Assembly (NCBI GenBank): GCA_963575745.1
Contig: CAUYUJ010012681.1
Span: 208,501-272,500 of the forward strand
Source of the DNA: Prorocentrum cordatum
Lineage: Eukaryota; Sar; Dinophyceae; Prorocentrales; Prorocentraceae
DNA length: 64,000 bases
Direction of reading: 5' to 3'
Shown here: positions 1-64,000 of the stretch, piece after piece
How the letters are laid out: every line of letters begins with the position of its first letter
How positions within the stretch are numbered: the stretch's first letter is position 1
Program-made: the position numbers and the translations under genes
Notes under the pieces: generated by a model
What the model was told of the DNA's origin: nothing
What the model saw: only the letters and a program-made list of their open reading frames with translations
Databases searched by the model: none

Positions 1-173
1 CCCCACGCCCCTCTCCGGGTCACCCCCCCCCCCTTTCCCTCCTCCCCCCACCCCTCTCCCACTTCCCCCACCCCCCCGCCTTCCCTCCCCTCACCCCCAG
101 CTCCTCAACCAAACCCTTTCTACACACCAATCCCCCCCCCCATACCCCCACACCCCCACCCCCCCCACACCGT
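1..173. other. C-rich low-complexity sequence
   Basis: Runs of C broken by short A/T words. No reading frame or repeat unit that I would call a gene. It ends where the left arm of the large inverted repeat begins. Confidence 0.6.
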
Positions 174-1289
174 AATCCCACCAGCCCTTTGGGCGTGAGT
201 GGTTTGGGGGGCTCTCTCTGTTCTCAACCCCCCTTCTTCCCCCTCGGGGAGGGGTTTCCCCTACCCCCTCCCCTGGACCTGGAGAGGGCGGGCCGAGCGT
301 TCTCAGGGGGGTCCATTTCGGCCCCTGGGAGGGCCAAAAAAACGACTACCCTCATGAGGATTCTGGCCCCGACGGGGGGGGGGGGAGTTTGGCCCCTCTG
401 CTCGTCTTTGAAGCAGAAATCATTGATTTTACGATGGTTGTGGCCACATTTTGGCCTTCTGAGGGGACCGAGCTCATCTCCCCTCGCCTCTCGCGCGTCG
501 CTGCCCGCAGGGCGGTCCGAGGGCGTCGCCGCGGGCTGGCGCGTGGAGGCCGTCGGTGGCACGCAGGCGCCGCCCGCCTGTCGCGGGGGGCAGGGCGAGG
601 ATGATTCTGGATGCAACGGCGGCGACAGCGGCGCGGCTGCCTTCCTGTTCCGAAGAGGAGGACAGGACGAGGGGGGAACTGGTAATTTCCCTCTCCCCCT
701 CCCTCGCCCTCCTCCTCTCCGCCCGCCTTTCTTTTTCCCCTGGCCAACTTCCCCCATCGCCATGTCCATCTCCAACCGCCCGTCGCGCGCGAGGCGGGAT
801 CGGCGGCCTCGAGCTCGTCGGCTGCCGCCAACGGCATCGCGGGCGCCACAGGCAGCACGCGCCTCCGCGCCCGCGGCAGGGAGGGGGGAGTGAGAGCATG
901 GCAGGAACAGGGCAGGATGGGGAGGAGGAGGAGGAGGACCAGGGCAGGAGGATAAGTAGGAACAGAGCAGGAGCAGGGCGGGAGGGGGAGGAGGAGGAGG
1001 GCAATCTATTTTGGATTGAGGGGAGAGGGGAGAGAGGGGAAAGGGCTTCCCCCCCAGTAGGTTTCTTTACAGCTTTCGCTTTCTAGGGTCTCCCACTGGG
1101 AAGGAGACGCAGGATTATTCACTGCGTGGGGCTCCACATATGTGCAGCTACTCGCATGGACCTGTCTGCCGTGAATGTCTAGGCGCAAGAGCTTTCGAAT
1201 ATTAACGGGCTGCAGTTGTAACGGTCTGGACATCAATCTAATTGCGAAAGAATGGGAGTGTGCATGAGCCTCAGTAGTACGAGCGCGTC

Positions 1290-1930
1290 TCTGTGCATGA
1301 GCCTGGCGCCTCCTGGGGCATCCTGAAACCTACTGGGGTTTCCTGGGGTCTCCAGGGGCCTCTTGGGGCCTCCTGGGACCTCGGAGGAAGGTTTCGTGTC
1401 CCAGGGGAGGCGCAATCTATAGCAACAGACGTGCATAAAACATTGCGGATTAGAGCCACAGGAGAAGGGCAATATATAGGAACTCGCGTAAAACACAAAA
1501 GGACTCGTGCCCCCAGGAGAGGCCCAATACATAGGAACATGAGTAAACCATTTAGGATTGTGCACACAGGAGAAGGACCATCTATAGAAACATACGTAGA
1601 ACATAAAAGAATTGTGCTCCAGGTGAGGCCCAATCGATAGGAGCATGCGTAAAACACATGGGATTGGAGCCACTCCTGTTGCCTTCTGAGGCCTCCTGCT
1701 CCTGGGGCCTCTCGGGGCCTCCTGTTGCCTTCCGAGGCCTCCTGGCGCTTCCTGTTGCCTCCTGGGGCCTCCTGTGGTTTCCTGAGGCCTTCTGGAGCTT
1801 CCTGGGGCCTCCTGGAGCCTCTTGGGACATCCTGTGGCCTATTGAGTCTTTCTGTGGCCTCCTGATGCCTCCTGGGACCTCATGTGGTCTCCTGGGGCCT
1901 CCTGGAGCCTGTTGGAGCCTCCTGTGGCAT
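1290..1930 (+). repeat. GGGGCCTCCTG minisatellite stretches
   Basis: Two blocks (about 1290-1390 and 1675-1930) of an irregular 11- to 15-bp unit built on CCTGGGGCCTCCTG flank a unique piece. The same words occur inverted at 10590-10830 and 11140-11240 in the other arm. Confidence 0.7.
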
Positions 1931-2023
1931 CCTGAGAAAAATCTGCGCCCACGAGCCTGGCCACCAAAACAAGCAAACCGATCGAGACATCCTCAAAATC
2001 TGGCCCACCTGGGGGGTGACAAT

Positions 2024-2777
2024 GAGCGCCTCGCTCGAGACATCCTCCAAATCTGCTCCGAAAGCGAAGGATGGTGGGCACAGAAACAGGCAAACCGCCT
2101 GAGACATCCCCACAAAATGGCCGCGAACGAGCCCGTGCAACCACCCCTGGCGGCTCCCCTTAGGGGTGCTGAAATGAGCGCCTCGCTCGAGACATCCTCC
2201 AAATCTGCTCAGAAAGCGAAGGATGTTGGGCACAGAAACAGGCAAACCGCCTGAGACATCCCCACAAAATGGCCGCGAACGAGCCCGTGCAACCACCCCT
2301 GGCGGCTCCCCTTAGGGGTGCTGAAATGAGCGCCTCGCTCGAGACATCCTCCAAATCTGCTCCGAAAGCGAAGGATGTTGGGCACAGAAAAGGCAAACCG
2401 CCTGAGACATCCCCACAAAATGGCCGCGAACGAGCCCGTGCAACCACCCCTGGCGGCTCCCCTTAGGGGTGATGAAATGAGCGCCTCGCTCGAGACATCC
2501 TCCAAATCTGCTCCGAAAGCGAAGGATGTTGGGCACAGAAACAGGCAAACCGCCTGAGACATCCCCACAAAATGGCCGCGAACGAGCCAGTGCAACCACC
2601 CCTGGCGGCTCCCCTTAGGGGTGCTGAAATGAGCGCCTCGCTCGAGACATCCTCCAAATCTGATCCGAAATCGAAGGATGTTGGGCACAGAAACAGGCAA
2701 ACCGCCTGAGACATCCCCACAAAATGGCCGCGAACGAGCCCGTGCAACCACCCCTGGCGGCTTCCCTTAGGGGTGCT
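2024..2777 (+). repeat. 152-bp tandem repeat, left array (5 units)
   Basis: The word GAGCGCCTCGCTCGAGACAT starts at 2024, 2176, 2328, 2479 and 2631, a period of 152 (once 151). Units are nearly identical. Because 152 is not a multiple of three, open frames on the minus strand rotate through all three frames. This explains the long overlapping open frames here; I do not call them genes. Confidence 0.9.
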
Positions 2778-2985
2778 GAGTATGAGTAAGTCTGTGTATG
2801 AGTAAGTCTGTGTATGTGTACGTCTGGGTATGACTAATACTGTGTATGAGTAAGTCTGTGTATGAGTAAGTCTGTATATGAGTATGTCTGAGTGTGCGTA
2901 AGTCTGAGTATGAGTAGGTCTGAGTATGAGTAAGTCTGAGTATGAGTAAGTCTGTGTATGAGCAAGTCTGAGTATGTCCGACAGG
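2778..2985 (+). repeat. Short tandem repeat TGAGTAAGTCTG
   Basis: Roughly 14- to 15-bp units built on TATGAGTAAGTCTG, immediately next to the 152-bp array. The complementary array is at 9555-9755 in the right arm, so this block belongs to the inverted repeat. Confidence 0.8.
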
Positions 2986-3347
2986 AGGGGAGGAGAAAAG
3001 AGGAGGAGGAAGAAGGAGGAGGAGTAGGAGGCGCCCAAGTAATAACAAGAACCCCATATTAGGATATGGGGAAAAACCATTGAATCATATGCTTTTCGCT
3101 GAGATTTACATTTTTTTGGAGCCTCATGGGCCCCTCGTGGGGCCCCTCACGAGGCGGCGCCGTCGTCGCCGTCGTCTAGCCGTGTCCTGGCAACGTCCAA
3201 ATATCCAGGGCCTCCTGGGCCCTCCATTTCCACACCCTACTGGGCCCCCCTGGAACCCCTTGGAACTGGGCCCCCCTTTGGGCCCCTGGGCCAAAGTCCG
3301 GAACGCGCTTTTCAAGACTTCGGCGCGAAGTCGTGCTTGCTTGTCGC

Positions 3348-3368
3348 CCGCCGCTGTTTCGGCTCGAA
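3348..3368 (+). other. Candidate degenerate spliced-leader relic
   Basis: About 14 of 21 positions agree with the dinoflagellate spliced leader, including GGCTC near the 3' end, and most differences are transitions. It lies 80 bases upstream of the ATG at 3448, a sensible 5' UTR length. The agreement is weak by itself. It is worth noting only because the other family gene (12769) has the same kind of sequence at the same distance. Confidence 0.3.
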
Positions 3369-3447
3369 TTCATTGCGGAGGTTGCGCCAGGTCCGAGCGC
3401 CAGAACCGATTATCAGCAGGTCTCCCTCGGCGTTCGCGGCCAGCGAT

Positions 3448-5142
3448 ATGAGCGAGGAGGCAGCGCTTGCAGCGATGTCGAGCGAGGGAGTCGCTCTCGT
3501 GGAGCCTGAAGAGGCGCCTGCCATTGACATGATCACGTGCAGTCTCTGCGATGAAGATGTCCCGAAGGGCAATGCCACCAACGTAGCTGGCACTGACCGC
3601 CAGCCGAGGTATGAGTGCCTCCCGTGTCACAGGCTCCACGGCCGCGTGAAGCGCCTCAAGGCTGGCGGCGATGCGCAGTTCGAGGGCTGGGGCAGCCTCC
3701 CCAGGGAGGAGCGCGTCCAGTTCATGAGGGACAACGCCGACGCCTACGGCATCCAGCTGCACGGGTCGATGACCGCGTTGATCAAGAGGACGGTCACTCG
3801 TTCCATGGACGCGAACTTCCACGAGAATGGGCGCTTCATGTTAGTGTCCGATGCAGCTGAGCTTCCAGAGTACAAGAACGATCCAGAAGCGTTCCAGAGG
3901 CTGTGTCAGAATACCCAAGAGCATACATGCCCCCTTTCAGGTATTAAGAGGATCTACGTCCCAGAGTACACGTTCCAGAGGACCCAGGGCCTGCGAGCGA
4001 CCCATACCGCCGAGAGCGCCATGCGCGGCGAGGGGAACATCAGGTCCTCGAAGCCCAAGGCCAAGGCGAAGGCGCCTTCGAGGCGCCCCGCCACCCCGCC
4101 GCCTGCGGATGGCGCGCCGCAGATGCTCCCCCTGAGCGCGGCGCTGAAGAAGAACACAGAGAAAACGATTACTACCCTGCGTGAGCGCGCCCATGACTTC
4201 AGCACGCTGGTGATCACGGCCTCAGCCGAGCAGGCGAAGTTCTACGTCCCCGAGGTCGTGCTGTCGAAGTCGATCCGCGTGCAGCAGGAGTTGCAGACGT
4301 GCCTGGCCGCGCTGCAGCTCATCCAGCAAGACGGCGGCGAGCGGACGAAGGGCGCCACGGCGGAGATCATCAAGGAGTCGAAGGGGGCGCTGAAGGAGGA
4401 GAGCAGCCTCTATGACAAAATCGAGAGTCCACGGGAGAAGAAATACATGGGAATAGGAAGGATAGGGGGGATGAAGGAGGGCGAATCTTTCAGGCGTCTG
4501 GGGACCTTATTGGGGCCCTCTTGGAGGGGCCCTTTGGACAAAACCAAAAACAACACAACACAAAAAAACGTACTTGCTGGGGCATTTTGCATAGGTCGCA
4601 GGGCTATCGCCCGAAAGCTCGGTTTGAATCTGCCTTGGGCCCATCCAGTTTTCGGGGGGTATCTCGGGGCTCTCGTGGAGTCTTCTTGGACCCTCTTGGG
4701 GCCCTCTCAAAGCCTTGGGGCCCTCTTGGGGCCGTCTTGGGGCCCTTTGGGGGAAAAAAAAAAAAAAAACGAATCGTGTTTTGAAAACTGATTGTTTCAA
4801 AGACCTCTTGGCCCCTTCCAAGGGCCATCAGAGGATCCCGAAACGGCCCCAAGACGGCCCCAAGAGAGCCCCAAGATGGCAAGTTTTCGGGTGCATTCTT
4901 GGCGGGCCCTTCCCCGAGGTCTGCTGGACGACATGCCCAGCGCAGAGCGTGAGGCACTCGCCGCGGCGACCGCGTCCCAGGTTCGCGAGCAGCTGGGCGG
5001 CGGTCGCAGCCCCGCGGAGGAGGATGCTGGTGCTGAGGCTGAAGCGGCGGCGTCTCCTGCGGCCACCAGTGCTGATTCTGCCCAGAAGCCTGGCCGCCGC
5101 GCCAGGATGAAGCGCCCCTCGGCGGTGCAGAATATCGACTGA
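3448..5142 (+). CDS. Zinc-ribbon dinoflagellate family protein, probably with one intron
   Basis: The frame from ATG 3448 runs cleanly to about 4400 (some 315 codons). Near the N terminus it has CSLC (residues about 32-35) and CLPC (about 57-60), a CxxC-x21-CxxC pattern that could bind zinc. A basic stretch follows, then a Lys/Ala/Pro-rich linker (KPKAKAKAPSRR) and a helical C-terminal part. I recall multicopy Symbiodinium proteins with this layout; their function is unknown. After about 4400 the frame enters GGGGCC-type repeat that does not look like protein. A second coding-like piece in another frame (about 4890-5142) reads HSWRALPRGLLDDMPSAERE and ends basic at TGA 5140. I infer an intron of about 0.5 kb between the two, but the splice sites are not certain. 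The gene sits between the arms of the large inverted repeat. It could be a processed copy, given the spliced-leader-like sequence upstream. Confidence 0.55.
4660..4885. repeat. GGGGCCCTCTT foldback around an A-run
   Basis: About 4660-4750 repeats CTTGGGGCCCTCTTGGGGCC. About 4835-4885 holds the reverse complement (GGCCCCAAGACGGCCCCAAG). A run of 16 A lies between them (about 4755-4770). The two sides can pair. It lies inside the presumed intron of the zinc-ribbon gene. Confidence 0.6.
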
Positions 5143-5615
5143 GATGCCCGCCAGTCGTTTTGCAGCACAGCAGGGGCCGTGCCGCCGCAGAGGTCGGCGG
5201 AGGGGGGCGAGGAGGAGGAGGAGAGGAGAAGGATGAGGACGAGGAGGATGAGGGCGGCGACAACGCCGCGACCCCCGCACCCGCGCACGCTCCTCCTGGC
5301 ATGTTCCTCAAATTTTTTATGCGTATGCCTGACATATTTTGTTCTGGATGCAGATGCCCCGCGCTGCTGTCCCATCGTGCCCGTGCATGCTCCGACGCTC
5401 CGCGCAGTGTAGCGCAGGGACCTCCGACTGCATGCTCTCTTCGCTCCAGGGACCTCCGAGTGGACCCGCAGGCAGGCGCTGCGTCCCCATGCGCTCCAGG
5501 CGACACGCAATGATATGATTGACGGATGCTCTGCACCGCGCCCATTGGGGAAACAAAGAGCAACAACAACAATGGTTCCGTATGCAAGCCAATGACGTCT
5601 GTAGTGTTCTCGTTG
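5143..5615. other. Intergenic, no gene seen
   Basis: GGA-rich patch at 5200-5250 followed by mixed sequence. Short open frames on both strands are low complexity. No motif recognised. Confidence 0.5.
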
Positions 5616-5659
5616 GCAGAAAAACCGACCATTTTCAGTTGAAAATGGTCGGTTTCTGC
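5616..5659. repeat. Strong hairpin, 15-bp perfect core stem
   Basis: AAACCGACCATTTTC pairs perfectly with GAAAATGGTCGGTTT. A further GCAG/CTGC pair extends it across a two-base bulge, and the loop is AGTT. It stands alone in otherwise unstructured sequence. It could be a short foldback element or an RNA hairpin. Confidence 0.75.
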
Positions 5660-5788
5660 GTTGCTCCCAGACGACTGTACTTTAGAAGGTTTCGTCCGGT
5701 TCCCCGTCTCCGTCAGCATTCAGTTGTAAAAACTACCAGCACGCGACGCCGTCGAGGCCATCATTCTTTTGGGACAGGAATGGGCGTT

Positions 5789-5847
5789 GCAATCGTGCAA
5801 CTGCAGTTGCACGATTGCGTCGATGCGATGCAATCGTGCAACTGCAG
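5789..5847. repeat. Perfect 30-bp palindrome plus a repeated half-site
   Basis: 5789-5818 is its own reverse complement, with a PstI site (CTGCAG) at the centre. The left half and centre, GCAATCGTGCAACTGCAG, recurs at 5830-5847. No gene adjoins it. Confidence 0.85.
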
Positions 5848-5879
5848 ATGTACCCCGTGCCGTCTCCACACACACAATC

Positions 5880-6570
5880 CCCCACCAGATCTAGAGGACA
5901 TGGCGGCGGCGGCAACGACGACGACGCCGATAGGGGGGCGTGGGCGGAAGAGGGCGAGGGAGGAGGAGCAATCCGTAGGGGGGATGAGGAGGGGGAGGAG
6001 GAAGGATCTCTCGAACCCTCCCCGTCCAGCCAGTCTTCAAAATGCGGGAACTCTCGACTGCACAGCGGGGGCTCATGGGGATAGCAAAAGGTGGGGAAAG
6101 GAAATGGAGGCGAGACACCCTCTAGGAGAAGGAGGAGGGCCCCGCCCCTCTACCTGTTCCTCCCTTCGCTCGGCCTTCCCACCCCGCTCCTCCTCGACAA
6201 TCCCGCCCTGCCTTTTTGTCTTTTATATTTGCATCCCCCCTCCGCCTCCGCGCGGGCCTCCTCCTCCGCCCGCGCGAGGCGCCTGGCCGACGGGGAGGAC
6301 GGCGTGGTGCTCTCGCGTCTGAGCCAGCGCCTTGCAGGCACCTCTGCCGCGGGGTGGATACGACGGGGGAGGGGGGGGAGGCCGAACGCACGAAAGGAGG
6401 ATATCAGGAAAGGAGGTTCCTCCCCTCGTTTTCCGTCCCCTCCGCTTCCTCCTCCGCCCCCCTTCCCGCTCCCCCCGTTCCCCCCTATCTCTTCTCCCCG
6501 TCCCCGCCCCAACCCCCGCCCCACCAGAAGGTAGTTTTTTTTTTAGCAAATAATCCTCCCGACAAGCCGC
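5880..6570. other. GGA/CCT-rich sequence, no gene seen
   Basis: Alternating purine-rich and pyrimidine-rich blocks. Open frames on both strands are Arg/Gly/Pro/Ser low complexity and overlap each other, so I call none of them a gene. Confidence 0.5.
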
Positions 6571-6576
6571 GGGGGG

Positions 6577-7256
6577 GTACGCAGGTACGCTGCAGGTACG
6601 CTGCAGGTACTTGTGTACCACGCGCTGCAGGCACGCTGCAGGTACGCTGCAGGTACGCGTGTATCACGAGCTGCAGATACGCTGCAGGTACGCTGCAGGT
6701 ACGCTGCATTGCGATTGATATCGTATCTGCAGGTACGCTGCAGGTACGCTGCAGGTACGCGTCTGCAGGTACGCTGCAGGTACGCTGCAGGTACGCTGCA
6801 TTGCGATTGATATCATATCTGCAGGTACGCTGCAGGTACGCTGCAGGTACGCGTCTGCAGGTACGCTGCAGGTACGCTGCAGGTACGCTACCTTCTTCTT
6901 AATTTAAGTGATAACCTATATGCAGGTACGCTGCAGGTACGCTGCAGGTACGCTGCAGGTACGCGTGTATCACGCGCTGCAGGTACGCTGCAGGTACGCT
7001 GCAGGTACGCGTGTATCACGCGCTGAAGGTACGCTGCAGGTACGCTGCAGGTACGTGTGTAGCACGCGCTGCAGGTACGCTGCAGGTACGCTGCAGGTAC
7101 GCGTGTATCACGCGCTGCAGGCACGCTGCAGGTACGCTGCAGGTACGTGTGTACAACGCGCTGCAGGTACGCTGCAGGTACGCTGCAGGTACTGTGTGTT
7201 TTGATTGATCGCGCGCTTGCAGGTACGCTGCAGGCACGCTGCAAGTGCGCGGGTAT
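6577..7256 (+). repeat. 11-bp minisatellite GGTACGCTGCA with higher-order units
   Basis: The unit GGTACGCTGCA is repeated in groups of two to four. Groups are separated by GCGTGTATCACGCGCTGCA or by a TTGCGATTGATATC(A/G)TATCTGCA spacer, giving a higher-order pattern. The open frames across it (Tyr-Leu-Gln-Arg-Thr-Cys type on the minus strand) simply translate the repeat. Confidence 0.9.
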
Positions 7257-8107
7257 CGCATCAGGAGGAGGAGGAGCATGAGGAGCAGGAGGAGGAGCAG
7301 CAAGGGTAGGAGGAGGAGGAAGAACAGGAGCAGGATCAGGAGGAGGAGCAGAGCCGATGTTAAATTTGCGTGAACCTAAAACTTTTTAGAGTCACGCGAA
7401 TTCCAGGCCTCGCCCCCGTTGTCCGATCCGCGCGGCCATAGGCGGTTGCAAAGTGCGCCGATGGCCGCGCGCTTCACTGCGATGGCGGTTGACAGACTCT
7501 GTCGGCCGCTAGCTGGTGCCCAGGAGGAGGAGCAGAGCTTGTCCCGAAAGGAGAGGGCGGAGGAGCAGGAGCGGGAGAGGAGGAGGAGGGGTGAGGAGGA
7601 GCAGCGGCAGCATCAGCAGCAGGGCGACGACGACGACGCCGACGACGACGACGACGCCGACGACGCCGACGACGACGACGACGCCGACGACGACGACGGC
7701 GACGCCCTGCATTGCCGCCCGCCGTCCGCAGGCGCACTTCCTGTCGCCGTCGACGCGATCAACGAAGTCGCAGGATCCCGCCGCGCGGCTCGCGACCGAC
7801 CTTCGAAGATCGAGGGCAGAGGTTTCTCGCGTTTGTGAGTGGGTGCGCGTGTGTGTGTGTGTGTGTGTGCGTGTGTGCGTGGTCTCCAGGAACCGCGCAA
7901 AAGGCCCCCAGAGGGCCCCCAGTAGATCCCAAAAATCGTTTCGGGGGCAGGGACGGGGACCAAAACCCATGAGGTGGATGTTTGGTCTCCTGGTGGTGTC
8001 TGAAAAGAGGGGGGGAGGGGGCATATAGTGTGTTAAAAAATATAATTCGGGCCCAAGTTTAGACCCCCCTGTTTATTGAAATAGAGTGGGTTTAAAAATA
8101 TGCTACG
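7257..8107. other. GGA, GAC and GT simple repeats, no gene seen
   Basis: GGA-rich at 7262-7350, GAC repeat at 7624-7700, (GT)n at about 7850-7880, with mixed sequence between. The open frames give poly-Asp, poly-Ala or poly-Thr only. Confidence 0.6.
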
Positions 8108-8560
8108 ACGACGACGACGACGACGGACGATAGCCGAAGGGCAAGAGAGATTCAGGGTTAAAACTGAGGCCTCAGTTTTAACCCTGACGACGACGACGAC
8201 GATCACGACGATGACGACGACGACGACGATCACGACGATCGCGACGACGCTGACGACGACGACGACGACGGACGATAGCCGAAGGGCAAGAGAGATTCAG
8301 GGTTAAAACTGAGGCCTCAGTTTTAACCCTGACGACGACGACGACGATCACGACGATGACGACGACGACGACGATCACGACGATCGCGACGACGCTGACG
8401 ACGACGACGAACTACGGACGAATAGCCGAAGGGCAAGAGAGATTCAGGGTTAAAACTGAGGCCTCAGTTTTAACCCTGACGACGACGACGACGATCACGA
8501 CGATGACGACGACGACGACGATCACGACGATCGCGACGACGCTGACGACGACCCCCCGCC
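8108..8560 (+). repeat. 146-bp tandem repeat (3 units), each with a perfect 34-bp palindrome
   Basis: Each unit has a (GAC)n tract, the word GGACGATAGCCGAAGGGCAA (or close to it), and a palindrome centred on GAGGCCTC. The three palindromes are at 8153-8186, 8298-8331 and 8445-8478. Each is perfectly self-complementary, with arms reading CAGGGTTAAAACTGAGG and its complement. Spacing is 145 and 147. Confidence 0.9.
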
Positions 8561-8828
8561 AGGAGATCCTGCCACCCGTGTGAGCGCCCGTCCTTCCCTC
8601 TGTTCCAGGAGGCCAGGCCCGCGCGCTGTGCGAGCTGCCGCCCTGCACCGAAGACCCGTGCTGCTGCGGTTGGTTTGAAGACGTGCGCCATCCGCCTTCG
8701 CACACCCTCCCCCACCCCTCCCTCCCTCGCCCCCGCTCCCCTCATCCTCCGTCCCACCCCTCCTTCGCTCCCTCCTTCTCCCTCCATCCCACCCCCTCTC
8801 TTTCCTTATTCCCCCCTCCTGTTGGCAT

Positions 8829-9031
8829 GCCCATGGCACGCAGTGTACAAACAAAGCCAGTAGGCCTGGCTGTGAGATGGGCTGGCGGGGATACGCGAAG
8901 CGCAGCGAATTTCTCTGGGGGGGCCTGAAGAGCCCGATGCGACTAATTGCGATGGTATCAGACGCGCACCTTCAGCGTACCTTCAAAACGTAAGGCCTAC
9001 TGGCTTTGTTTGTACACTGCGTGCCATGGGC
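8829..9031. repeat. Perfect 39-bp inverted repeat around a 125-bp spacer
   Basis: 8829-8867 and 8993-9031 are exact reverse complements, with outer ends GCCCATGGCACG and CGTGCCATGGGC. I see no clear target-site duplication. The spacer has no reading frame of note. It is probably a small foldback element. Confidence 0.8.
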
Positions 9032-9445
9032 GTACACTCAGCGTGCCTGCACACTGCATCACGCGCGTGCCTTCGGTGCACATGCGCGCGCCAGGTATCG
9101 GGTGCATTGTGTTTGGATCATGCAGCGCATACCTTCCGCCAGTCGCCAGTCGCCGCGGCTGGACTTCGCATCGAAATTTCCTCGAGACACGTCATGAAGC
9201 ACGTTCGAACAGACGCGCCCCCCAGTGGCGGGCCGCAGGCACCACTGGGGGCGGGGGGGCGTTCTCGAGAGCACGCGATGCTAGATGGGCTCTGGATATG
9301 GGCCGTGGCCCCCTCCCCGCCCCCACCCCCCGCCCCCCTCGCCCCCTCGCCTCGCTGCGGGGAGGCCCCCGCGACGCGAGATGGGCGAATGCGATGGAGA
9401 TGGCGAGGGCGAGGATTGAGGGAAGGCGTGTGTCCGCTTGGGCGA
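9032..9445. other. Unassigned GC-rich sequence
   Basis: No motif, repeat or convincing reading frame. It ends at the inner edge of the right arm of the large inverted repeat. Confidence 0.4.
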
Positions 9446-9554
9446 TGTGGTTTTTTCCCCATATCCTGAGATGGGGTTCTTGTTATTACTTGGACGCTTC
9501 CTACTCCTCCTCCTTCTTCCTCCTCCTCTTTTCTCGTCCCCTCCTGTCGGACAT

Positions 9555-9755
9555 ACTCAGATTTGCTCATGCACAGACTTACTCATACTCAGACTTACTC
9601 ATACCCAGACCTACTCATACTCAGACTTACTCACACTCAGACATACTCATATACAGACTTACTCATACACAGACTTACTCATACACAGTATTAGTCATAC
9701 CCAGACGTACACATACACAGACTTACTCATACACAGACTTACTCATACTCAGCAC
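9555..9755 (-). repeat. Short tandem repeat CAGACTTACTCA
   Basis: 14- to 15-bp units reading CAGACTTACTCATAC, complementary to the array at 2778-2985. Adjoins the 152-bp array in the same relative order. Confidence 0.8.
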
Positions 9756-10516
9756 CCCTAAGGGGAGCCGCCAGGGGTGGTTGCACGGGCTCGTTCGCGG
9801 CCATTTTGTGGGGATGTCTCAGGCGGTTTGCCTGTTTCTGTGCCCAACATCCTTCGCTTTCGGAGCAGATTTGGAGGATGTCTCGAGCGAGGCGCTCATT
9901 TCAGCACCCCTAAGGGGAGCCGCCAGGGGTGGTTGCACGGGCTCGTTCGCGGCCATTTTGTGGGGATGTCTCAGGCGGTTTGCCTGTTTCTGTGCCCAAC
10001 ATCCTTCGCTTTCGGAGCAGATTTGGAGGATGTCTCGAGCGAGGCGCTCATTTCAGCACCCCTAAGGGGAGCCGCCAGGGGTGGTTGCACGGGCTCGTTC
10101 GCGGCCATTTTGTGGGGATGTCTCAGGCGATTTGCTTGTTTCTGTGCCCAACATCCTTCGCTTTCGGAGCAGATATGGAGGATGTCTCGAGCGAGGCGCT
10201 CATTTCAGCACCCCTAAGGGGAGCCGCCAGGGGTGGTTGCACGGGCTCGTTCGCGGCCATTTTGTGGGGATGTATCAGGCGGTTTGCCTGTTTCTGTGCC
10301 CATCATCCTTCGCTTTCGGAGCAGATTTGGAGGATGTCTCGAGCGAGGCGCTCATTTCAGCACCCCTAAGGGGAGCCGCCAGGGGTGGTTGCACGGGCTC
10401 GTTCGCGGCCATTTTGTGGGGATGTCTCAGGCGGTTTGCCTGTTTCTGTGCCCAACATCCTTCGCTTTCGGAGCAGATTTGGAGGATGTCTCGAGCGAGG
10501 CGCTCATTTTCACCCC
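9756..10516 (-). repeat. 152-bp tandem repeat, right array (5 units)
   Basis: Equivalent points recur at 9777, 9929, 10081, 10233 and 10385, exactly 152 apart. Sequence is the complement of the left array. Open frames again rotate between the three frames and are not called genes. Confidence 0.9.
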
Positions 10517-11519
10517 CCAGGTGGGCCAGATTTTGAGGATGTCTCGATCGGTTTGCTAGTTTTGGTGGCCAGGCTCGTGGGCGCAGATTCTTCTCAGGAT
10601 GCCACAGGAGGCTCCAACAGGCTCCAGGAGGCCCAGGAGACCACATGAGGTCCCAGGAGGCATCAGGAGGCCACAGAACGACTCAAGAGGCCACAGGATG
10701 TCCCAAGAGGCGCCAGGAGGCCCCATGAAGCTCCAGAAGGCTTCAGGAAACCACAGGAGACCCCAGGAGACAACAGGAAGCGCCAGGAGGCCTCGGAAGG
10801 CAACAGGAGGCCCCGAGAGGCCCCAGAAGCAGGAGGCCTCAGAAGGCAACAGGAGTGGCTCCAATCCCATGTGTTTTACGTATGCCCCTACCGATTGGGC
10901 CTTACCTGGAGCACGATTCTTTGATGTTCTACGCATGTTCCTATAGATGGTCCTTCTCCTGTGTACACAATCCTAAATGTTTTATTCATGTTCCTATGTA
11001 TTGGGCCTCTCCTGGGGCGCGAGTCCTTTGTGTGTTTACGCGTGTTCCTATAGATTGCCCTTCTCCTGTGGCTCTAATCCGTAATGTTTTATGTACGTCT
11101 GTTGCTATAGATTGCGCCTCCCCTGGGGCACGAAACCTTCCTAGGAGGTCCCAGGAGGTCCCAGGAGGTCCCAAGAGACTCCTGGAGACCCCAGGAAGCC
11201 CCAGTAGGTTTCAGGAGGCCCCAGGAGGCCCCAGGCCTCCAATTCATTCGCAGTTAGATTGATGTCCAGACCGTCACATCTGAAGCCCGTTAATATTCGA
11301 AAGCTCCTGCGCCTAGACATTCACGGCGGACAGGTCCATGCGAGTAGATGCACATATGGGGAGCTCCACGCAGTGAATATTTTTTCTTCAGGCGTGTGTC
11401 CGCTTGGGCCCGCATATCTCCCCTGTTCCTCCTTCGTCCCGCCTGCTTGCACATCCTCCTTGTGGAGGGGGGGGGGGGGGAAGGACGAGGCGGAGGAGGA
11501 GGGAGAGAAAGCGCTCCTC

Positions 11520-11930
11520 GTGATTTGAGTCGTTTGGGGATTCTCGTCCTGATGTGAGTCGTTCGGGCCCTTCTTCCTGGTGTGAGTCGCTCGGGCTCTT
11601 CGTCCTGGTGTGAGTCGTTTGGGCTTCTCGTGGTGTGGGTTGTTCGGGCCCCTCATCCTGGTGTGAGTCGTTCGGGCCCCTCCTCCTGGTGTGACTCGTT
11701 CGGGCTCCTCGTGGTGTGACTCGTTCGGGCTCCTCGTGGTGTGAGTCGTTCGGGGCCCGCGTCGTGGTGTGAGTCGTTCGGGCTCCTCGTGGTGTGAGTC
11801 GTCCGGGCGCCTCGTCCTGGCGTGAGCCGTTCGGGCCCCTCCTTGTGGTGTGAGTCGTTCGGGCTCTTCGTGGTGTGGGTCGTTCGGGCCCCTCGTCCTG
11901 GTGTGAGTCGTTCGGGCTCCTCGTGGGGCC
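11520..11930 (+). repeat. Minisatellite GTGTGAGTCGTTCGGGCTCC
   Basis: Units of about 26-30 bp built on GGTGTGAGTCGTTCGGGC followed by CCTC or TCCTCGT. This block is specific to the right arm. Confidence 0.85.
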
Positions 11931-12145
11931 TCTTGGGGACCTCGTGGGGCCTCTTGGGGCCTCTCGGGTGCCTCTTGGGGGCCTCTTGGGGGCCTCTTGG
12001 GGGCCGCTTGGGGCCGCTTGGGGCCTCTTGGGGGCCCCTTGGGGGCCTCTTGGGGGCCTCTTGGGGGCCTCTTGGGGGCCTCTTGGGGCCTCTTGGGGGC
12101 CTCCTGGGGGCCTCTTGGGGCCATATTGGGGCCTCTTGCGACCTC
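11930..12145 (+). repeat. Minisatellite CTTGGGGGCCTC
   Basis: 11- to 12-bp units reading TTGGGGGCCTC in near-perfect tandem. It belongs to the same GGGGCC(T/C)TCTT family seen at 1290-1930, 4660-4885, 10590-10830 and 11140-11240. Confidence 0.85.
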
Positions 12146-12665
12146 CTCAGAAGCGCAAATAAGCGCTGACCCCTGAGAAGGACAAAATGAGGCCAACACC
12201 TTCGTAACATCAATGATTTTGCTAAGAAGGACGATGAGCGCGGCCCCCTCAGAAGGCCAAAATGGGGCCACCACCATAGTAAAATCAATGTTTGTTCGCT
12301 TCAAAAACGAGCGGAAGCGCCAAGCGGCACCCCCCCCCCCCTCGGGGCCAGAATCTTCGTGAGGGTCGTTGTTGTTTGGCCCTCCCAGGCGTAGAAAAAC
12401 AGACTCACCTGACCACGCTCGGGACTACCGATCCAGGTCCAGGGGGAGGGGGTAGGGGGAGGGGTAAACCCTTCCCCGAAGGGGAAGAAGGGGGGTTGAG
12501 GACAGAGAGAGCTCTCTAAACCACTCACGCCCAAAGGGCTGGTGGGATTCCAACATATCAAACGACGGTTGGGAACCAGGTTTCTCAGGAGGATCTGGTG
12601 ATTGCCTTAGCGGTCGCACCGCTGGGCCCTGACATGGGAGAAGGCTTGGGTGGAAAGAAGGGGGA

Positions 12666-12686
12666 GCATAGTTGTTTTGGCTCGAA
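12666..12686 (+). other. Candidate degenerate spliced-leader relic
   Basis: About 14 of 21 positions agree with the dinoflagellate spliced leader, with an unbroken TTTTGGCTC core. The differences in and after the core are transitions. It ends 82 bases upstream of the ATG at 12769. The parallel with 3348-3368 makes chance less likely, but it is not proof. Confidence 0.35.
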
Positions 12687-12768
12687 CATTTGCGAGCGGC
12701 TCTGCCGCGTATCTCGGCACCTCTCGCGTTGTCATTCTGATTGCCCTTATATCTCGCCAGGAAGCGCC

Positions 12769-14836
12769 ATGGCGCTGGCTGCTGTTCGCGAGACATGCGA
12801 ACACATGGCGGCGACGATGCAGTCAACGGGCCAGGTCGACGCGCAGCAAGCCAAGAACCTCTTGCTCTCGAGGCTTGCGCCGATCCAGGCAATCACCATG
12901 GCTGATGCCACTGCCATCTTGAACGTCCTGAACACGAGCCAATTCGGCGGCCCAGGCGCGTCCAGATCGGTACGATTGTGAACATGAAGGTGTCGGGGCT
13001 CTCGCACGCCCCGCGCACGGCGGCGAGGCAGAACACTCAATCTTGCTTGTTTTTCCACCGCTACATGACCCGCACCATGTGGGACGCATTCAGAGATCAG
13101 GTTACGCCGTGGGACCACGCCCAGTCCATGATCCTGAACCGCATGGGCGACATTGGCCTCGTGAACCCGAGCGAGCTGACGCTCGTTCACATATGGGCCG
13201 TGTTCATGGTTGCGAAGCACCCCGAGGGCGCTCAGATCAAGCCAGACCCGATGGAAGCCCTCCATCGCAAGAACCAGCTCAAAGATGCAATTGCCCTCTA
13301 TCGCAGGCGCGTGCCGAGGGCCCCGCACCACGGCGTGGTCGCCGACTACCCCGCGGACCCCGACAACTTGCAGAGCACTCACCCTGCCGTGTACAATGCC
13401 GCATTCTCAGTGACCTTACCGCCGTGCCCGTGCCCCATCCACGAAGGGAAGATTACCGCGGCGAGGGTTGCGATGCCGTGCAGGCGCAGCAGTTCGTTGG
13501 TTTCCACCCCTGCAGTCGTCAGGCAGCCGCGCGGGGCGAGGCAGCTCGACGCCGCGGCGCAGCAGATGTTCGCGTTCGATCGTGGCGACGCGGGTTCAAT
13601 CCCAGGCCTGCACATCTATGGGCATCCCAGGCCGACGCCGATGGGGTCGTGGATGCCCGCGGTGCAGCACATGCTCCCCGCGCCGCCAACGAGCCCGAGC
13701 GGCGGCGTCGGCGGCGGGGGCCCAGACGGTTTGCCGCCAGCGGCGGCAGCTTCGCCGACGGGCGCCTCTGCGCCAGCGGCGGCAGCCTCGCCGACGGGCG
13801 CCTCTGCGCCAGCAACGGCGGCCGCGCCGACGGGCGGAGGCGCGCTTTCAAGCAGACGGGGGGGGTGATGGTGGGGGTTGGGAGGATGCGGAGGGCGAGA
13901 AGGGCGAGGAGGGTGGGGAGAGAGGCTGAGGAGGAGGGCGGGGGGGAGGATGTCGGTGAGGATGGGAGAGGATGACCCCCTTGCCCTCCTCATAGGGCGA
14001 CGAAATCTATACATATCCACTGCTCCCTGGCCAGGCCCATCCTCAACCCCGCAGCGGTGCATGCGCCGCGCCCTCCTGGCTTGGCCAGGAGGGCGCATGC
14101 ACAGCTCCTGGGTTCAAGATGGGCATGGTCAGGGAGCAGTGGATATGTATAGATTTCGTCGCCCAATCCTCAGGCGCGGGGGCGGCGGCGGCTGCGGGGG
14201 CGCCTGTGGCATCCGTGGACGAGATGCTCGAGCACTTCGGCGACGTGATCGGAAATGGCAAGGGCAAACCCCCCATGAAGGCGGCAGCAACCAAACAGAC
14301 CCCTATGAAGGCTATGAAGGCGAAGACCCCGATGAAGACGAAAAAGGTGATAAGCAAAACGACCCCGTCTCCAATGAAGGCGAACAAATCGAAGCCATCC
14401 CCCGTGATCGTAGCCTCGGCGTCTGCCTTGCGCTTCCCTGGCGTGCCGACCAAGCCCGTGGCGCCCCTCGTTTTTGGCGGGTACAAAATACCACAGCCTT
14501 CGGCAGTGCCCGACGCCCTGTTTACACATAACAATGTAAGGTATATATTGCACGCGCACTTGGCGCATGGAAAGTACGTGGCAGGGCACAGGAGGGATCT
14601 CTAGCCACCGCCCCCAATGTCGGCGCACCCATCGCGCGGATCATGCCTCGTAAGAGCTCGCGGATGTCCAGGCACTGTGGGCCGTGTCAACGGCCATGCG
14701 GTTCTACACGGCGGTTCCAGCCATGAAGTGGCGTGTTCTGCGCAACGGCCAGAGGGTCGACTCCGCCTTCAGCTGGAAAATCGATGCCAGGAAATCGTGG
14801 AGGGCCCTGGTCCAGCATGTGAAGGACGGCAAGTGA
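12769..14836 (+). CDS. Dinoflagellate family protein of unknown function, interrupted
   Basis: ATG 12769 starts a 70-codon frame (MALAAVRETCEHM). It shifts near 12945 into the frame that reads FFHRYMTRTMWDAFRDQV, then IGLVNPSELTLVHIWAVFMV. I recall this helical motif from many Symbiodinium hypothetical proteins. The frame stays open to 13868 but degenerates into Ala/Pro repeats. A foldback element occupies 13995-14164. Beyond it a Lys-rich PMKA-repeat linker (14270-14400) leads to LRFPGVPTKPVAPLVFGG, and a terminal piece at 14696-14836 reads YTAVPAMKWRVLRNGQRV and ends at TGA. 14478-14690 is probably an intron. With one frameshift and one inserted element this copy may be a pseudogene. No catalytic motif is visible. 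Confidence 0.5.
13995..14164. mobile_element. 170-bp foldback element inside a gene
   Basis: The outer 35 bases (13995-14029) are an exact reverse complement of 14130-14164. The next ~20 bases pair imperfectly. The centre is a tight hairpin, GCGCCCTCCTGG-cttgg-CCAGGAGGGCGC. TCCTCA occurs two bases outside both ends, a possible but weak target duplication. A related element lies at 48007-48175. There is no coding capacity, so it would be non-autonomous. Confidence 0.75.
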
Positions 14837-15224
14837 TGGCCCAGTCAGAATGACAGGAGGCGGGGATGCTGCGGTGACATTTCCCTGCAATATATACGTT
14901 CGATTTGGTTCCTCCCAGATGCATGGCGTGATGTAGGGCGAGCTGTTGGCCCCTCTCTGTTAGGTATTCGAGGTTTTCCTAACCCGAGGATTGTCGATTG
15001 CAATGGGTGCCCGCACAATCAGATTGCAGCTCAGGCGGCTCTGCCCCCACCATTTCCCATCGACGATAGTCGCGCGGCAGGCGCGCGTCTAACTACACAT
15101 GGCGAGAAAAAACTCATCGCCTGCCTGCTTCGCCCACCCCTTCCCCTTCCCTCCTCATCCTCATCCTCCCTCCATCCTTCTCGTCTCCGTCTTCCTCTCC
15201 TCCCTCCCCCTCCTCCTCCTCCTG

Positions 15225-15225
<1 letters not shown>
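14837..15225. other. Unassigned sequence downstream of the family gene
   Basis: No reading frame or repeat recognised. Probably the 3' region of the gene ending at 14836. Confidence 0.4.
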
Positions 15226-15298
<73 letters not shown>

Positions 15299-15410
15299 TA
15301 TATATACACACACCTCTCTCTCTATATATATATAAATATCTTCCTCGCACCCTCCCTCTCTCTATATGTATCTTCTCTCTCTTCTGTATGTCTATATCTC
15401 CCCCCTCCTC

Positions 15411-15454
<44 letters not shown>

Positions 15455-15465
15455 CTCTCTCTCTC

Positions 15466-15533
<68 letters not shown>

Positions 15534-15545
15534 ATGCTCCTTCAA
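15226..15545. repeat. (CT)n microsatellite
   Basis: Long CT tracts broken by TATA-rich islands at 15295-15370. Open frames give Ser-Leu on one strand and Arg-Glu on the other. Confidence 0.95.
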
Positions 15546-16160
15546 TCTACCACGTCGCCGCTCGCCGCCGCGGTGTGACGGGCGTCATCGCCCCCTCTTC
15601 CAAGTGTAATTCGGGGTCGGATGGGCGCGATCCCACTTCGCTCGCGCTCAGCTGCGGGCGCTGTCCGTGCTCAGCGAGGCGCGGGGGCGAAGCTGGAGCC
15701 CGACGTCATTTGCACTACAATTCTGGCCACAGCGCGCGCGAGGGCACCGTTCCAAACAAAGCCCCAGATGCTGCCTGGAGAGCCTCCGAGGCCCATCAGA
15801 AGCACCACGGGGGACCAAGGCGCGCCCAAGATGGCCCCAATGCGGCCCCACGACGGCCCGAGAGGGCCCCAATGCAGCCCCAGAGGCCTCCGATATAGCC
15901 AGGACGTCCCCAAGTCGAGCCCAAGCAGAGCAAGCCAACCAGCAGCCCCTCGAGAGCCCTATGCCGCCAATAGGCATGCTGCCAGCCGCAAACGAACGTG
16001 GTAGCGACGATTCTGACGTCGGGGTGGCGGCGTTGGCGACGACGTGTCTGACGTTGCTACCGAGAGGAGGAGGATGGAAGATGAAGAAGAGGAGGGAGAG
16101 GGCGAGAGAGGAGGCGGGTTGCACGTCGAGCATGGGGGGGCATCACATACATTAAAATAG
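15546..16160. other. Unassigned sequence with GGCCCCAAG repeats
   Basis: 15830-15900 has CCCCAATGCGGCCCCA-type units related to the GGGGCC family. No gene is supported. Confidence 0.4.
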
Positions 16161-16440
16161 TTGCGTTGTAACTGCTGTTATGTTTACATAAGCCAACATA
16201 ACTTCTCACAACTTGTTACAGCGCAAGTTGTGAATGAATGCATGCAGTTATATCCTTTGCGCGGTCTTAAGTTGATTTGGCATGTGATTGCATGTGCGGT
16301 TACATGTGGCGCATCTGGATACATGATAGTTACAAGTATGACCGCAATTGAGTTGACTTGCATTTAATTGCACCCACTCACGGGGCTTATATCCCTGGTT
16401 GCTCGAGTTATATGTCATACTTGCGGAGGTTATATGTTAA
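16161..16440. other. AT-richer island with short inverted repeats
   Basis: Distinctly lower GC than its neighbours. Contains TCACAACTTG/CAAGTTGTGA (about 16207-16236) and GTTATGTT/AACATAAC (about 16180-16205) as small stems. No reading frame. Confidence 0.4.
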
Positions 16441-16469
16441 CATATAACGACGGACCGCGTTTGGACACG

Positions 16470-16885
16470 AAGCAGGACGGACCCCGGACGGACCCCGGAC
16501 TGACCCCGGACTGACCCCGGACGGACTGACAACGGACGGACTGACCCCGGACTGACCCCGGACTGACCCCGGACTGACCCCGGACTGACCCCGGACTGGC
16601 CCCGGACTGGCCCAGGACTGACCCTGGACTGACCCCGGACTGACCCCGGACTGACCCATGGACTGACCCCAGACTGACCCCGGACTGACCCAAAACTGGT
16701 CCGGACTGGCCCCGGACTGACCCTGGACTGACCCCGGACTGAGCCCGGACTGACCCCGGACTGACCCCGGACTGACCCTGGACCGACCCGGGACTGACCC
16801 GGGACCGACCTACCCCTACCTAACTGACCCCAGACCGACTTCGGACTGACCCTGGAGTGACCCCGGACTGACCCGGGTCTGACCC
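16470..16885 (+). repeat. 12-bp minisatellite GGACTGACCCC
   Basis: About 30 units of GGACTGACCCC with C/T and A/C variants. The minus-strand open frames (VSPGSVRGQSG repeats) only translate the array. Confidence 0.95.
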
Positions 16886-17864
16886 CAGACATACAGAACG
16901 TTGTGTTTAGTATTCGAGTCCCAGCTCGGTAAAACTAGACTCGGTAAAAATAGATCTCGGCTAAACTAGGTCGCAATCTGATATCTAATTTAAACGAGTG
17001 GAGAGTATAGTAGGGTAGCGTAAAGTAGGGCAGACGGTATTCGACAACGGTAGAAACGAGTCGGGCGGGGCCGAGCTGGGTCGAGTAGAGCAGAGCAGGG
17101 TAGAATACAATGTATTGAAGTGTAGAACGACGTAGAGGGGAATCGGGTGTACTAAAATTGAGGAGCGCAGGGTAAGGTCGACTCGGGCACACTTGGTTAA
17201 GATGCGACGAGCTAGAGCAGAGCGGAGCCGAGCAGGGCCGATCGTCGAGCAGAGCGGGTTAGAACCGAGTAGAATAGAACTACGCGTAGGGCACCGACAA
17301 TCAAAATAGAACAAATGGAAACAAATCAAACCCGAATCGGATTAAGCAGAGTCGCGTAGGACACATCCGAATGCATTACACCAGAGCATGTTGAAGTTGA
17401 GTATGTTGGCGCTGACATGACTAGAGTTGTGTAAGATAACATAGGCGAGGGTCTACGCGTGTAAAAAGAGTAGGGTTGCGCATACTGGAGTGGAGTAGCG
17501 TAATGTGGACCATAATCGGGTAGCGTAAGACAAAGTATATTAGAGCACGTGTGTGGCAGGGTAGAGAGGCGAAGACTAGAATATACGATAATGAAGCAGA
17601 GAAAAACCGAGTTGCGCAGGGTTGAGGTCTAGACGTGGAGGCGCAAGGTGCAACGCATGTCGCGTGTGTCCCTGACGCTCGCCATGGCAGGTCACATGGC
17701 GCTAGGAACGGCCACTGCCCGCGTCGCTGCGGGCGGGCGTAAATGAAGGCATGCGCCCGAACATGCGGGGGGGGGGGGGGGGTGCACCAGAATAATAGAA
17801 CACGCACATTTACCCGACTAACGTAACGCATGACATACTCTTGGGACCCAACGGAGCACCTGAA
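16886..17864. other. Unassigned sequence upstream of the LINE insertion
   Basis: GTAGAGCAGAGC-like words with weak internal repetition, then a G-run at 17767-17781. Open frames on the minus strand are short and lack known motifs. It ends at the left target-site copy. Confidence 0.4.
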
Positions 17865-17875
17865 CCTCCCAAGTG
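17865..17875. repeat. Target-site duplication, left copy
   Basis: CCTCCCAAGTG, exactly repeated at 24808-24818 on the other side of the LINE. Confidence 0.85.
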
Positions 17876-17889
17876 ATTTTTTGATTTGC
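17876..17889 (-). other. A-rich 3' terminus of LINE
   Basis: On the element strand the last bases read GCAAATCAAAAAAT, directly abutting the target duplication. This is a short impure poly(A)-like tail. Confidence 0.7.
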
Positions 17890-18195
17890 GCGCGGGTGAT
17901 CGTCTGCCGAACACTCCTGCCCGTGGCGCCGAAACGACGAGCGAGGGGCCCGAAGAAGGGCCGAAAGAAACGAGGGACGGACCAGGACCCGACAGAGCCG
18001 AGCGAGGGACCGACCCGAGCAAACAGGGACAACGAGAAAAATCGAGGGCCCGAACAGACAAGCGATGCTGGCAAGACTGGTGAGACAATTTGAAGCCCGC
18101 GTCCTGGCTCCTGGGCTTCCAGCCTCAACCTCTGGCCAGCAGCAGAATTATACAACAAGACAGAGTCAGCACGGCGGCGGAGAGCCCTTCCTCTC
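17890..18195 (-). other. LINE 3' UTR, distal part
   Basis: GC-rich sequence between the structured repeats and the A-rich end. Open frames are low complexity. No known motif. Confidence 0.5.
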
Positions 18196-18775
18196 TTCGC
18201 GAGCCTGGGCTGGGGGGGGACAAAAGGAGCACATAAAGGATGAGTGGGCGCAGGCGGTGCGGGTGCCTGCTTCTCAGCGCCTCTGTACCCACTCATCCTT
18301 AGCCTAGCCTAGAACCCTGACGAATCGGCACAGGACACTACAGAGAGCAAGGCTAGAGAGGCAGAAAGCATGCCGCCCCCCGCAGCAGGAAGCGAAGATA
18401 ATTTTCTTTGCTTCTCTTTGCGAGCCTGGGCGGGGGGAAGGACAAAAGCAGCGCAGAAGGAGGATGAGTGGGCGCAGGCGGAACGGGTGCCTGCTTCTCA
18501 GCGCCTCTGTACCCACTCATCCTCAGCCTACTAGTCCCTGGCGCGTAGCCATAAGACATTTCGACTGTCCGACTGTCCGACTGTCAGAGAGAAAGCGCAG
18601 ACAGAGAGGCGTGCACAGATATCCCCGCGCGGCGGGCGGGCAAGAGTCTTCTCTCTTTGCGAGCCTGGCCAGGGGAGGAATGACAAAAGCACAGACGGGA
18701 TATGTGGGCGCAGGCGGAACGGGTGCCTGCTTCTCAGCGCCTCTGTACCCACTTATCCCAAGCCTACCCTACTTC
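18196..18775 (-). repeat. Three 3' UTR repeats, each with a conserved hairpin
   Basis: A block of about 115 bp recurs with starts near 18199, 18420 and 18659. Each holds a stem GGATGAGTGGG/CCCACTCATCC (third copy GGATATGTGGG/CCCACTTATCC) enclosing an inner stem GCAGGC/GCCTGC. In the third copy one G-C pair is replaced by A-T on both arms, while another position is mismatched. The repeats lie within the LINE 3' UTR and could serve in recognition by the element's own RT. Confidence 0.75.
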
Positions 18776-18784
18776 CTGGAAGCT

Positions 18785-18925
18785 GTCCTCTGTAGCGGCC
18801 AGGAAATGGAGTACTGCAGAACAACACTTCTGGCGGCTGGTGTCGGGGATCCGAGTAGTCCTGCCAGCATCAGACAGACGAGACAGACCAGATATCCCAG
18901 GTACATCCACCCCACCTCCGAAGTA
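18785..18925 (-). repeat. Partial duplicate of the ORF1 zinc-finger sequence in the 3' UTR
   Basis: Closely resembles 24555-24690, the start of ORF1. It still encodes GYLVCLVC before losing frame. It lies directly after the ORF2 stop, inside the same element. Confidence 0.75.
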
Positions 18926-18938
18926 TACCCCGAGAAAT

Positions 18939-21900
18939 CTACGGGGCCTCTAAAAGCCATGCAGGATCAAACAATGCCTGAACATTAAAGACATCGTGAG
19001 GGGCAGGAAAAGCATATATAACGTTGACATTGTCAACCGCAGTGACCTCACCGACTGGTTGATCAGTGCGGGGGTCACGACCATCACACATGCGTCGAAG
19101 CCGTGAGATGGTGCCAGAGGCCCGAGGAGGCCCAGTGCATGATTTAGTTAAATCAACTGCTTTCTTACACGAGTAGCGGCCACATCGTCGACAAAATATG
19201 ATATTATTTAGCCGCCTGAGCACGTGCCCACCGCCAGTGGGAGAAGAGCACTGCGAACGCAATAAATAGCTCTTGGAGACTGAACTAGCCCAACAATTCA
19301 CGCATCGAAAACGACCCGCTGAGGGGTCCCAGAAATGCTCATGCAAGGCCCCAGAGGAGGCACCAGAGAGGACTAGGGATGGGGCCGTGGGGGCAGGGGA
19401 CTCGTCAGAATCCGCCGCCCAAACCTTTTTGGGCACATTCTTGAAAATCCATGCTATACAATGACCGATATACACACCAAGATTGCGCACCAGCAAACCA
19501 GAGCGCTTGATACGGTCGTGCAGGACCGTGTCCAGAGTGTGTAGGTCAGCACCTAGGTTAGCAAGTCTGTCAGCTTGCTTATTACCCGCAGAGGTAGAGT
19601 GGCCACGAACCTTGGTGACCTTAATTAGGTGATACCCGATATCTGAAGCCGCACGGTGGACACGGACCCACAAGGATGCGTGAGTGGCCCATCCGTGCGT
19701 GGTAGCTTCATACCCCAATGCCCAACCGTCCACGACGCACTGGGCATCAGTGACAAACTCATAGCAGTCGGAGGGGGCAGCATGGGTTAGATAAAATAAA
19801 AACGCATAAAGCTCAGCCCCTGAAACATCCTGGGTGAGAAAGGGATATACGCCATATGCACCAGCATTAAGCCGAAGCCGATCATTGGCGATGGGCTCAC
19901 CAAAAACATTGCGACTACGCGGGGCAAATGAGCAGACACCCCATCCACAACGGAGAGTGAGCGGCGAGGGACCATGCTTTCCCGAGCCGTCTCCATACGC
20001 AGGCGACGAGAAGAAGGGGCCGTCTGTGGCTCCTTCCCAGACAGGGTCTGGGAAAGGTGGTGCAAGCAGGGAGCAATAGCGCGGGTCGGGAACCATGGCA
20101 GTGGTCCAGACAGGGTTCTCGCGGTACTGCTCTATGCAGCGGGTGAGGGCTGGAGTCGGGCCGAACCAACGACGAAACTAAACAAGCCCATCACGCTCAT
20201 ACAGGGTGCGAAACACGGGGTCAGAGGGGACGACCTGGCAAATGGGGCACATAGGTTTAAAGTATATGCCCCCAGATATAAAAGTCCTCAAAGAACGCTG
20301 CTGGAGGACACCCCATCCTTCAGTCTTCTTAGACAAAAGGGAAAGAAGAGGGGGGAGGAAAGGGGGTCCAGACAGGTGACTGAAGGATGGGTGACGCTCA
20401 GGGGCCTGTTTCCAGGCCCAAACAAACGCGTCGCGAATCACTAGTGCCACCACCTCACGAGGGGAAGTAGACGAAATATCAACATCGGTTCCAAGAGAAG
20501 TTCGCCATATTGTGGGCGACGCCGCAGACCACCCAATTCTACGCATAGTGGCAACCAAAATCTGTCCTGGGCCCTGCAATTCAGTCCACGGGGTATCTGG
20601 CGTCACCTTGGCGTAGGCAAACTGGAAAACTTGGTCTATCATTCCGACAGGAAGAAGAGAGTCCCATCTAGAGACAGTCCAGAGACGAATAACCTCAGCA
20701 TGTGCATCGATAGCAGGGTCGGTAACACCATGCAAGGCCAAATCCATCGTGACAGACCTACGCTTACCTGTGCTGAGACCAGCGTGGTATATAGCACGGA
20801 CCTGACGAATCTGGTGAGTAGATAGACCCACGACGTCAATGCCGTACATGACAGTGGGCCGCAAGTTAGTGCTTACAATACCTGCAACCTTTGCACCAGC
20901 CTTCTTTATCTTCAATAGGCGTCGGGCCTTAAACCTGGCCTTTTTCAATCGACCAGTGAGAACAGTACGAGAACGACGCCCCTGACGTAACTGATAGTCA
21001 ATCCCGGGGTTTCGACACGAGAACTTGACAGCACCAGCGAGACGTGGAGTTTCAGCTGCAATGCTCTGAGCCAACTGGGGGCCAGTAGCCAAGAGCACGA
21101 TTTTCTTCTCGGAGAGCGGTAAACATGCCGAGAAAGTAAGCTTGCTCATCAAAAGGTGCGACGCATCGGGACCGATTTTGAGCAACTCCCTCTCCGAGCC
21201 TATCCCCAGGACCTGGACGTCGTCGGCGACGAGGCCAAGGTGCATATTTGGATACGACTGACGAAACGAATCCAGCTCGGGCATCAATAAAATACGCATA
21301 AACAGATCGGCAAACTAGCAACCTGCTACAATAGTCTTGCTAGCTCTGACCCACTCCCCAACAATGCGCCGCAACGTGACAACACGCGGGGAACGATACA
21401 GAGACAGGACAACCCTCAAGAGTGTTGGATGAAACCCAAACTCACTAGCACGTCTTATGAGAAGTTTATGACGAACCTGTTCAAAAGCCTTCTGGATGTC
21501 GAGCAAGAGTGCAAACACAGACAGACCTTTGGCAGATGCTAACTCCGTGAGGACGCCCATGCGCCACACACATGCTTGGCAGGAATGACCGCGCACACCA
21601 TGCACGTACGGACGAGGATGCAATCGTGCCCACATAGCACCATACGCGTGCCTGAAGAACCGAGAGAACGTGCGCACACAAGTCGTGAACAGGGCAACCG
21701 TACGCTCGCCACCATCAGCCTTCGGGATCAAATGCGTGATGAACACAGCGAGAATGGGAGGAACTCTACCAAATCGCAGGACAGCGCGCCAAATACCAAA
21801 CAGGGCAAGAAGAGACGAGTCGGAAAGCAGCGCATGGTGACGTGGATGCATAGAGTCCAATCCCACCGACGTACGAGCTTTGCACCTGCGACACATATGC

Positions 21901-22763
21901 CTGTACTTGTCCAAGGACGGGCGAGGCAAGGATGCAAGGCAGTCGGGCGGAAACGGCGGGAAATCCAGGGCCAGGCAAGGATCGTCAGGGTGCTCCTGCA
22001 TGGGCTCCCAGATAGCATGCCAAACTCCTTCTCGCGCCTCAAGATGATGCTGCGGCGTACCGACTGGGGCATCTGGGTTCGGGGTGGTCTTGTCAAAGGA
22101 AGCCCAATCCATAGATCCCTTGACGAATCGGTGCGCAGCAGAACCCCCTTCCTGGACAGATCGGATGGCCCATGATGTCCAGGATTGGTATCTCTGTGCC
22201 GATGCTGCACGTTCCAGAGCAGATGCGGACTCGGCCAAGACGCCCCGCAGCCAATCTATGGAACCAAGATCTAGGGTACCAAGCCTGTTGGCAGAATACC
22301 TCCACCACGACCAATCGGGGGGAGGACCACCATCACGCTGCGAAGGGCGATATCGGCGCAGGGCTTGACCGGCTCTCCGATACGCGGGCCACAACTGCTT
22401 GTCAGCAAGGTATAGAAGAGTGCCAAGACGGTTAGAGAGATACCTCCAGAGCCTTCCTTCATATGACGAAAGCACACCTCCAGGACACAGTCTGGAAACC
22501 GAAATCTGGATAGTCGAGGGGGGCTCACCCCACTTGGTGTAATCCTGCGGATCTGGCAACTGGAAAAGGGCAAGCAACTCCTGGGCAGACGTCTTCAGCC
22601 AAGAAGAGGTAAGACGCTCCAAATCTTCCACAGAGTTGACTGCGTCAGGATCAGGAAAGGCATCCCAGGAAGGCGGGCAATTTGAACACCCCACTGGCCG
22701 AACAACAGGGATGTGCGGCGGGCGCCGAAAAAAACGATACCAAATCAGAGTGAAGATTTCCAC
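18939..22763 (-). CDS. LINE ORF2: reverse transcriptase, RNase H and Cys-rich tail
   Basis: One reading frame runs from at least 22763 to TAG 18939, interrupted only by TAG at 21315-21317 and 20178-20180. RT motifs seen are IPKADGGERTVALF (about 21720-21680), catalytic LLLDIQKAFEQV (about 21510-21475) and LVADDVQV (about 21240-21215), the FADD/YADD-type box. The first TAG falls between the last two, after IVAGC, so it would remove the second catalytic box. RNase H follows the second TAG. It shows AYGDGSGK, ELYAF, VTDAQCV and NKQADRLAN, which supply the expected acidic residues. The C-terminal Cys/His cluster is RCVNCW, GGHVLRR, FCRRCGRYSC. The product would make and integrate new element copies at nicked DNA. 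Codon 22763 is GTG, so the true start is upstream in another frame. Confidence 0.85.
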
Positions 22764-23490
22764 GAAGGGTGAGAGCGACAGACTGATGCTTGGGGATCAG
22801 GGGGGTCTCCCAGACCTCACACTTAACTGCTGCCGAGAGCAAGGGGTGAACCACAAAGTAGTCAATCAACGACTGGGCACCCGCGGACTCATAGGCATGG
22901 CGATCTGGCGCGACAATGACCCCACCTATGAGCGTTAAGAAGTCCATATTCTGCAAGTCCTTGGGGGACATGTTCCAGTCCCCTGATATAACAAAGGGGG
23001 TGGATATAGTCTTCATGACTGCTGCCACCTGCATCAGTAGCTGGGCATTGCGATCCTCGGCGCCTCCCCCCGTATGCAAATAGACATTGGCCCAAGGGGT
23101 ACCTGAATCCACGACCCCATGCCATAGCTTCAGGATAAATCTCTCTGGAGGGGGCATGACAACAATCGGATCCAATACAACTTCAGAGAAAGACCTGGCA
23201 TACTGCGAGACAAGGCCCACTCCTGAACTCAAGCCGCCTTTCTGAGTACTAACTGAGGGGTGGAGGTGCGCATGGAACCCATGCTTGTGAGCACGGTTGA
23301 CTGCAAACTCGATAGCCTGTTCAGTACGACGGAGTTCTTGAAAGCCAACAGCATCAAACCGATCAGAATAAGCCTCCAGGAAAATATCGGCATTGGACCA
23401 GGAGGCAACACTCACAGTAACGATGACCCAGTCCCGATGCGGCTTCTGTCCGAAGGCTGACTTGTCGCGCGGGGTCTCCGATGTGCTAAA
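22651..23490 (-). CDS. LINE ORF2 N-terminal endonuclease domain
   Basis: About 279 codons in a frame different from both ORF1 and the RT. Endonuclease/exonuclease/phosphatase motifs visible: VGFQELRRTEQ (metal-binding Glu), ISGDWNMSP (Asp/Asn), SLIDYFVVHP (Asp) and KHQSVALTL (catalytic His). This is the nicking enzyme of APE-type LINEs. It overlaps the RT frame by at least 113 bases, so the join needs a frameshift between 22763 and 22651. It also overlaps the end of ORF1 by a few bases. Confidence 0.8.
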   Translation of the reverse strand, partial: FSTSETPRDKSAFGQKPHRDWVIVTVSVASWSNADIFLEAYSDRFDAVGFQELRRTEQAIEFAVNRAHKHGFHAHLHPSVSTQKGGLSSGVGLVSQYARSFSEVVLDPIVVMPPPERFILKLWHGVVDSGTPWANVYLHTGGGAEDRNAQLLMQVAAVMKTISTPFVISGDWNMSPKDLQNMDFLTLIGGVIVAPDRHAYESAGAQSLIDYFVVHPLLSAAVKCEVWETPLIPKHQSVALTLRGNLHSDLVSFFSAPAAHPCCSASGVFKLPAFLGCLS

Positions 23491-24685
23491 GGTCAGACGG
23501 GCCCTTGGGATTGGAGCCCCCCACCACTGCCGGGGTGTCGGCGGGGCCAGAGGTGGCGGCAGCCGACGGCGAAAACCTTCCTGACTGTCCCGACTGATCA
23601 ACTGCAGCATCAAGGGCATGAGCAGGACGTTTCGGCGCAGGCGGCAGTGAGGAAGAGGAACGGGGAGGAGCCCTGGCAACACGTGTTGGGGAACCTTGCT
23701 GGTCGACAGACATCCTGGGCTCCTCAGACTGGGACCGAGGTTCACTGGCAACACCAACAGGAGCATAGCCAGACATAACGATACCCTGGAGGTCCCGCAA
23801 CGCCTGAGCAAGCTTCTTGTCTCTCTGCGCTGCCTGGGAAGCTGCGAAGACGTCCGCCACGGCTGATAGATCTGGGGGCGTGAAGCCCTCAGGGACTGGC
23901 TCGCTCGACGGGAGATCCTGCAACTTAGACTGCCACATAGCCATATCCTGGGCGACCCGCTCCTGACGAGAGCAGAGGGCGTCCCTTTCGCTCTGAAGGT
24001 CCAGGATCTTACGATCGAACTCACGGATCTGGCTAGAGATCTTGTCAAACTTCTTACTGGCCCAGTGATGGCGCTGCTTGTAGAACGCACGCTTCTGGGG
24101 AACGGTAAGCAAGTCGGACTTTTGTGCACGGAAATGCTGCACCTCATCCTGGAGACCCGAGACCTGATCACGAACATACCTGGTCGGCGGAAGCAGGCGA
24201 AGGGAATCCAGCTGGCCCAAAAGGGCCTTGATAATCTGATCAATCTGCGTAACCGAGAGCTCATTGCCATTGGTGTCGACACAGCCGCCATCAACGTCGT
24301 CGTCGACGTAGTCAGCCCAAAAACCACGATCGCTGCCAAGACCGTCGTCGCCAGAGCCATACCCGAATCTATCCTGCACTTCCTCATCCAATGGAGCCTG
24401 AAGACGTTCATCCAAAGACCGAACTGGGGGAGTGGCAGCACCGTCAACATCATGACGATCATGGAAACGAGCACGGGGAGGAGACAAGACACGCTCACTG
24501 CCACTGCCTTTGCTCCTGCCTTTGCCGTCTTTGTCGCCTTTGCGACCGTGCTTTCCTGGGACCTGTCCTTTGGAGCGGCCAGGAAAAGGGGCACTGCAGA
24601 ACTTACACTTCCGGCGGGGATTGGTGTCGGGGATCCACGAAGTCTTGCCAGCATCGCGACAGACGAGACAGACGAGATATCCCAT
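23486..24685 (-). CDS. LINE ORF1: CxxC zinc-finger, coiled-coil RNA-binding candidate
   Basis: 399 codons from ATG 24685 (context CGCCATGG) to TAG 23486. It opens with MGYLVCLVCRDAGKT and then KCKFCSAPFPG, a C2C2 finger at residues 5 to about 30. A Lys/Gly-rich basic patch follows, then an acidic middle (about 24370-24290). A long charged helix, about 24080-23920 (SQIREFDRKILDLQSERDAL), is likely coiled coil. The last 100 residues are Pro/Ser-rich. This start is preferred because it is the first ATG after the spliced leader, 100 bases downstream. The frame stays open further upstream, but that lies outside the element. ORF1 proteins of LINEs usually package the RNA; that role is inferred. Confidence 0.75.
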   Translation of the reverse strand: MGYLVCLVCRDAGKTSWIPDTNPRRKCKFCSAPFPGRSKGQVPGKHGRKGDKDGKGRSKGSGSERVLSPPRARFHDRHDVDGAATPPVRSLDERLQAPLDEEVQDRFGYGSGDDGLGSDRGFWADYVDDDVDGGCVDTNGNELSVTQIDQIIKALLGQLDSLRLLPPTRYVRDQVSGLQDEVQHFRAQKSDLLTVPQKRAFYKQRHHWASKKFDKISSQIREFDRKILDLQSERDALCSRQERVAQDMAMWQSKLQDLPSSEPVPEGFTPPDLSAVADVFAASQAAQRDKKLAQALRDLQGIVMSGYAPVGVASEPRSQSEEPRMSVDQQGSPTRVARAPPRSSSSLPPAPKRPAHALDAAVDQSGQSGRFSPSAAATSGPADTPAVVGGSNPKGPSDL

Positions 24686-24785
24686 GGCGCGCCCGTGCGG
24701 CTCGGTGGGCGGCACGCGCGCCAGAACCGTCCGAGCCTGCCGCACGGCTGCGGACAAGCTCGAAGCCTCGCGGCAAGGTTTCGAA

Positions 24786-24807
24786 CTTGAGCCAAAATGG
24801 CTACGGA
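24786..24807 (-). other. Exact dinoflagellate spliced-leader sequence at LINE 5' end
   Basis: All 22 bases match the DinoSL consensus (TCCGTAGCC...GGCTCAAG). It sits precisely between the 11-bp target duplication and the LINE 5' UTR. It shows that the RNA which was reverse transcribed had been trans-spliced. Confidence 0.95.
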
Positions 24808-24818
24808 CCTCCCAAGTG
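24808..24818. repeat. Target-site duplication, right copy
   Basis: CCTCCCAAGTG, identical to 17865-17875. Confidence 0.85.
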
Positions 24819-25081
24819 GCCAGCAGACACCTATGGGGCACCAGCAACACGGGTCGGCAGGTCCGGAACCGCGGCCGCGCCCATTGCGGGCACCGTTCTG
24901 AGAAGTGGAGAGGGGCAAACATAAAGAGGCGCCGTCCAGCACGGCGGCGCGGCCGCGGGGGAGCTGCAAGGGAGTGCCCCCGCGCCGAACCTGATCGCTG
25001 CATCCTGAGCCCCGCCCTGCAGCGCTGGACGAGGGCGTGGTGCGCGTCCTCTGGGCGCACGCCCCAATCCTTGAGCTTCGA

Positions 25082-25921
25082 CTAGATCGCCGGCATCTCG
25101 TTGCGGAACGGCACCTTCTCCCTCGAGACGGACCGGTCGCTGCAGTGCCCGAGGATCCCGTGGCTGATGCTTAAGAACCGCGCCATGTCGACGAGCGGTT
25201 TGACCGCTGCCTGGGCCCCGTCGTCCAACGCCGAGCTGAAATCGGCAGCCTTCTGAGTCAGGCAGGCGAGGGCCTCGCGCAGGCGGTCGCACTTCGGGGG
25301 CCAGCCCGGCGCCAGCGAGGCGACGCGCAGAAGGGGGGCGATCCCCATCGGCTCAGCGATGGAGTCGGCAGACGACCCCTTATCCAGCCACGCCTTGGCC
25401 TACTCGTCGGCCTCGGGCTCCGCCCTCAGCGCGGCCGCAGCAGTAGCGAACTCGGCAATGAAGTGAGCTGTCGCGGCGTTGCCCAGCTTCTCTGCCATGC
25501 CCTGCGCCTTCTCGGTGATCTCGTTCGCTCTCGCGGAGAAACCCTCGCCGAGCGCGTCGATGACATTGGCGTTGACTGTCGTCTGCTGGGCGCGCTGGGG
25601 CGCCTGGATGACCTCGCGGGCGCGCTTGTCGAGCTCGACGTGGCCCATCGCTGGCTTCTCTCTACTTCCGTTCGCCTCGGACGCCTTCGCCTCAACTGTT
25701 CGCGTCGCGCAGCAAAGCCTCCACGCAGACTTCAGCCAGGTAAAGAGTTGCCCGGCACCAGGGCGATAGTCGACTGGGGCATGGTTCGCCGCGATGTCGA
25801 GCGCCTCGTAGTGGGTCAAGGTGCTGCTCTGGCCAAACTCCCCGTCACTCATGATTTCCTTCGCGAACCGCAATGGGGGCCCCAAGAGGAGCCCACCGCG
25901 CACGGCCCATGACATTGTCAT
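25082..25921 (-). pseudogene. Unrecognised helical reading frame broken by UAG codons
   Basis: A single minus-strand frame covers 25921-25082 with one TAG at 25400-25402 and another at 25082-25084; it stays open beyond the second. Residue composition looks like protein: TVNANVIDALGEGFSAR, AEKLGNAATAHFIAEFATAA and REALACLTQKAADFSSALDD suggest amphipathic helices. No family recognised. It lies just upstream of the LINE insertion, so it may be part of the locus that the LINE entered. It could be a decayed gene, or an exon set with misjudged boundaries. Confidence 0.35.
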
Positions 25922-27180
25922 CGCCGTTGGGGGCGACCGCGCCAGCTATCGAACGCCCGCGCCAAAGTGGCCCCAAGCGGGCCCAAAGAACACCTCGCGG
26001 CGCCTCGAGAGGCCCCATGCGGGCCACAATGGGGAGATCCAGACGGCACCGCGGCAGCCCCGAAAGGCCACGCGTGGCGCCACTGCAGGGCCCAACACGC
26101 GCGAATGAAGGCTGGCCCCCACGGTTGGGGGGCAGCGGCCAGCTCTTAAACCCAGCCCCCAAGATGAAACCAAGCGGGTCCACAGAAAACTAGAGGGGGG
26201 TGCGAGAAGGCCCAGCCGCGCCCCGACGAGCGGCTCAAGGCGGCACCGCGACGGGCCCGAAAGGCCACGGAGGGAGGCAGCAGGAGGGCACAGCGCGCAG
26301 AGCGTAACACGTGGTTTTCAAATCGGAAGCCCAGAACACATGCGCCCATGCCGCGCGAGACAAAATACGAGAACATCAGGCATTCCGTGCTCTTCGTCGT
26401 TGGGGCTTGTGTTGTCTTGTCTGGCTGGGGCCATTGCGGCCCCGCTGCGGCCCGGAGCGCAGCCGCCATCGCAGCAACCGCACTCGCCACGACAATAACC
26501 GTCATAACCATCGCCGCAACCATGATAGCCGCCAGGGCACGCGGCCACCACGCCACGACATTGATACATACGCATGCACATACACACGAGAACATGACAT
26601 GATGAAGTCTCTGGTGGAAAGCTTGGCTCACGCCAGCGCGACGCAAGACTGCGCGTGCTTCGGGCCCCCCACTCATTGCGCTGATTGCGGGCCACCTAGG
26701 AGACGCCCACATTGATGCGCGGCCCAATAGCGGCGTGGGACATCTGATGGAAGGTGCTTCGGGCGACGGCGCATTCGCTTGGGGCACGATGGAATCCTGG
26801 GGCAGCAGGGTACCCCACCAGCACCCTGGGCGCAGGTGGTCTGAGAGGCGTCACCTCCCACCTTGCCTGCCCCTGCCCCCTTCACCTGGATATGGGCGGG
26901 GCGCCCCGCGAGGTGTTAGAGGGTGCTCGTTCGCCCATGATGGCCCCGATGGGGGCCTTAGAATGCCCGAGATGACCTCCAACATGGCTCAGCGCAGCCC
27001 AAGATGCCCCAAGTCGGCCCGCAAGATATCCCAAGAGGCCCCAAGAACGCTCCAAGACGTCTCCAAGACACCTCCGAGACCTCCAACGGGGCCACCAAGA
27101 AGCAAACGCCACTCAAACAATTATCCCAGTGCGACCCTACCTAGGAGTTGGAACCCCTAGGAAAGCAGCATTAGTAGTAA
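25922..27180. other. Unassigned sequence with GGCCCCAAG words
   Basis: Blocks near 25960-26090 and 26990-27090 carry GGCCCCAAG-type units in the GGGGCC family. Open frames on both strands are short and overlapping. No gene supported. Confidence 0.4.
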
Positions 27181-27191
27181 CAGTAACGCTC

Positions 27192-27640
27192 AGCTAAGGC
27201 TAAGCTAAAGCGAAGCTAAAGCGAAGCTAAAGCTAAGCTAAAGCTAAGCTAAAGCTAAGCTAAAGCTAAGCTAAAGCTAAGCTAAAGCTAAGCCGCAGCT
27301 AAGCTAACGCTAAGCTAAAACTAAGCTAAAGCTAAGCTAAAGCTAAGCTAAAGCTAAGCTAAAGCTAAGCTAAAGCTAAGCTAAAGCTGAGCAGCAGCTA
27401 AGCTAAAGCTAAGCTACAGCTAGGCTACAGCTAAGCTGAAGCTAAGCTGAAGCTAAGCTGAAGCTAAGCTAAAGCTAAGCTGCAGCTAAGCTAAAGCTAA
27501 GCTACAGCTAAGCTCAAGCTACGCTAAACGCTAAGCGAACAGCTAAGCGAAACGCTAAGCGAAAGCTAAGCTACAGCTAAGCTAAAGCTAAGCTCAAGCT
27601 AAGCTAAAGCTGAAGCTAAAGCTAAAGCTAAAGCTAAAGC
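27192..27640 (+). repeat. 12-bp minisatellite AGCTAAGCTAAA
   Basis: Nearly perfect AAGCTAAGCTAA units with C/G substitutions. It is followed by a duplicated GGGGACTGGGG(GG)AACCG word at 27645-27690. Confidence 0.95.
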
Positions 27641-27699
27641 TCCCAGGGGACTGGGGGGAACCGCTCCCAGGGGACTGGGGGAACCGCCCGGGGCGTGTT

Positions 27700-28500
27700 C
27701 CACTGCCCGGCCACTTTAAGCTAAGAGAGTAAGAACCCTTCTAGGCAGAGCCTAGGTAGGGAAAAACTAAGGAACGTCAATAGCCGGTGTTTACCCGCCG
27801 TCTTACTTACCGCGGCCATCCGAGGCCTTAAGACGGCTCCAAGATGGGCCGAGATAGTCCCAGGATAGACCCAAGGGGGCCTGGAGACGGCTCCAAGAGC
27901 GCACAAGAGCGTGCCCAGAGCGTCGTTCCAAGAGGGGCCGAGTTTCGGTAGCTCCATGGCGATGGTGGTGATGATGCTGATGAAGATGCGGATACTGATG
28001 GTGGTGATGCTGGTGATGCTGCTGATGATGATGCAGGTGGTGATGAGGTTGATGATGATGAGCATGAGGATGAGGACGAGAATGATGTTGGTGATGGCGA
28101 CGATGATGTCGATGCTGATTGTGATGATGTTGATGATGATGCCGATGATGATGATGCTGACGACGCTGGTAACTGGGCGGAGGAGGAGAGAGCGAGAGCA
28201 CCCCCTGGGGGCAAGATGATGGCATGTGCGAACTGGGCGGTAAAAGGGGGGCGCCGAAAGGGCATGGCTCGCCCAACATACCCACGCCCCGCTACCGAAC
28301 AGCGGGGCCAAACAGATCCCTCTGGCGATAACTTGTAGGTTCGCAAGCTGAGACCCCCTGCGAAGCACGATGTCACGCGCGTTACTCTCAGATGCCAATG
28401 CGCGCCGAACGGCGACGACTCGAACGTGACGCGATCGATGGGGGCGGCGGAAGTGTCGGAAGACAACCGCATTCTTATGGGAGGTTTGATCGGCGCGGCG
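27700..28500. other. GATGATG repeat and unassigned sequence
   Basis: 27955-28170 is a GATGATG/GATGCTG-type repeat giving poly-His, poly-Met or poly-Ser frames. No gene is supported on either strand. Confidence 0.5.
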
Positions 28501-28534
28501 CCCGTTCGGCCCCGCTTCCAGCCAAGCCATTACG

Positions 28535-30370
28535 TCACCGAGCGGCCCGCCCAAATAAGGCAGGGCACCCAGACTGGCGGGGGGGGGGGGGGCTCGCGGC
28601 TGGAGCGGGCCCTCCTACAGAGACGGTGGGAAGCGCGCGTGGCCTCATAATCGCCACGCGGGCACCGCGTGATCTTACTGAGCCGACCATCCCCCGAGGC
28701 AGGGCCAATGTGCACTGTGAGCTGCCTCTCCCCAGGCAAATCTGAACCGTCTGGCGGGCCCCGCGGGGGGGAGGCGGGCGCGGGGGCGGCGGCGGTGGAG
28801 GGCAACTGGCCCCGCTGCCCTGGCCGCTCGACGACCCCGCCGCAACCTCAGGCAAAGGCCCAAGGTCGCCGGCCCCTTCGCCAGGTTCGGGGAAGTCGTC
28901 CAGCGAGCAAAAATGCCCGAAATCCTCGGGCTCAACCTCTGATAACCATCGCAGCCCCGCAGCCTCGGGGGGGCGGAAGGGGCGGCGCCACTGGGGGCGG
29001 GGAGGGCGACAGCCCCAGCGCCCCCAGCCCCCGACCACGGGAAAGGATGAGGAGGGGGGGCGAGGAAACACCGCGCGAAAATGATGACGAAACACGAACA
29101 CACGCAGAAACGCAACGAAGAACATTTCCACCATCGGGCCCCCTCGGGGCCCAGGAAAAAGCAAGCCGACGGGCAACGTGCATTATGTCGCGCCTTCGCC
29201 GCGCCCTATACCAGCCCCCCCCCCCCCCCCCGATGCCCTCTCGAAGACCCCTCTGGCCCCGCGCAGGCCCAGGAACAATAAGCATGCGTCGCGCGCGTGG
29301 CCCTTGCCTTCCGGTCGCCCCATCGGGCCGATCTCGGCGCCCCCATCGGCGGCCCACTATGCTTATGCAATTCTCGTCGGGTCAACCGAAACGTACTATA
29401 TATCGCCGACGCTGCCACAGTGGGGTCATCCTGGGTCTTGGCGTTGCGCGCGCGGCGCGGGGGGGCGAGGGCTCGCGCGCCCGCCCCGTGCCCTCTCGAG
29501 TGCAACCTGGGCACATGATGTGCCCATGTTGTGTTTATATTTGACATCTGTCCCTCATGTTATCACCCTCCCCCCCGCCCTCGCCCCCCTCCTCAAATGT
29601 CCTGCCCCCCCCCCTCCCCGCGCGTTCACTCTCGCCTGGTTGGCTTCGTCGTCACCGCTGCCGAAGCCGCCCTCCGCGCCATCCCCCTCCGTGACGGGGC
29701 GGTCTTCGGAGCTCTCGTCCGAACTGAACCCGTCGCGCTCGCCCCCGCCCACGTCCGCGCTCTCCGCCCACGAGTCGCCGCCAGCGGGCCCGTCGAACCC
29801 CTCGCCTGGAACCTCTGGCAACTCAGCGTGGCCCAGCGCGCGGCCCCCCCGTCGGCCCCCGCGCCCCCCCCCCCCCCGCGTCGCCCGCCGCGACCGCGGC
29901 CTGCAGAGCGCCCCCGCCCGCGGCCGCGCCCCGAAGGCGGTCGCCCCCCTGGCGGTCGCGGGGGGGGAGGGGGGGGGCGGCCACGCGGCCCGCGTCTCGT
30001 CCGAGAGAGCCTCGACATGCACGAGGCCTGGCTCGAACGAAGCAATGGGGCGGCTGTTTTGTCTCAGGCAGAACGCAGACATCACGACGTTCGTTTCTGT
30101 TGGCAACATTGACAAAACGCCGCGGGGACTCTGCCAATCTGCGCTGGCCTCGAGCGGGCCGCCCTCAACGCCCCCACACGCACAGACACAACCAGGAAAG
30201 GTGGCGACATGTCCATCAGGGGTACCGAATGAAATGGTGACCGTAAAGGTGTCGACAGTGTTGTAAATTGTGCATAGTGCAACCAGCGTTGCGCACGCTG
30301 CGCGGCGCAGGCTACGCGCGGCGCAGGCTATGCGCAGCCAGCTGCATGATGCAAAGAACGCGATGCTCAC
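28535..30370 (-). CDS. Possible acidic low-complexity protein, fragments
   Basis: Two minus-strand pieces look more like protein than repeat. One is about 29810-29650 (EGFDGPAGGDSWAESADVGG, then DESSEDRPVTEGDGAEGGFG). The other is about 28950-28800 (SEVEPEDFGHFCSLDDFPEP). Between and around them the sequence is Gly/Pro/Arg-rich. No motif, clear start or continuous frame is visible. Both strands are open because of base composition, so this is a weak call that could be wrong. Confidence 0.2.
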
Positions 30371-30960
30371 AACGCGGCGAACCGTGCATGGTGGGACCTA
30401 CGTAGTGCAAGTTATGTGGCACAGCCCGCGCGCCGCACTGCATGTGGCATGGGCCTGGTGACGCCAACCACGTGGCGCAACCAGTGTGGCGCGAACTACG
30501 CGGCGTCAGCTGCGCGGTGCAATCAATGTTGAGCCACGAACGGTAGCTCAGTATATGGCATATGCTGCAGAAGAGGGTGCGCAGACCGTGCATGTCAATA
30601 CCGCGTGTGCAAAGAGGTACACGAATATGTATAGCGTGCCAAGACGTGTTGTTGCATTACAAGCACCAGCCATCAGCTAGGACATGTACATATTCAGGAT
30701 GAATGTCATACGATGATGCGTGGACGGTCGTGTGTTACACCGACACCGTATTCCGAAATACCATGCGCGCGGTCGTTGTGCATGATTTGGCATCGCGTGC
30801 GATGTAGATCATGAGGCGAGTTAACATATCTGCTGCGACCTAACAAAAGATGGCAGTCAGAGAAAAACCACGACCAGCCGTTTGATATACCATGTATGTG
30901 TATGGCATACGGCATGGTAGCGTATCAGCTGGTATGCACGCACACATAAGATGGTATTGG
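30371..30960. other. Degenerate GTGGCGCAA-type repeats, no gene seen
   Basis: Words such as GCGCAGGCTA and GTGGCGCAAC recur loosely at 30290-30530. The remainder is unassigned. Confidence 0.4.
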
Positions 30961-30974
30961 CACTGAAAGGTTAA

Positions 30975-31340
30975 CCACACGTGAGCCTCACGCGAGCCCC
31001 ACCGGAGCCCCACGCGAGCCTCGCGCGAGCCCCGCGAGATCCCCCGCGCGAGCACCACGTCAGCACCACGGGGCCACCACGCGAGCCCCGCGCGAGCCCC
31101 GCGCGAACCCCGCGCTGCCACCCACGGAAACCCCGCGCGAGCCCCGCGGGCACCCCACGCGAGCCCCACGCTGACTCCACGCGAGCCCCACGCGAGCCCC
31201 GCTGCAGCACCGCAGGAGCCCCGCGGTGGCCCCGCGCGACCCCCACGCGAACGCACGCGCGAGCGCTGTGCCAGCGCCACGGAAACCCCGCGCGAACCCC
31301 ACGCGAGCCCCACGGGAGCCCTCTGGAGCTCGCAGGAGGG
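30975..31340 (+). repeat. Minisatellite CGCGAGCCCCA
   Basis: About 12-bp units built on CACGCGAGCCCC with many variants. The open frames are Arg/Gly/Ala repeats. Confidence 0.85.
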
Positions 31341-32121
31341 CCACGCGGGGGGGGGGGGAGGGGAACCGCGGCGCGGGTGGGTGGGGGGGTGGGGCGGCGG
31401 CAGCGGTGGCGGCGGCGGCGGCGCGGGGGGGGGAGAGGGGGGGGGGGCACGGGTGAGCGCGTCATGGCGGGGGGGCAGCACGGGACCTTGCGGGATAATG
31501 TAAATGGCATTGATGGATGTGTGGGGGCGCGGTGCGGTGCGTGTGGAGGGGGGGGGGGGGGGGGGGGGGGGGGGAAGGGGGGGGGGGGGAGATGCTTTGC
31601 GGCTGGGCCCTGTAAGAGACCCTGCAAGGGAGAGGGGGGGCTCGATGGGGGGGCCGCGCGGGATGGCCCCGTGGACGGGGTGGGGGCGGTGCTTTTGCGT
31701 GGACCATGCGGACGGGCCCTAGGCAGCACCTATTGCGGGAGGGGAAGGGGGGGGGGGGGGGCTACGCGATGACCTCATGCGATGACCCTCGGGGGAGGGC
31801 GCACGGGAGAACCTGATGGGGGGGGCCCTGCTGGGTGGCCTTGCAGGCGGGCCCTGCGGGAAGGCCCTGCGGGGGGGCCCATAGGGCGGCACTATCGAAG
31901 GCCCACGCCCCGCGGAGGCCCTATGGGAGGGCCCCGTGCGAGGGCCCCAGCGGAGGGTCGTGGTTCGGAGCAAAATCAACGATCGCTGGAATGGCCTGCG
32001 CTTCCAGCACAAGATCGCCCCCCGCGGGGCGCGCGCGAACCGCCTCCTCGGGCGACGGTAAAGCCATCGGCTGCAGCATCGGATGACGCGGATTCGACGA
32101 TAGATGCGACGCGTGAAAATA
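31341..32121. other. G-rich tracts, no gene seen
   Basis: Long G runs near 31345-31450, 31545-31590 and 31740-31760, then a decayed GGGCCCT-type repeat to about 31960. Candidate for G-quadruplex structure. No gene. Confidence 0.5.
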
Positions 32122-33728
32122 CTAATCCAGTGCGGTGCCCCAGAATTCCGCCAGGGCTCGGCCATCCCCGCCGCCCTCGGCCACTGCAAACTTTAAGGAA
32201 ATCTTGCCGTCAACCATCATTTTCCTTAGAGCGTCGTCTGGTCTCCTGGGGGGGGCCGCCTTCATGGACCTCGCCGTCGACGCCTTGAGCTGCTTGAGGC
32301 GGCGACCATTCTGACCGCGTAAACAGATGCCTTCCAGCCAGCGCCCTGTCTCTGCTAGCTCCTCTGGTCCATCGGAACTCCCATCGCCCTGGTCATCGCC
32401 AGAGGTCATGTGCATGTGGGCCTTTGGCCGATGTCTGCGCAATTCTGCGCCAGGCTGTCCACGGCATGCAAAGAGGCAGGGGTGCCCACGAGCAGCGTCT
32501 GAACGCTTGCAAGCGGACTCGGCACGGCAATCAATGACGATGCGTGCTCGGCCATGGCGGGGATTGTCGCGGCAACGTCGGCCGCCCACTCCTGCGTCTT
32601 GGCCCCGACGAACCTGGCAACTTCAGCGTCGTCGGCCTTCCCGGCTGCGGCTGCTCTCCTCCGCCAAGAATTGCGAAGGGCCTTCGCCTGTTGCAGGGTG
32701 CCGTCTGAGATTTCCCGACGGCCGCCGTGCCCTGGACGAATGTTGCCAATGCTTGCAGCCCCCCGGTTCGATCTGCTGAGGTTTCCGCGACACTCTGGAC
32801 AGCAAGGCTCTGCTCCATCGCGGCCTTCTACACGTCCCTCTGTCTTGGGCCGAACGAATTGCCTGGCTGCCCAGCTCGGCGCCTCGCAGTCGCCCCCCTG
32901 CCGTCCTCGACGCATTGGGCAATGACTTCATTCCCCACGATCGCCTTCAATGCGTTGCACTGGCGGGCGACCTCTCCGAGGTCGCTGCTCCCTTGCAGCC
33001 GAACGAAGGCTCGCCAAGGTCCCCCCCCGCGCCCCTCGCCTCCTCGGGCGGGCGCCCCCCCCGTCGAGGTCTTCCTGGGGCGACTCGGGGCGGCGCTCTG
33101 GTACGCAAGCTCGTTGGGGCGTCGGGGACATCGAGCTCCATGGGTCATTTCTCACGCGGTTCGAAATCCATGTTGCGCTGAGGCCCGCGACGTCGAGCTG
33201 CTTGCATTGCGCCCGTCCTTTTGTGAATCGACGAAGGTGGCCTTGTCGACGCTCCAAGATGTCTGTGTTCATTGTTATCAACATAATTTGCAACACCAAC
33301 TTCACGCGAGTAGCTTCCAATGCCAAGTCGTTCTCCAACATGAATTGCCGGATCCACGGATCAAAGTAGCACGGAAGCTTTTGCTTCAGCATTGGTACCG
33401 ACTCTGGCTGCTCGATAATGAGGAACAATTGAAACGGTGGGCGCGCGTGGGCAGAGGCCAACATCTTCTCAGTGAGCGCCCCCAACCTGGATTACGAGAT
33501 GAAGCGCTCCGTTTTGAGCTGATTCGTCATGTCGTTCTCCCTTAGCAATATCCACATGGTGGGGCAAACAAACCAAAACACGCAATTGACGGAACGCCTT
33601 GCTCTCAATCTCCAGCCTGGCGTGGACGAGCACAGGGTAATCTCGCAAGAGAGCCCCGTCACCGCGCCCAGCACTGGTCGACCGAGCTGCCTCTGCATCT
33701 TGCTGTCTGTTATGCCGATGCCTCCCAC
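32122..33728 (-). pseudogene. Unrecognised gene remnant with stops and frameshifts
   Basis: Protein-like segments follow each other on the minus strand in changing frames. 33728-32928 is one frame with TAA at 33492 (segment LFLIIEQPESVPMLKQ). 33148-32531 is a second frame with TAG at 32828 (segments LGEVARQCNALKAIVGNEVI and EQSLAVQSVAETSADRTGG). 32915-32406 is a third (AEVARFVGAKTQEWAADVAA), and 32589-32122 a fourth segment, ending SLKFAVAEGGGDGRALAEFW. The segments have even amino-acid use unlike the surrounding repeats. I do not recognise the family. Introns could explain some frame changes, but two internal stops favour decay. Confidence 0.35.
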
Positions 33729-34023
33729 CTAGCTCCTATTTCCAATGGCACCCCGCAGTTATTTCCAATGGCGAGTCCTATGGATGCCGATGGATCCCCA
33801 TGGATTCCTATGGGTCGTATGGATTCCTCTGCCTATGCCAATGCCTATATGCCATACTTGGCTTCCTCTCCTCCCGCCCTCTCCTCCTCGTCTTCTCCTT
33901 CTCTCGCACATCCCCTGTCCATCTATCTATTTGGAGCCAACGCTGGCTGATATGTTGTTGGGCCCCCGAAGCCGAACGAGGGCCCCGGGAAGCCGAAAGC
34001 AGCCAGGAACCTGCCGTTCCATA
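33729..34023. other. Unassigned sequence
   Basis: Includes a short repeat of ATGGATCCCATGGATT-like words at 33775-33830. No gene supported. Confidence 0.4.
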
Positions 34024-34285
34024 TTATATGTGTTTACATATACACAAATACATATGCATATACATATACATATACATATACATACACATACACATATGTA
34101 TATGCATATACATATACATATACATAGACATATACATATACATATACATATACACATGCATGTGCATATGCATATACATGTACATATACATATGCATATG
34201 CATATGCATATACATATACATAAACATATACATAAACATATCCATATACATCTACATGCATATGTATATATATATATATACTCAG
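34024..34285. repeat. (TATACA)n microsatellite
   Basis: Hexamer ACATAT/TATACA tract ending in (TA)n and a C-run at 34288-34301. Confidence 0.95.
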
Positions 34286-34319
34286 CCCCCCCCCCCCCCC
34301 CCCAGCACCCCGTCCCGCG

Positions 34320-34690
34320 ATAATTCCGATGATCATCCTCCTCGTCCTCCTCCTCGTCCTCCTCATCCTCTTCTTCATCTTCATCCTCATCATCATCATT
34401 CTTATCCTCATCATCCTCTTCTTCCTCCGCGCCCTCATCTTCCTCATCATCCGCATCATCTTCTTCATCATCCTCCTCCTCATCCTTCTCGTCCTTCTCA
34501 CCCTCATATTTGTACTTACCCTCTTCATTCTCATCATCCTCATCCTCATCATCCTGCTCGTCCGCCTCCTCCTACTCCTCATCTTCATCCTCTTATGTCC
34601 AATCCTCCTCCTACCCCTCACCCTCCTCCCTCCTCAGTTTCCTTGCCCGCCTCCTCATCCTCATATTCCTCTCCCTCCTCCGCCTCAGCC
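34320..34690. repeat. (CCT)n and (CAT)n tract
   Basis: Pyrimidine-rich trinucleotide tract. Open frames give poly-Leu/Ile on one strand and poly-Arg/Met on the other. Confidence 0.9.
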
Positions 34691-34719
34691 TAACTGGGTG
34701 CAACCATCCGTAGTTTGTC

Positions 34720-36008
34720 ATGAATCGAGTGGTTGTTTTTTGTTTGCTACCTCTCTCCCCAGCGCTGGCGCCACAGCGCGCCGCGCCAGCTGCACCAGCG
34801 AAGGCCGTGACAACTAAAACCGACAGGTGTCGTGATCGCAAGCGCGCCAAGTCCTTGAAGAACTGGATCGCCGAGCCGCGGGCCAAGCAGTACCTGAGGG
34901 AGGCTGCGCAGAACCACCTGCGGAAATACCGCGAGACGCGCGCAGCTTTGCGGGGCGAGAAGGCCGCCCTCGCTCAACAGGTCAAGCGCCAGCGCAAGGA
35001 CCTTTTCAACATGCGTCGCGATGTCTTCGTGGCCCAGGTGTCGGGGTGGACTTAAACCACTTCCTTGGCCCTTAGGCGCATAGCCACAGCAACGTAACAG
35101 GCGAACAACGACGTTGTACCGCCCAATACACCACGTCACCAACGGACGACAACCGTAAGCCATTAGCAACGCGCAATAGCGCAACCACAACATTAAACGC
35201 ACACACACCACCAAACAACAGCAACACCACCAACAACAATACAATGCACAACAAAACCCCCACCCAGCGCGCAGCCGAGAACAACCAGCGCGCAGCCGAG
35301 AACAACCAGAAGGCTTTCCAGAAGGCCAAGAGCAAGAACGACAAGCTGGAGCACCTGGTCGAGGAAACGGCGCGCTTGAGGCACGGCGGCGTGCCTGAAG
35401 GAAGCGAGCAAGGGCTGGCCTTCTAGACAACCAGGAAGCGAGCTTTTTTTTTTACCAAAAAAAGCAGAGAGAAAAAAAAAAAAAAAAAAAAAACGCTGCC
35501 TGCGAGGGTCGTCTTTGGGCCTCTTGGAGGTCCTCCACGCGACACCCTCGGAAGCCGTTTTCCCAGCGGGCCAGCTCTTGCCCCGCTCGCCTTCCTTTCG
35601 GCGCCTCGCCGAAAAAGGCGGCAAGCGCAGAAGGCCAGAGCCCAGGGCAAGGCGGAGGGCGCGGCCGCGGCCACGCAGGAGGGGGCGAAGGAGCGCAAGC
35701 GCCTTGAGCAAGCCCTTTTCTGAGAAGCAGGCTTGACTTTGGAACAACTACACCGTAGAACGCCGACGAACTTCGGCGCTCGCCCAGGCGCGCTCCTGGG
35801 AGGGCGTGGCCAAGTCCGTCGGCCTTCAATGTGCGCCCCCATCCAAGGTCAAGCGTTCTTCTCCGAATTGTCAGGCTGAAACAACAACCTGTTGTCGGAG
35901 AAGTGCCGCTTCATCGCTCTGGCCACGGTCGCGCAGCGGGAGAAGTACTTCGAGCTCGCGAAGAAGGCTCGGAGGAACATCCGTGACGGGTACTTCGGCG
36001 ACCAGTAG
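34720..36008 (+). CDS. Possible basic coiled-coil protein in several exons
   Basis: Four plus-strand pieces look like protein. The first, 34720 to about 35037, has RCRDRKRAKSLKNWIAEP and KYRETRAALRGEKAALAQQ. The second, about 35268-35425, has KAFQKAKSKNDKLEHLVEE and ends at TAG. The third, about 35600-35723, reads RQAQKARAQGKAEGAAAATQ. The fourth, about 35880-36008, has REKYFELAKKARRNIRDGYF and ends at TAG. All are rich in Lys, Arg, Ala, Glu and likely helical. Two are separated by A-rich, intron-like sequence (35450-35495). CAG|GT at 35035-35039 is a plausible donor; the other junctions are unclear. No enzyme motif. The product could be structural or nucleic-acid binding, but that is a guess. 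The pieces may also be unrelated. Confidence 0.35.
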
Positions 36009-36104
36009 GCTGGCTGACGCCGCTAATGCCGAATTCAATTGCAAGGCGAGAAAACGAGCACAACTCAAAAGAACGCTGCTGGGGCCAGACCCAGTGAAGG
36101 CGAG

Positions 36105-36130
36105 AGGGGCATCCTGTTTTGGATGCCCCT
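36105..36130. repeat. 10-bp hairpin
   Basis: AGGGGCATCC-tgtttt-GGATGCCCCT, perfect stem, isolated. Confidence 0.7.
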
Positions 36131-36519
36131 TCCAGGGAATCCCGAGACGACCGGCGAGGCCACCGCCCCCCTCCGCCAGACCACGCCAAGACGGCTCAAG
36201 GAGCTTCGGAGACCGCTCCAAGACGATCCTAGGCGGCCCCGATTAGAAGCAACGAAACACGGCAGGGCAACACGCAACATCCAACCAACGAGAAATGTCA
36301 GCACGAAGCAGCAACTCAATCGGAACGCAGATCATTGGATAAACAAGTGTGCATGTGTGTGTGTCTCGTAAGCGAAAAGGGGGTCCAGCTTCTAGGATGC
36401 CCGCGTTGGGGCAGACATCGCAAACGCAATAACATCACATGCACATTGGTCAATAAACGCTGGCATTGCTCAAGGGAAACGGTCCAAAGACCTCTGGGGC
36501 ACGGAAATGTTCCGGACCT

Positions 36520-36745
36520 CCTGAAAACCAAAAAAACATGTGAATAGCAGGGTTTGGTGGTATCCCTGACCAAAAAGAAAAAACATGTGAATAACATGGC
36601 TTGGTGGCCACGATCCTGCCGAACACTGCTGTTCGCACCTCCTGGCCATGTTTGTGGATCTCGGGGAAACCAAAAAAAAACGTGAATAGCAGTGTTTGGT
36701 GGCTTCCCTGACCAAAAAAAACAAAAAACATGTGAATAGCATGGT
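36520..36745. repeat. Irregular repeat around AACATGTGAATAGCA
   Basis: The word CATGTGAATA(G/A)CA(T/G)GG(C/T)TTGGTGG occurs in whole or part four times, near 36535, 36580, 36680 and 36728. Separators read CCCTGACCAAAAA. Confidence 0.7.
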
Positions 36746-36950
36746 TTCCTCCTCATCCTAATCCTCCACCTCCTGGTCCTCCTCCTCCTCCTCATCCTCT
36801 TCCTCTTCGTTTTCATATTTGGAGGAGGAAGAGAGTAGGATGATGATGATGAGGAGGAGGAGGAGGAGGAGGAGGAGGAGCAACGGAAAGAGAGCGAAAC
36901 AGAGAGAAATCACAGCGATGGGTACACACGGGGTGCTGGGGGGGGGGCTG
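36746..36950. repeat. (CCT)n and (GGA)n tracts
   Basis: CCTCCTCCT at 36748-36810 and GGAGGAGGA at 36850-36890, complementary to each other. Confidence 0.8.
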
Positions 36951-36955
36951 ACCAT

Positions 36956-37669
36956 ATATCTATATATACATATATATATATAGACATGCATCTACATATA
37001 AATATACATATGCATATGAATATGCACATCCATTTACATATACATATACAAATACAAATACATATACACATACATATACATATACATATACATATACATG
37101 TACATATAGATTTACATTTACATTTACATAGACATATATCTACATGTACATATACAAATACAGATATATATACAAATGCATATACATATTCATATGCATA
37201 TACATATACATGTACAAGTACATATGCATAGGCATGCACATATACATATACATATACATATTCATATACATATACATCTACATATACATCTACACATACA
37301 TATGCACATATAAATACATATGCATACACACAAACATATACATCTACATCTACATATACGTATACATATACACAAACATATACATATACATATACACATA
37401 CATGTACATATACATATACATCTATAAATACATATACAGATACATATACACAGACATACATATACATATATATATATACATATATACATATATACATATA
37501 TACATATATACATATATACATATACATATACATATACGCAAACATTTACATATACATATACACATGCATATATAAATATATATGGTCATACTCGTATATA
37601 TATACATATATATATACATAACTATACATACATATATATATATATATGTACATCTGTATATATGTATGC

Positions 37670-37707
<38 letters not shown>

Positions 37708-37710
37708 GGA
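36956..37710. repeat. Long (TATACA)n microsatellite
   Basis: About 750 bp of ACATAT hexamers with ATATAT stretches. All overlapping frames are Tyr/Ile/His/Val repeats. Confidence 0.95.
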
Positions 37711-38690
37711 GTTTGGGATATATGGGCCTCCGCCCTCCTGCCAGAGGCGGCTGCGGCCGCGCGCGCCAGATGTCACGCCGCCGCCCCAGGCGAGCCGTGC
37801 CGGACCCGCTGCCCGGCGAGCGCGGCGGCGAGGCGGGGGCCCGCTCGCAGCGGCGCCGCCTCGGCTGGGCTCTCCGGGAAGGGGGGGGGCGCCCTCCGCG
37901 GTTCCTGAGCTCCGGGCGGAGGAGGACCCAGAGATCCGACGCTCCAACTGAAGAATGGGGCGGGCGGTGTTGGGTTGACTTCGGCATCCAAGGGCCCTCG
38001 CCGGCTTCTCGGGGGCATCCAGAACGATTCAACACGAAACACCGGCCCTAGAGAAGTGGTCAGGATCTCCGAGGCCTGCGCACCAGAAGAATTGATGCAG
38101 CCGGGTGTCTGGGGAGGGGGGAGCAGGGAGGAGGAGGAGGAGGAGCAGCAGGACTAGGAGGAGAAGGAGATGGAGGAGGACCGCTGCACACCCACCATTC
38201 ATCCACGATGCTGCAAGAAACCCTCCCTCCAACTTCCCTCGTGGGCCCCATACAAAGATTCGTTCGAATTGTCAAATTCACTGCTCGCGAAATCATCCCA
38301 CCCACCCACCCGCAACTTGGTTTGCAAAACCCATGCGGCGGCGATTGCGATGTTTGTTTGATACTGGGTGGTACATGTCTGCGCCCGCGCTAACCCGCGA
38401 ATGCTCGCGCGCACAGCGGACACCTAGTTTGGCGTGACCGACGCGGCCGCGGTGGCGCTGACCACTGACTAGTTCCCAGCGCGTCTTGCAGGCCGCGCTG
38501 ATTCGCGGGCATTTCAATGCAAATCGGCGACTTGGTCGAGCGCGGTATCATGGCGACCTCGGCAACGGCAGACACGATGATCACTACAGCAATTCCAGTC
38601 ACGACGATGACGACGATGACAGCAAGGCAAATGACGGCGCCGATGCTGGTGACGCCTATGACGATGATGGTGTTCACGCGTCGGTGATGA
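37711..38690. other. GC-rich unassigned sequence
   Basis: Mixed sequence with GGA tracts at 38115-38180. No reading frame with a recognisable motif. Confidence 0.4.
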
Positions 38691-39170
38691 AGGTTTCGGA
38701 AGGATTTCGACATACGCGCGCGGCCGTGACAGGAATCGTGCCCCCCCCCTCCCACCGCACGCGCGCAAGGGCGTTCGAACGATTTCGACATGCGCGCGCA
38801 AAACGCCCGTCTGGTCGAATTTGATGAACATGCTGAAAGCCTGAAGCTTAAGAGTTTGCAAGGGCGCGCGCAGACCGTTTGTTTGAAACGCCACGTTGCA
38901 AAACCATGTCTGCTTATATGTTGCCGGGACATTCAATTTTGCAATCCCTACGAAGCCTGATTCCGACATGCGCGCGCGATGTCGCGCGCGTTTGCAATGC
39001 GTCGAATTCTCTGCTGGGGATTTTCTGAAATTTGATGATTTGTGATAAACGAGCGCACGCGCGTATTACCTGTCGCTGAGGATGAAAAGGGGTGTCGATA
39101 CCGGCTGGGCTGGGATGGCACGCGCTCACATCTAGAAAGAACGGTGGGGCATCATCAGACGTAAATTACA
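38691..39170. other. Sequence with recurring TTTCGACATGCGCGCGC words
   Basis: GATTTCGACATACGCGCGCG at about 38703, GATTTCGACATGCGCGCGC at about 38783 and ATTCCGACATGCGCGCGCG at about 38959. No gene supported. Confidence 0.5.
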
Positions 39171-39214
39171 CATCCCCAGGGCGGGCGGACAAGCCCCGGG
39201 GGGGGGGTAAATCC

Positions 39215-39420
39215 TCCACAATGTAGGCGGCGACGACGCGGCGACGACGCGGCGACGGCGACGGGGCGGCGACGGCGACGGGGCGGCGACGGGGCGGCGA
39301 CGGCGACCACGGAGCCCGCCAGACCGCCACCCAGGCCCAGACGACGAGCGGCGACGGGGCGGCGAGGGGGGCAGCGGCGGCGAGCACGGAGCCGCCAGGC
39401 CGTGACCCGGGCCCAGTTCC
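39215..39420. repeat. GGCGACGGGGCGGCGAC minisatellite
   Basis: Short GGCGAC(G/GGG) units with an internally duplicated GGAGCC(C)GCCAG piece. Confidence 0.8.
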
Positions 39421-39534
39421 TTGAGAAGAGAAGAGGCACGAATCCAGACGTGCAAGCACTGTTTCGGGAAGGAACACGAACTGCTGTGGGCCCCGATGAA
39501 AAGAGTGAACTTGGAGGGAGGGCTCCCTCCGCCC

Positions 39535-39720
39535 CCACCCCCAGCTCCTCCTACGGTTCCTCTTCCTCGTCCTCCTCCTCCTCCCCCTCCTCGTCCTCCT
39601 CCTTCTCCCCCTCCTCGTCCTCCTCCTCCTTTTCCTCCTCCCCCTATTCCGTTTCCTCCTCCTCCTCCTCCTCCTCCTCCTCCTCCTCCTCCTCCTCCTC
39701 CTCCCCTCCTCTCCCTAAAA
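39535..39720. repeat. (CCT)n tract
   Basis: Pyrimidine tract with a perfect (CCT) run at about 39650-39710. Confidence 0.95.
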
Positions 39721-39812
39721 AATAACTCCTCCCTGTCGCACCCCGAGGGTCGTCGGAAGGGCGGGCCGGGCATTTCGCTTGAGATTGCCTTATCACTCAT
39801 GATCCTGATGCT

Positions 39813-40305
39813 TGCAGGAGTACCACGCGTGGAAGACGGGTAGTTTTCAAAATGTGGCTAACGCCTTAGCGCTGCCCACACTCGCATTAAAAAACTGAAA
39901 GATTTCACGGGTTGAAGGCGGGTGGTTTTCAAAATGTGGCTCTCGCCGTAGCGCCGCGCACATGAATCCTAAAATTGCAAAAGTTCCACGGAGTAAGGGC
40001 TGGGGGTTGTCAAAATGCTGCTCTCGCCCCAGCGCCGCCCACATTCGTCCTGAATATTTGCAAGAGTTCCACTGGTTGAAGGCGGGTGGTACTCAAAATG
40101 TGGCTCTAGCCTTAGCGCCGCGCACACTCGTTTAAAAGAACTCCTAGATTTCACTGGTTTGTGGCTCTCGCCTCAGCGCCGCGCACATACGTCTTGAAAA
40201 ATGCGGGAGTTTTACGGAATGGCGGCGGGTCGTTTTAAACATGTGGCTCTCGCATTAGCACCGCGAAGACTCGCCCTGAAGAGTCGCAAGAGTTTCACTG
40301 GTTGT
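39813..40305 (+). repeat. About 82-bp tandem repeat (6 diverged units)
   Basis: The word GTGGCT(C/A)(T/A)CGCC or a variant recurs at 39854, 39936, 40017, 40100, 40161 and 40243. Spacing is 81-83 except one 61-bp unit. Each unit also has AGCGCCGC(G/C)CACA and GTTCCAC(G/T)GG. Confidence 0.85.
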
Positions 40306-40654
40306 CAGGGCTAACGTATCAGAAATGGCGTTTTGGAACGGCTGAAGATTGTCAGGGCGCATGCGTTCCGTTGATTCGCGGTGCTGGAATCCCAGGAGCG
40401 GTGTTCTGGCACGATTCTGGATCGTAAAAACGCAACAGTCAAGCTGACTGTGTCGTCGAAGTCCTGAGGATGGTGTGTCGGCACGCTCCAGGATATTCAA
40501 ACGGCTGTCTCCCAACGGGGCGCTTCCCCCAGTGGAAATGAATCCTTGTGGGAGCCTGTGAGGAGGGATCTTGGAGGGAGGGTTGATTCCAATATCGTGG
40601 ATGCGTCATGGATTTACACGGGTCTTCCTCCTCCTCCTCCACGTCTTCCTCCTC
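40306..40654. other. Unassigned sequence
   Basis: No gene, no repeat beyond a CCT tract at 40624-40660. Confidence 0.4.
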
Positions 40655-43060
40655 CTTTGATCATCATCATCATCAGCAACAACAATGGCAACATCACCAT
40701 CACCCGCATCGTCGTCATCATAGCAATCAGCTTCATCACCACCATCGTCATCACCATCACCATCACCATCACAATCAATTGATCCGCATCACCAACATCA
40801 CCATCGTCACCACCATCGGAATCATGACCCTCACCATCATCCGCATCCTGGCAACCAGCACCACAACTACTACCACCACCCTCACCATCATCACCACCAC
40901 CACCATCATCAACATCTCCGTCATTAGCATCATCACAACCACCACCATCACCATCACTACCATCAGTACCAGCAACATAACCAACACCATCATCGACACC
41001 ATCATCATCATCGCCACTACCATCACCATCACCATCACCATCGACATCTCAATCGCCACCATCACCATCACCATCACCATCTTCTTCACCATCATCGTAC
41101 TCATCATCATCACCCTCATCATCATAATCATCAGCATGATCATTATCACCATGAACACCACCATCACCATCATCATCCTCATCATCACCACCACCATCAC
41201 CATTACCAGCAACATACATAACGCTATCATCATCAACATCGCCACTATCATCATCATCATCATCAGCATCATCATCATCATCCTCATCACCATCACCATC
41301 ACCATTACCATTACCATCACCGTCGCCATCACCAATCATAAACTTCATCAGCATCAGCATCAGCATCACCGTCACCATCATCACCATAATCAGCATCCGT
41401 ATCACCATCATCACCATCACAACCACCATAATCATCCTCATCATCATCAGCAGCCTCACCACCACCATCATCATCATGACCATCATCAGAGAACCATCAT
41501 CACCCCCATTATCACCATCATGATCCTGACCATGATCACCATATCATCAACCATCATCATCGCCATCACCATCACCATCACCATCATCATCATCGAAACC
41601 ACCATCACCATACTCAGCAGCATCATCATCATCACCACCACCATCCCCATCATCATCAGCAGCATCGGAATGACCATCATCACCACCATCATCATCACCA
41701 TCACCACAACCATCAGCAGCATGAGCATCATAATCGTCATCCCGTCATCACCATCACCACCATCACCATCATCATCATCATCACCAACATCATCGTGATC
41801 ATCATCACCATCCTCATCGACATCACAATCACCGTTACGACCATCAATATCATCAGCAACAACATAATCATCATCACCGCCACCATCACCATCACCATCG
41901 TCATCATCACGATCATCATCAGCACCATCACCATCATCAGTATCCTCATGATCATTACCATCATCATCATCATGACCACCATCATCATCACCATCACCAT
42001 TACCCTCATCATCACCATCAGCATCGTCGTCATCATCATGGTCATCATCACAATCACCACCCGCACCACCATCACCAACATCACCATCATCATGATCATC
42101 ATCATCATCATCCCCACCATCATGATGATGATCATCATCAGCACCACCGCCATCATCACCATGGTCATCATCACCATCATCATAATCGCCATCACCATCA
42201 CGATCATCATAACTATAATCACCATCACCAGCGGCATCTTTACCATAACCATCACCATCAGCATCCTCACCATCATCATCATCGTCGTCATCATCTTCCC
42301 CGCTATCACCATCACCATCATCATCCCCACCATCATCATCATCATCACCAACATCATCAGCATCGTCCCCATCACGGTGATCATCATCATCATCATCATG
42401 ATCATCATCATCATCATCAGCATCATCAGCATTACAAGCACCACCACCATCATCAGCCTCATCATCTTCATCATCATCACCACCAGCACCACCCTCATCG
42501 CAACCACCATCAGCATCACCATCATCATGATCATCATCACCATCATTATCACGATCACCATTATCACCATAATCACTCTGATCATCAACATCGCCATCCC
42601 CGTCATCATGATCACATTCGTCATCGTTACCACCATCACCATCATGAACAGCATCACCATCATTATCAGCACCATCACCATCACCATTACCATAATGATC
42701 ACCATCAATCATCATCCTTATTAACACCATCATTATCATCACCATCACTATAACCATTACCAACAGCATCATCACAATCGCCATCAAGATCGTTACCAGC
42801 ATGAACATCATCATCCTAATCATCATCAGCAGCAGCGTCATCGTTATCAGCAGCATTAGCAGCATCAGCACCATCATCAGCACCGTCATCATCATCACCA
42901 TCCCCATCACCATCCACATCATCACCATCATGATCCTCATCATCACCACCACCACCAGCATCATCACCATTAGCATCACCATCATCATCAGCATCATCAT
43001 CGATATCCCCTATCAGCATGATCATATTCATAATCATCATCATGATACAGAAGAAAAGCC
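40655..43060. repeat. 2.4-kb (ATC)n/(CAC)n microsatellite
   Basis: Almost uninterrupted CAT/CAC/ATC triplets with interruptions that keep the three-base phase over long stretches. Frames of up to about 500 codons on the minus strand (Asp/Gly-rich or Met/Val-rich) and the plus strand (Ile/Thr-rich or His-rich) are by-products. Confidence 0.95.
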
Positions 43061-43065
43061 CCAAT

Positions 43066-43215
43066 CAGGGCTATAGGGCTAGGGGGCTATATGGATATTG
43101 AGCTATAGGGCTATAGAGCTATAGGGCTATAGAGTTGTAGGGCTATTGGGCTATTGGGCTATAGGGCTATGGGGCTACAGGGCTCAGGGCTATAGGGCTA
43201 TAGGGCACCCTTGGG
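43066..43215 (+). repeat. GGGCTATA short tandem repeat
   Basis: 8-bp units GGGCTATA with variants, leading directly into the next array. Confidence 0.85.
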
Positions 43216-43345
43216 CACCCCCGGGCACGCCCGGGCACCCCCGGGCACGCCGGGCACCCGAGCACCCGGGCACCCGGGCACCCCCGGGCACCCCCCTGGC
43301 ACCCGGGCCCAGGGGACCCCCGGGCACCCGGGCACCCAGGCGTGC
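43200..43345 (+). repeat. GGGCACCC short tandem repeat
   Basis: CCCGGGCACCC-type units, strongly self-complementary. Confidence 0.85.
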
Positions 43346-43654
43346 AGCGAAAATCGGCGGCAAACCTGAGCTAACCATATGAATCCGCTAGGACCCCTAC
43401 AGTGGCAAGCTCTGATTGGGCAATCATCATCATCGTCACCATCATCATCTTCACCATCACCACCACGATCATCATTCCTGTAGGGGCTCGACAACAAGAA
43501 ACCTTCAACAAGAAACCCAACCCTGAGACCTCAGGACGACCGTTGATTCGTGGTGTGGGAACGTCATGCTCTCCACAGCAAAACAATCGAACCAAAAGAA
43601 ATCTATGGCATCCTGAAGGCAAGCAGGGTGATTCGTGACATGGGTCTCCACCGT
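43346..43654. other. Unassigned sequence between microsatellites
   Basis: Contains CATCAT tract at 43425-43475 and the word CAGGACGACCGTTGATTCG. No gene. Confidence 0.4.
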
Positions 43655-43675
43655 TTCACCATCACCAACCATCAC

Positions 43676-43734
<59 letters not shown>

Positions 43735-45552
43735 CCCTCACCATCATCATCACCATCATCATCGACACCGTCATCAGCATCATCATCCGCATCGTCATCC
43801 GAATTATTACCATCACCAGCATCATTATAAGCATCATCAACATCACCACCACCATCATCATCATCGGCACCACCATCATCATCATCATCATCATCATCAT
43901 CATGACCATCATCACCATCATCATCGCCATCATCATCGCCATCACCATCGCACTCACCACCATCATCGTCATCATCATCATGACCCTCATCACAATCAGC
44001 ATCATCATCACCATCAATCTCACCATCGTCAGTATGATTATCGTCATCGTCGTACCCATCATCATGATCAGCAACATCATCCACATTATCAGCATCATCA
44101 CCATCATCACAACAAGTATCGGCAGTTTCATCATCCTCATCAGCATGCTTAGCATCACCATCATCAGCGTCAACATCACAAGCATAACCATCATCACCAT
44201 CATCATCATCATCATCATCACCATCACCATCACCATTACCATCATCGTCATCATTACCATTACCATCATCACCATCATCATCGCAATCATCAGCTTCATC
44301 AACACCACCACCATCGTCATCATCATCATAATCATAACACCATGACCATCATCATCACACTCACCATCATCAACACCATCATCATCGTGACCATCATCAT
44401 CACCATCATCATCAGCACAAGCGCAATCATCATCAACAGAAGCAGCATGAGCACCAGCATCATCTACACCACCACCACCACCATCATCATCGCCATCATC
44501 ATTATCCGGGTCATCATCACCACCACCACAATCGTCACCATTTCATCACCATCATCATCATCAGCATCATCATCAGCATCATCCTCCTCATCCACATCAT
44601 CATGACCATCATCATGATCAGCATCATAATCCGCATCATCACCATCATCATCAGCATCAGCATGGTGACCATAGTCATCATAATCATTATCACAATCACC
44701 ATCATCAACACCGTCACGATCATCATTATCATCATCGTCACCATCAATCATCGTCACCATCACCATCATCATCAGCATCACAATCATGATAATCATCATC
44801 GCCGTACCCATCATCAGCATCAGCATTCTGATCATTCACACCATGACTATCACCGACATCACCCTCATCATCACCACCAACATAATTGTCACCATCATTA
44901 TCACTACCATCATTAGCATCATCATCACCATCACCATCACCATTATCATCATCTTCATTATCATCATCAACGCAACCACCATCATCAGCAGCAGCATCAC
45001 CATCATGATCATCACCACCATCATCATCACCATCACCACCACCATCATCATGATCATCATCGCCATGATGATCATGATCGTTATCCCAATCATCATCACC
45101 ACCACCATCACAAACATCATCATCCACATCATTTCCAGCATCACACTCATCATCAGCATCACCATCATAACCATTTTGATCACCATCACCATCATCCTCT
45201 ACATCAGTATCACCATCATCGTCTTCATCGTCATCACCACCACCATCATCGTCACTATCATCATCATCACCACCACCACCAGCATGACCATCACCATCAC
45301 CATCCCCAATATCACCATCACCATCACCATCATCATCATCGCCACCATCATCATCATCGTCATCATCATCACCATCATCATCAGCATCATCATCACCATC
45401 ACCATCACCATCACCACCATCATCATCACCATCACCATCACCATCATCATCATCATCATCGCCACCATCATCATCGTCATCATCATCACTATCATCATCA
45501 GCATCACCATCACCATCACCACCATCATCAGCATCACCATCACCATCACCAC

Positions 45553-45606
<54 letters not shown>

Positions 45607-45668
45607 ATCATCATCATCTGAATCGTCATCATCATCATCGTCATCATCATCATCATCGTCATCATCGT
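43655..45668. repeat. 2-kb (ATC)n microsatellite
   Basis: As the block at 40655-43060, including a pure (CAT)n run at 43670-43733 and another at 45555-45605. Long frames are repeat translations. Confidence 0.95.
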
Positions 45669-46870
45669 CACCCCCTTGCTCTCTCCTCCACCTCTCGGAG
45701 GCCAGCGCGGGCGCGGCCTCCGCCTCCGCCTCCCGCTCGGGGCCCGCGGCCGGCACGCGCACATCGACGCCGCGCCTCCCCAGCGCGCGGGAGAAGTCGC
45801 CGCTCGGCGGCGGCCTGCGCGCCGCGCGCGGAGGCCCTTCGGAGGCCCTGCGGACCCACGCCGCTGGCGATGTCATCTTTCTCGGCTGGCGGTTCTCGTC
45901 CTCCGAGTTCCGGCCCTCCGGGGGCCGCCAGGGGAGGGAGGGGACGGCGGACGTCAGGGGATGCTCCGGGGAGGGCCTTCGGGAGGCCCTGCGGGATGCT
46001 TTCGGGAGGGCGCTCGGGGACCCCGGGGGTTGGCACGCGCGCGCGCGAGCTCTGGACCAACGAGAGAACAAGAAACGCGAAAGAGAATACAAAACAATGG
46101 ATCAACACAGAAGGAACAGCCGAGTAAACAAGTCAGGCGAAGCCATGCAGAACACAGCGAACCAGCCCAAACAAAACCACACTGAGCTGAGCATACACCC
46201 AGAGACTCAGGCATGCATGAAAATAGAGAAGCCAGCAACCGAAAATCAACTAAGCCCGATTGATGATAAACAGTCAGTGCAAGCGAACGTAAAATAAACA
46301 AACAAGCAGTCACGTGCAAGCATGCAAGGCACGGCAAGCCAAGTATGGCAAAGCAGACCAAAAAGCATGAAGACAGACAGAGAGGCGGATTGATAGACAC
46401 ATGCATCGAGACAAGTGGGCGCATTTTCTTCACCAAAAAACTGCACGGCTTTAGCCGCACCTGAATTCGGATAGGATTCCAAAGGAGGCACCGCTATGGG
46501 CACCCGCGGGCACAGCTGTTGCCGCGGCCACAGGTCTATGCCTGGGCCACCGACTCCGCTGCATGCAGACGCCTGAGATATGGGACGTGAGGGGGCTGGA
46601 CCGCGCACACTAGTACGTTAAGACGAAGAGTGAGCAAGGGGCTTCGAGCAGCATGGTGCTGCTTGTTTGACCGACTGTGTCCGAGAAGGCCGACGATCAA
46701 AGGGGAGCATGGAGACCTAAACTCCCCACTCCGTGGGGATCTCGACTGGACAGAAAGCAAGAGCACAACTCGGGGACATCCGAGTGGGGGCGCTCATTCC
46801 CGATAGGCGCCCCGAGCTTCCCATGTTGTCTGGGCGGCCAATTTTTGGTAGGGAACTCACGGTTTTCGGG
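45669..46870. other. GC-rich to mixed sequence, no gene seen
   Basis: 45690-46060 is GC-rich with GGGAGGCCCT words; 46060-46870 is ordinary composition. Open frames lack recognisable motifs, and those on opposite strands overlap. Confidence 0.4.
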
Positions 46871-46884
46871 GAGAGAAATCGCCC

Positions 46885-46975
46885 GAAAATGGTGACGTCG
46901 TCGTCGTCGTCGTCGTGGTCGTCGTGGTCGTCGTAGTCGCCGTCGTCGTCGTCGGCGGCGTCGTCGTCCTCGCCG
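46885..46975. repeat. (TCG)n tract
   Basis: GTCGTCGTC with GTGGTCGTCG interruptions. A second (TCG)n tract lies at 47440-47510. Confidence 0.9.
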
Positions 46976-47437
46976 ACAAGAGAGCCACGACCCTGATATC
47001 CGACGTCACCAAACAACAAAACCATCATCGTTAACAAAACCTGCCCAGTGCCCTAGAGACCCCATCTCTGCACAGCTCTGCTCGAGCCGGCACTGTCTGC
47101 GATGGTCCCGCGGCCTGCATCCTGGCGAACACACCCGGTGAAAAGAGCTTGCGACGCCAGGACCTCTGGGGACACCTCGACCGCCGGCGAGAGAGCAGTT
47201 ACGGAGGGCCCAGCGCCGGCGCCGAGGCGTCAGATCGCGACGTCCGCCGCCTCGCAGCGCAGCCGCTTCGCCAGGCGCGCCCGCAGGCCCCCTGGCACGG
47301 CGCCACCCCCTGACATCCGCCGACCTGATTATCAGAATGAGGGGGCCGAATGGTCATTCATTGTCCCCTGGTGCGCGACTGAAGTGGGACTCCGCGGTGC
47401 GGTTTCTGCTTGTTGTTGCTGCTGCTGTTGTTGCTGC
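46976..47437. other. Unassigned sequence
   Basis: No gene or repeat recognised. Confidence 0.4.
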
Positions 47438-47640
47438 TGTCGTCGTCGTCGTCGTCGTCATCGTCGTCGTCGTCGGCGTCGTCGGCGTCGTCGTCGTCCT
47501 CGCCCGAGACCCCCCCGCGACCCACCCACGACCCAGCCCGCGACCCACCCCGCGACCGCCCCGCGACCCGCCCCGCGACCCGCCTGGGACCCCCCCGCGA
47601 CACACCGCGCGACCCACCCGCGACCCGCCCCGCGACCCGC
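47438..47640. repeat. (TCG)n followed by CGCGACCCGCC minisatellite
   Basis: TCG triplets to 47510, then units of CCCGCGACCCGCC to 47640. Confidence 0.85.
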
Positions 47641-47820
47641 CCCCATCACTCTTGTCCGCAACTGCGGGGTGCTGCAACTTCCGTCTGCGGCCCCGAGAAG
47701 GTCCCCACTCCCCTTCCCTGGGGGCAGCAGGCCGTCCCGCATCCGCTTCTGATGGCCCCGGGGGCCCGAGGATGGCACCCGAGAGCCAAGATCGAGAGAA
47801 AACACCGGCCAACAAAAACA

Positions 47821-47836
47821 GGGCGACGAAATCTAC
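47821..47836 (+). other. Stray copy of the foldback-element terminus
   Basis: GGGCGACGAAATCTAC is identical to the first bases of the foldback element at 13995. It lies about 185 bp upstream of the related element at 48007-48175. Confidence 0.55.
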
Positions 47837-48006
47837 AGCCCGACCTGGGGCAGAAGAACATCCTTCAAGACATGAGACCCTCCGCCGGCCAAACTGAAGT
47901 TCGCCACCAATTTCAAGAACACGAGACCCAGGATGCACCAGGACATCCAGCAAACACGAAGAAGCTTAGGGCCCCCTCCCCGAACAGACCTCGATCTAGT
48001 ACCTCG

Positions 48007-48175
48007 GTCCGACGGTACGTATATACATATACTGCTCCCAGGCCAGGCCCATCCTGAACCCAGCAGCGATGCATGCGCCACGCCCTCCTGGCTTGGCCAG
48101 GAGGGCGCATTCACACCTCCTGGGCTCTGGAGGGGCCTGGCCGGGGAGCAGTGGATCTGTACACGCGTCCCCGCC
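48007..48175. mobile_element. Foldback element, second copy
   Basis: Arms TATACATATACTGCTCCC (from 48023) and GGGAGCAGTGGATCTGTACA (48145-48163, first base approximate) pair. The centre has the same GCCCTCCTGG-cttgg-CCAGGAGGGC hairpin and the same GGCCAGGCCCATCCT(C/G)AACCC segment as the element at 13995-14164. The outermost bases are more diverged. Confidence 0.7.
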
Positions 48176-48756
48176 CGAGAGAATCGGATCGTTGGATATC
48201 TGGGCCTTCCGCGTGCGCCACGGCAACCCCGCAGCAGCCAGCCGCGACCGGGCCCGCCGCCGCAGCTGGGCCAGGCGGCGCGGGGGCCCCGCCCGGGGGC
48301 GCGCGCGCGGCGGCGCCCTCGCCCGCGCACGGGCCAGCGCGGGCCGCGCGCCGCAGCCCTGGCGGGCCTGGCGGCCACGCGCACGGCCCAGGCCCCCTCG
48401 CGTCGCGAAGCAGTCGCGACGGGAGGGGGTCTCTGCCGCTTGCGGGGAGGCACGGGGCTCGGGTTCGGGGGGCTCGGGTGGGCCCGACGGGGCCAGCACG
48501 CTGCTGTCGAGGCCCCGTCTGACATTTGCCGCGAGCTCCCGCGGCAGACATCCCACGAGAGAACTGGACCGTCGAAGTCCGGGACGCGCTCGCCCAAGAG
48601 CGCCGGCAAGCCCGCGTTGCGGGGCACTCGAGCCTCACGCTTCCCCGACATGTGCGGGCTCTGCGGGTCCTCGCCTGGGACCTGGGGCCGTGAGCAGAGA
48701 GGCTCGCGGTGAAAGACCAAGGGTGGACGGTTTCCCCCGGGGCCGTAGGCGACCCG
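48176..48756. other. GC-rich unassigned sequence
   Basis: Very GC-rich; all frames are open in part and give Ala/Arg/Gly/Pro low complexity. No gene called. Confidence 0.4.
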
Positions 48757-49050
48757 ACGAGGAGGAGGAGGAGGAGGAGGAGGAGGAGGAGGTGGAGGAG
48801 GAGGAGGAGGAGAGGAGGAGGAGGAGGAGGTGGAGGCGGAGGGAGGAGGAGGAGAGGAGGAGGAGGAGGAGGAGATGGAGGAGGAGGAGGAGGAGGTGGA
48901 GGAGGAGGAGGAGGAGGAGAAGATGGAAGATGGAGGAGGAGGAGGAGGAGGAGGAGGAGGAGGAGGAGGAGGAGGGGGAGGAGGGGGAGGGGGAGGAGAG
49001 GATGGCAGATGAAGGAGGAGGAGGAGGAGGAGGAGGAGGAGGACGGGTCG
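48757..49050. repeat. (GGA)n microsatellite
   Basis: About 290 bp of GGA triplets giving poly-Glu, poly-Gly and poly-Arg frames. Confidence 0.95.
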
Positions 49051-49138
49051 CCTCATAAGCCCTTCGGAGGACCCCTCCATCTGGAGGTGGCCTCCGCCTC
49101 CGAGTGCTCGCCCGCCTCGCCGCCGACGGAAAAAAGTG

Positions 49139-49330
49139 TACGGCAGGTTCGCGTCGTGTCGACCCCAGCGATGGTTTCTGTCACCTCGGGAATCGTTCAA
49201 CCTTGAACGATCGGCCCTTTCCGAGACGTGCGATCATTCAACATCGACCGATTCTGGGTCGCCGGCGGCGTTCAACCTTGAACGCCCACGCTGGGGTCGC
49301 CGCCGGTCGACACGACACGAACCTACCGTA
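49139..49330. mobile_element. 188-bp foldback element flanked by TA
   Basis: Terminal inverted repeats 49141-49164 and 49305-49328 match at about 22 of 24 positions (outer end CGG(C/T)AGGTTCG(C/T)GTCGTG). TA lies on both sides, as in Tc1/mariner-type insertions. Two internal palindromes share the core CGTTCAACCTTGAACG (49192-49211 and 49268-49285). No coding capacity. Confidence 0.6.
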
Positions 49331-49341
49331 CGGGAGGTGGC

Positions 49342-49506
49342 CCCTGGTGTTAAGTCGGGCGTGTCCCCCTACAGGGGGATTTTCGACGAAAAATAAAACA
49401 TACTCCAAAAATAGTCCAACACAAAAAAACTAAAAAAAAGAGGTCCCCATATTATTTGTTTACCATATTCCCCCTGTAGAGGGACAGGCCCGACTTAACC
49501 CTGGTG
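49342..49506 (-). mobile_element. MITE copy 1 with 8-bp target-site duplication
   Basis: The element is 49350-49498 (149 bp), beginning TTAAGTCGGGC and ending GCCCGACTTAA. The terminal inverted repeats are about 25 bp and continue into CTACAGGGGGA. The 8 bases CCCTGGTG flank both ends exactly (49342-49349 and 49499-49506). The middle is A-rich and non-coding. An 8-bp duplication suits hAT-like or related transposases. Confidence 0.85.
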
Positions 49507-49937
49507 CGCGGCCTCGTCGCCCGTTTCGGCCTCGGCTCGTCGCGCGGCGCGAGCCGACTCGACGCAAGGCTGCCAGCGATCCGACGTGGCCCTGAGGTCT
49601 GCCTGGTGCTATGGCGTTCCAGCCCACTTTGGCCTCGATCACCAGAAAAGAATGTCGAGCGCCAGGAAAGTACCCCAAAATTTGAGGGTCTTCACGTGTC
49701 GGGCTCTGGGAGACACTGCTTCGGCACTCTTTTGACACTCTTTCGACACTTTTCCAGGTGCTCGAAATTATGCCTGGGATGTGCTCCTGTAGTACGATGG
49801 GCGCAACATAAGCCTGGTGCAGGTGTGCACCTTCGGGGCCCCAGGAGACGTCCCAGAGCGGCGCGCAGGCCAGCGCTCTGGTGGCCCCTTGTGGCCCCTC
49901 GCCAGCCCTGGGCCCCATCTTGCTGCGGCGCTTCTCG
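49507..49937. other. Sequence between the two MITEs
   Basis: No gene recognised. Confidence 0.4.
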
Positions 49938-50104
49938 AGTCAGGTTTGAGTCGGGCCTGTCCCTCTACAGGGGGAATATTTAGAAATAGTCTGGGGACTA
50001 TTTTTGTTACCATTTTGGGCTATTTTTGTAATATTTTTGGGGTATTTCCAATTTTTCGTCCAAAATCCCCCTGTATGGGGGACATGCCCGACCTAAAGCC
50101 AGGT
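49938..50104 (+). mobile_element. MITE copy 2 with 8-bp target-site duplication
   Basis: The element is 49946-50096 (151 bp), TTGAGTCGGGC to GCCCGACCTAA. Flanks AGTCAGGT (49938-49945) and AGCCAGGT (50097-50104) differ at one base. Its left end resembles the right end of copy 1 (CCTGTCCCTCTACAGGGGGA), so the copies lie in opposite orientation. The middle is T-rich. Confidence 0.85.
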
Positions 50105-51079
50105 CGTCTGCGAGGGCCCCAGGGCCCGAATCCAGGCGAAGACGCCCAGGCAATCAGAACATGCGACGCCGAACTCTCAGGGCCTGGCGCGCGCGCGCCT
50201 GGGCCCAGCTGCACGCAGTAGAGCTCGTCACGCCCCACCTCCCCGCCCCGCGTTCGCCCGACACGAGCCCACCGATGTATGCTGTTTTCAAGGAGCCGCG
50301 GCCCCCGACCCACGCCTCGGCGGCAATTGCTCGTCCCCGACCCGCTTTTGATGGCCCTGGGGCCCGGTGGCAGACCCCGAGGGCCAAAAAGAAGGAAAAG
50401 CGCGCGGACTGACAAAATCAGGTCGTCTGAGATCCGGGTCGTCCGGCCCTTCGCCAGTGGCCACTCCAGCGAAGGGCCACCGAGCATCGCTGCACCGAGC
50501 GCCACTCCCGCTGGCATGGCCTTGGCCACACTGGCCGACTCGCCCTCCTAGGGTGGGGACATCGGCTGCTCCCTTCGGGTTTCGAGGGGCCCATCCCCAG
50601 CTGGCTGGCTGGGATGGTGGGACTGAGATGTGACGGCCCGGTGGGGATGGGGACTCGACGATGCTGGGCCACCCCTGCGCTGCAGCCGAGGGGCCTGAGA
50701 GCCGCGCCGCGCGCACCAGGCTCGCCTTCACTGGCCGCGGCACGCCCGAGAGCCGCCGCGCGGACGTCCGCCGCACAGAGCCGCCGCCCCTCCGCGGCGC
50801 GGGGGGGCGCCGGGCAGCGGCGCCGCCGCCTCGGCGGCGCGCAACAGGGGATTGTTGTTTCATCCCCCCCCCGCCGTAACGTCCACCACGTGGGGGGGGC
50901 CTGCGAGCGCCACAGTTTGCTCGTGAGCATCAGAGCACGCCTGTCAACACCACAGCATGGCTGCGAGCACCGTGCCATGCCTGTGGTACGGTTACGGGGG
51001 GGGAGGGGGGGGAGGTTCACCGAGCAAAGACATGTCAGCCAGAATGGACCTCAAATAATAACTTCCTACAATTTACGCG
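50105..51079. other. GC-rich unassigned sequence
   Basis: Frames on both strands are Ala/Pro/Arg-rich. No gene supported. Confidence 0.4.
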
Positions 51080-51350
51080 GCGCGGCGCAATCAATGCGGT
51101 GCGAAGCAATACAAAGCAACGCGAAGCAATGCAAAGCACCGCGAAGCAACGCGATGCGATTGCAAAGCAATGCAAAGCGATGCAAGGGAAGACAAAGCAA
51201 CGCAGAGCAACGCAACGCGACTGCAAAAGCAGCGCAGAGCAGTGATAAGCAAGGCCAGAACAAAGAAAGGCAAGGCCATGCAGAGCCATGCAGAGACATG
51301 CAGAGCAATGCAAGGACATGCAGAGCAACGCCAAGCAATGCAAAGCGCGA
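51080..51350 (+). repeat. GCAAAGCAACGCGAA short repeat
   Basis: Loose 10-bp units alternating AAGCAATGCA, AAGCAACGCG and GCAGAGACAT. Confidence 0.85.
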
Positions 51351-51467
51351 GCCTCGCACAATCAGAGACGTGACCCAGGACGGCGGCGCCGGTCGGCGAC
51401 GGGCAGCCACCAGGCCCAGCTCCTCAAAAGAGAAGTAAGTAAGAATCCCTACGTGGAAGCACTGCTC

Positions 51468-51732
51468 GGGGAGGAGGAGGAGGAGGGAGGAGGAGGAGTA
51501 GAGGAGGAGAGGAGGAGAGAGGAGGAGGAGGTGGAGGAGGAGGAGAGGGAGGAGAGGAGGAGGAGGAGGAGGAGGAGGGAGGAGGAGGGGAGTGAGGAGG
51601 AGGAGGAGGAGGAGGAGGAGGAGGAGGAGGAGGAGGAGGAGGAGGAGGAGGAGGAGGAGGAGGAGGAGGAGGAGGAGGAGGAGGGGGGAGGAGGAGGAGG
51701 AGGAGGAGGAGGAGGAGGAGGAGGAGGAGCAA
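51468..51732. repeat. (GGA)n microsatellite
   Basis: Purine tract with a long perfect (GGA) run at about 51595-51680. Confidence 0.95.
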
Positions 51733-51956
51733 GGTAAACCCAAGGCTAATCAACGAGGTTGGAATACACCCTCCCTCCAAGCTCCCTCTTCATGGGGCCC
51801 CCATCACGGGAGGGGCGGCGCGACCCCCTCGCGTCGATCACGACGGGGGGGGTTCGGACGCTTTTGACCTCCCCGGGCCCTCGCCACGCCCTGGCACTGC
51901 CGAAACAACGAAAAAGCCGGTCCCGAGGAAGGTGTCGAGTGCGAGGCGGGGATTTA

Positions 51957-52098
51957 TCCATATCCACCGCCTGGGCACCGACCCGGTGCTCCAGCAGGCG
52001 GTGGACATGGGCAGATTTAGGCCCCCAGGGGCCCGAATATCTCCACATCCACCGCCTGCCGAGGTCCCCGAAAACTGATCGTCCAGGCGGTGGTCATG
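51957..52098. repeat. Two tandem hairpins with CCACCGCCTG stems
   Basis: Stem CCATATCCACCGCCTG (51958-51973) pairs with CAGGCGGTGGACATGG (51995-52010) with one mismatch and encloses GCACCG/CGGTGC. A second hairpin pairs CCACCGCCTG (about 52049-52058) with CAGGCGGTGG (52084-52093). The arms resemble TATCCACTGCTCC of the foldback elements at 13995 and 48007. Confidence 0.7.
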
Positions 52099-52106
52099 TA
52101 GAAGTT

Positions 52107-52860
52107 CCCGCCTCGGATCGAGACCTCGAGACCTGCATGGGTGCATGACGTGGAAGAGCCACGGCGTCGGGGGGTCTGGGGGGGCGGGGCCGCCTTCCGA
52201 GCGGGGGGGGAGCTCTTGAGAGGGCGCGGGGGGAGGGGCGGCCTTGTTAGGAGGCGGGAGCCTTCCAAGATGGCGGGGAAGGGCGGCCTTCAAAGAAGGC
52301 GGGGGGGGGGGCTTCTGAGCACGCCTCCTCACGGGAGTTCACCTGGGACGCAGTCCTCTCTGCCTCCTCCCTCCCCTGGCACTGTCCCTGGGGCGATCGG
52401 AGTCGGTGCGTTTCCCTAGCACTTCCACGTCTGCGCTGGCATCTTTCTTGTGCCCCCTCCTTCCCCATTGTTTCAGGAGCCAGGAGGGCATTCTGAAAAG
52501 GCCCTGGCCCCCTGAGAGCCCCTTCCCCGTCTTCTCAGAAGGCCGTCAGCCCTAACGCCAACCCTCCCGTTGCCCTGAAACAGGCTCCGACCGATGCTGT
52601 AGATCCGCGGCCATCAAACTCCCGATTGCTTCCCCAGGGGTAGTGTTTCGTCCTTGATCCATGTCTGATGGTCCTGGGGCTCAAAGACGGGCCCCGGGAA
52701 CCGAAACCGTCAGAACAGCAAAACAAGCATACACAAACGTAAACTATCGGAACCCCGCGCGGAGCTCCGAAAGCTTTTGATGATGTCCCACATCACAAAT
52801 TGGGTAATGGTTCCTCTGGGCACCCCGCGCAGGAACACCGCAATACATAGGAACACACAC
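52107..52860. other. GC-rich unassigned sequence
   Basis: G-runs at 52170-52310; no gene supported. Confidence 0.4.
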
Positions 52861-52869
52861 ACACACACA

Positions 52870-53340
52870 CACTTAGGCACACACACACAATCATCATCAT
52901 AATCAGCATCATCATCACCATCATCATCAGCAGCATCATCAGCAGCATCATCATCATCAGCAGCATCATCATCATAATCAGCATCAGTAGCAGCATGAAC
53001 CATCATCAACAATCATAACGTCATCATCCTTAGCATCATCACCACCGCCACCACCACCACCATCATCATCAGCATCATCAGCAGCAGCATCATCAGCGTC
53101 ATCAGCAGCAGCATGAATCATCATCAACAACAATAACGTCACCATCATCAGTATCACCACCACCGCCACCACCATCATCAGCAGCAACATCATCATCTGC
53201 ATCATCAGCATCATCATCAGCAGCAGCATGAATCATCATCAACAACAATAACGTCATCATCATCAGCATCACCACCACCGCCAACACCATCATCATCATC
53301 GTCATCAAAACCAGCACCAGCAGCAGCATCGCATCACCTA
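52870..53340. repeat. (CAT)n tract organised in 117-bp units
   Basis: GCAGCATGAA(T/C)CATCATCAAC recurs near 52990, 53107 and 53224, so the last part is a tandem repeat of about 117 bp made of CAT/CAG/CAC triplets. (AC)n at 52853-52870. Confidence 0.85.
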
Positions 53341-53419
53341 CACATCGGCATTCATTCATTTACACACACACGCACGCACGCACGCTGATTCATTCACGTA
53401 CACACATACTAATGTTGAG

Positions 53420-53586
53420 GGGGTCTGGAACGCGGAAATCTCGTGTATGAGTGCATCGCGACGAAGTCTCAAGCGGGAGCCCCTCCCTACAGGGCCCCCA
53501 CCTCCATGTAGGAATTCGAGCGGGGTCATCCAACTCCAGTAACTGCCGTCACTGCTGGGCTCTTCAAGCCTGAATATGCGTCCCTA
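53420..53586 (+). repeat. About 160-bp tandem repeat, unit left of the copia insertion
   Basis: Contains GCGACGAAGTCTCAAGCGGG, CACCTCCATGTAGGAATTCG and CGAGCGGGGTCATCCA. The same words continue at 63628-64000, beyond the copia element. Confidence 0.75.
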
Positions 53587-53693
53587 TGTGGCAGACGGAG
53601 ACAGACTAGGTGTTTTACCCTTGAGCCACAATTGGTCACGGACAGAAACTCCTGACGCTGAACCTATCAGTGAAAATCTGCCTCACTGCAACA
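53587..53693 (-). repeat. 3' LTR of copia element
   Basis: 107 bp, TG...CA ended, identical base for base to 63521-63627. Contains a spliced-leader-like sequence at 53620-53642. Very short for a copia LTR. Confidence 0.9.
53620..53642 (-). other. Spliced-leader-like sequence in 3' LTR
   Basis: About 19 of 23 aligned positions match the DinoSL, including TCCGT at the start and GGCTCAAG at the end, in the sense of the element. The same sequence is at 63554-63576 in the 5' LTR. Confidence 0.5.
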
Positions 53694-53859
53694 CTGGTCA
53701 AACTTTCTTCTAGGTTCAGCTCTCCCCATGTCAGGAGAACTGTGACCACCCATTCGCGGAAAAGCACAGTACACGGTGGCGGCTCCCCACGGAAGCCTCC
53801 GTCCCCCAGGACGGCCGTATTCACGAAAACAAGGTGAGAATCAGAGCAACAACGGAGGA

Positions 53860-56800
53860 CTATTGAAATGATGGTGGAGGTAGGCCGGGAGGAACGTCCG
53901 GCCAAGAGGGAGAGGAAAGGGAGGAGATAGGACCACCACCACCACCACCACCTACCTGGTAGAGCTCCTGGTCCCGGAACTCCTGCCACGACAGCATGTT
54001 CTGACTCCGGGCCAGCTGCCGCTTAGACGCCAGCTGGGAGCGATCCTTGAGCTCGGGAGCCTCTCGGCGGCGATCCAGCTCGGAGCTCTCGTCCACCAGG
54101 ATGAGCCGGCCTCGAGTCATAAGGTCGGCCAAGGCAGCATTGCTCTTGGTGATGTCATCCTTTGTCAGTGGATCCACTGGCATCCTGCCATGTGGGATCC
54201 ATCGCACGCTTCCTCGCGCTCGTTCTAGTGCTTCGCAGATGATAGCGAGGTCCAGTGCAGTGCGCCTGTCCTTGGCGCTGGCGTTCCCTTCCTTCAGCAT
54301 CGTGTCGTAGATGGACTTTGCATCCACGACATGCACCTGGTTCTCCCGGGACCCCAACTTGCAATCCCTACGAAGCACGGTGGTGAAGGGCCCTGAGGCC
54401 CTCCTGCACTCAGGGACGCCCACATCCTGGAACATCACATCCCTGTAGAGCACCTGGAGGTACTCCACCTCCGCCACGGCGGCAGACAACGCCTGGGTTT
54501 CCCCGGCCAGGGTGGACGGAACCTTACGCCGTAGCTTACTGCTCCTCCACCCCAGAAATGACGCCTTGACCGAGCTGTTCAACAGCACGGACTTGTCAGT
54601 GGCCAGCACCAGCCATGCCCCCTGGGTTGGGTCGGCCGGGAGCCCCCGGTCATCATTCATCTTGATATCAGCTCCTACTCCCCCGGCGTTTGAAAATGAC
54701 ACAAATGCCATACGGTCCGGGTCCAGGCTCCAAATCGTCAGGCCTCTAGAGGCCGTCGTCCGGAGATGTTTGACCAACTTGTTGGCACAGGAAACATCAT
54801 AAATCGTCGCGCTCTTCAGACGACTGGCCAGGATGGACGCGATGCCGGCAGCTTCCGGTCTGGATTGCCTGCCGACCCAATTAAACTTATATACTAGAGA
54901 CCTGAGTGCTCGAAATGCGTCCGGCTCAAGTGGAGAGTCGCTACGGGACATCCTCCCCTTGGCTAAACTCAGGGGCCGAATCTCCTCGAGGATGTATTTT
55001 TCTTGATCAACGATTATCTTCTGCTCCCCAAGCGTGATCCGCCGTCCGGCGAAGTCTACCGGACTCTCATGGCAGTCTCGATACTTGCCGAACTTGAACC
55101 TGGCCTCCAGCAGCTGCCGGACCCAGACTCTCGAGGTCGAGTCGCAGCTGCCGATCATGAAGTCATCCACTTCGAGCAACATCATATTGAGGATCTGGCC
55201 CTGGGACCCGTAACGCATCCACCAGCACGGTTCCAACAGGCTTCGGACGAAGCCGTTCTGCTCTAGATAACTAACGACCGTGCGTCTCCACGCCACTGGG
55301 GCGTCGTCCAGCCCATACACATTCACCAGAAGCTCGATGAGAGCCCCCGGCTCCAAGTCTATCCCCTCGCAGGGCTCAACGAAGATCTGGCCTGCAGCAC
55401 GCTGCATGGGATTGGACTGACAGAATGCGTTCTTAACGTCGGCTATATCCAGGAACTGATGCAGGTTAGCTGAGACCTGCAGAAACATCATGATCGATGA
55501 GGTCTGAGGAGTTGGCGCGTACACTGCCAACGAGCCCGAGTCTGGGTCACGATGGCCGTGCACACACCACCTCGATTTTGCCTCCGGCTCGGCAAACGTC
55601 CCTTCCACCGGCTTCCACCTGCGAACCATCCGGCTGGAAATAATCCTATCCGGAAGCTCACGTCTGATGACCTTCGCCCTAGCTGGAGGAACGACTCGAA
55701 CGGCCCCGGTCCCCATCATAGCCGCCCATTCCTTCTGGTCCGAGGCGCTAAACTTGGCCCGCTCGGCCGGAGAAAGCTTTTTCAGAGAAACCTCGGCCCC
55801 TCGACCCGTGGCGAAAGTGCCGCCGTCCTCGCAGACCCCGGTCCACTTCGACTGCATGGGGAAAACCCTAACTCCCCCCTGCTCGGCCGCCAGCCCGAAA
55901 TCCTCAGTGGTCCCCTCAAACCCGGCACCGCTAGGGGATCTTGATCGGCCACGTCCCTCAATCGTTCTCACACGGTCACGGACAGAGGCGGCTGGCTCAC
56001 TTCCCGAAATCATGGGAGGACGCTCCTGGGAGGGTCCTGGCCCGGAACCGACACCGCCATCACCACCGACCTTGGGCGAGGGAGGAAGGAGAGAGGCCCC
56101 CCCCGGGCTCGTTACCTCGGGCGGGGCGGGCGCCGAGGAGTCGGAGCCTCCCTCGGTCTTGGCTCGCTTCATCTCGGGCGGGCAGCTCTCGGCCCGGGCT
56201 CGCGCAATGCACAGGGGCACGTCGGACGGCTGCCTCAGCCTCGTTCGACTCTGTCTCCCCTCGGCCGGGGTAGGAGCGGGAGGCAAGGAAGCAGGAGCGG
56301 GAGGAGGTGGGATGACCGGGTCTCCGTTCCCGCTCGACGCCTCTCCGGGCGGTCCGTGGGCTTCCGTCGGACTCCTGGATCCCCCTGGCCCCTCCTCATC
56401 TCTCTCATCCCGGCGAGGAGAAGGAGGGGCGGTAGGAGGAGTGATCGACCTGGCCATCTCGGACGGCTCTCTAGTCTCAGGAATTGAGGGCAACCTCGAA
56501 CCCGGCTGAGCCACCACGGATCCGGCTCGAGATCCCGCCCTCGAGTGAGGTGGCCTCGGAAGACCCATGGGCCCGACCCGAGAGGGATTGGGCCGAGAGC
56601 TCCTCTCCTCCGGCCCAGTCTCCTCCCGAGGAACCGCCGCCGGTCCCGGGATCCTCGGTCCCGAATCGGGGTCCACAATCGCGGGTTCGTCGAGCGAGTC
56701 ATCGGGAGGAGGGCCTTCTCTCTGCACGTCGACGGCATAAACTCGCTTAGTGCGCGAGGCAAGGAGGAGCTCCTGCCACTGGGGGTCTTGAGCTAACTGA

Positions 56801-58260
56801 AGTCCGTACTCCTCCTCGGGACTGGCCAGTCTAAGCTGCTCCTGACTACACTTCCACAAACGGGCTCTGACGGCCACCCACACGGTTCCCCCTTCACTGA
56901 GAACAACCACCCCCGGGCCGCACCACCCGTCTCTCCGACGGCCGAGAGCGTCGGCCCTGGAGGACGTGCGGGAAAAATGTCGCCACACGAACACCCACTG
57001 CCCCGGAGTATACCTCTGGACGACTGGCGGCTTCGCTCTGGAGGCGCGGCTGATCTTCTCGCGAGATGTCGTCTCCATCGCTAACCGTCGAGCCTCGGCC
57101 CGAATCTGCTGCGCTCTCGCGAACTCGGCCCCCGCCTCATCCTGCTCAGCCGAAGGGCGAATGAGATCCTGCCAGCCGGGAAGCCCCCGGTGGTCGTCTG
57201 AGAGGATGTCGTGGGGGAGGCGGGGGTTCTCTCCGAAAACGAGCTGGAGGGGGGAGAACCCTCCGCGGTGCCAGAAGCGGTTCTTATGAGCAACCAGCTC
57301 AGTGATGAGGTCATCGAGCTCTTCGATCGTCTCCGGCACGAAAGACCCGGCCTCCAGCTCCGAGCGCACTCGCTCCTTAACCCAACCCCCATGGCGTTCA
57401 ACCCTTCCGTTTTGCCAGGGGGAATCTGCGTCGCAGACATGATGGCACACCCCCCACTGCTCGAGACCGCGGGCGAAACGCGCGCCAAACTCCGAACCTC
57501 CATCCGAGATCAGGAACTGGGGGGCTCCCAGCGGTCCAATCCACGCTCGAAGGAACTCCGACCACACCTCGGAGGCCGTCGCAGAAGGGACTCGGACCAT
57601 GACTTGAAGGTTGGACCCGTGGTCCACGATATTGAGATATGGCCTCGTCACCCCTTGGAACTCCAAGTATACGAGGTCCACTCCCACAATGTGGTTGAAC
57701 CTAAACGTGCGAGGGAGCGCCACCCTTCGATGAAGGCCCGTTCGGGCCCTCTCCGCACACTCGGAGCAGTGAAACTTAGTACTGGCCCAGCGCACGAGTC
57801 TGCGCTTCGCTCCTCCAGCCCTGAGCACCCGCGCAAACTTCCTGACCTCAGGATGCCCCATATTCACATGGAGCTTGTAAATTAATCTCTTCTCGTCCTC
57901 ACTGGGTTCGATCTCTTCAAAGGTGGTCTTGCCCCCTTTCGATGTCGGCCGAGTCTCTGGCTCGTCCTCGCTTTCGCTTGAGACGACCTCGCTCTCCCTC
58001 TCCGCTTGCCCGACCTCCCCCTCCGGGTAGTCGTGCTCAACGAGGTCGGCCCAAGCCGCCTTACTCCGAACGGGGGCCCCAGCCCAGTACTCCGCCACGG
58101 CTCTGGCCACGGTTCGGGAAAACTGGAGAGGATAGCGACTCGCCTTGGTGGTGATCGAGCCCCCTTCGAGGACCGCGTGCTGATGTCCCCCGGTGCAGAT
58201 GTCCCCCCAGACGCTGGAGGAGGAGCGGATGGTTGGACAGTAGTCCTGTGGGCTTCTTAT
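53860..58260 (-). CDS. copia integrase, reverse transcriptase and RNase H polyprotein part
   Basis: Open from 58260 (just after TGA 58261-58263) to 53860, about 1,466 codons, with no ATG at its start, so it must be reached from an upstream frame. Integrase: zinc-binding HVNMGH and CSECAERA near 57870-57750, then DDE residues in GVDLVYLE, ISDGGSEFG and WQNGRVERHG. A long Pro/Ser/Arg linker follows (about 56800-55900). RT: IADVKNAFCQSN (about 55450-55420), VNVYGLDDAPVAW and MLLEVDDFMI (about 55185-55155). RNase H has LAGETQAL and HVVDAKSIYD, but the first catalytic Asp appears as Asn in SFSNAGG (about 54700-54680). The product reverse transcribes and integrates the element. Confidence 0.9.
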   Translation of the reverse strand: MRSPQDYCPTIRSSSSVWGDICTGGHQHAVLEGGSITTKASRYPLQFSRTVARAVAEYWAGAPVRSKAAWADLVEHDYPEGEVGQAERESEVVSSESEDEPETRPTSKGGKTTFEEIEPSEDEKRLIYKLHVNMGHPEVRKFARVLRAGGAKRRLVRWASTKFHCSECAERARTGLHRRVALPRTFRFNHIVGVDLVYLEFQGVTRPYLNIVDHGSNLQVMVRVPSATASEVWSEFLRAWIGPLGAPQFLISDGGSEFGARFARGLEQWGVCHHVCDADSPWQNGRVERHGGWVKERVRSELEAGSFVPETIEELDDLITELVAHKNRFWHRGGFSPLQLVFGENPRLPHDILSDDHRGLPGWQDLIRPSAEQDEAGAEFARAQQIRAEARRLAMETTSREKISRASRAKPPVVQRYTPGQWVFVWRHFSRTSSRADALGRRRDGWCGPGVVVLSEGGTVWVAVRARLWKCSQEQLRLASPEEEYGLQLAQDPQWQELLLASRTKRVYAVDVQREGPPPDDSLDEPAIVDPDSGPRIPGPAAVPREETGPEERSSRPNPSRVGPMGLPRPPHSRAGSRAGSVVAQPGSRLPSIPETREPSEMARSITPPTAPPSPRRDERDEEGPGGSRSPTEAHGPPGEASSGNGDPVIPPPPAPASLPPAPTPAEGRQSRTRLRQPSDVPLCIARARAESCPPEMKRAKTEGGSDSSAPAPPEVTSPGGASLLPPSPKVGGDGGVGSGPGPSQERPPMISGSEPAASVRDRVRTIEGRGRSRSPSGAGFEGTTEDFGLAAEQGGVRVFPMQSKWTGVCEDGGTFATGRGAEVSLKKLSPAERAKFSASDQKEWAAMMGTGAVRVVPPARAKVIRRELPDRIISSRMVRRWKPVEGTFAEPEAKSRWCVHGHRDPDSGSLAVYAPTPQTSSIMMFLQVSANLHQFLDIADVKNAFCQSNPMQRAAGQIFVEPCEGIDLEPGALIELLVNVYGLDDAPVAWRRTVVSYLEQNGFVRSLLEPCWWMRYGSQGQILNMMLLEVDDFMIGSCDSTSRVWVRQLLEARFKFGKYRDCHESPVDFAGRRITLGEQKIIVDQEKYILEEIRPLSLAKGRMSRSDSPLEPDAFRALRSLVYKFNWVGRQSRPEAAGIASILASRLKSATIYDVSCANKLVKHLRTTASRGLTIWSLDPDRMAFVSFSNAGGVGADIKMNDDRGLPADPTQGAWLVLATDKSVLLNSSVKASFLGWRSSKLRRKVPSTLAGETQALSAAVAEVEYLQVLYRDVMFQDVGVPECRRASGPFTTVLRRDCKLGSRENQVHVVDAKSIYDTMLKEGNASAKDRRTALDLAIICEALERARGSVRWIPHGRMPVDPLTKDDITKSNAALADLMTRGRLILVDESSELDRRREAPELKDRSQLASKRQLARSQNMLSWQEFRDQELYQVGGGGGGGPISSLSSPSWPDVPPGLPPPSFQ

Positions 58261-58790
58261 TCAGTCCTCGACTGTCCACCTGCATCCCAAAACTGCACAT
58301 ATCGACACGGATCCGCTTAACCCCCGGGAGCGATGAGACACAGCGAACAACGAACGAACCCCACGACGAGGCGTAGAGGGGATGCTCGAACGCGAAGTAT
58401 CTGCCTTGGTTGACTTGGTACTCCGCGATCTCCATACAGAGCACCAGATCCCGAACGCCGTCTGACACGATCCTCTGCCACTCCACGGGGTCCATCCTAT
58501 CCCGATTGATACGATTGATCGCAGAGAACGCCCTACATTCAGGACACAGCCAGACGGTCTCTGGCTTGTCTTCCTTGAGGTGCCTCCAGAGCTCTCTGAC
58601 GTCAGTCCTTCGAGACGAATCCCATCCCTGGCGAAGGTCCCAGCTAGCCTGAGCTCCGAGGGGGGCCCCAGCCCTGGCCACCTCAGGAGCGATCCTAGGA
58701 GGGGAAAACACTTCGGAGAAGGAGACCTTGGCTCTCTGGCGGGTGGGGTAGCTTTCAGAGCCCCAGCTGCGGACTCGCCCCCGCTCCCCC
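58203..58790 (-). CDS. copia methyltransferase-like accessory domain
   Basis: About 195 codons in a frame between those of Gag and integrase. Seen in order: SFSEVFSPPRIAPEVARAG, DLRQGWDSS, VWLCPECRAFSAINR, GRYFAFEHPLYASSW and RVDMCSFGMQV. I recall the same block, with SPPC and HEHP motifs, from other dinoflagellate copia elements. The layout resembles a C5-cytosine methyltransferase core: motif I (FSG-like), Asp after the second strand, PPC-like motif IV with FS, ENV-like motif VI (here EHP). The expected PPC is PEC here, and the Gly-rich loop reads SPPR, so activity is doubtful. Assignment is inference from spacing of motifs. The frame must shift to the integrase frame near the G run at 58203-58208. 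Confidence 0.5.
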
Positions 58791-59116
58791 GAACCCAAAC
58801 ATAGCCGCGCACTCGCCGAGAGCTTTCCGGATCGAGGCCCCGCAAGCCACCTCGTGATCGTCATTGGTGGCGTCCCCGTCCAGCCACTCGGGCCCCAGAT
58901 CGTCCCAGGCCTGCCTCGATCGTTTCCGTCCTTGGGATGAGTTGAGGGGAGAGGAGGTAGGAGGAGGGGCTCCTCGTGTCTGAGATGCCCCTCGAGGGCC
59001 AGAAGTGCTGTGAGGATCGTGCGTCTCGCAGTTGCACTGAGCAAAACAGGCAGAGATGCTAAAACTCGGGCACTTCTCGCGAGAGGCCTGACACCTCCCA
59101 CTGGCCTCTGGGCGCT
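58755..59116 (-). CDS. copia linker segment with Cys cluster
   Basis: About 120 codons in the Gag frame: KCPSFSISACFAQCNCET and a basic/acidic tail (RKRSRQAWDDLGPEWLDGD). It ends at TGA 58755. It lies between the 541-codon frame and the methyltransferase-like domain and probably belongs to the same polyprotein. Function unknown. Confidence 0.4.
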
Positions 59117-60742
59117 CTAGAGTTGGTCCGGAAGGACTTCCCACTCCAGGCGGTCCAGCACCGGGGCCTCCTCCGGGATGGGCCCCAGCTCGCTGAGCAT
59201 TGAACTGAAGGGCTGACCCGTCGTCGTCGTCGACGCGGCGGGAGCTCCTCCCTGCTCCTGAGGAGGACTCCAACCCGGCGGCGGGTGGTCCGGCGGTGGA
59301 GGCTGACCTCCCGCATGGGCCTGCCACGGATCTCCGGAGCTGTGCTGCCCCGCGGTCGGCGCCGTGCTGACCGCCTCCATCTGCTGAGCGATCGCCTGCT
59401 GAGCGGCCACTTGATGATTGTAGAGACCCGTCACCGCGTTGCCAATCTGCACGAGCATCATCGCCACTTGCTGCACGGTCGTCTCCACGGAGTTCAGCTG
59501 CATCTGCATGCCCACCATCGTCTGCTGCATGGTGTCCACCACCTCTCCGAACTCCTCGAAGGCCCCCAGCGACCCCTTGATCGCCAGCAGCTGCTGAAAG
59601 ATCTGCTGGAGGCCCTCCTCCACCTGAGTAGGAGTGCTCTGAGCCGCCATAGCGATCGTCGCCATCTGGTCCAGCGCCTCCTGCACGCGGGAAAGCGCCC
59701 TCACGCCCTCGGGCACCTGGGACAGTTGCCACTGTAGTCCCTGCAGCAGGGTACTCAGTGAGTTGACCGTGGTCAGCGCCGCCCCGCCAGCGCGAAAGGC
59801 GGGGTCGTTCTGGAGCATGTCCACTGCCTGCTGCGCTGAGGCGGCGGCGGCCCGCGCGGCCTCTGCGGCCGACTGCTGAGGAGGGCCTGCTGGGCCCTGA
59901 GCGCCTCGCGGCGCCCACGCCAGTCGCTGCCCACACTGCAAGCATCTTGATCCCGATCCGTGCTGGTTCCCATAGTACTTGATCCGGTCGGCGGGATGCT
60001 GACAGGCGGGCGGCGGCTTGGGTGGCGGCTTGAGCGGCACCTGCTCGGCTGCGGGCGGACCTCCGGAGCCCGAGGATGAGCTCGCCGCTGCCGCAGGAGT
60101 CGTCCCCGCGCCTGACGATGAGGGCCCCGATCCTGCCGTCATGAACCCAGGCGGGGGTTTGACTGCTGCTGGAGGCCCAGGCTGAGGATTCCCGTGAGGT
60201 GCTGACGCCCCCAGTCGCTGTAGCGTCGGCCAGTCTCTCGGCCAGCCTGCGTCCCCGTGCGGCTGCCGAGGCTGAGTAGGCGGGAGTCCTGCCGGGGCGG
60301 GGGTCCCGCCCGCCGCTGGCTGCGTCGCGGGCGGGCGGGCCTCCTCGACGGTCCACAGCGGCCGATCGGTTGACCGTGATGCTCCCGATGCCGATTCCCG
60401 TGGCGCCTGAACCTCGACTGCTCCTGCCGAGGCCGTCGAACCGTTGCCCGGTCCGCTGGAAGGTCCCGGCTCCAACTGCGGCGCCGTGAACTCGGCCGTC
60501 GGATTGACAAACGTGCCCGGCATCTCCGTATCGACCGAAGACTCGAGAGAGACCTCTGACTCTGACTCGTTCCGACGTCGAGCGAGAAACTCCTCTGTCG
60601 CTTTCTTCGCCCTGGGCTCGGTCTTGCCTCCCATGACCTGCTGGGAGAGCGTCCACGCCAGCCAGAGCGCCAGCAACATCCCTCGACCTTTCTGGGTGTC
60701 GCCTCTGGTTGGAGAAACGTGTATGCTTGAAAGCTTCTGCAA
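59117..60742 (-). CDS. copia extra ORF: HGxxxxCLxC motif and coiled coil
   Basis: 541 codons to TAG 59117. The first codon is TTG and the first ATG is at 60679 (MLLALWLAWTLSQQVMGGK, a short hydrophobic start that could be a membrane or signal segment). An acidic, Ser/Pro/Ala-rich linker comes first, then CQHPADRIKYYGNQHGSGSR directly followed by CLQCG, a likely zinc-binding knot. I recall similar motifs in other dinoflagellate copia elements. A long Gln-rich helix follows (about 59850-59400; VQEALDQMATIAMAAQ, VGMQMQLNSVETTVQQV), probably coiled coil. A spliced-leader relic lies 64 bases upstream of the ATG. The Gag frame is also open here, but its translation is Gly/Arg/Ser low complexity. 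Confidence 0.65.
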   Translation of the reverse strand: MQKLSSIHVSPTRGDTQKGRGMLLALWLAWTLSQQVMGGKTEPRAKKATEEFLARRRNESESEVSLESSVDTEMPGTFVNPTAEFTAPQLEPGPSSGPGNGSTASAGAVEVQAPRESASGASRSTDRPLWTVEEARPPATQPAAGGTPAPAGLPPTQPRQPHGDAGWPRDWPTLQRLGASAPHGNPQPGPPAAVKPPPGFMTAGSGPSSSGAGTTPAAAASSSSGSGGPPAAEQVPLKPPPKPPPACQHPADRIKYYGNQHGSGSRCLQCGQRLAWAPRGAQGPAGPPQQSAAEAARAAAASAQQAVDMLQNDPAFRAGGAALTTVNSLSTLLQGLQWQLSQVPEGVRALSRVQEALDQMATIAMAAQSTPTQVEEGLQQIFQQLLAIKGSLGAFEEFGEVVDTMQQTMVGMQMQLNSVETTVQQVAMMLVQIGNAVTGLYNHQVAAQQAIAQQMEAVSTAPTAGQHSSGDPWQAHAGGQPPPPDHPPPGWSPPQEQGGAPAASTTTTGQPFSSMLSELGPIPEEAPVLDRLEWEVLPDQL

Positions 60743-60764
60743 TTGAGCCCAAACTGGCTACGGA
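60743..60764 (-). other. Spliced-leader relic inside copia element
   Basis: TCCGTAGCCAGTTTGGGCTC... matches the DinoSL at 20 of 22 aligned positions, with one inserted G and one T to G change. It is in the sense of the element, at the junction of the Gag-protease part and the 541-codon frame. Confidence 0.8.
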
Positions 60765-63377
60765 AGAAATCAACAGGGCAGACCACGCAACGAGGACCCA
60801 ACTCGCCCTCCTGGGTCCTGCTCGTGCTCGAGGCCGTCGGCCCTTCACCTTAGCTCGACTTGATCCCGAGGCCCCGGCCCAGTGATCTGACGCTAGCTGA
60901 GCTCGTGGCCACCTGAGGCCGCCCAAGACCTTCCCCTGGAGCTCGTCTAAGTACTCCCGAAGGTCCCCGAGCTTCCCCATACACGGTCCCCACATGGTTG
61001 TGCCGAGGCTGATGATGACGATCATGAGAGAGAGGGAGATCAAGTACTGCGACACAACCCCGTCGTCTGACATCACGGGGGGCGCTCTGCCCCCGATCTC
61101 AAAGGAGTCCTTCTTCAAAAACGGATAGCGCTTGAGCGCCGAGTCAGGCACGCAGGCGGGCGCGGCTAGCCTGCAAACTATCTGCGCCAGACGATGACCA
61201 GAAGGTAGACGATTCAAAGGAATCACCTCGTCCAGAGTCTGGGAGGTCATCTCGTTGCCTGGCAAATCGATCAGGCACTTGAGGAAATCAAGCAAATTCA
61301 CTGAAAGGATGTGAGGCACATTATCTGCCAACACGGTAGTCTCGATAATTCCGAACACGCCTCCCAGGCACAGGGGAAAGAGGATCACGCTGATGACCCT
61401 ACCCATGCCACCGATCCCGTGAGCGGCCTTGATCGGGCGGTGGGACCGAGGGATCTCGACGCATGTCAGTCCGTGAGTGGCGAGCGCCTGGGCCTCCCGG
61501 TTGAGCGCCTGCACTCCTACCAGGTCGCTCCCGGCCCCGGGATCGACCAGCGCCTGATCCGCCTCGGCCACGATGTAGACCGCCCCGGAGGAGATCTGGT
61601 CAGCCTCGTCCCTCCACAGGGGGAAACTCTCGCCGGAGAAGCCCTCGAACATGTAAGCCGACATCTTCTGCCTCTCTCCTCCAGCCCGGGCTCGCTGATC
61701 TCCACCGGCCTGACCGCCTCCGACGTGGTCCCCGAACTTCGGGCACTCTCGTCCCCAGTGTCCTTTCTGCTGGCACCGCTTGCACCTCGTCACCTTCATC
61801 TGCTGCTCGATCGTCAGCCTGCCACGGATGCCTCGACCTTCCCGGCTTCTACCGGGAGCTCCTCGATCACGTCGACCACTGGAGCCTCTCGTCCGAGATG
61901 CCCCGGCTGGAGAAGGGGGAGGGCGGCGAGGTGGATGACGTTCCCCTGCCTTCGGCTTCGCGCCGAAGTACTCGCGGTCCTTCCGGGCCGCCCTCTTCAG
62001 CTCCTTGTTCTGCTTCCACGTCCGTCCCACTGGACGCCGACCCTCCATCATGACCCAGAACTCCTCCAGCTGGTCCTCGCACAGGTTGAGGTCCTCCAGC
62101 TCCGCGAGCAGCGCCTCAGCATCCCAAGCTGACTCCTCTCCCGAGTCGCCCTCGACCTCCTCGTCGTAGTCGTAGTAGTTGGCGTCGTCCTCCTCACCGT
62201 CGACACCTACCTCTGACCGACCGGAGGGAGGGGGAGGAGAGGTCTGAAAAGCACCGCTGGCAGCATCACCGGCACCCGGGCCGAAGCCCTCACTCTCGGC
62301 CAGCAGCGCCGCGCCGCTGCGACCGGGGAGGAGCCGCTCGGCTCCTCCGGCGTCCATCTGCTTCAGCGCCCACGCCACGTACTCGAAGTCGGTCCTGCCC
62401 TGGGTCAGGGTGCGCAGGTTCTGGACTCCCTGTGCTGATAGACCAGCTCCTTCCTCCAGCAGTAACCCCTTCAGCTTGGAGCTCATCCTGAGATCCATGC
62501 CTTCGGCCTCTTGAAGCTGAGCCTCTCGTCGGTGAACGAACTGCGTCAGGCCCTCCTTGGTCTCCCTGGACGCTTCGAAGAAGGCCTTCCTGCCGGCGCG
62601 CCGGAGGTCGTCGCCCTCCCGCTCGCCAGCCATGAGGTCCATGCGCTGAAGGATCACGTCAATCCACTCTGTCGAGCACAGCTTGTCCTCACTGATGTCC
62701 TCGAACTTGGCCTGGAAACTGTACTCGAAGAGCTTGAGAAACTTCTCGGCACGCCTCCAGAGCTTCACGTCCGTATTCGTGTTCCAGCGCCTAAGCGCTC
62801 GTTTCCATTGTCGATAGTGGGCCCACCCGGGCCAGGTGGGTGGGTCGCTGAAATCGCCTCGACCCCCCCAGCCACCACCGTCTCCGGCGTCCCACGCCGA
62901 TCTCCGGCGGTCCGCCCAGCTGCCGTTCCAGTCGCCCGAGCTCCAGGCCTCTGCGGGCCCGGGCTTGCCCTGGCCGCCGTCGCAGCTGTTCCAGCTTCCG
63001 CCTGTGTCACGCCACCGGCCTTCTCCTCTGACGTCTTTGTCTCCGTCCTGGTGATCTCGCTGGAGGCCCTCACCTCCAGCCTCACGCTCCCCACTGGGAG
63101 CTCCTCGATCACGACCCTCACGCCAAGGGTCCTTGCCGGTGTCGTGCCACTCGTCATGTGACTTCTCCTCGTGGGCGACTCCTCGATGACCACCTCCGTC
63201 TGGAGCTCCTGATCTGATAGTCTCTGACACTACACTCTTGATCAAGTCCCTGAGCTCCTCGCGGCGGATGGTCACCGTGGCGTTCTGGCTGCCCGAGCTG
63301 CTGCCTGGAGTCTCCTGGCTGCCCGCGCCCACGTGGAAGTCCGTCGCCTCCGTCCCTGCCTCGCCGTCTGCGGGCAT
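60745..63377 (-). CDS. copia Gag and protease
   Basis: About 877 codons from ATG 63377 (MPADGEAGTEATDF), 144 bases inside the 5' LTR. A charged Gly/Asp/Arg-rich N terminus leads to a Gag core near 62800-62400 (KLWRRAEKFLKLFEYSFQAK). The zinc knuckle CKRCQQKGHWGREC (CX2CX4HX4C) is at about 61783-61742. The protease box ALVDPGAGSDLVG follows at about 61553-61518, with Pro where Thr or Ser is usual after the catalytic Asp. The later part, AHGIGGMGRVISVILFPLCL, fits a retropepsin. Gag would coat the RNA and protease would cut the polyprotein. The frame stays open to 58755, but the coding signal moves to another frame near 60745. Confidence 0.85.
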
Positions 63378-63500
63378 GATCACCTTGGCCGTGGATCCCA
63401 CGCTGCTTCGTCAGTGCGAGCGCGGCCGCGGACGAGGGCGCGCGAGCGGGTGGCCGCCTACCTCGTGGCAGGGTCGCCTCCGCCCATGGCACCTCGCCCA

Positions 63501-63518
63501 GGCCACGCTCCGCTACCA
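63501..63518 (-). other. Primer-binding site candidate
   Basis: Two bases inside the 5' LTR the element strand reads TGGTAGCGGAGCGTGG. It starts with the TGG that pairs to a tRNA CCA end. It resembles the TGGTATCAGAGC site used by many copia elements for initiator methionine tRNA. Confidence 0.65.
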
Positions 63519-63520
63519 AC

Positions 63521-63627
63521 TGTGGCAGACGGAGACAGACTAGGTGTTTTACCCTTGAGCCACAATTGGTCACGGACAGAAACTCCTGACGCTGAACCTA
63601 TCAGTGAAAATCTGCCTCACTGCAACA
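63521..63627 (-). repeat. 5' LTR of copia element
   Basis: Identical to 53587-53693. Carries the spliced-leader-like sequence at 63554-63576. Confidence 0.9.
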
Positions 63628-64000
63628 CCTATGCGGTCCCCACCTCCATGCTGGGACCCGAGCGGGGTTACCCAGATCCTTTAACTGTCGTCACGTTTGG
63701 GCTCCCCAGGCTCGACTCTGGAGAATGTCTCGAGCGGGAGCCTCGTTAGCGAGTGAACCGCGACGAAGTCTCAAGCGGGAGCCCCTCCCCCCCCTGTGGG
63801 GTCATCACCTCCATGTTGGAATCCGAGCGGGATCATCAAAATCCTGTAGCTGTCGCCACTTCTGGACTCCCCAGATTTTGAATCTGGAGGAAGTCTCGAG
63901 CGGGGGCCTCGTCTGTGAGTGAATCGCGACGAAGTCTCGAGCGGGAGCCCCCCACAATGGGGTCCCCCTTTCCATGTGGAATCCGAGTGTGGCCATCCAA
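63628..64000 (+). repeat. About 160-bp tandem repeat right of the copia insertion
   Basis: CACCTCCATG or close variants occur at 63641, 63806 and about 63966. GCGACGAAGTCTC(A/G)AGCGGG occurs near 63760 and 63926. The array continues past the window edge and is the same repeat as 53420-53586. Confidence 0.8.

Follow-up and report, generated by a model that had tools for sequence, protein, structure and literature searches.

Ends of the LINE insertion

When a LINE in an organism that trans-splices its transcripts is copied from a spliced mRNA, the sequence upstream of the splice site is lost, and the persistence of such elements is puzzling. What happens when such an mRNA is copied into DNA can be read at a LINE insertion on the minus strand of the window (the whole 64-kb stretch of DNA that was analyzed), which spans 17876..24807 (6,932 bp) and has its 5′ end at 24807. 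We consider it likely that a trans-spliced LINE mRNA was copied here to the first base of its leader, and that the product is a promoter-less dead-end retrocopy, the trans-spliced counterpart of a SpIRE (spliced integrated retrotransposed LINE-1 element).

The 21-nt core of the spliced leader DinoSL, searched for at up to three mismatches, has a single match in the 64 kb, an exact one at 24786-24806 on the minus strand; shuffled sequence gave 0 matches in each of 100 shuffles. The next base, 24807, is T and falls within the published D of DinoSL, so that the match extends to 22 of 22 nt (TCCGTAGCCATTTTGGCTCAAG, 24786..24807, minus strand). Directly beyond it lies CCTCCCAAGTG (24808..24818), the target-site duplication on the 5′ side of the element. 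This 11-mer occurs at two sites in the window, each exact, and the other (17865..17875), on the 3′ side, adjoins the tail CGCAAATCAAAAAAT (17876..17890, minus strand), which is A-rich in base composition but is no clean poly(A). If the leader's first T (24807) is included, the string common to both sites is 12 bp. These results bear out the preliminary description, which had placed an exact 22-base DinoSL against one copy of an 11-bp duplication and an A-rich 3′ end against the other. LTRs are absent from the element, and the duplication and A-rich 3′ tail are those of an APE-type LINE; as an insertion derived from mRNA that begins exactly with DinoSL, it is also a DinoSL-tagged retrocopy.

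The number of matches to CCTCCCAAGTG is unremarkable by itself: at up to one mismatch 1.79 are expected, and 54 of 100 shuffles contained at least two. The duplication is significant because of its position, adjoining the leader and the A-rich tail. An 11-mer or longer word recurred within 12 kb at 10.1% of 2,990 control positions in this repeat-rich window. The combination of a recurring 11-mer with an A-rich stretch (at least 8 A in 12) ahead of the second copy was found at 1 of 3,000 random positions. A scan for the same layout, low-complexity 11-mers excluded, returned 2 of 55,000 positions, the real site perhaps among them. A repeat-rich window would also favor an artefact, in which a chimeric read or faulty assembly fused the leader to the LINE; the duplications that bracket the element at its precise ends argue against this, and we regard it as highly improbable.

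Coding regions of the element

The LINE had been described as complete. This holds for its length but not for its coding sequence, which is broken by one frameshift and two in-frame TAG codons. The domains are ordered ORF1, APE-type endonuclease (EN), reverse transcriptase (RT), and RNase H, and the last three are in sense with the leader. ORF1 (23486..24685, minus strand) is uninterrupted from ATG to TAG and has an N-terminal CxxC...CxxC (GYLVCLVC...CKFC); no family exceeded its cut-off in a Pfam scan of ORF1. The open-frame part with the endonuclease domain (22651..23550, minus strand) matches Exo_endo_phos (PF03372, E 4.8e-06) above the cut-off and contains QE, GDWN, LIDYFVV, and KHQSV, which we take to be the motifs of an APE-like endonuclease. 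In the overlap of the EN and RT reading frames, a homopolymer of seven (A7/T7, 22728..22734, minus strand) lies near the frameshift, which may be a mutation, a read error, or slippage.

The first part of the RT (21315..22796, minus strand) ends at a TAG at 21315-21317. Its match to RVT_1 (PF00078, E 2.1e-06) scores 28.1 bits, just below the cut-off of 29.6, and we count the region as RT together with its LLLDIQKAF and VADD motifs. The second part (20178..21314, minus strand), in the frame of the first, has VADD in the position of the catalytic box and ends at a TAG at 20178-20180; the Pfam scan of this part gave no match. The RNase H domain (18939..20177, minus strand; PF00075, E 6.4e-06, above the cut-off) continues in the frame of the RT parts, and its region has D-E-D-D-like residues and a C-terminal CxxC...CxxC.

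The LINE could instead have been cargo, its leader-bearing mRNA copied by the RT of another element as a host mRNA would be. The frame breaks are perhaps older than the insertion, and leader-tagged host retrogenes are described as common in dinoflagellates (PMC12014239, PMC6050394). Against such passive mobilization, the LINE itself encodes the needed domains, and cis-preference has been demonstrated for L1, according to PMC5537684. We hold this route to be conceivable but unlikely.

The 5′ UTR and possible signals for renewed transcription

The 5′ UTR comprises 100 nt between the leader and the ORF1 ATG (24686..24785, minus strand). Local alignment over 99 of these 100 nt found no truncated relic leader downstream of the leader: the best local score with a 22-mer query was 7, which 182 of 1000 shuffles matched, and that with a 15-mer query was 5, matched by 767 of 1000, and both candidates were rejected. 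No Rfam family, HDV-like ribozymes included, was found at gathering in the window or at E <=2 over 17800-25000, and the lack of an HDV-like ribozyme removes one alternative route to the 5′ end.

These observations bear on a reading that shares the formation step with our preferred explanation and differs in fate, namely that the LINE has no own promoter, inserts into DNA that is already transcribed, and has its 5′ end reset each round by trans-splicing at an AG of the leader, much as a ribozyme sets that end in R2 and L1Tc. The leader terminates in CAAG and contains an inner AG; according to a point of Slamovits and Keeling relayed by PMC3229502, having two AGs favors finding the leader itself at the 5′ ends of genes. 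The missing ribozyme agrees with such a cycle, as does a 5′ UTR hairpin that takes in the leader's last 4 nt (18 of 1000 shuffles equal). However, recycling is reported to be marked by relics cut after nt 7, which 25% of the Alexandrium ESTs with a leader contain (PMC3229502), and this element has none, although relics are frequent rather than required in DinoSL-tagged retrocopies; it is also a single copy with broken frames. The evidence from the present copy is thus neutral or contrary to a leader-dependent life cycle, which we judge distinctly unlikely. Because re-splicing at the leader's terminal AAG leaves no relic, there may nonetheless have been earlier leader-bearing generations. In Polarella, relic leaders are reported to be rare, with 0.68% and 2.31% of the full-length transcripts carrying them (PMC7245778).

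Leader-tagged copies might instead stay active from a promoter within the element, located in the 5′ UTR or ORF1 and thus downstream of the junction, the leader being incidental. Such promoters are known from LINEs; the Pr77 promoter of trypanosomatids is described as yielding abundant unspliced transcripts (PMC8190864, PMC4035085). A B-box-like GTTCGAAAC spans the junction of leader and 5′ UTR at element position 22-30. Weighing against this possibility, which we also rate as unlikely, a motif scan found no A-box in the element's first 400 nt, and there are 26 B-box-like matches across both strands of the window. On these grounds a Pol III promoter was kept as a weak lead only.

Formation and fate of the copy

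Leader, duplication, tail, domains, and orientation make up the anatomy of the copy, and they suggest the following order of steps. The host would trans-splice the LINE transcript, so that the spliced leader becomes its 5′ end. LINE enzymes, whichever copy supplied them, would nick the target on the window's plus strand after CCTCCCAAGTG, and reverse transcription would be primed at the A-rich 3′ end (target-primed), the tail being a probable poly(A) remnant. The mRNA would be copied up to the leader's first base and then joined to DNA, giving rise to the 11-12 bp duplication. In favor of this model, the leader is unique in the 64 kb, the duplications adjoin leader and tail, and the ORF1 ATG lies 100 nt behind the leader; points against it are that one copy was examined and that the tail departs from a clean poly(A). 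Leader, duplication, and tail also support the earlier proposal that reverse transcription ran through to the very 5′ end of a trans-spliced LINE mRNA.

Trans-splicing would remove what lies upstream of the junction, the promoter of the parent and its original splice acceptor included, so the copy most likely has neither. It is a probable dead end unless host transcription is combined with re-splicing at an AG of the leader itself. The absence of a relic leader and the broken frames are consistent with a one-off copy. The frame breaks are possibly later decay or assembly error, so that the copy could, but need not, have been dead on arrival.

We looked for relatives of the element. Beyond the element's internal repeats, the 64-kb window contains no further copies of the LINE; tblastn gave two weak matches elsewhere in it (E 0.40 and 0.69), both at chance level. 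In viral_contigs, the first RT part gave 19 pattern-matched stretches with no relative among them, the RNase H part gave zero pattern matches, and the pattern of the 3′ module described below was not found. No relatives were detected for the second RT part in plasmids or for the first RT part and the EN part in PDB sequences, and five LINE pieces had no tblastn match at E <=1 in any of the 14 retrieved loci.

Comparison with known systems

The recycling of dinoflagellate mRNAs provides a precedent (PMC3229502). In DinoSL-tagged retrogenes (Slamovits and Keeling 2008, as cited by PMC3229502, PMC7245778, and PMC12014239), as in the LINE copy, an insertion derived from an mRNA carries a DNA copy of the leader at its 5′ end; the LINE copy differs in that it comes from a retrotransposon's own mRNA, lacks relic leaders, and has both duplication and tail legible. 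Human SpIREs likewise arise when a spliced LINE mRNA is retrotransposed with loss of 5′ sequence, and are described as generally dead ends with reduced promoter activity (PMC5860796). SpIREs are cis-spliced, whereas the LINE copy is trans-spliced with an added foreign exon, and the reduced promoter activity shown for SpIREs is presumed for it. In R2 and L1Tc, HDV-like ribozymes set the 5′ end of the RNA (PMC4035085). Processing thus produces the RNA 5′ end there and in the LINE copy, in which, by contrast, the Rfam scan found no ribozyme and the host leader supplies the end. Trans-splicing of transposable element (TE) transcripts is also reported in Hydra, where 30.9% and 29.7% of the TE Iso-Seq reads carry leaders (PMC12220107); the leaders reported for Hydra are at the RNA level, whereas the LINE copy is a DNA product.

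No report of a leader-tagged LINE was found in the open-access literature considered, as far as its available parts extend, which weakly supports its absence from print. A leader, duplication, and tail that are all readable indicate that the enzymes of a LINE can copy as far as the first base of the leader, and make it credible that LINEs drive mRNA recycling in dinoflagellates, beside the LTR elements favored in PMC6050394. Counts of relic leaders on LINE copies could gauge the cycles made per lineage.

Repeats in the 3′ UTR and a Ty1/copia-like element

The 3′ UTR contains a repeat of the ORF1 start (18773..18899, minus strand, repeating 24553-24684 at 84% over 132 columns), whose left edge falls sharply on the T of the ATG; it is frameshifted and not terminal. 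TART, too, has 5′-region sequence repeated near its 3′ end, as in the LINE copy. TART is a telomeric LINE with Perfect Non-Terminal Repeats (PMC5537684), whereas the repeat of the LINE copy is 84% identical, lacks the 5′ UTR, and is frameshifted, with no apparent telomeric link. The 3′ UTR further contains three repeated 121-nt modules, at 18651-18771, 18415-18535, and 18191-18311 (18191..18771, minus strand). The last two form a long stem in the predicted fold, and none of the modules folds more stably than its shuffles (z -0.44, -1.65, and -1.02).

Elsewhere in the window, at 53587-63628, lies a Ty1/copia-like element with two identical LTRs. It contains leader-like sequences in sense, one per LTR and another close to where the coding frame apparently changes. 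In a Pfam scan for nearby host genes, which covered seven open frames outside the LINE, matches were confined to the two frames of this element. We noticed no report of leaders in LTR elements in the available parts of the literature considered. The two elements could be read jointly, the retroelements of this genome taking the host spliced leader for a 5′ end that can be replaced: LINEs would be promoter-less and gain a new 5′ end each cycle through trans-splicing at the AG of the leader itself, and the copia-like LTR would have one built-in leader-like repeat for strand transfer and another ahead of a trans-spliced internal gene. We think this joint reading quite improbable. The leader-like sequences of the Ty1/copia-like element, if real, would be a more novel lead than the LINE copy.

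A spliced leader abuts the target duplication of a LINE insertion

Read on the minus strand, one copy of the target duplication, CACTTGGGAGG (24808-24818), is followed immediately by TCCGTAGCCATTTTGGCTCAAG, an exact 22-nt dinoflagellate spliced leader (DinoSL) extending from 24807 to 24786. The LINE that begins with this leader spans 6,932 bp (17876..24807, minus strand) and finishes in the A-rich end CGCAAATCAAAAAAT, after which the second CACTTGGGAGG follows (17865-17875). This is the only DinoSL site with three or fewer mismatches in the 64 kb, and none of 100 shuffled sequences contained one. On the strength of this exact match by itself, the host is probably a dinoflagellate. No further copy of CACTTGGGAGG was found in the window with one mismatch allowed. 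By count alone, two matches to the 11-mer with at most one mismatch are unsurprising (1.79 expected), and the window is repetitive, with a sequence of at least 11 nt recurring inside 12 kb at 10.1% of 2,990 control positions. Such a recurrence together with an A-rich stretch ahead of the second copy was seen at 1 of 3,000 control positions. Chance is an implausible explanation for the duplication because the exact leader sits at the opposite end. The sequence, shuffles, and controls thus bear out the preliminary description of an exact leader adjoining one duplication copy and an A-rich end adjoining the other. The duplication may equally be 12 bp, as the first T of the leader can be assigned to either. 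Because the 15-nt tail is not clean poly(A), we infer, rather than read directly, its derivation from a poly(A) tail.

The LINE had also been described as complete. It is full length, but its coding sequence is broken. A 100-nt 5' untranslated region (UTR) separates the leader from the ATG of ORF1 (24685-24683, minus strand), which remains open until a TAG at 23486-23488 (minus strand) and encodes an N-terminal CxxC...CxxC; no Pfam family matched ORF1 above the cut-off. Downstream lie, in order, an endonuclease (EN; PF03372, 4.8e-06), a reverse transcriptase (RT; PF00078, 2.1e-06, slightly below the curated cut-off), and an RNase H (PF00075, 6.4e-06). Residues that we take to be of catalytic type are present: QE, GDWN, and KHQSV; LLLDIQKAF and VADD in the RT; and four acidic positions in RNase H. 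The frame changes between EN and RT within an overlap containing a homopolymer of seven bases, and the RT-RNase H frame is broken by two in-frame TAGs. Searches for relatives returned none for the first RT part and the RNase H part in viral contigs, for the second RT part in plasmids, or for the first RT part and the EN part among PDB sequences.

Formation and fate of the leader-tagged copy

The combination of leader, duplication, and A-rich end is consistent with a trans-spliced LINE mRNA having been copied by target-primed reverse transcription, a reading that draws on established LINE biology. Insertion by this route would involve a first nick on the plus strand of the window at CCTCCCAAGTG/GCCAG and a second nick 11-12 bp from it. 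The nick site of mammalian L1 is T-rich, and the putative site used by the window LINE differs from it.

The leader-tagged LINE combines two known kinds of sequence, the leader-tagged retrocopy and the spliced LINE retrocopy. Among the matches listed from the open-access literature, none described a LINE whose duplication-flanked 5' end carries a DinoSL. Functionally, the nearest parallel is provided by human SpIREs (spliced integrated retrotransposed LINE-1 elements), copies of spliced L1 that show reduced promoter activity and are generally dead-ends (PMC5860796). Spliced transcripts of transposable elements are not exotic, since in Hydra 30.9% and 29.7% of Iso-Seq reads from such elements carry a leader (PMC12220107). 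Of 26 endogenised viral RdRp ORFs, 6 have been reported to have leader relics within 500 bp, with LINEs implicated (PMC10235124), and LTR elements have been favoured as agents of retroposition (PMC6050394). Two Symbiodinium genomes contain both leader-relic genes and reverse transcriptase genes, between which an excerpt of the report draws no connection (PMC8045281).

Trans-splicing would strip everything upstream of the junction, including promoter, outron, branch point, and acceptor, and a new LINE copy would retain solely what the leader provides. In a recycling model, a second leader joins at an AG of the first, which is cut after nucleotide 7 and so shortened; the same source relays an argument that the two AGs of the leader favour its own presence (PMC3229502). 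Given truncation at that nucleotide, repeated cycles by this route would leave 15-nt relics of older leaders. None was detected behind the LINE leader, where the best scores were matched by 182 and 767 of 1,000 shuffles, and the leader itself was the sole leader-like site scoring at least 12 in or near the LINE. The copy may be either a first-generation leader copy of an acceptor-bearing parent or a product of splicing at the terminal AG of the leader, which would be traceless. Competing readings of the fate of the copy share the formation step, so the confidence placed in them overlaps. Relics occur in 25% of leader-bearing Alexandrium ESTs (PMC3229502), but two Polarella strains carry them in 0.68% and 2.31% of their full-length transcripts (PMC7245778); because they are scarce in Polarella, the missing relic is weak evidence.

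Features of the LINE UTRs and flank

Three features at the 5' end, none strong, involve the leader: a hairpin in which its last four bases pair with the 5' UTR (equaled in 18 of 1,000 shuffles), folding of the 122-nt 5' end at 2.1 s.d. below shuffles (8 of 200 as stable), and a B-box-like GTTCGAAAC straddling the leader junction. Within the 3' UTR, a 127-bp stretch (18773-18899, minus strand) is 84% identical to the start of ORF1 across 132 columns, and its left edge falls sharply at the T of the ATG. This repeat is frameshifted and therefore not kept as protein; it possibly arose from a template jump or from insertion, into the 3' UTR, of a relative with an internal deletion. TART is a LINE known to have non-terminal repeats (PMC5537684). 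The ORF1-start repeat adjoins three repeated 121-nt modules, two of which form a long stem, and none of the modules exceeds its shuffles in stability (z -1.02, -1.65, and -0.44). Upstream of the LINE, in the same orientation, is an open frame with one internal stop (25082-25945, minus strand) and no Pfam match; it may represent a gene, of the host or of a mobile element, from which transcription enters the LINE.

Leader-like sequences in a Ty1/copia-like element and on other contigs

A gapped leader search revealed three further sites in the window scoring at least 12, all in the sense orientation within a Ty1/copia-like element (53587-63628; RVT_2, 4.6e-14) that has identical 108-bp LTRs (108/108) and a primer-site-like sequence adjoining the 5' LTR. 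Two are LTR copies of TCCGTGACCAATTGTGGCTCAAG (63554-63576 and 53620-53642, minus strand) with a score of 14; 8 of 400 simulated windows scored as high, as did 1 of 60 shuffled leaders. The remaining site, TCCGTAGCCAGTTTGGGCTCAA (60743-60764, minus strand), scored 17, which no simulated window (0/400) or shuffled leader (0/60) reached. These sites may be fossil leaders carried by an LTR retrotransposon. If so, the inner site would be a fossil leader left by a subgenomic RNA that had been trans-spliced, and the LTR sequence may represent a leader located in the R region. An ORF of 520 residues has its ATG 63 nt downstream of TCCGTAGCCAGTTTGGGCTCAA, which lies near an apparent switch of codon scores between frames; these scores, trained partly on the element itself, are weak from about 2,600 to 3,600 and revert to the first frame over 3,200-3,400. 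As the stretch also lies within an open frame, it may be a coincidence in coding sequence.

Outside the window, an IMG/VR contig (L001) of 22% GC, giant-virus-like by impression, has one long ORF with glycosyltransferase domains and two exact DinoSLs (2746-2766 and 2893-2913, minus strand). One of these begins a stretch of ~0.9 kb with roughly 45-52% GC that contains a 254-aa ORF, a pattern resembling the entry of a leader-tagged host cDNA into viral DNA. The 9-10 nt next to this leader recur ~1.09 kb on, beyond the GC-rich end, and are therefore unconvincing as a target duplication. The exact DinoSL core also occurs on two contigs binned as Dehalococcoidia (L013, 32-52, plus strand; L014, 4334-4354, minus strand), perhaps through dinoflagellate contamination of the bins.

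The window also contains a large inverted repeat (1116-3076 and 9452-11379), with pieces 85-99% complementary, in which tandem units of 152 bp and 16 bp make up part of the sequence. It encloses about 6.4 kb, including a 562-aa open frame (3103-4791, plus strand) with no Pfam match, and the whole might be a terminal-inverted-repeat element.
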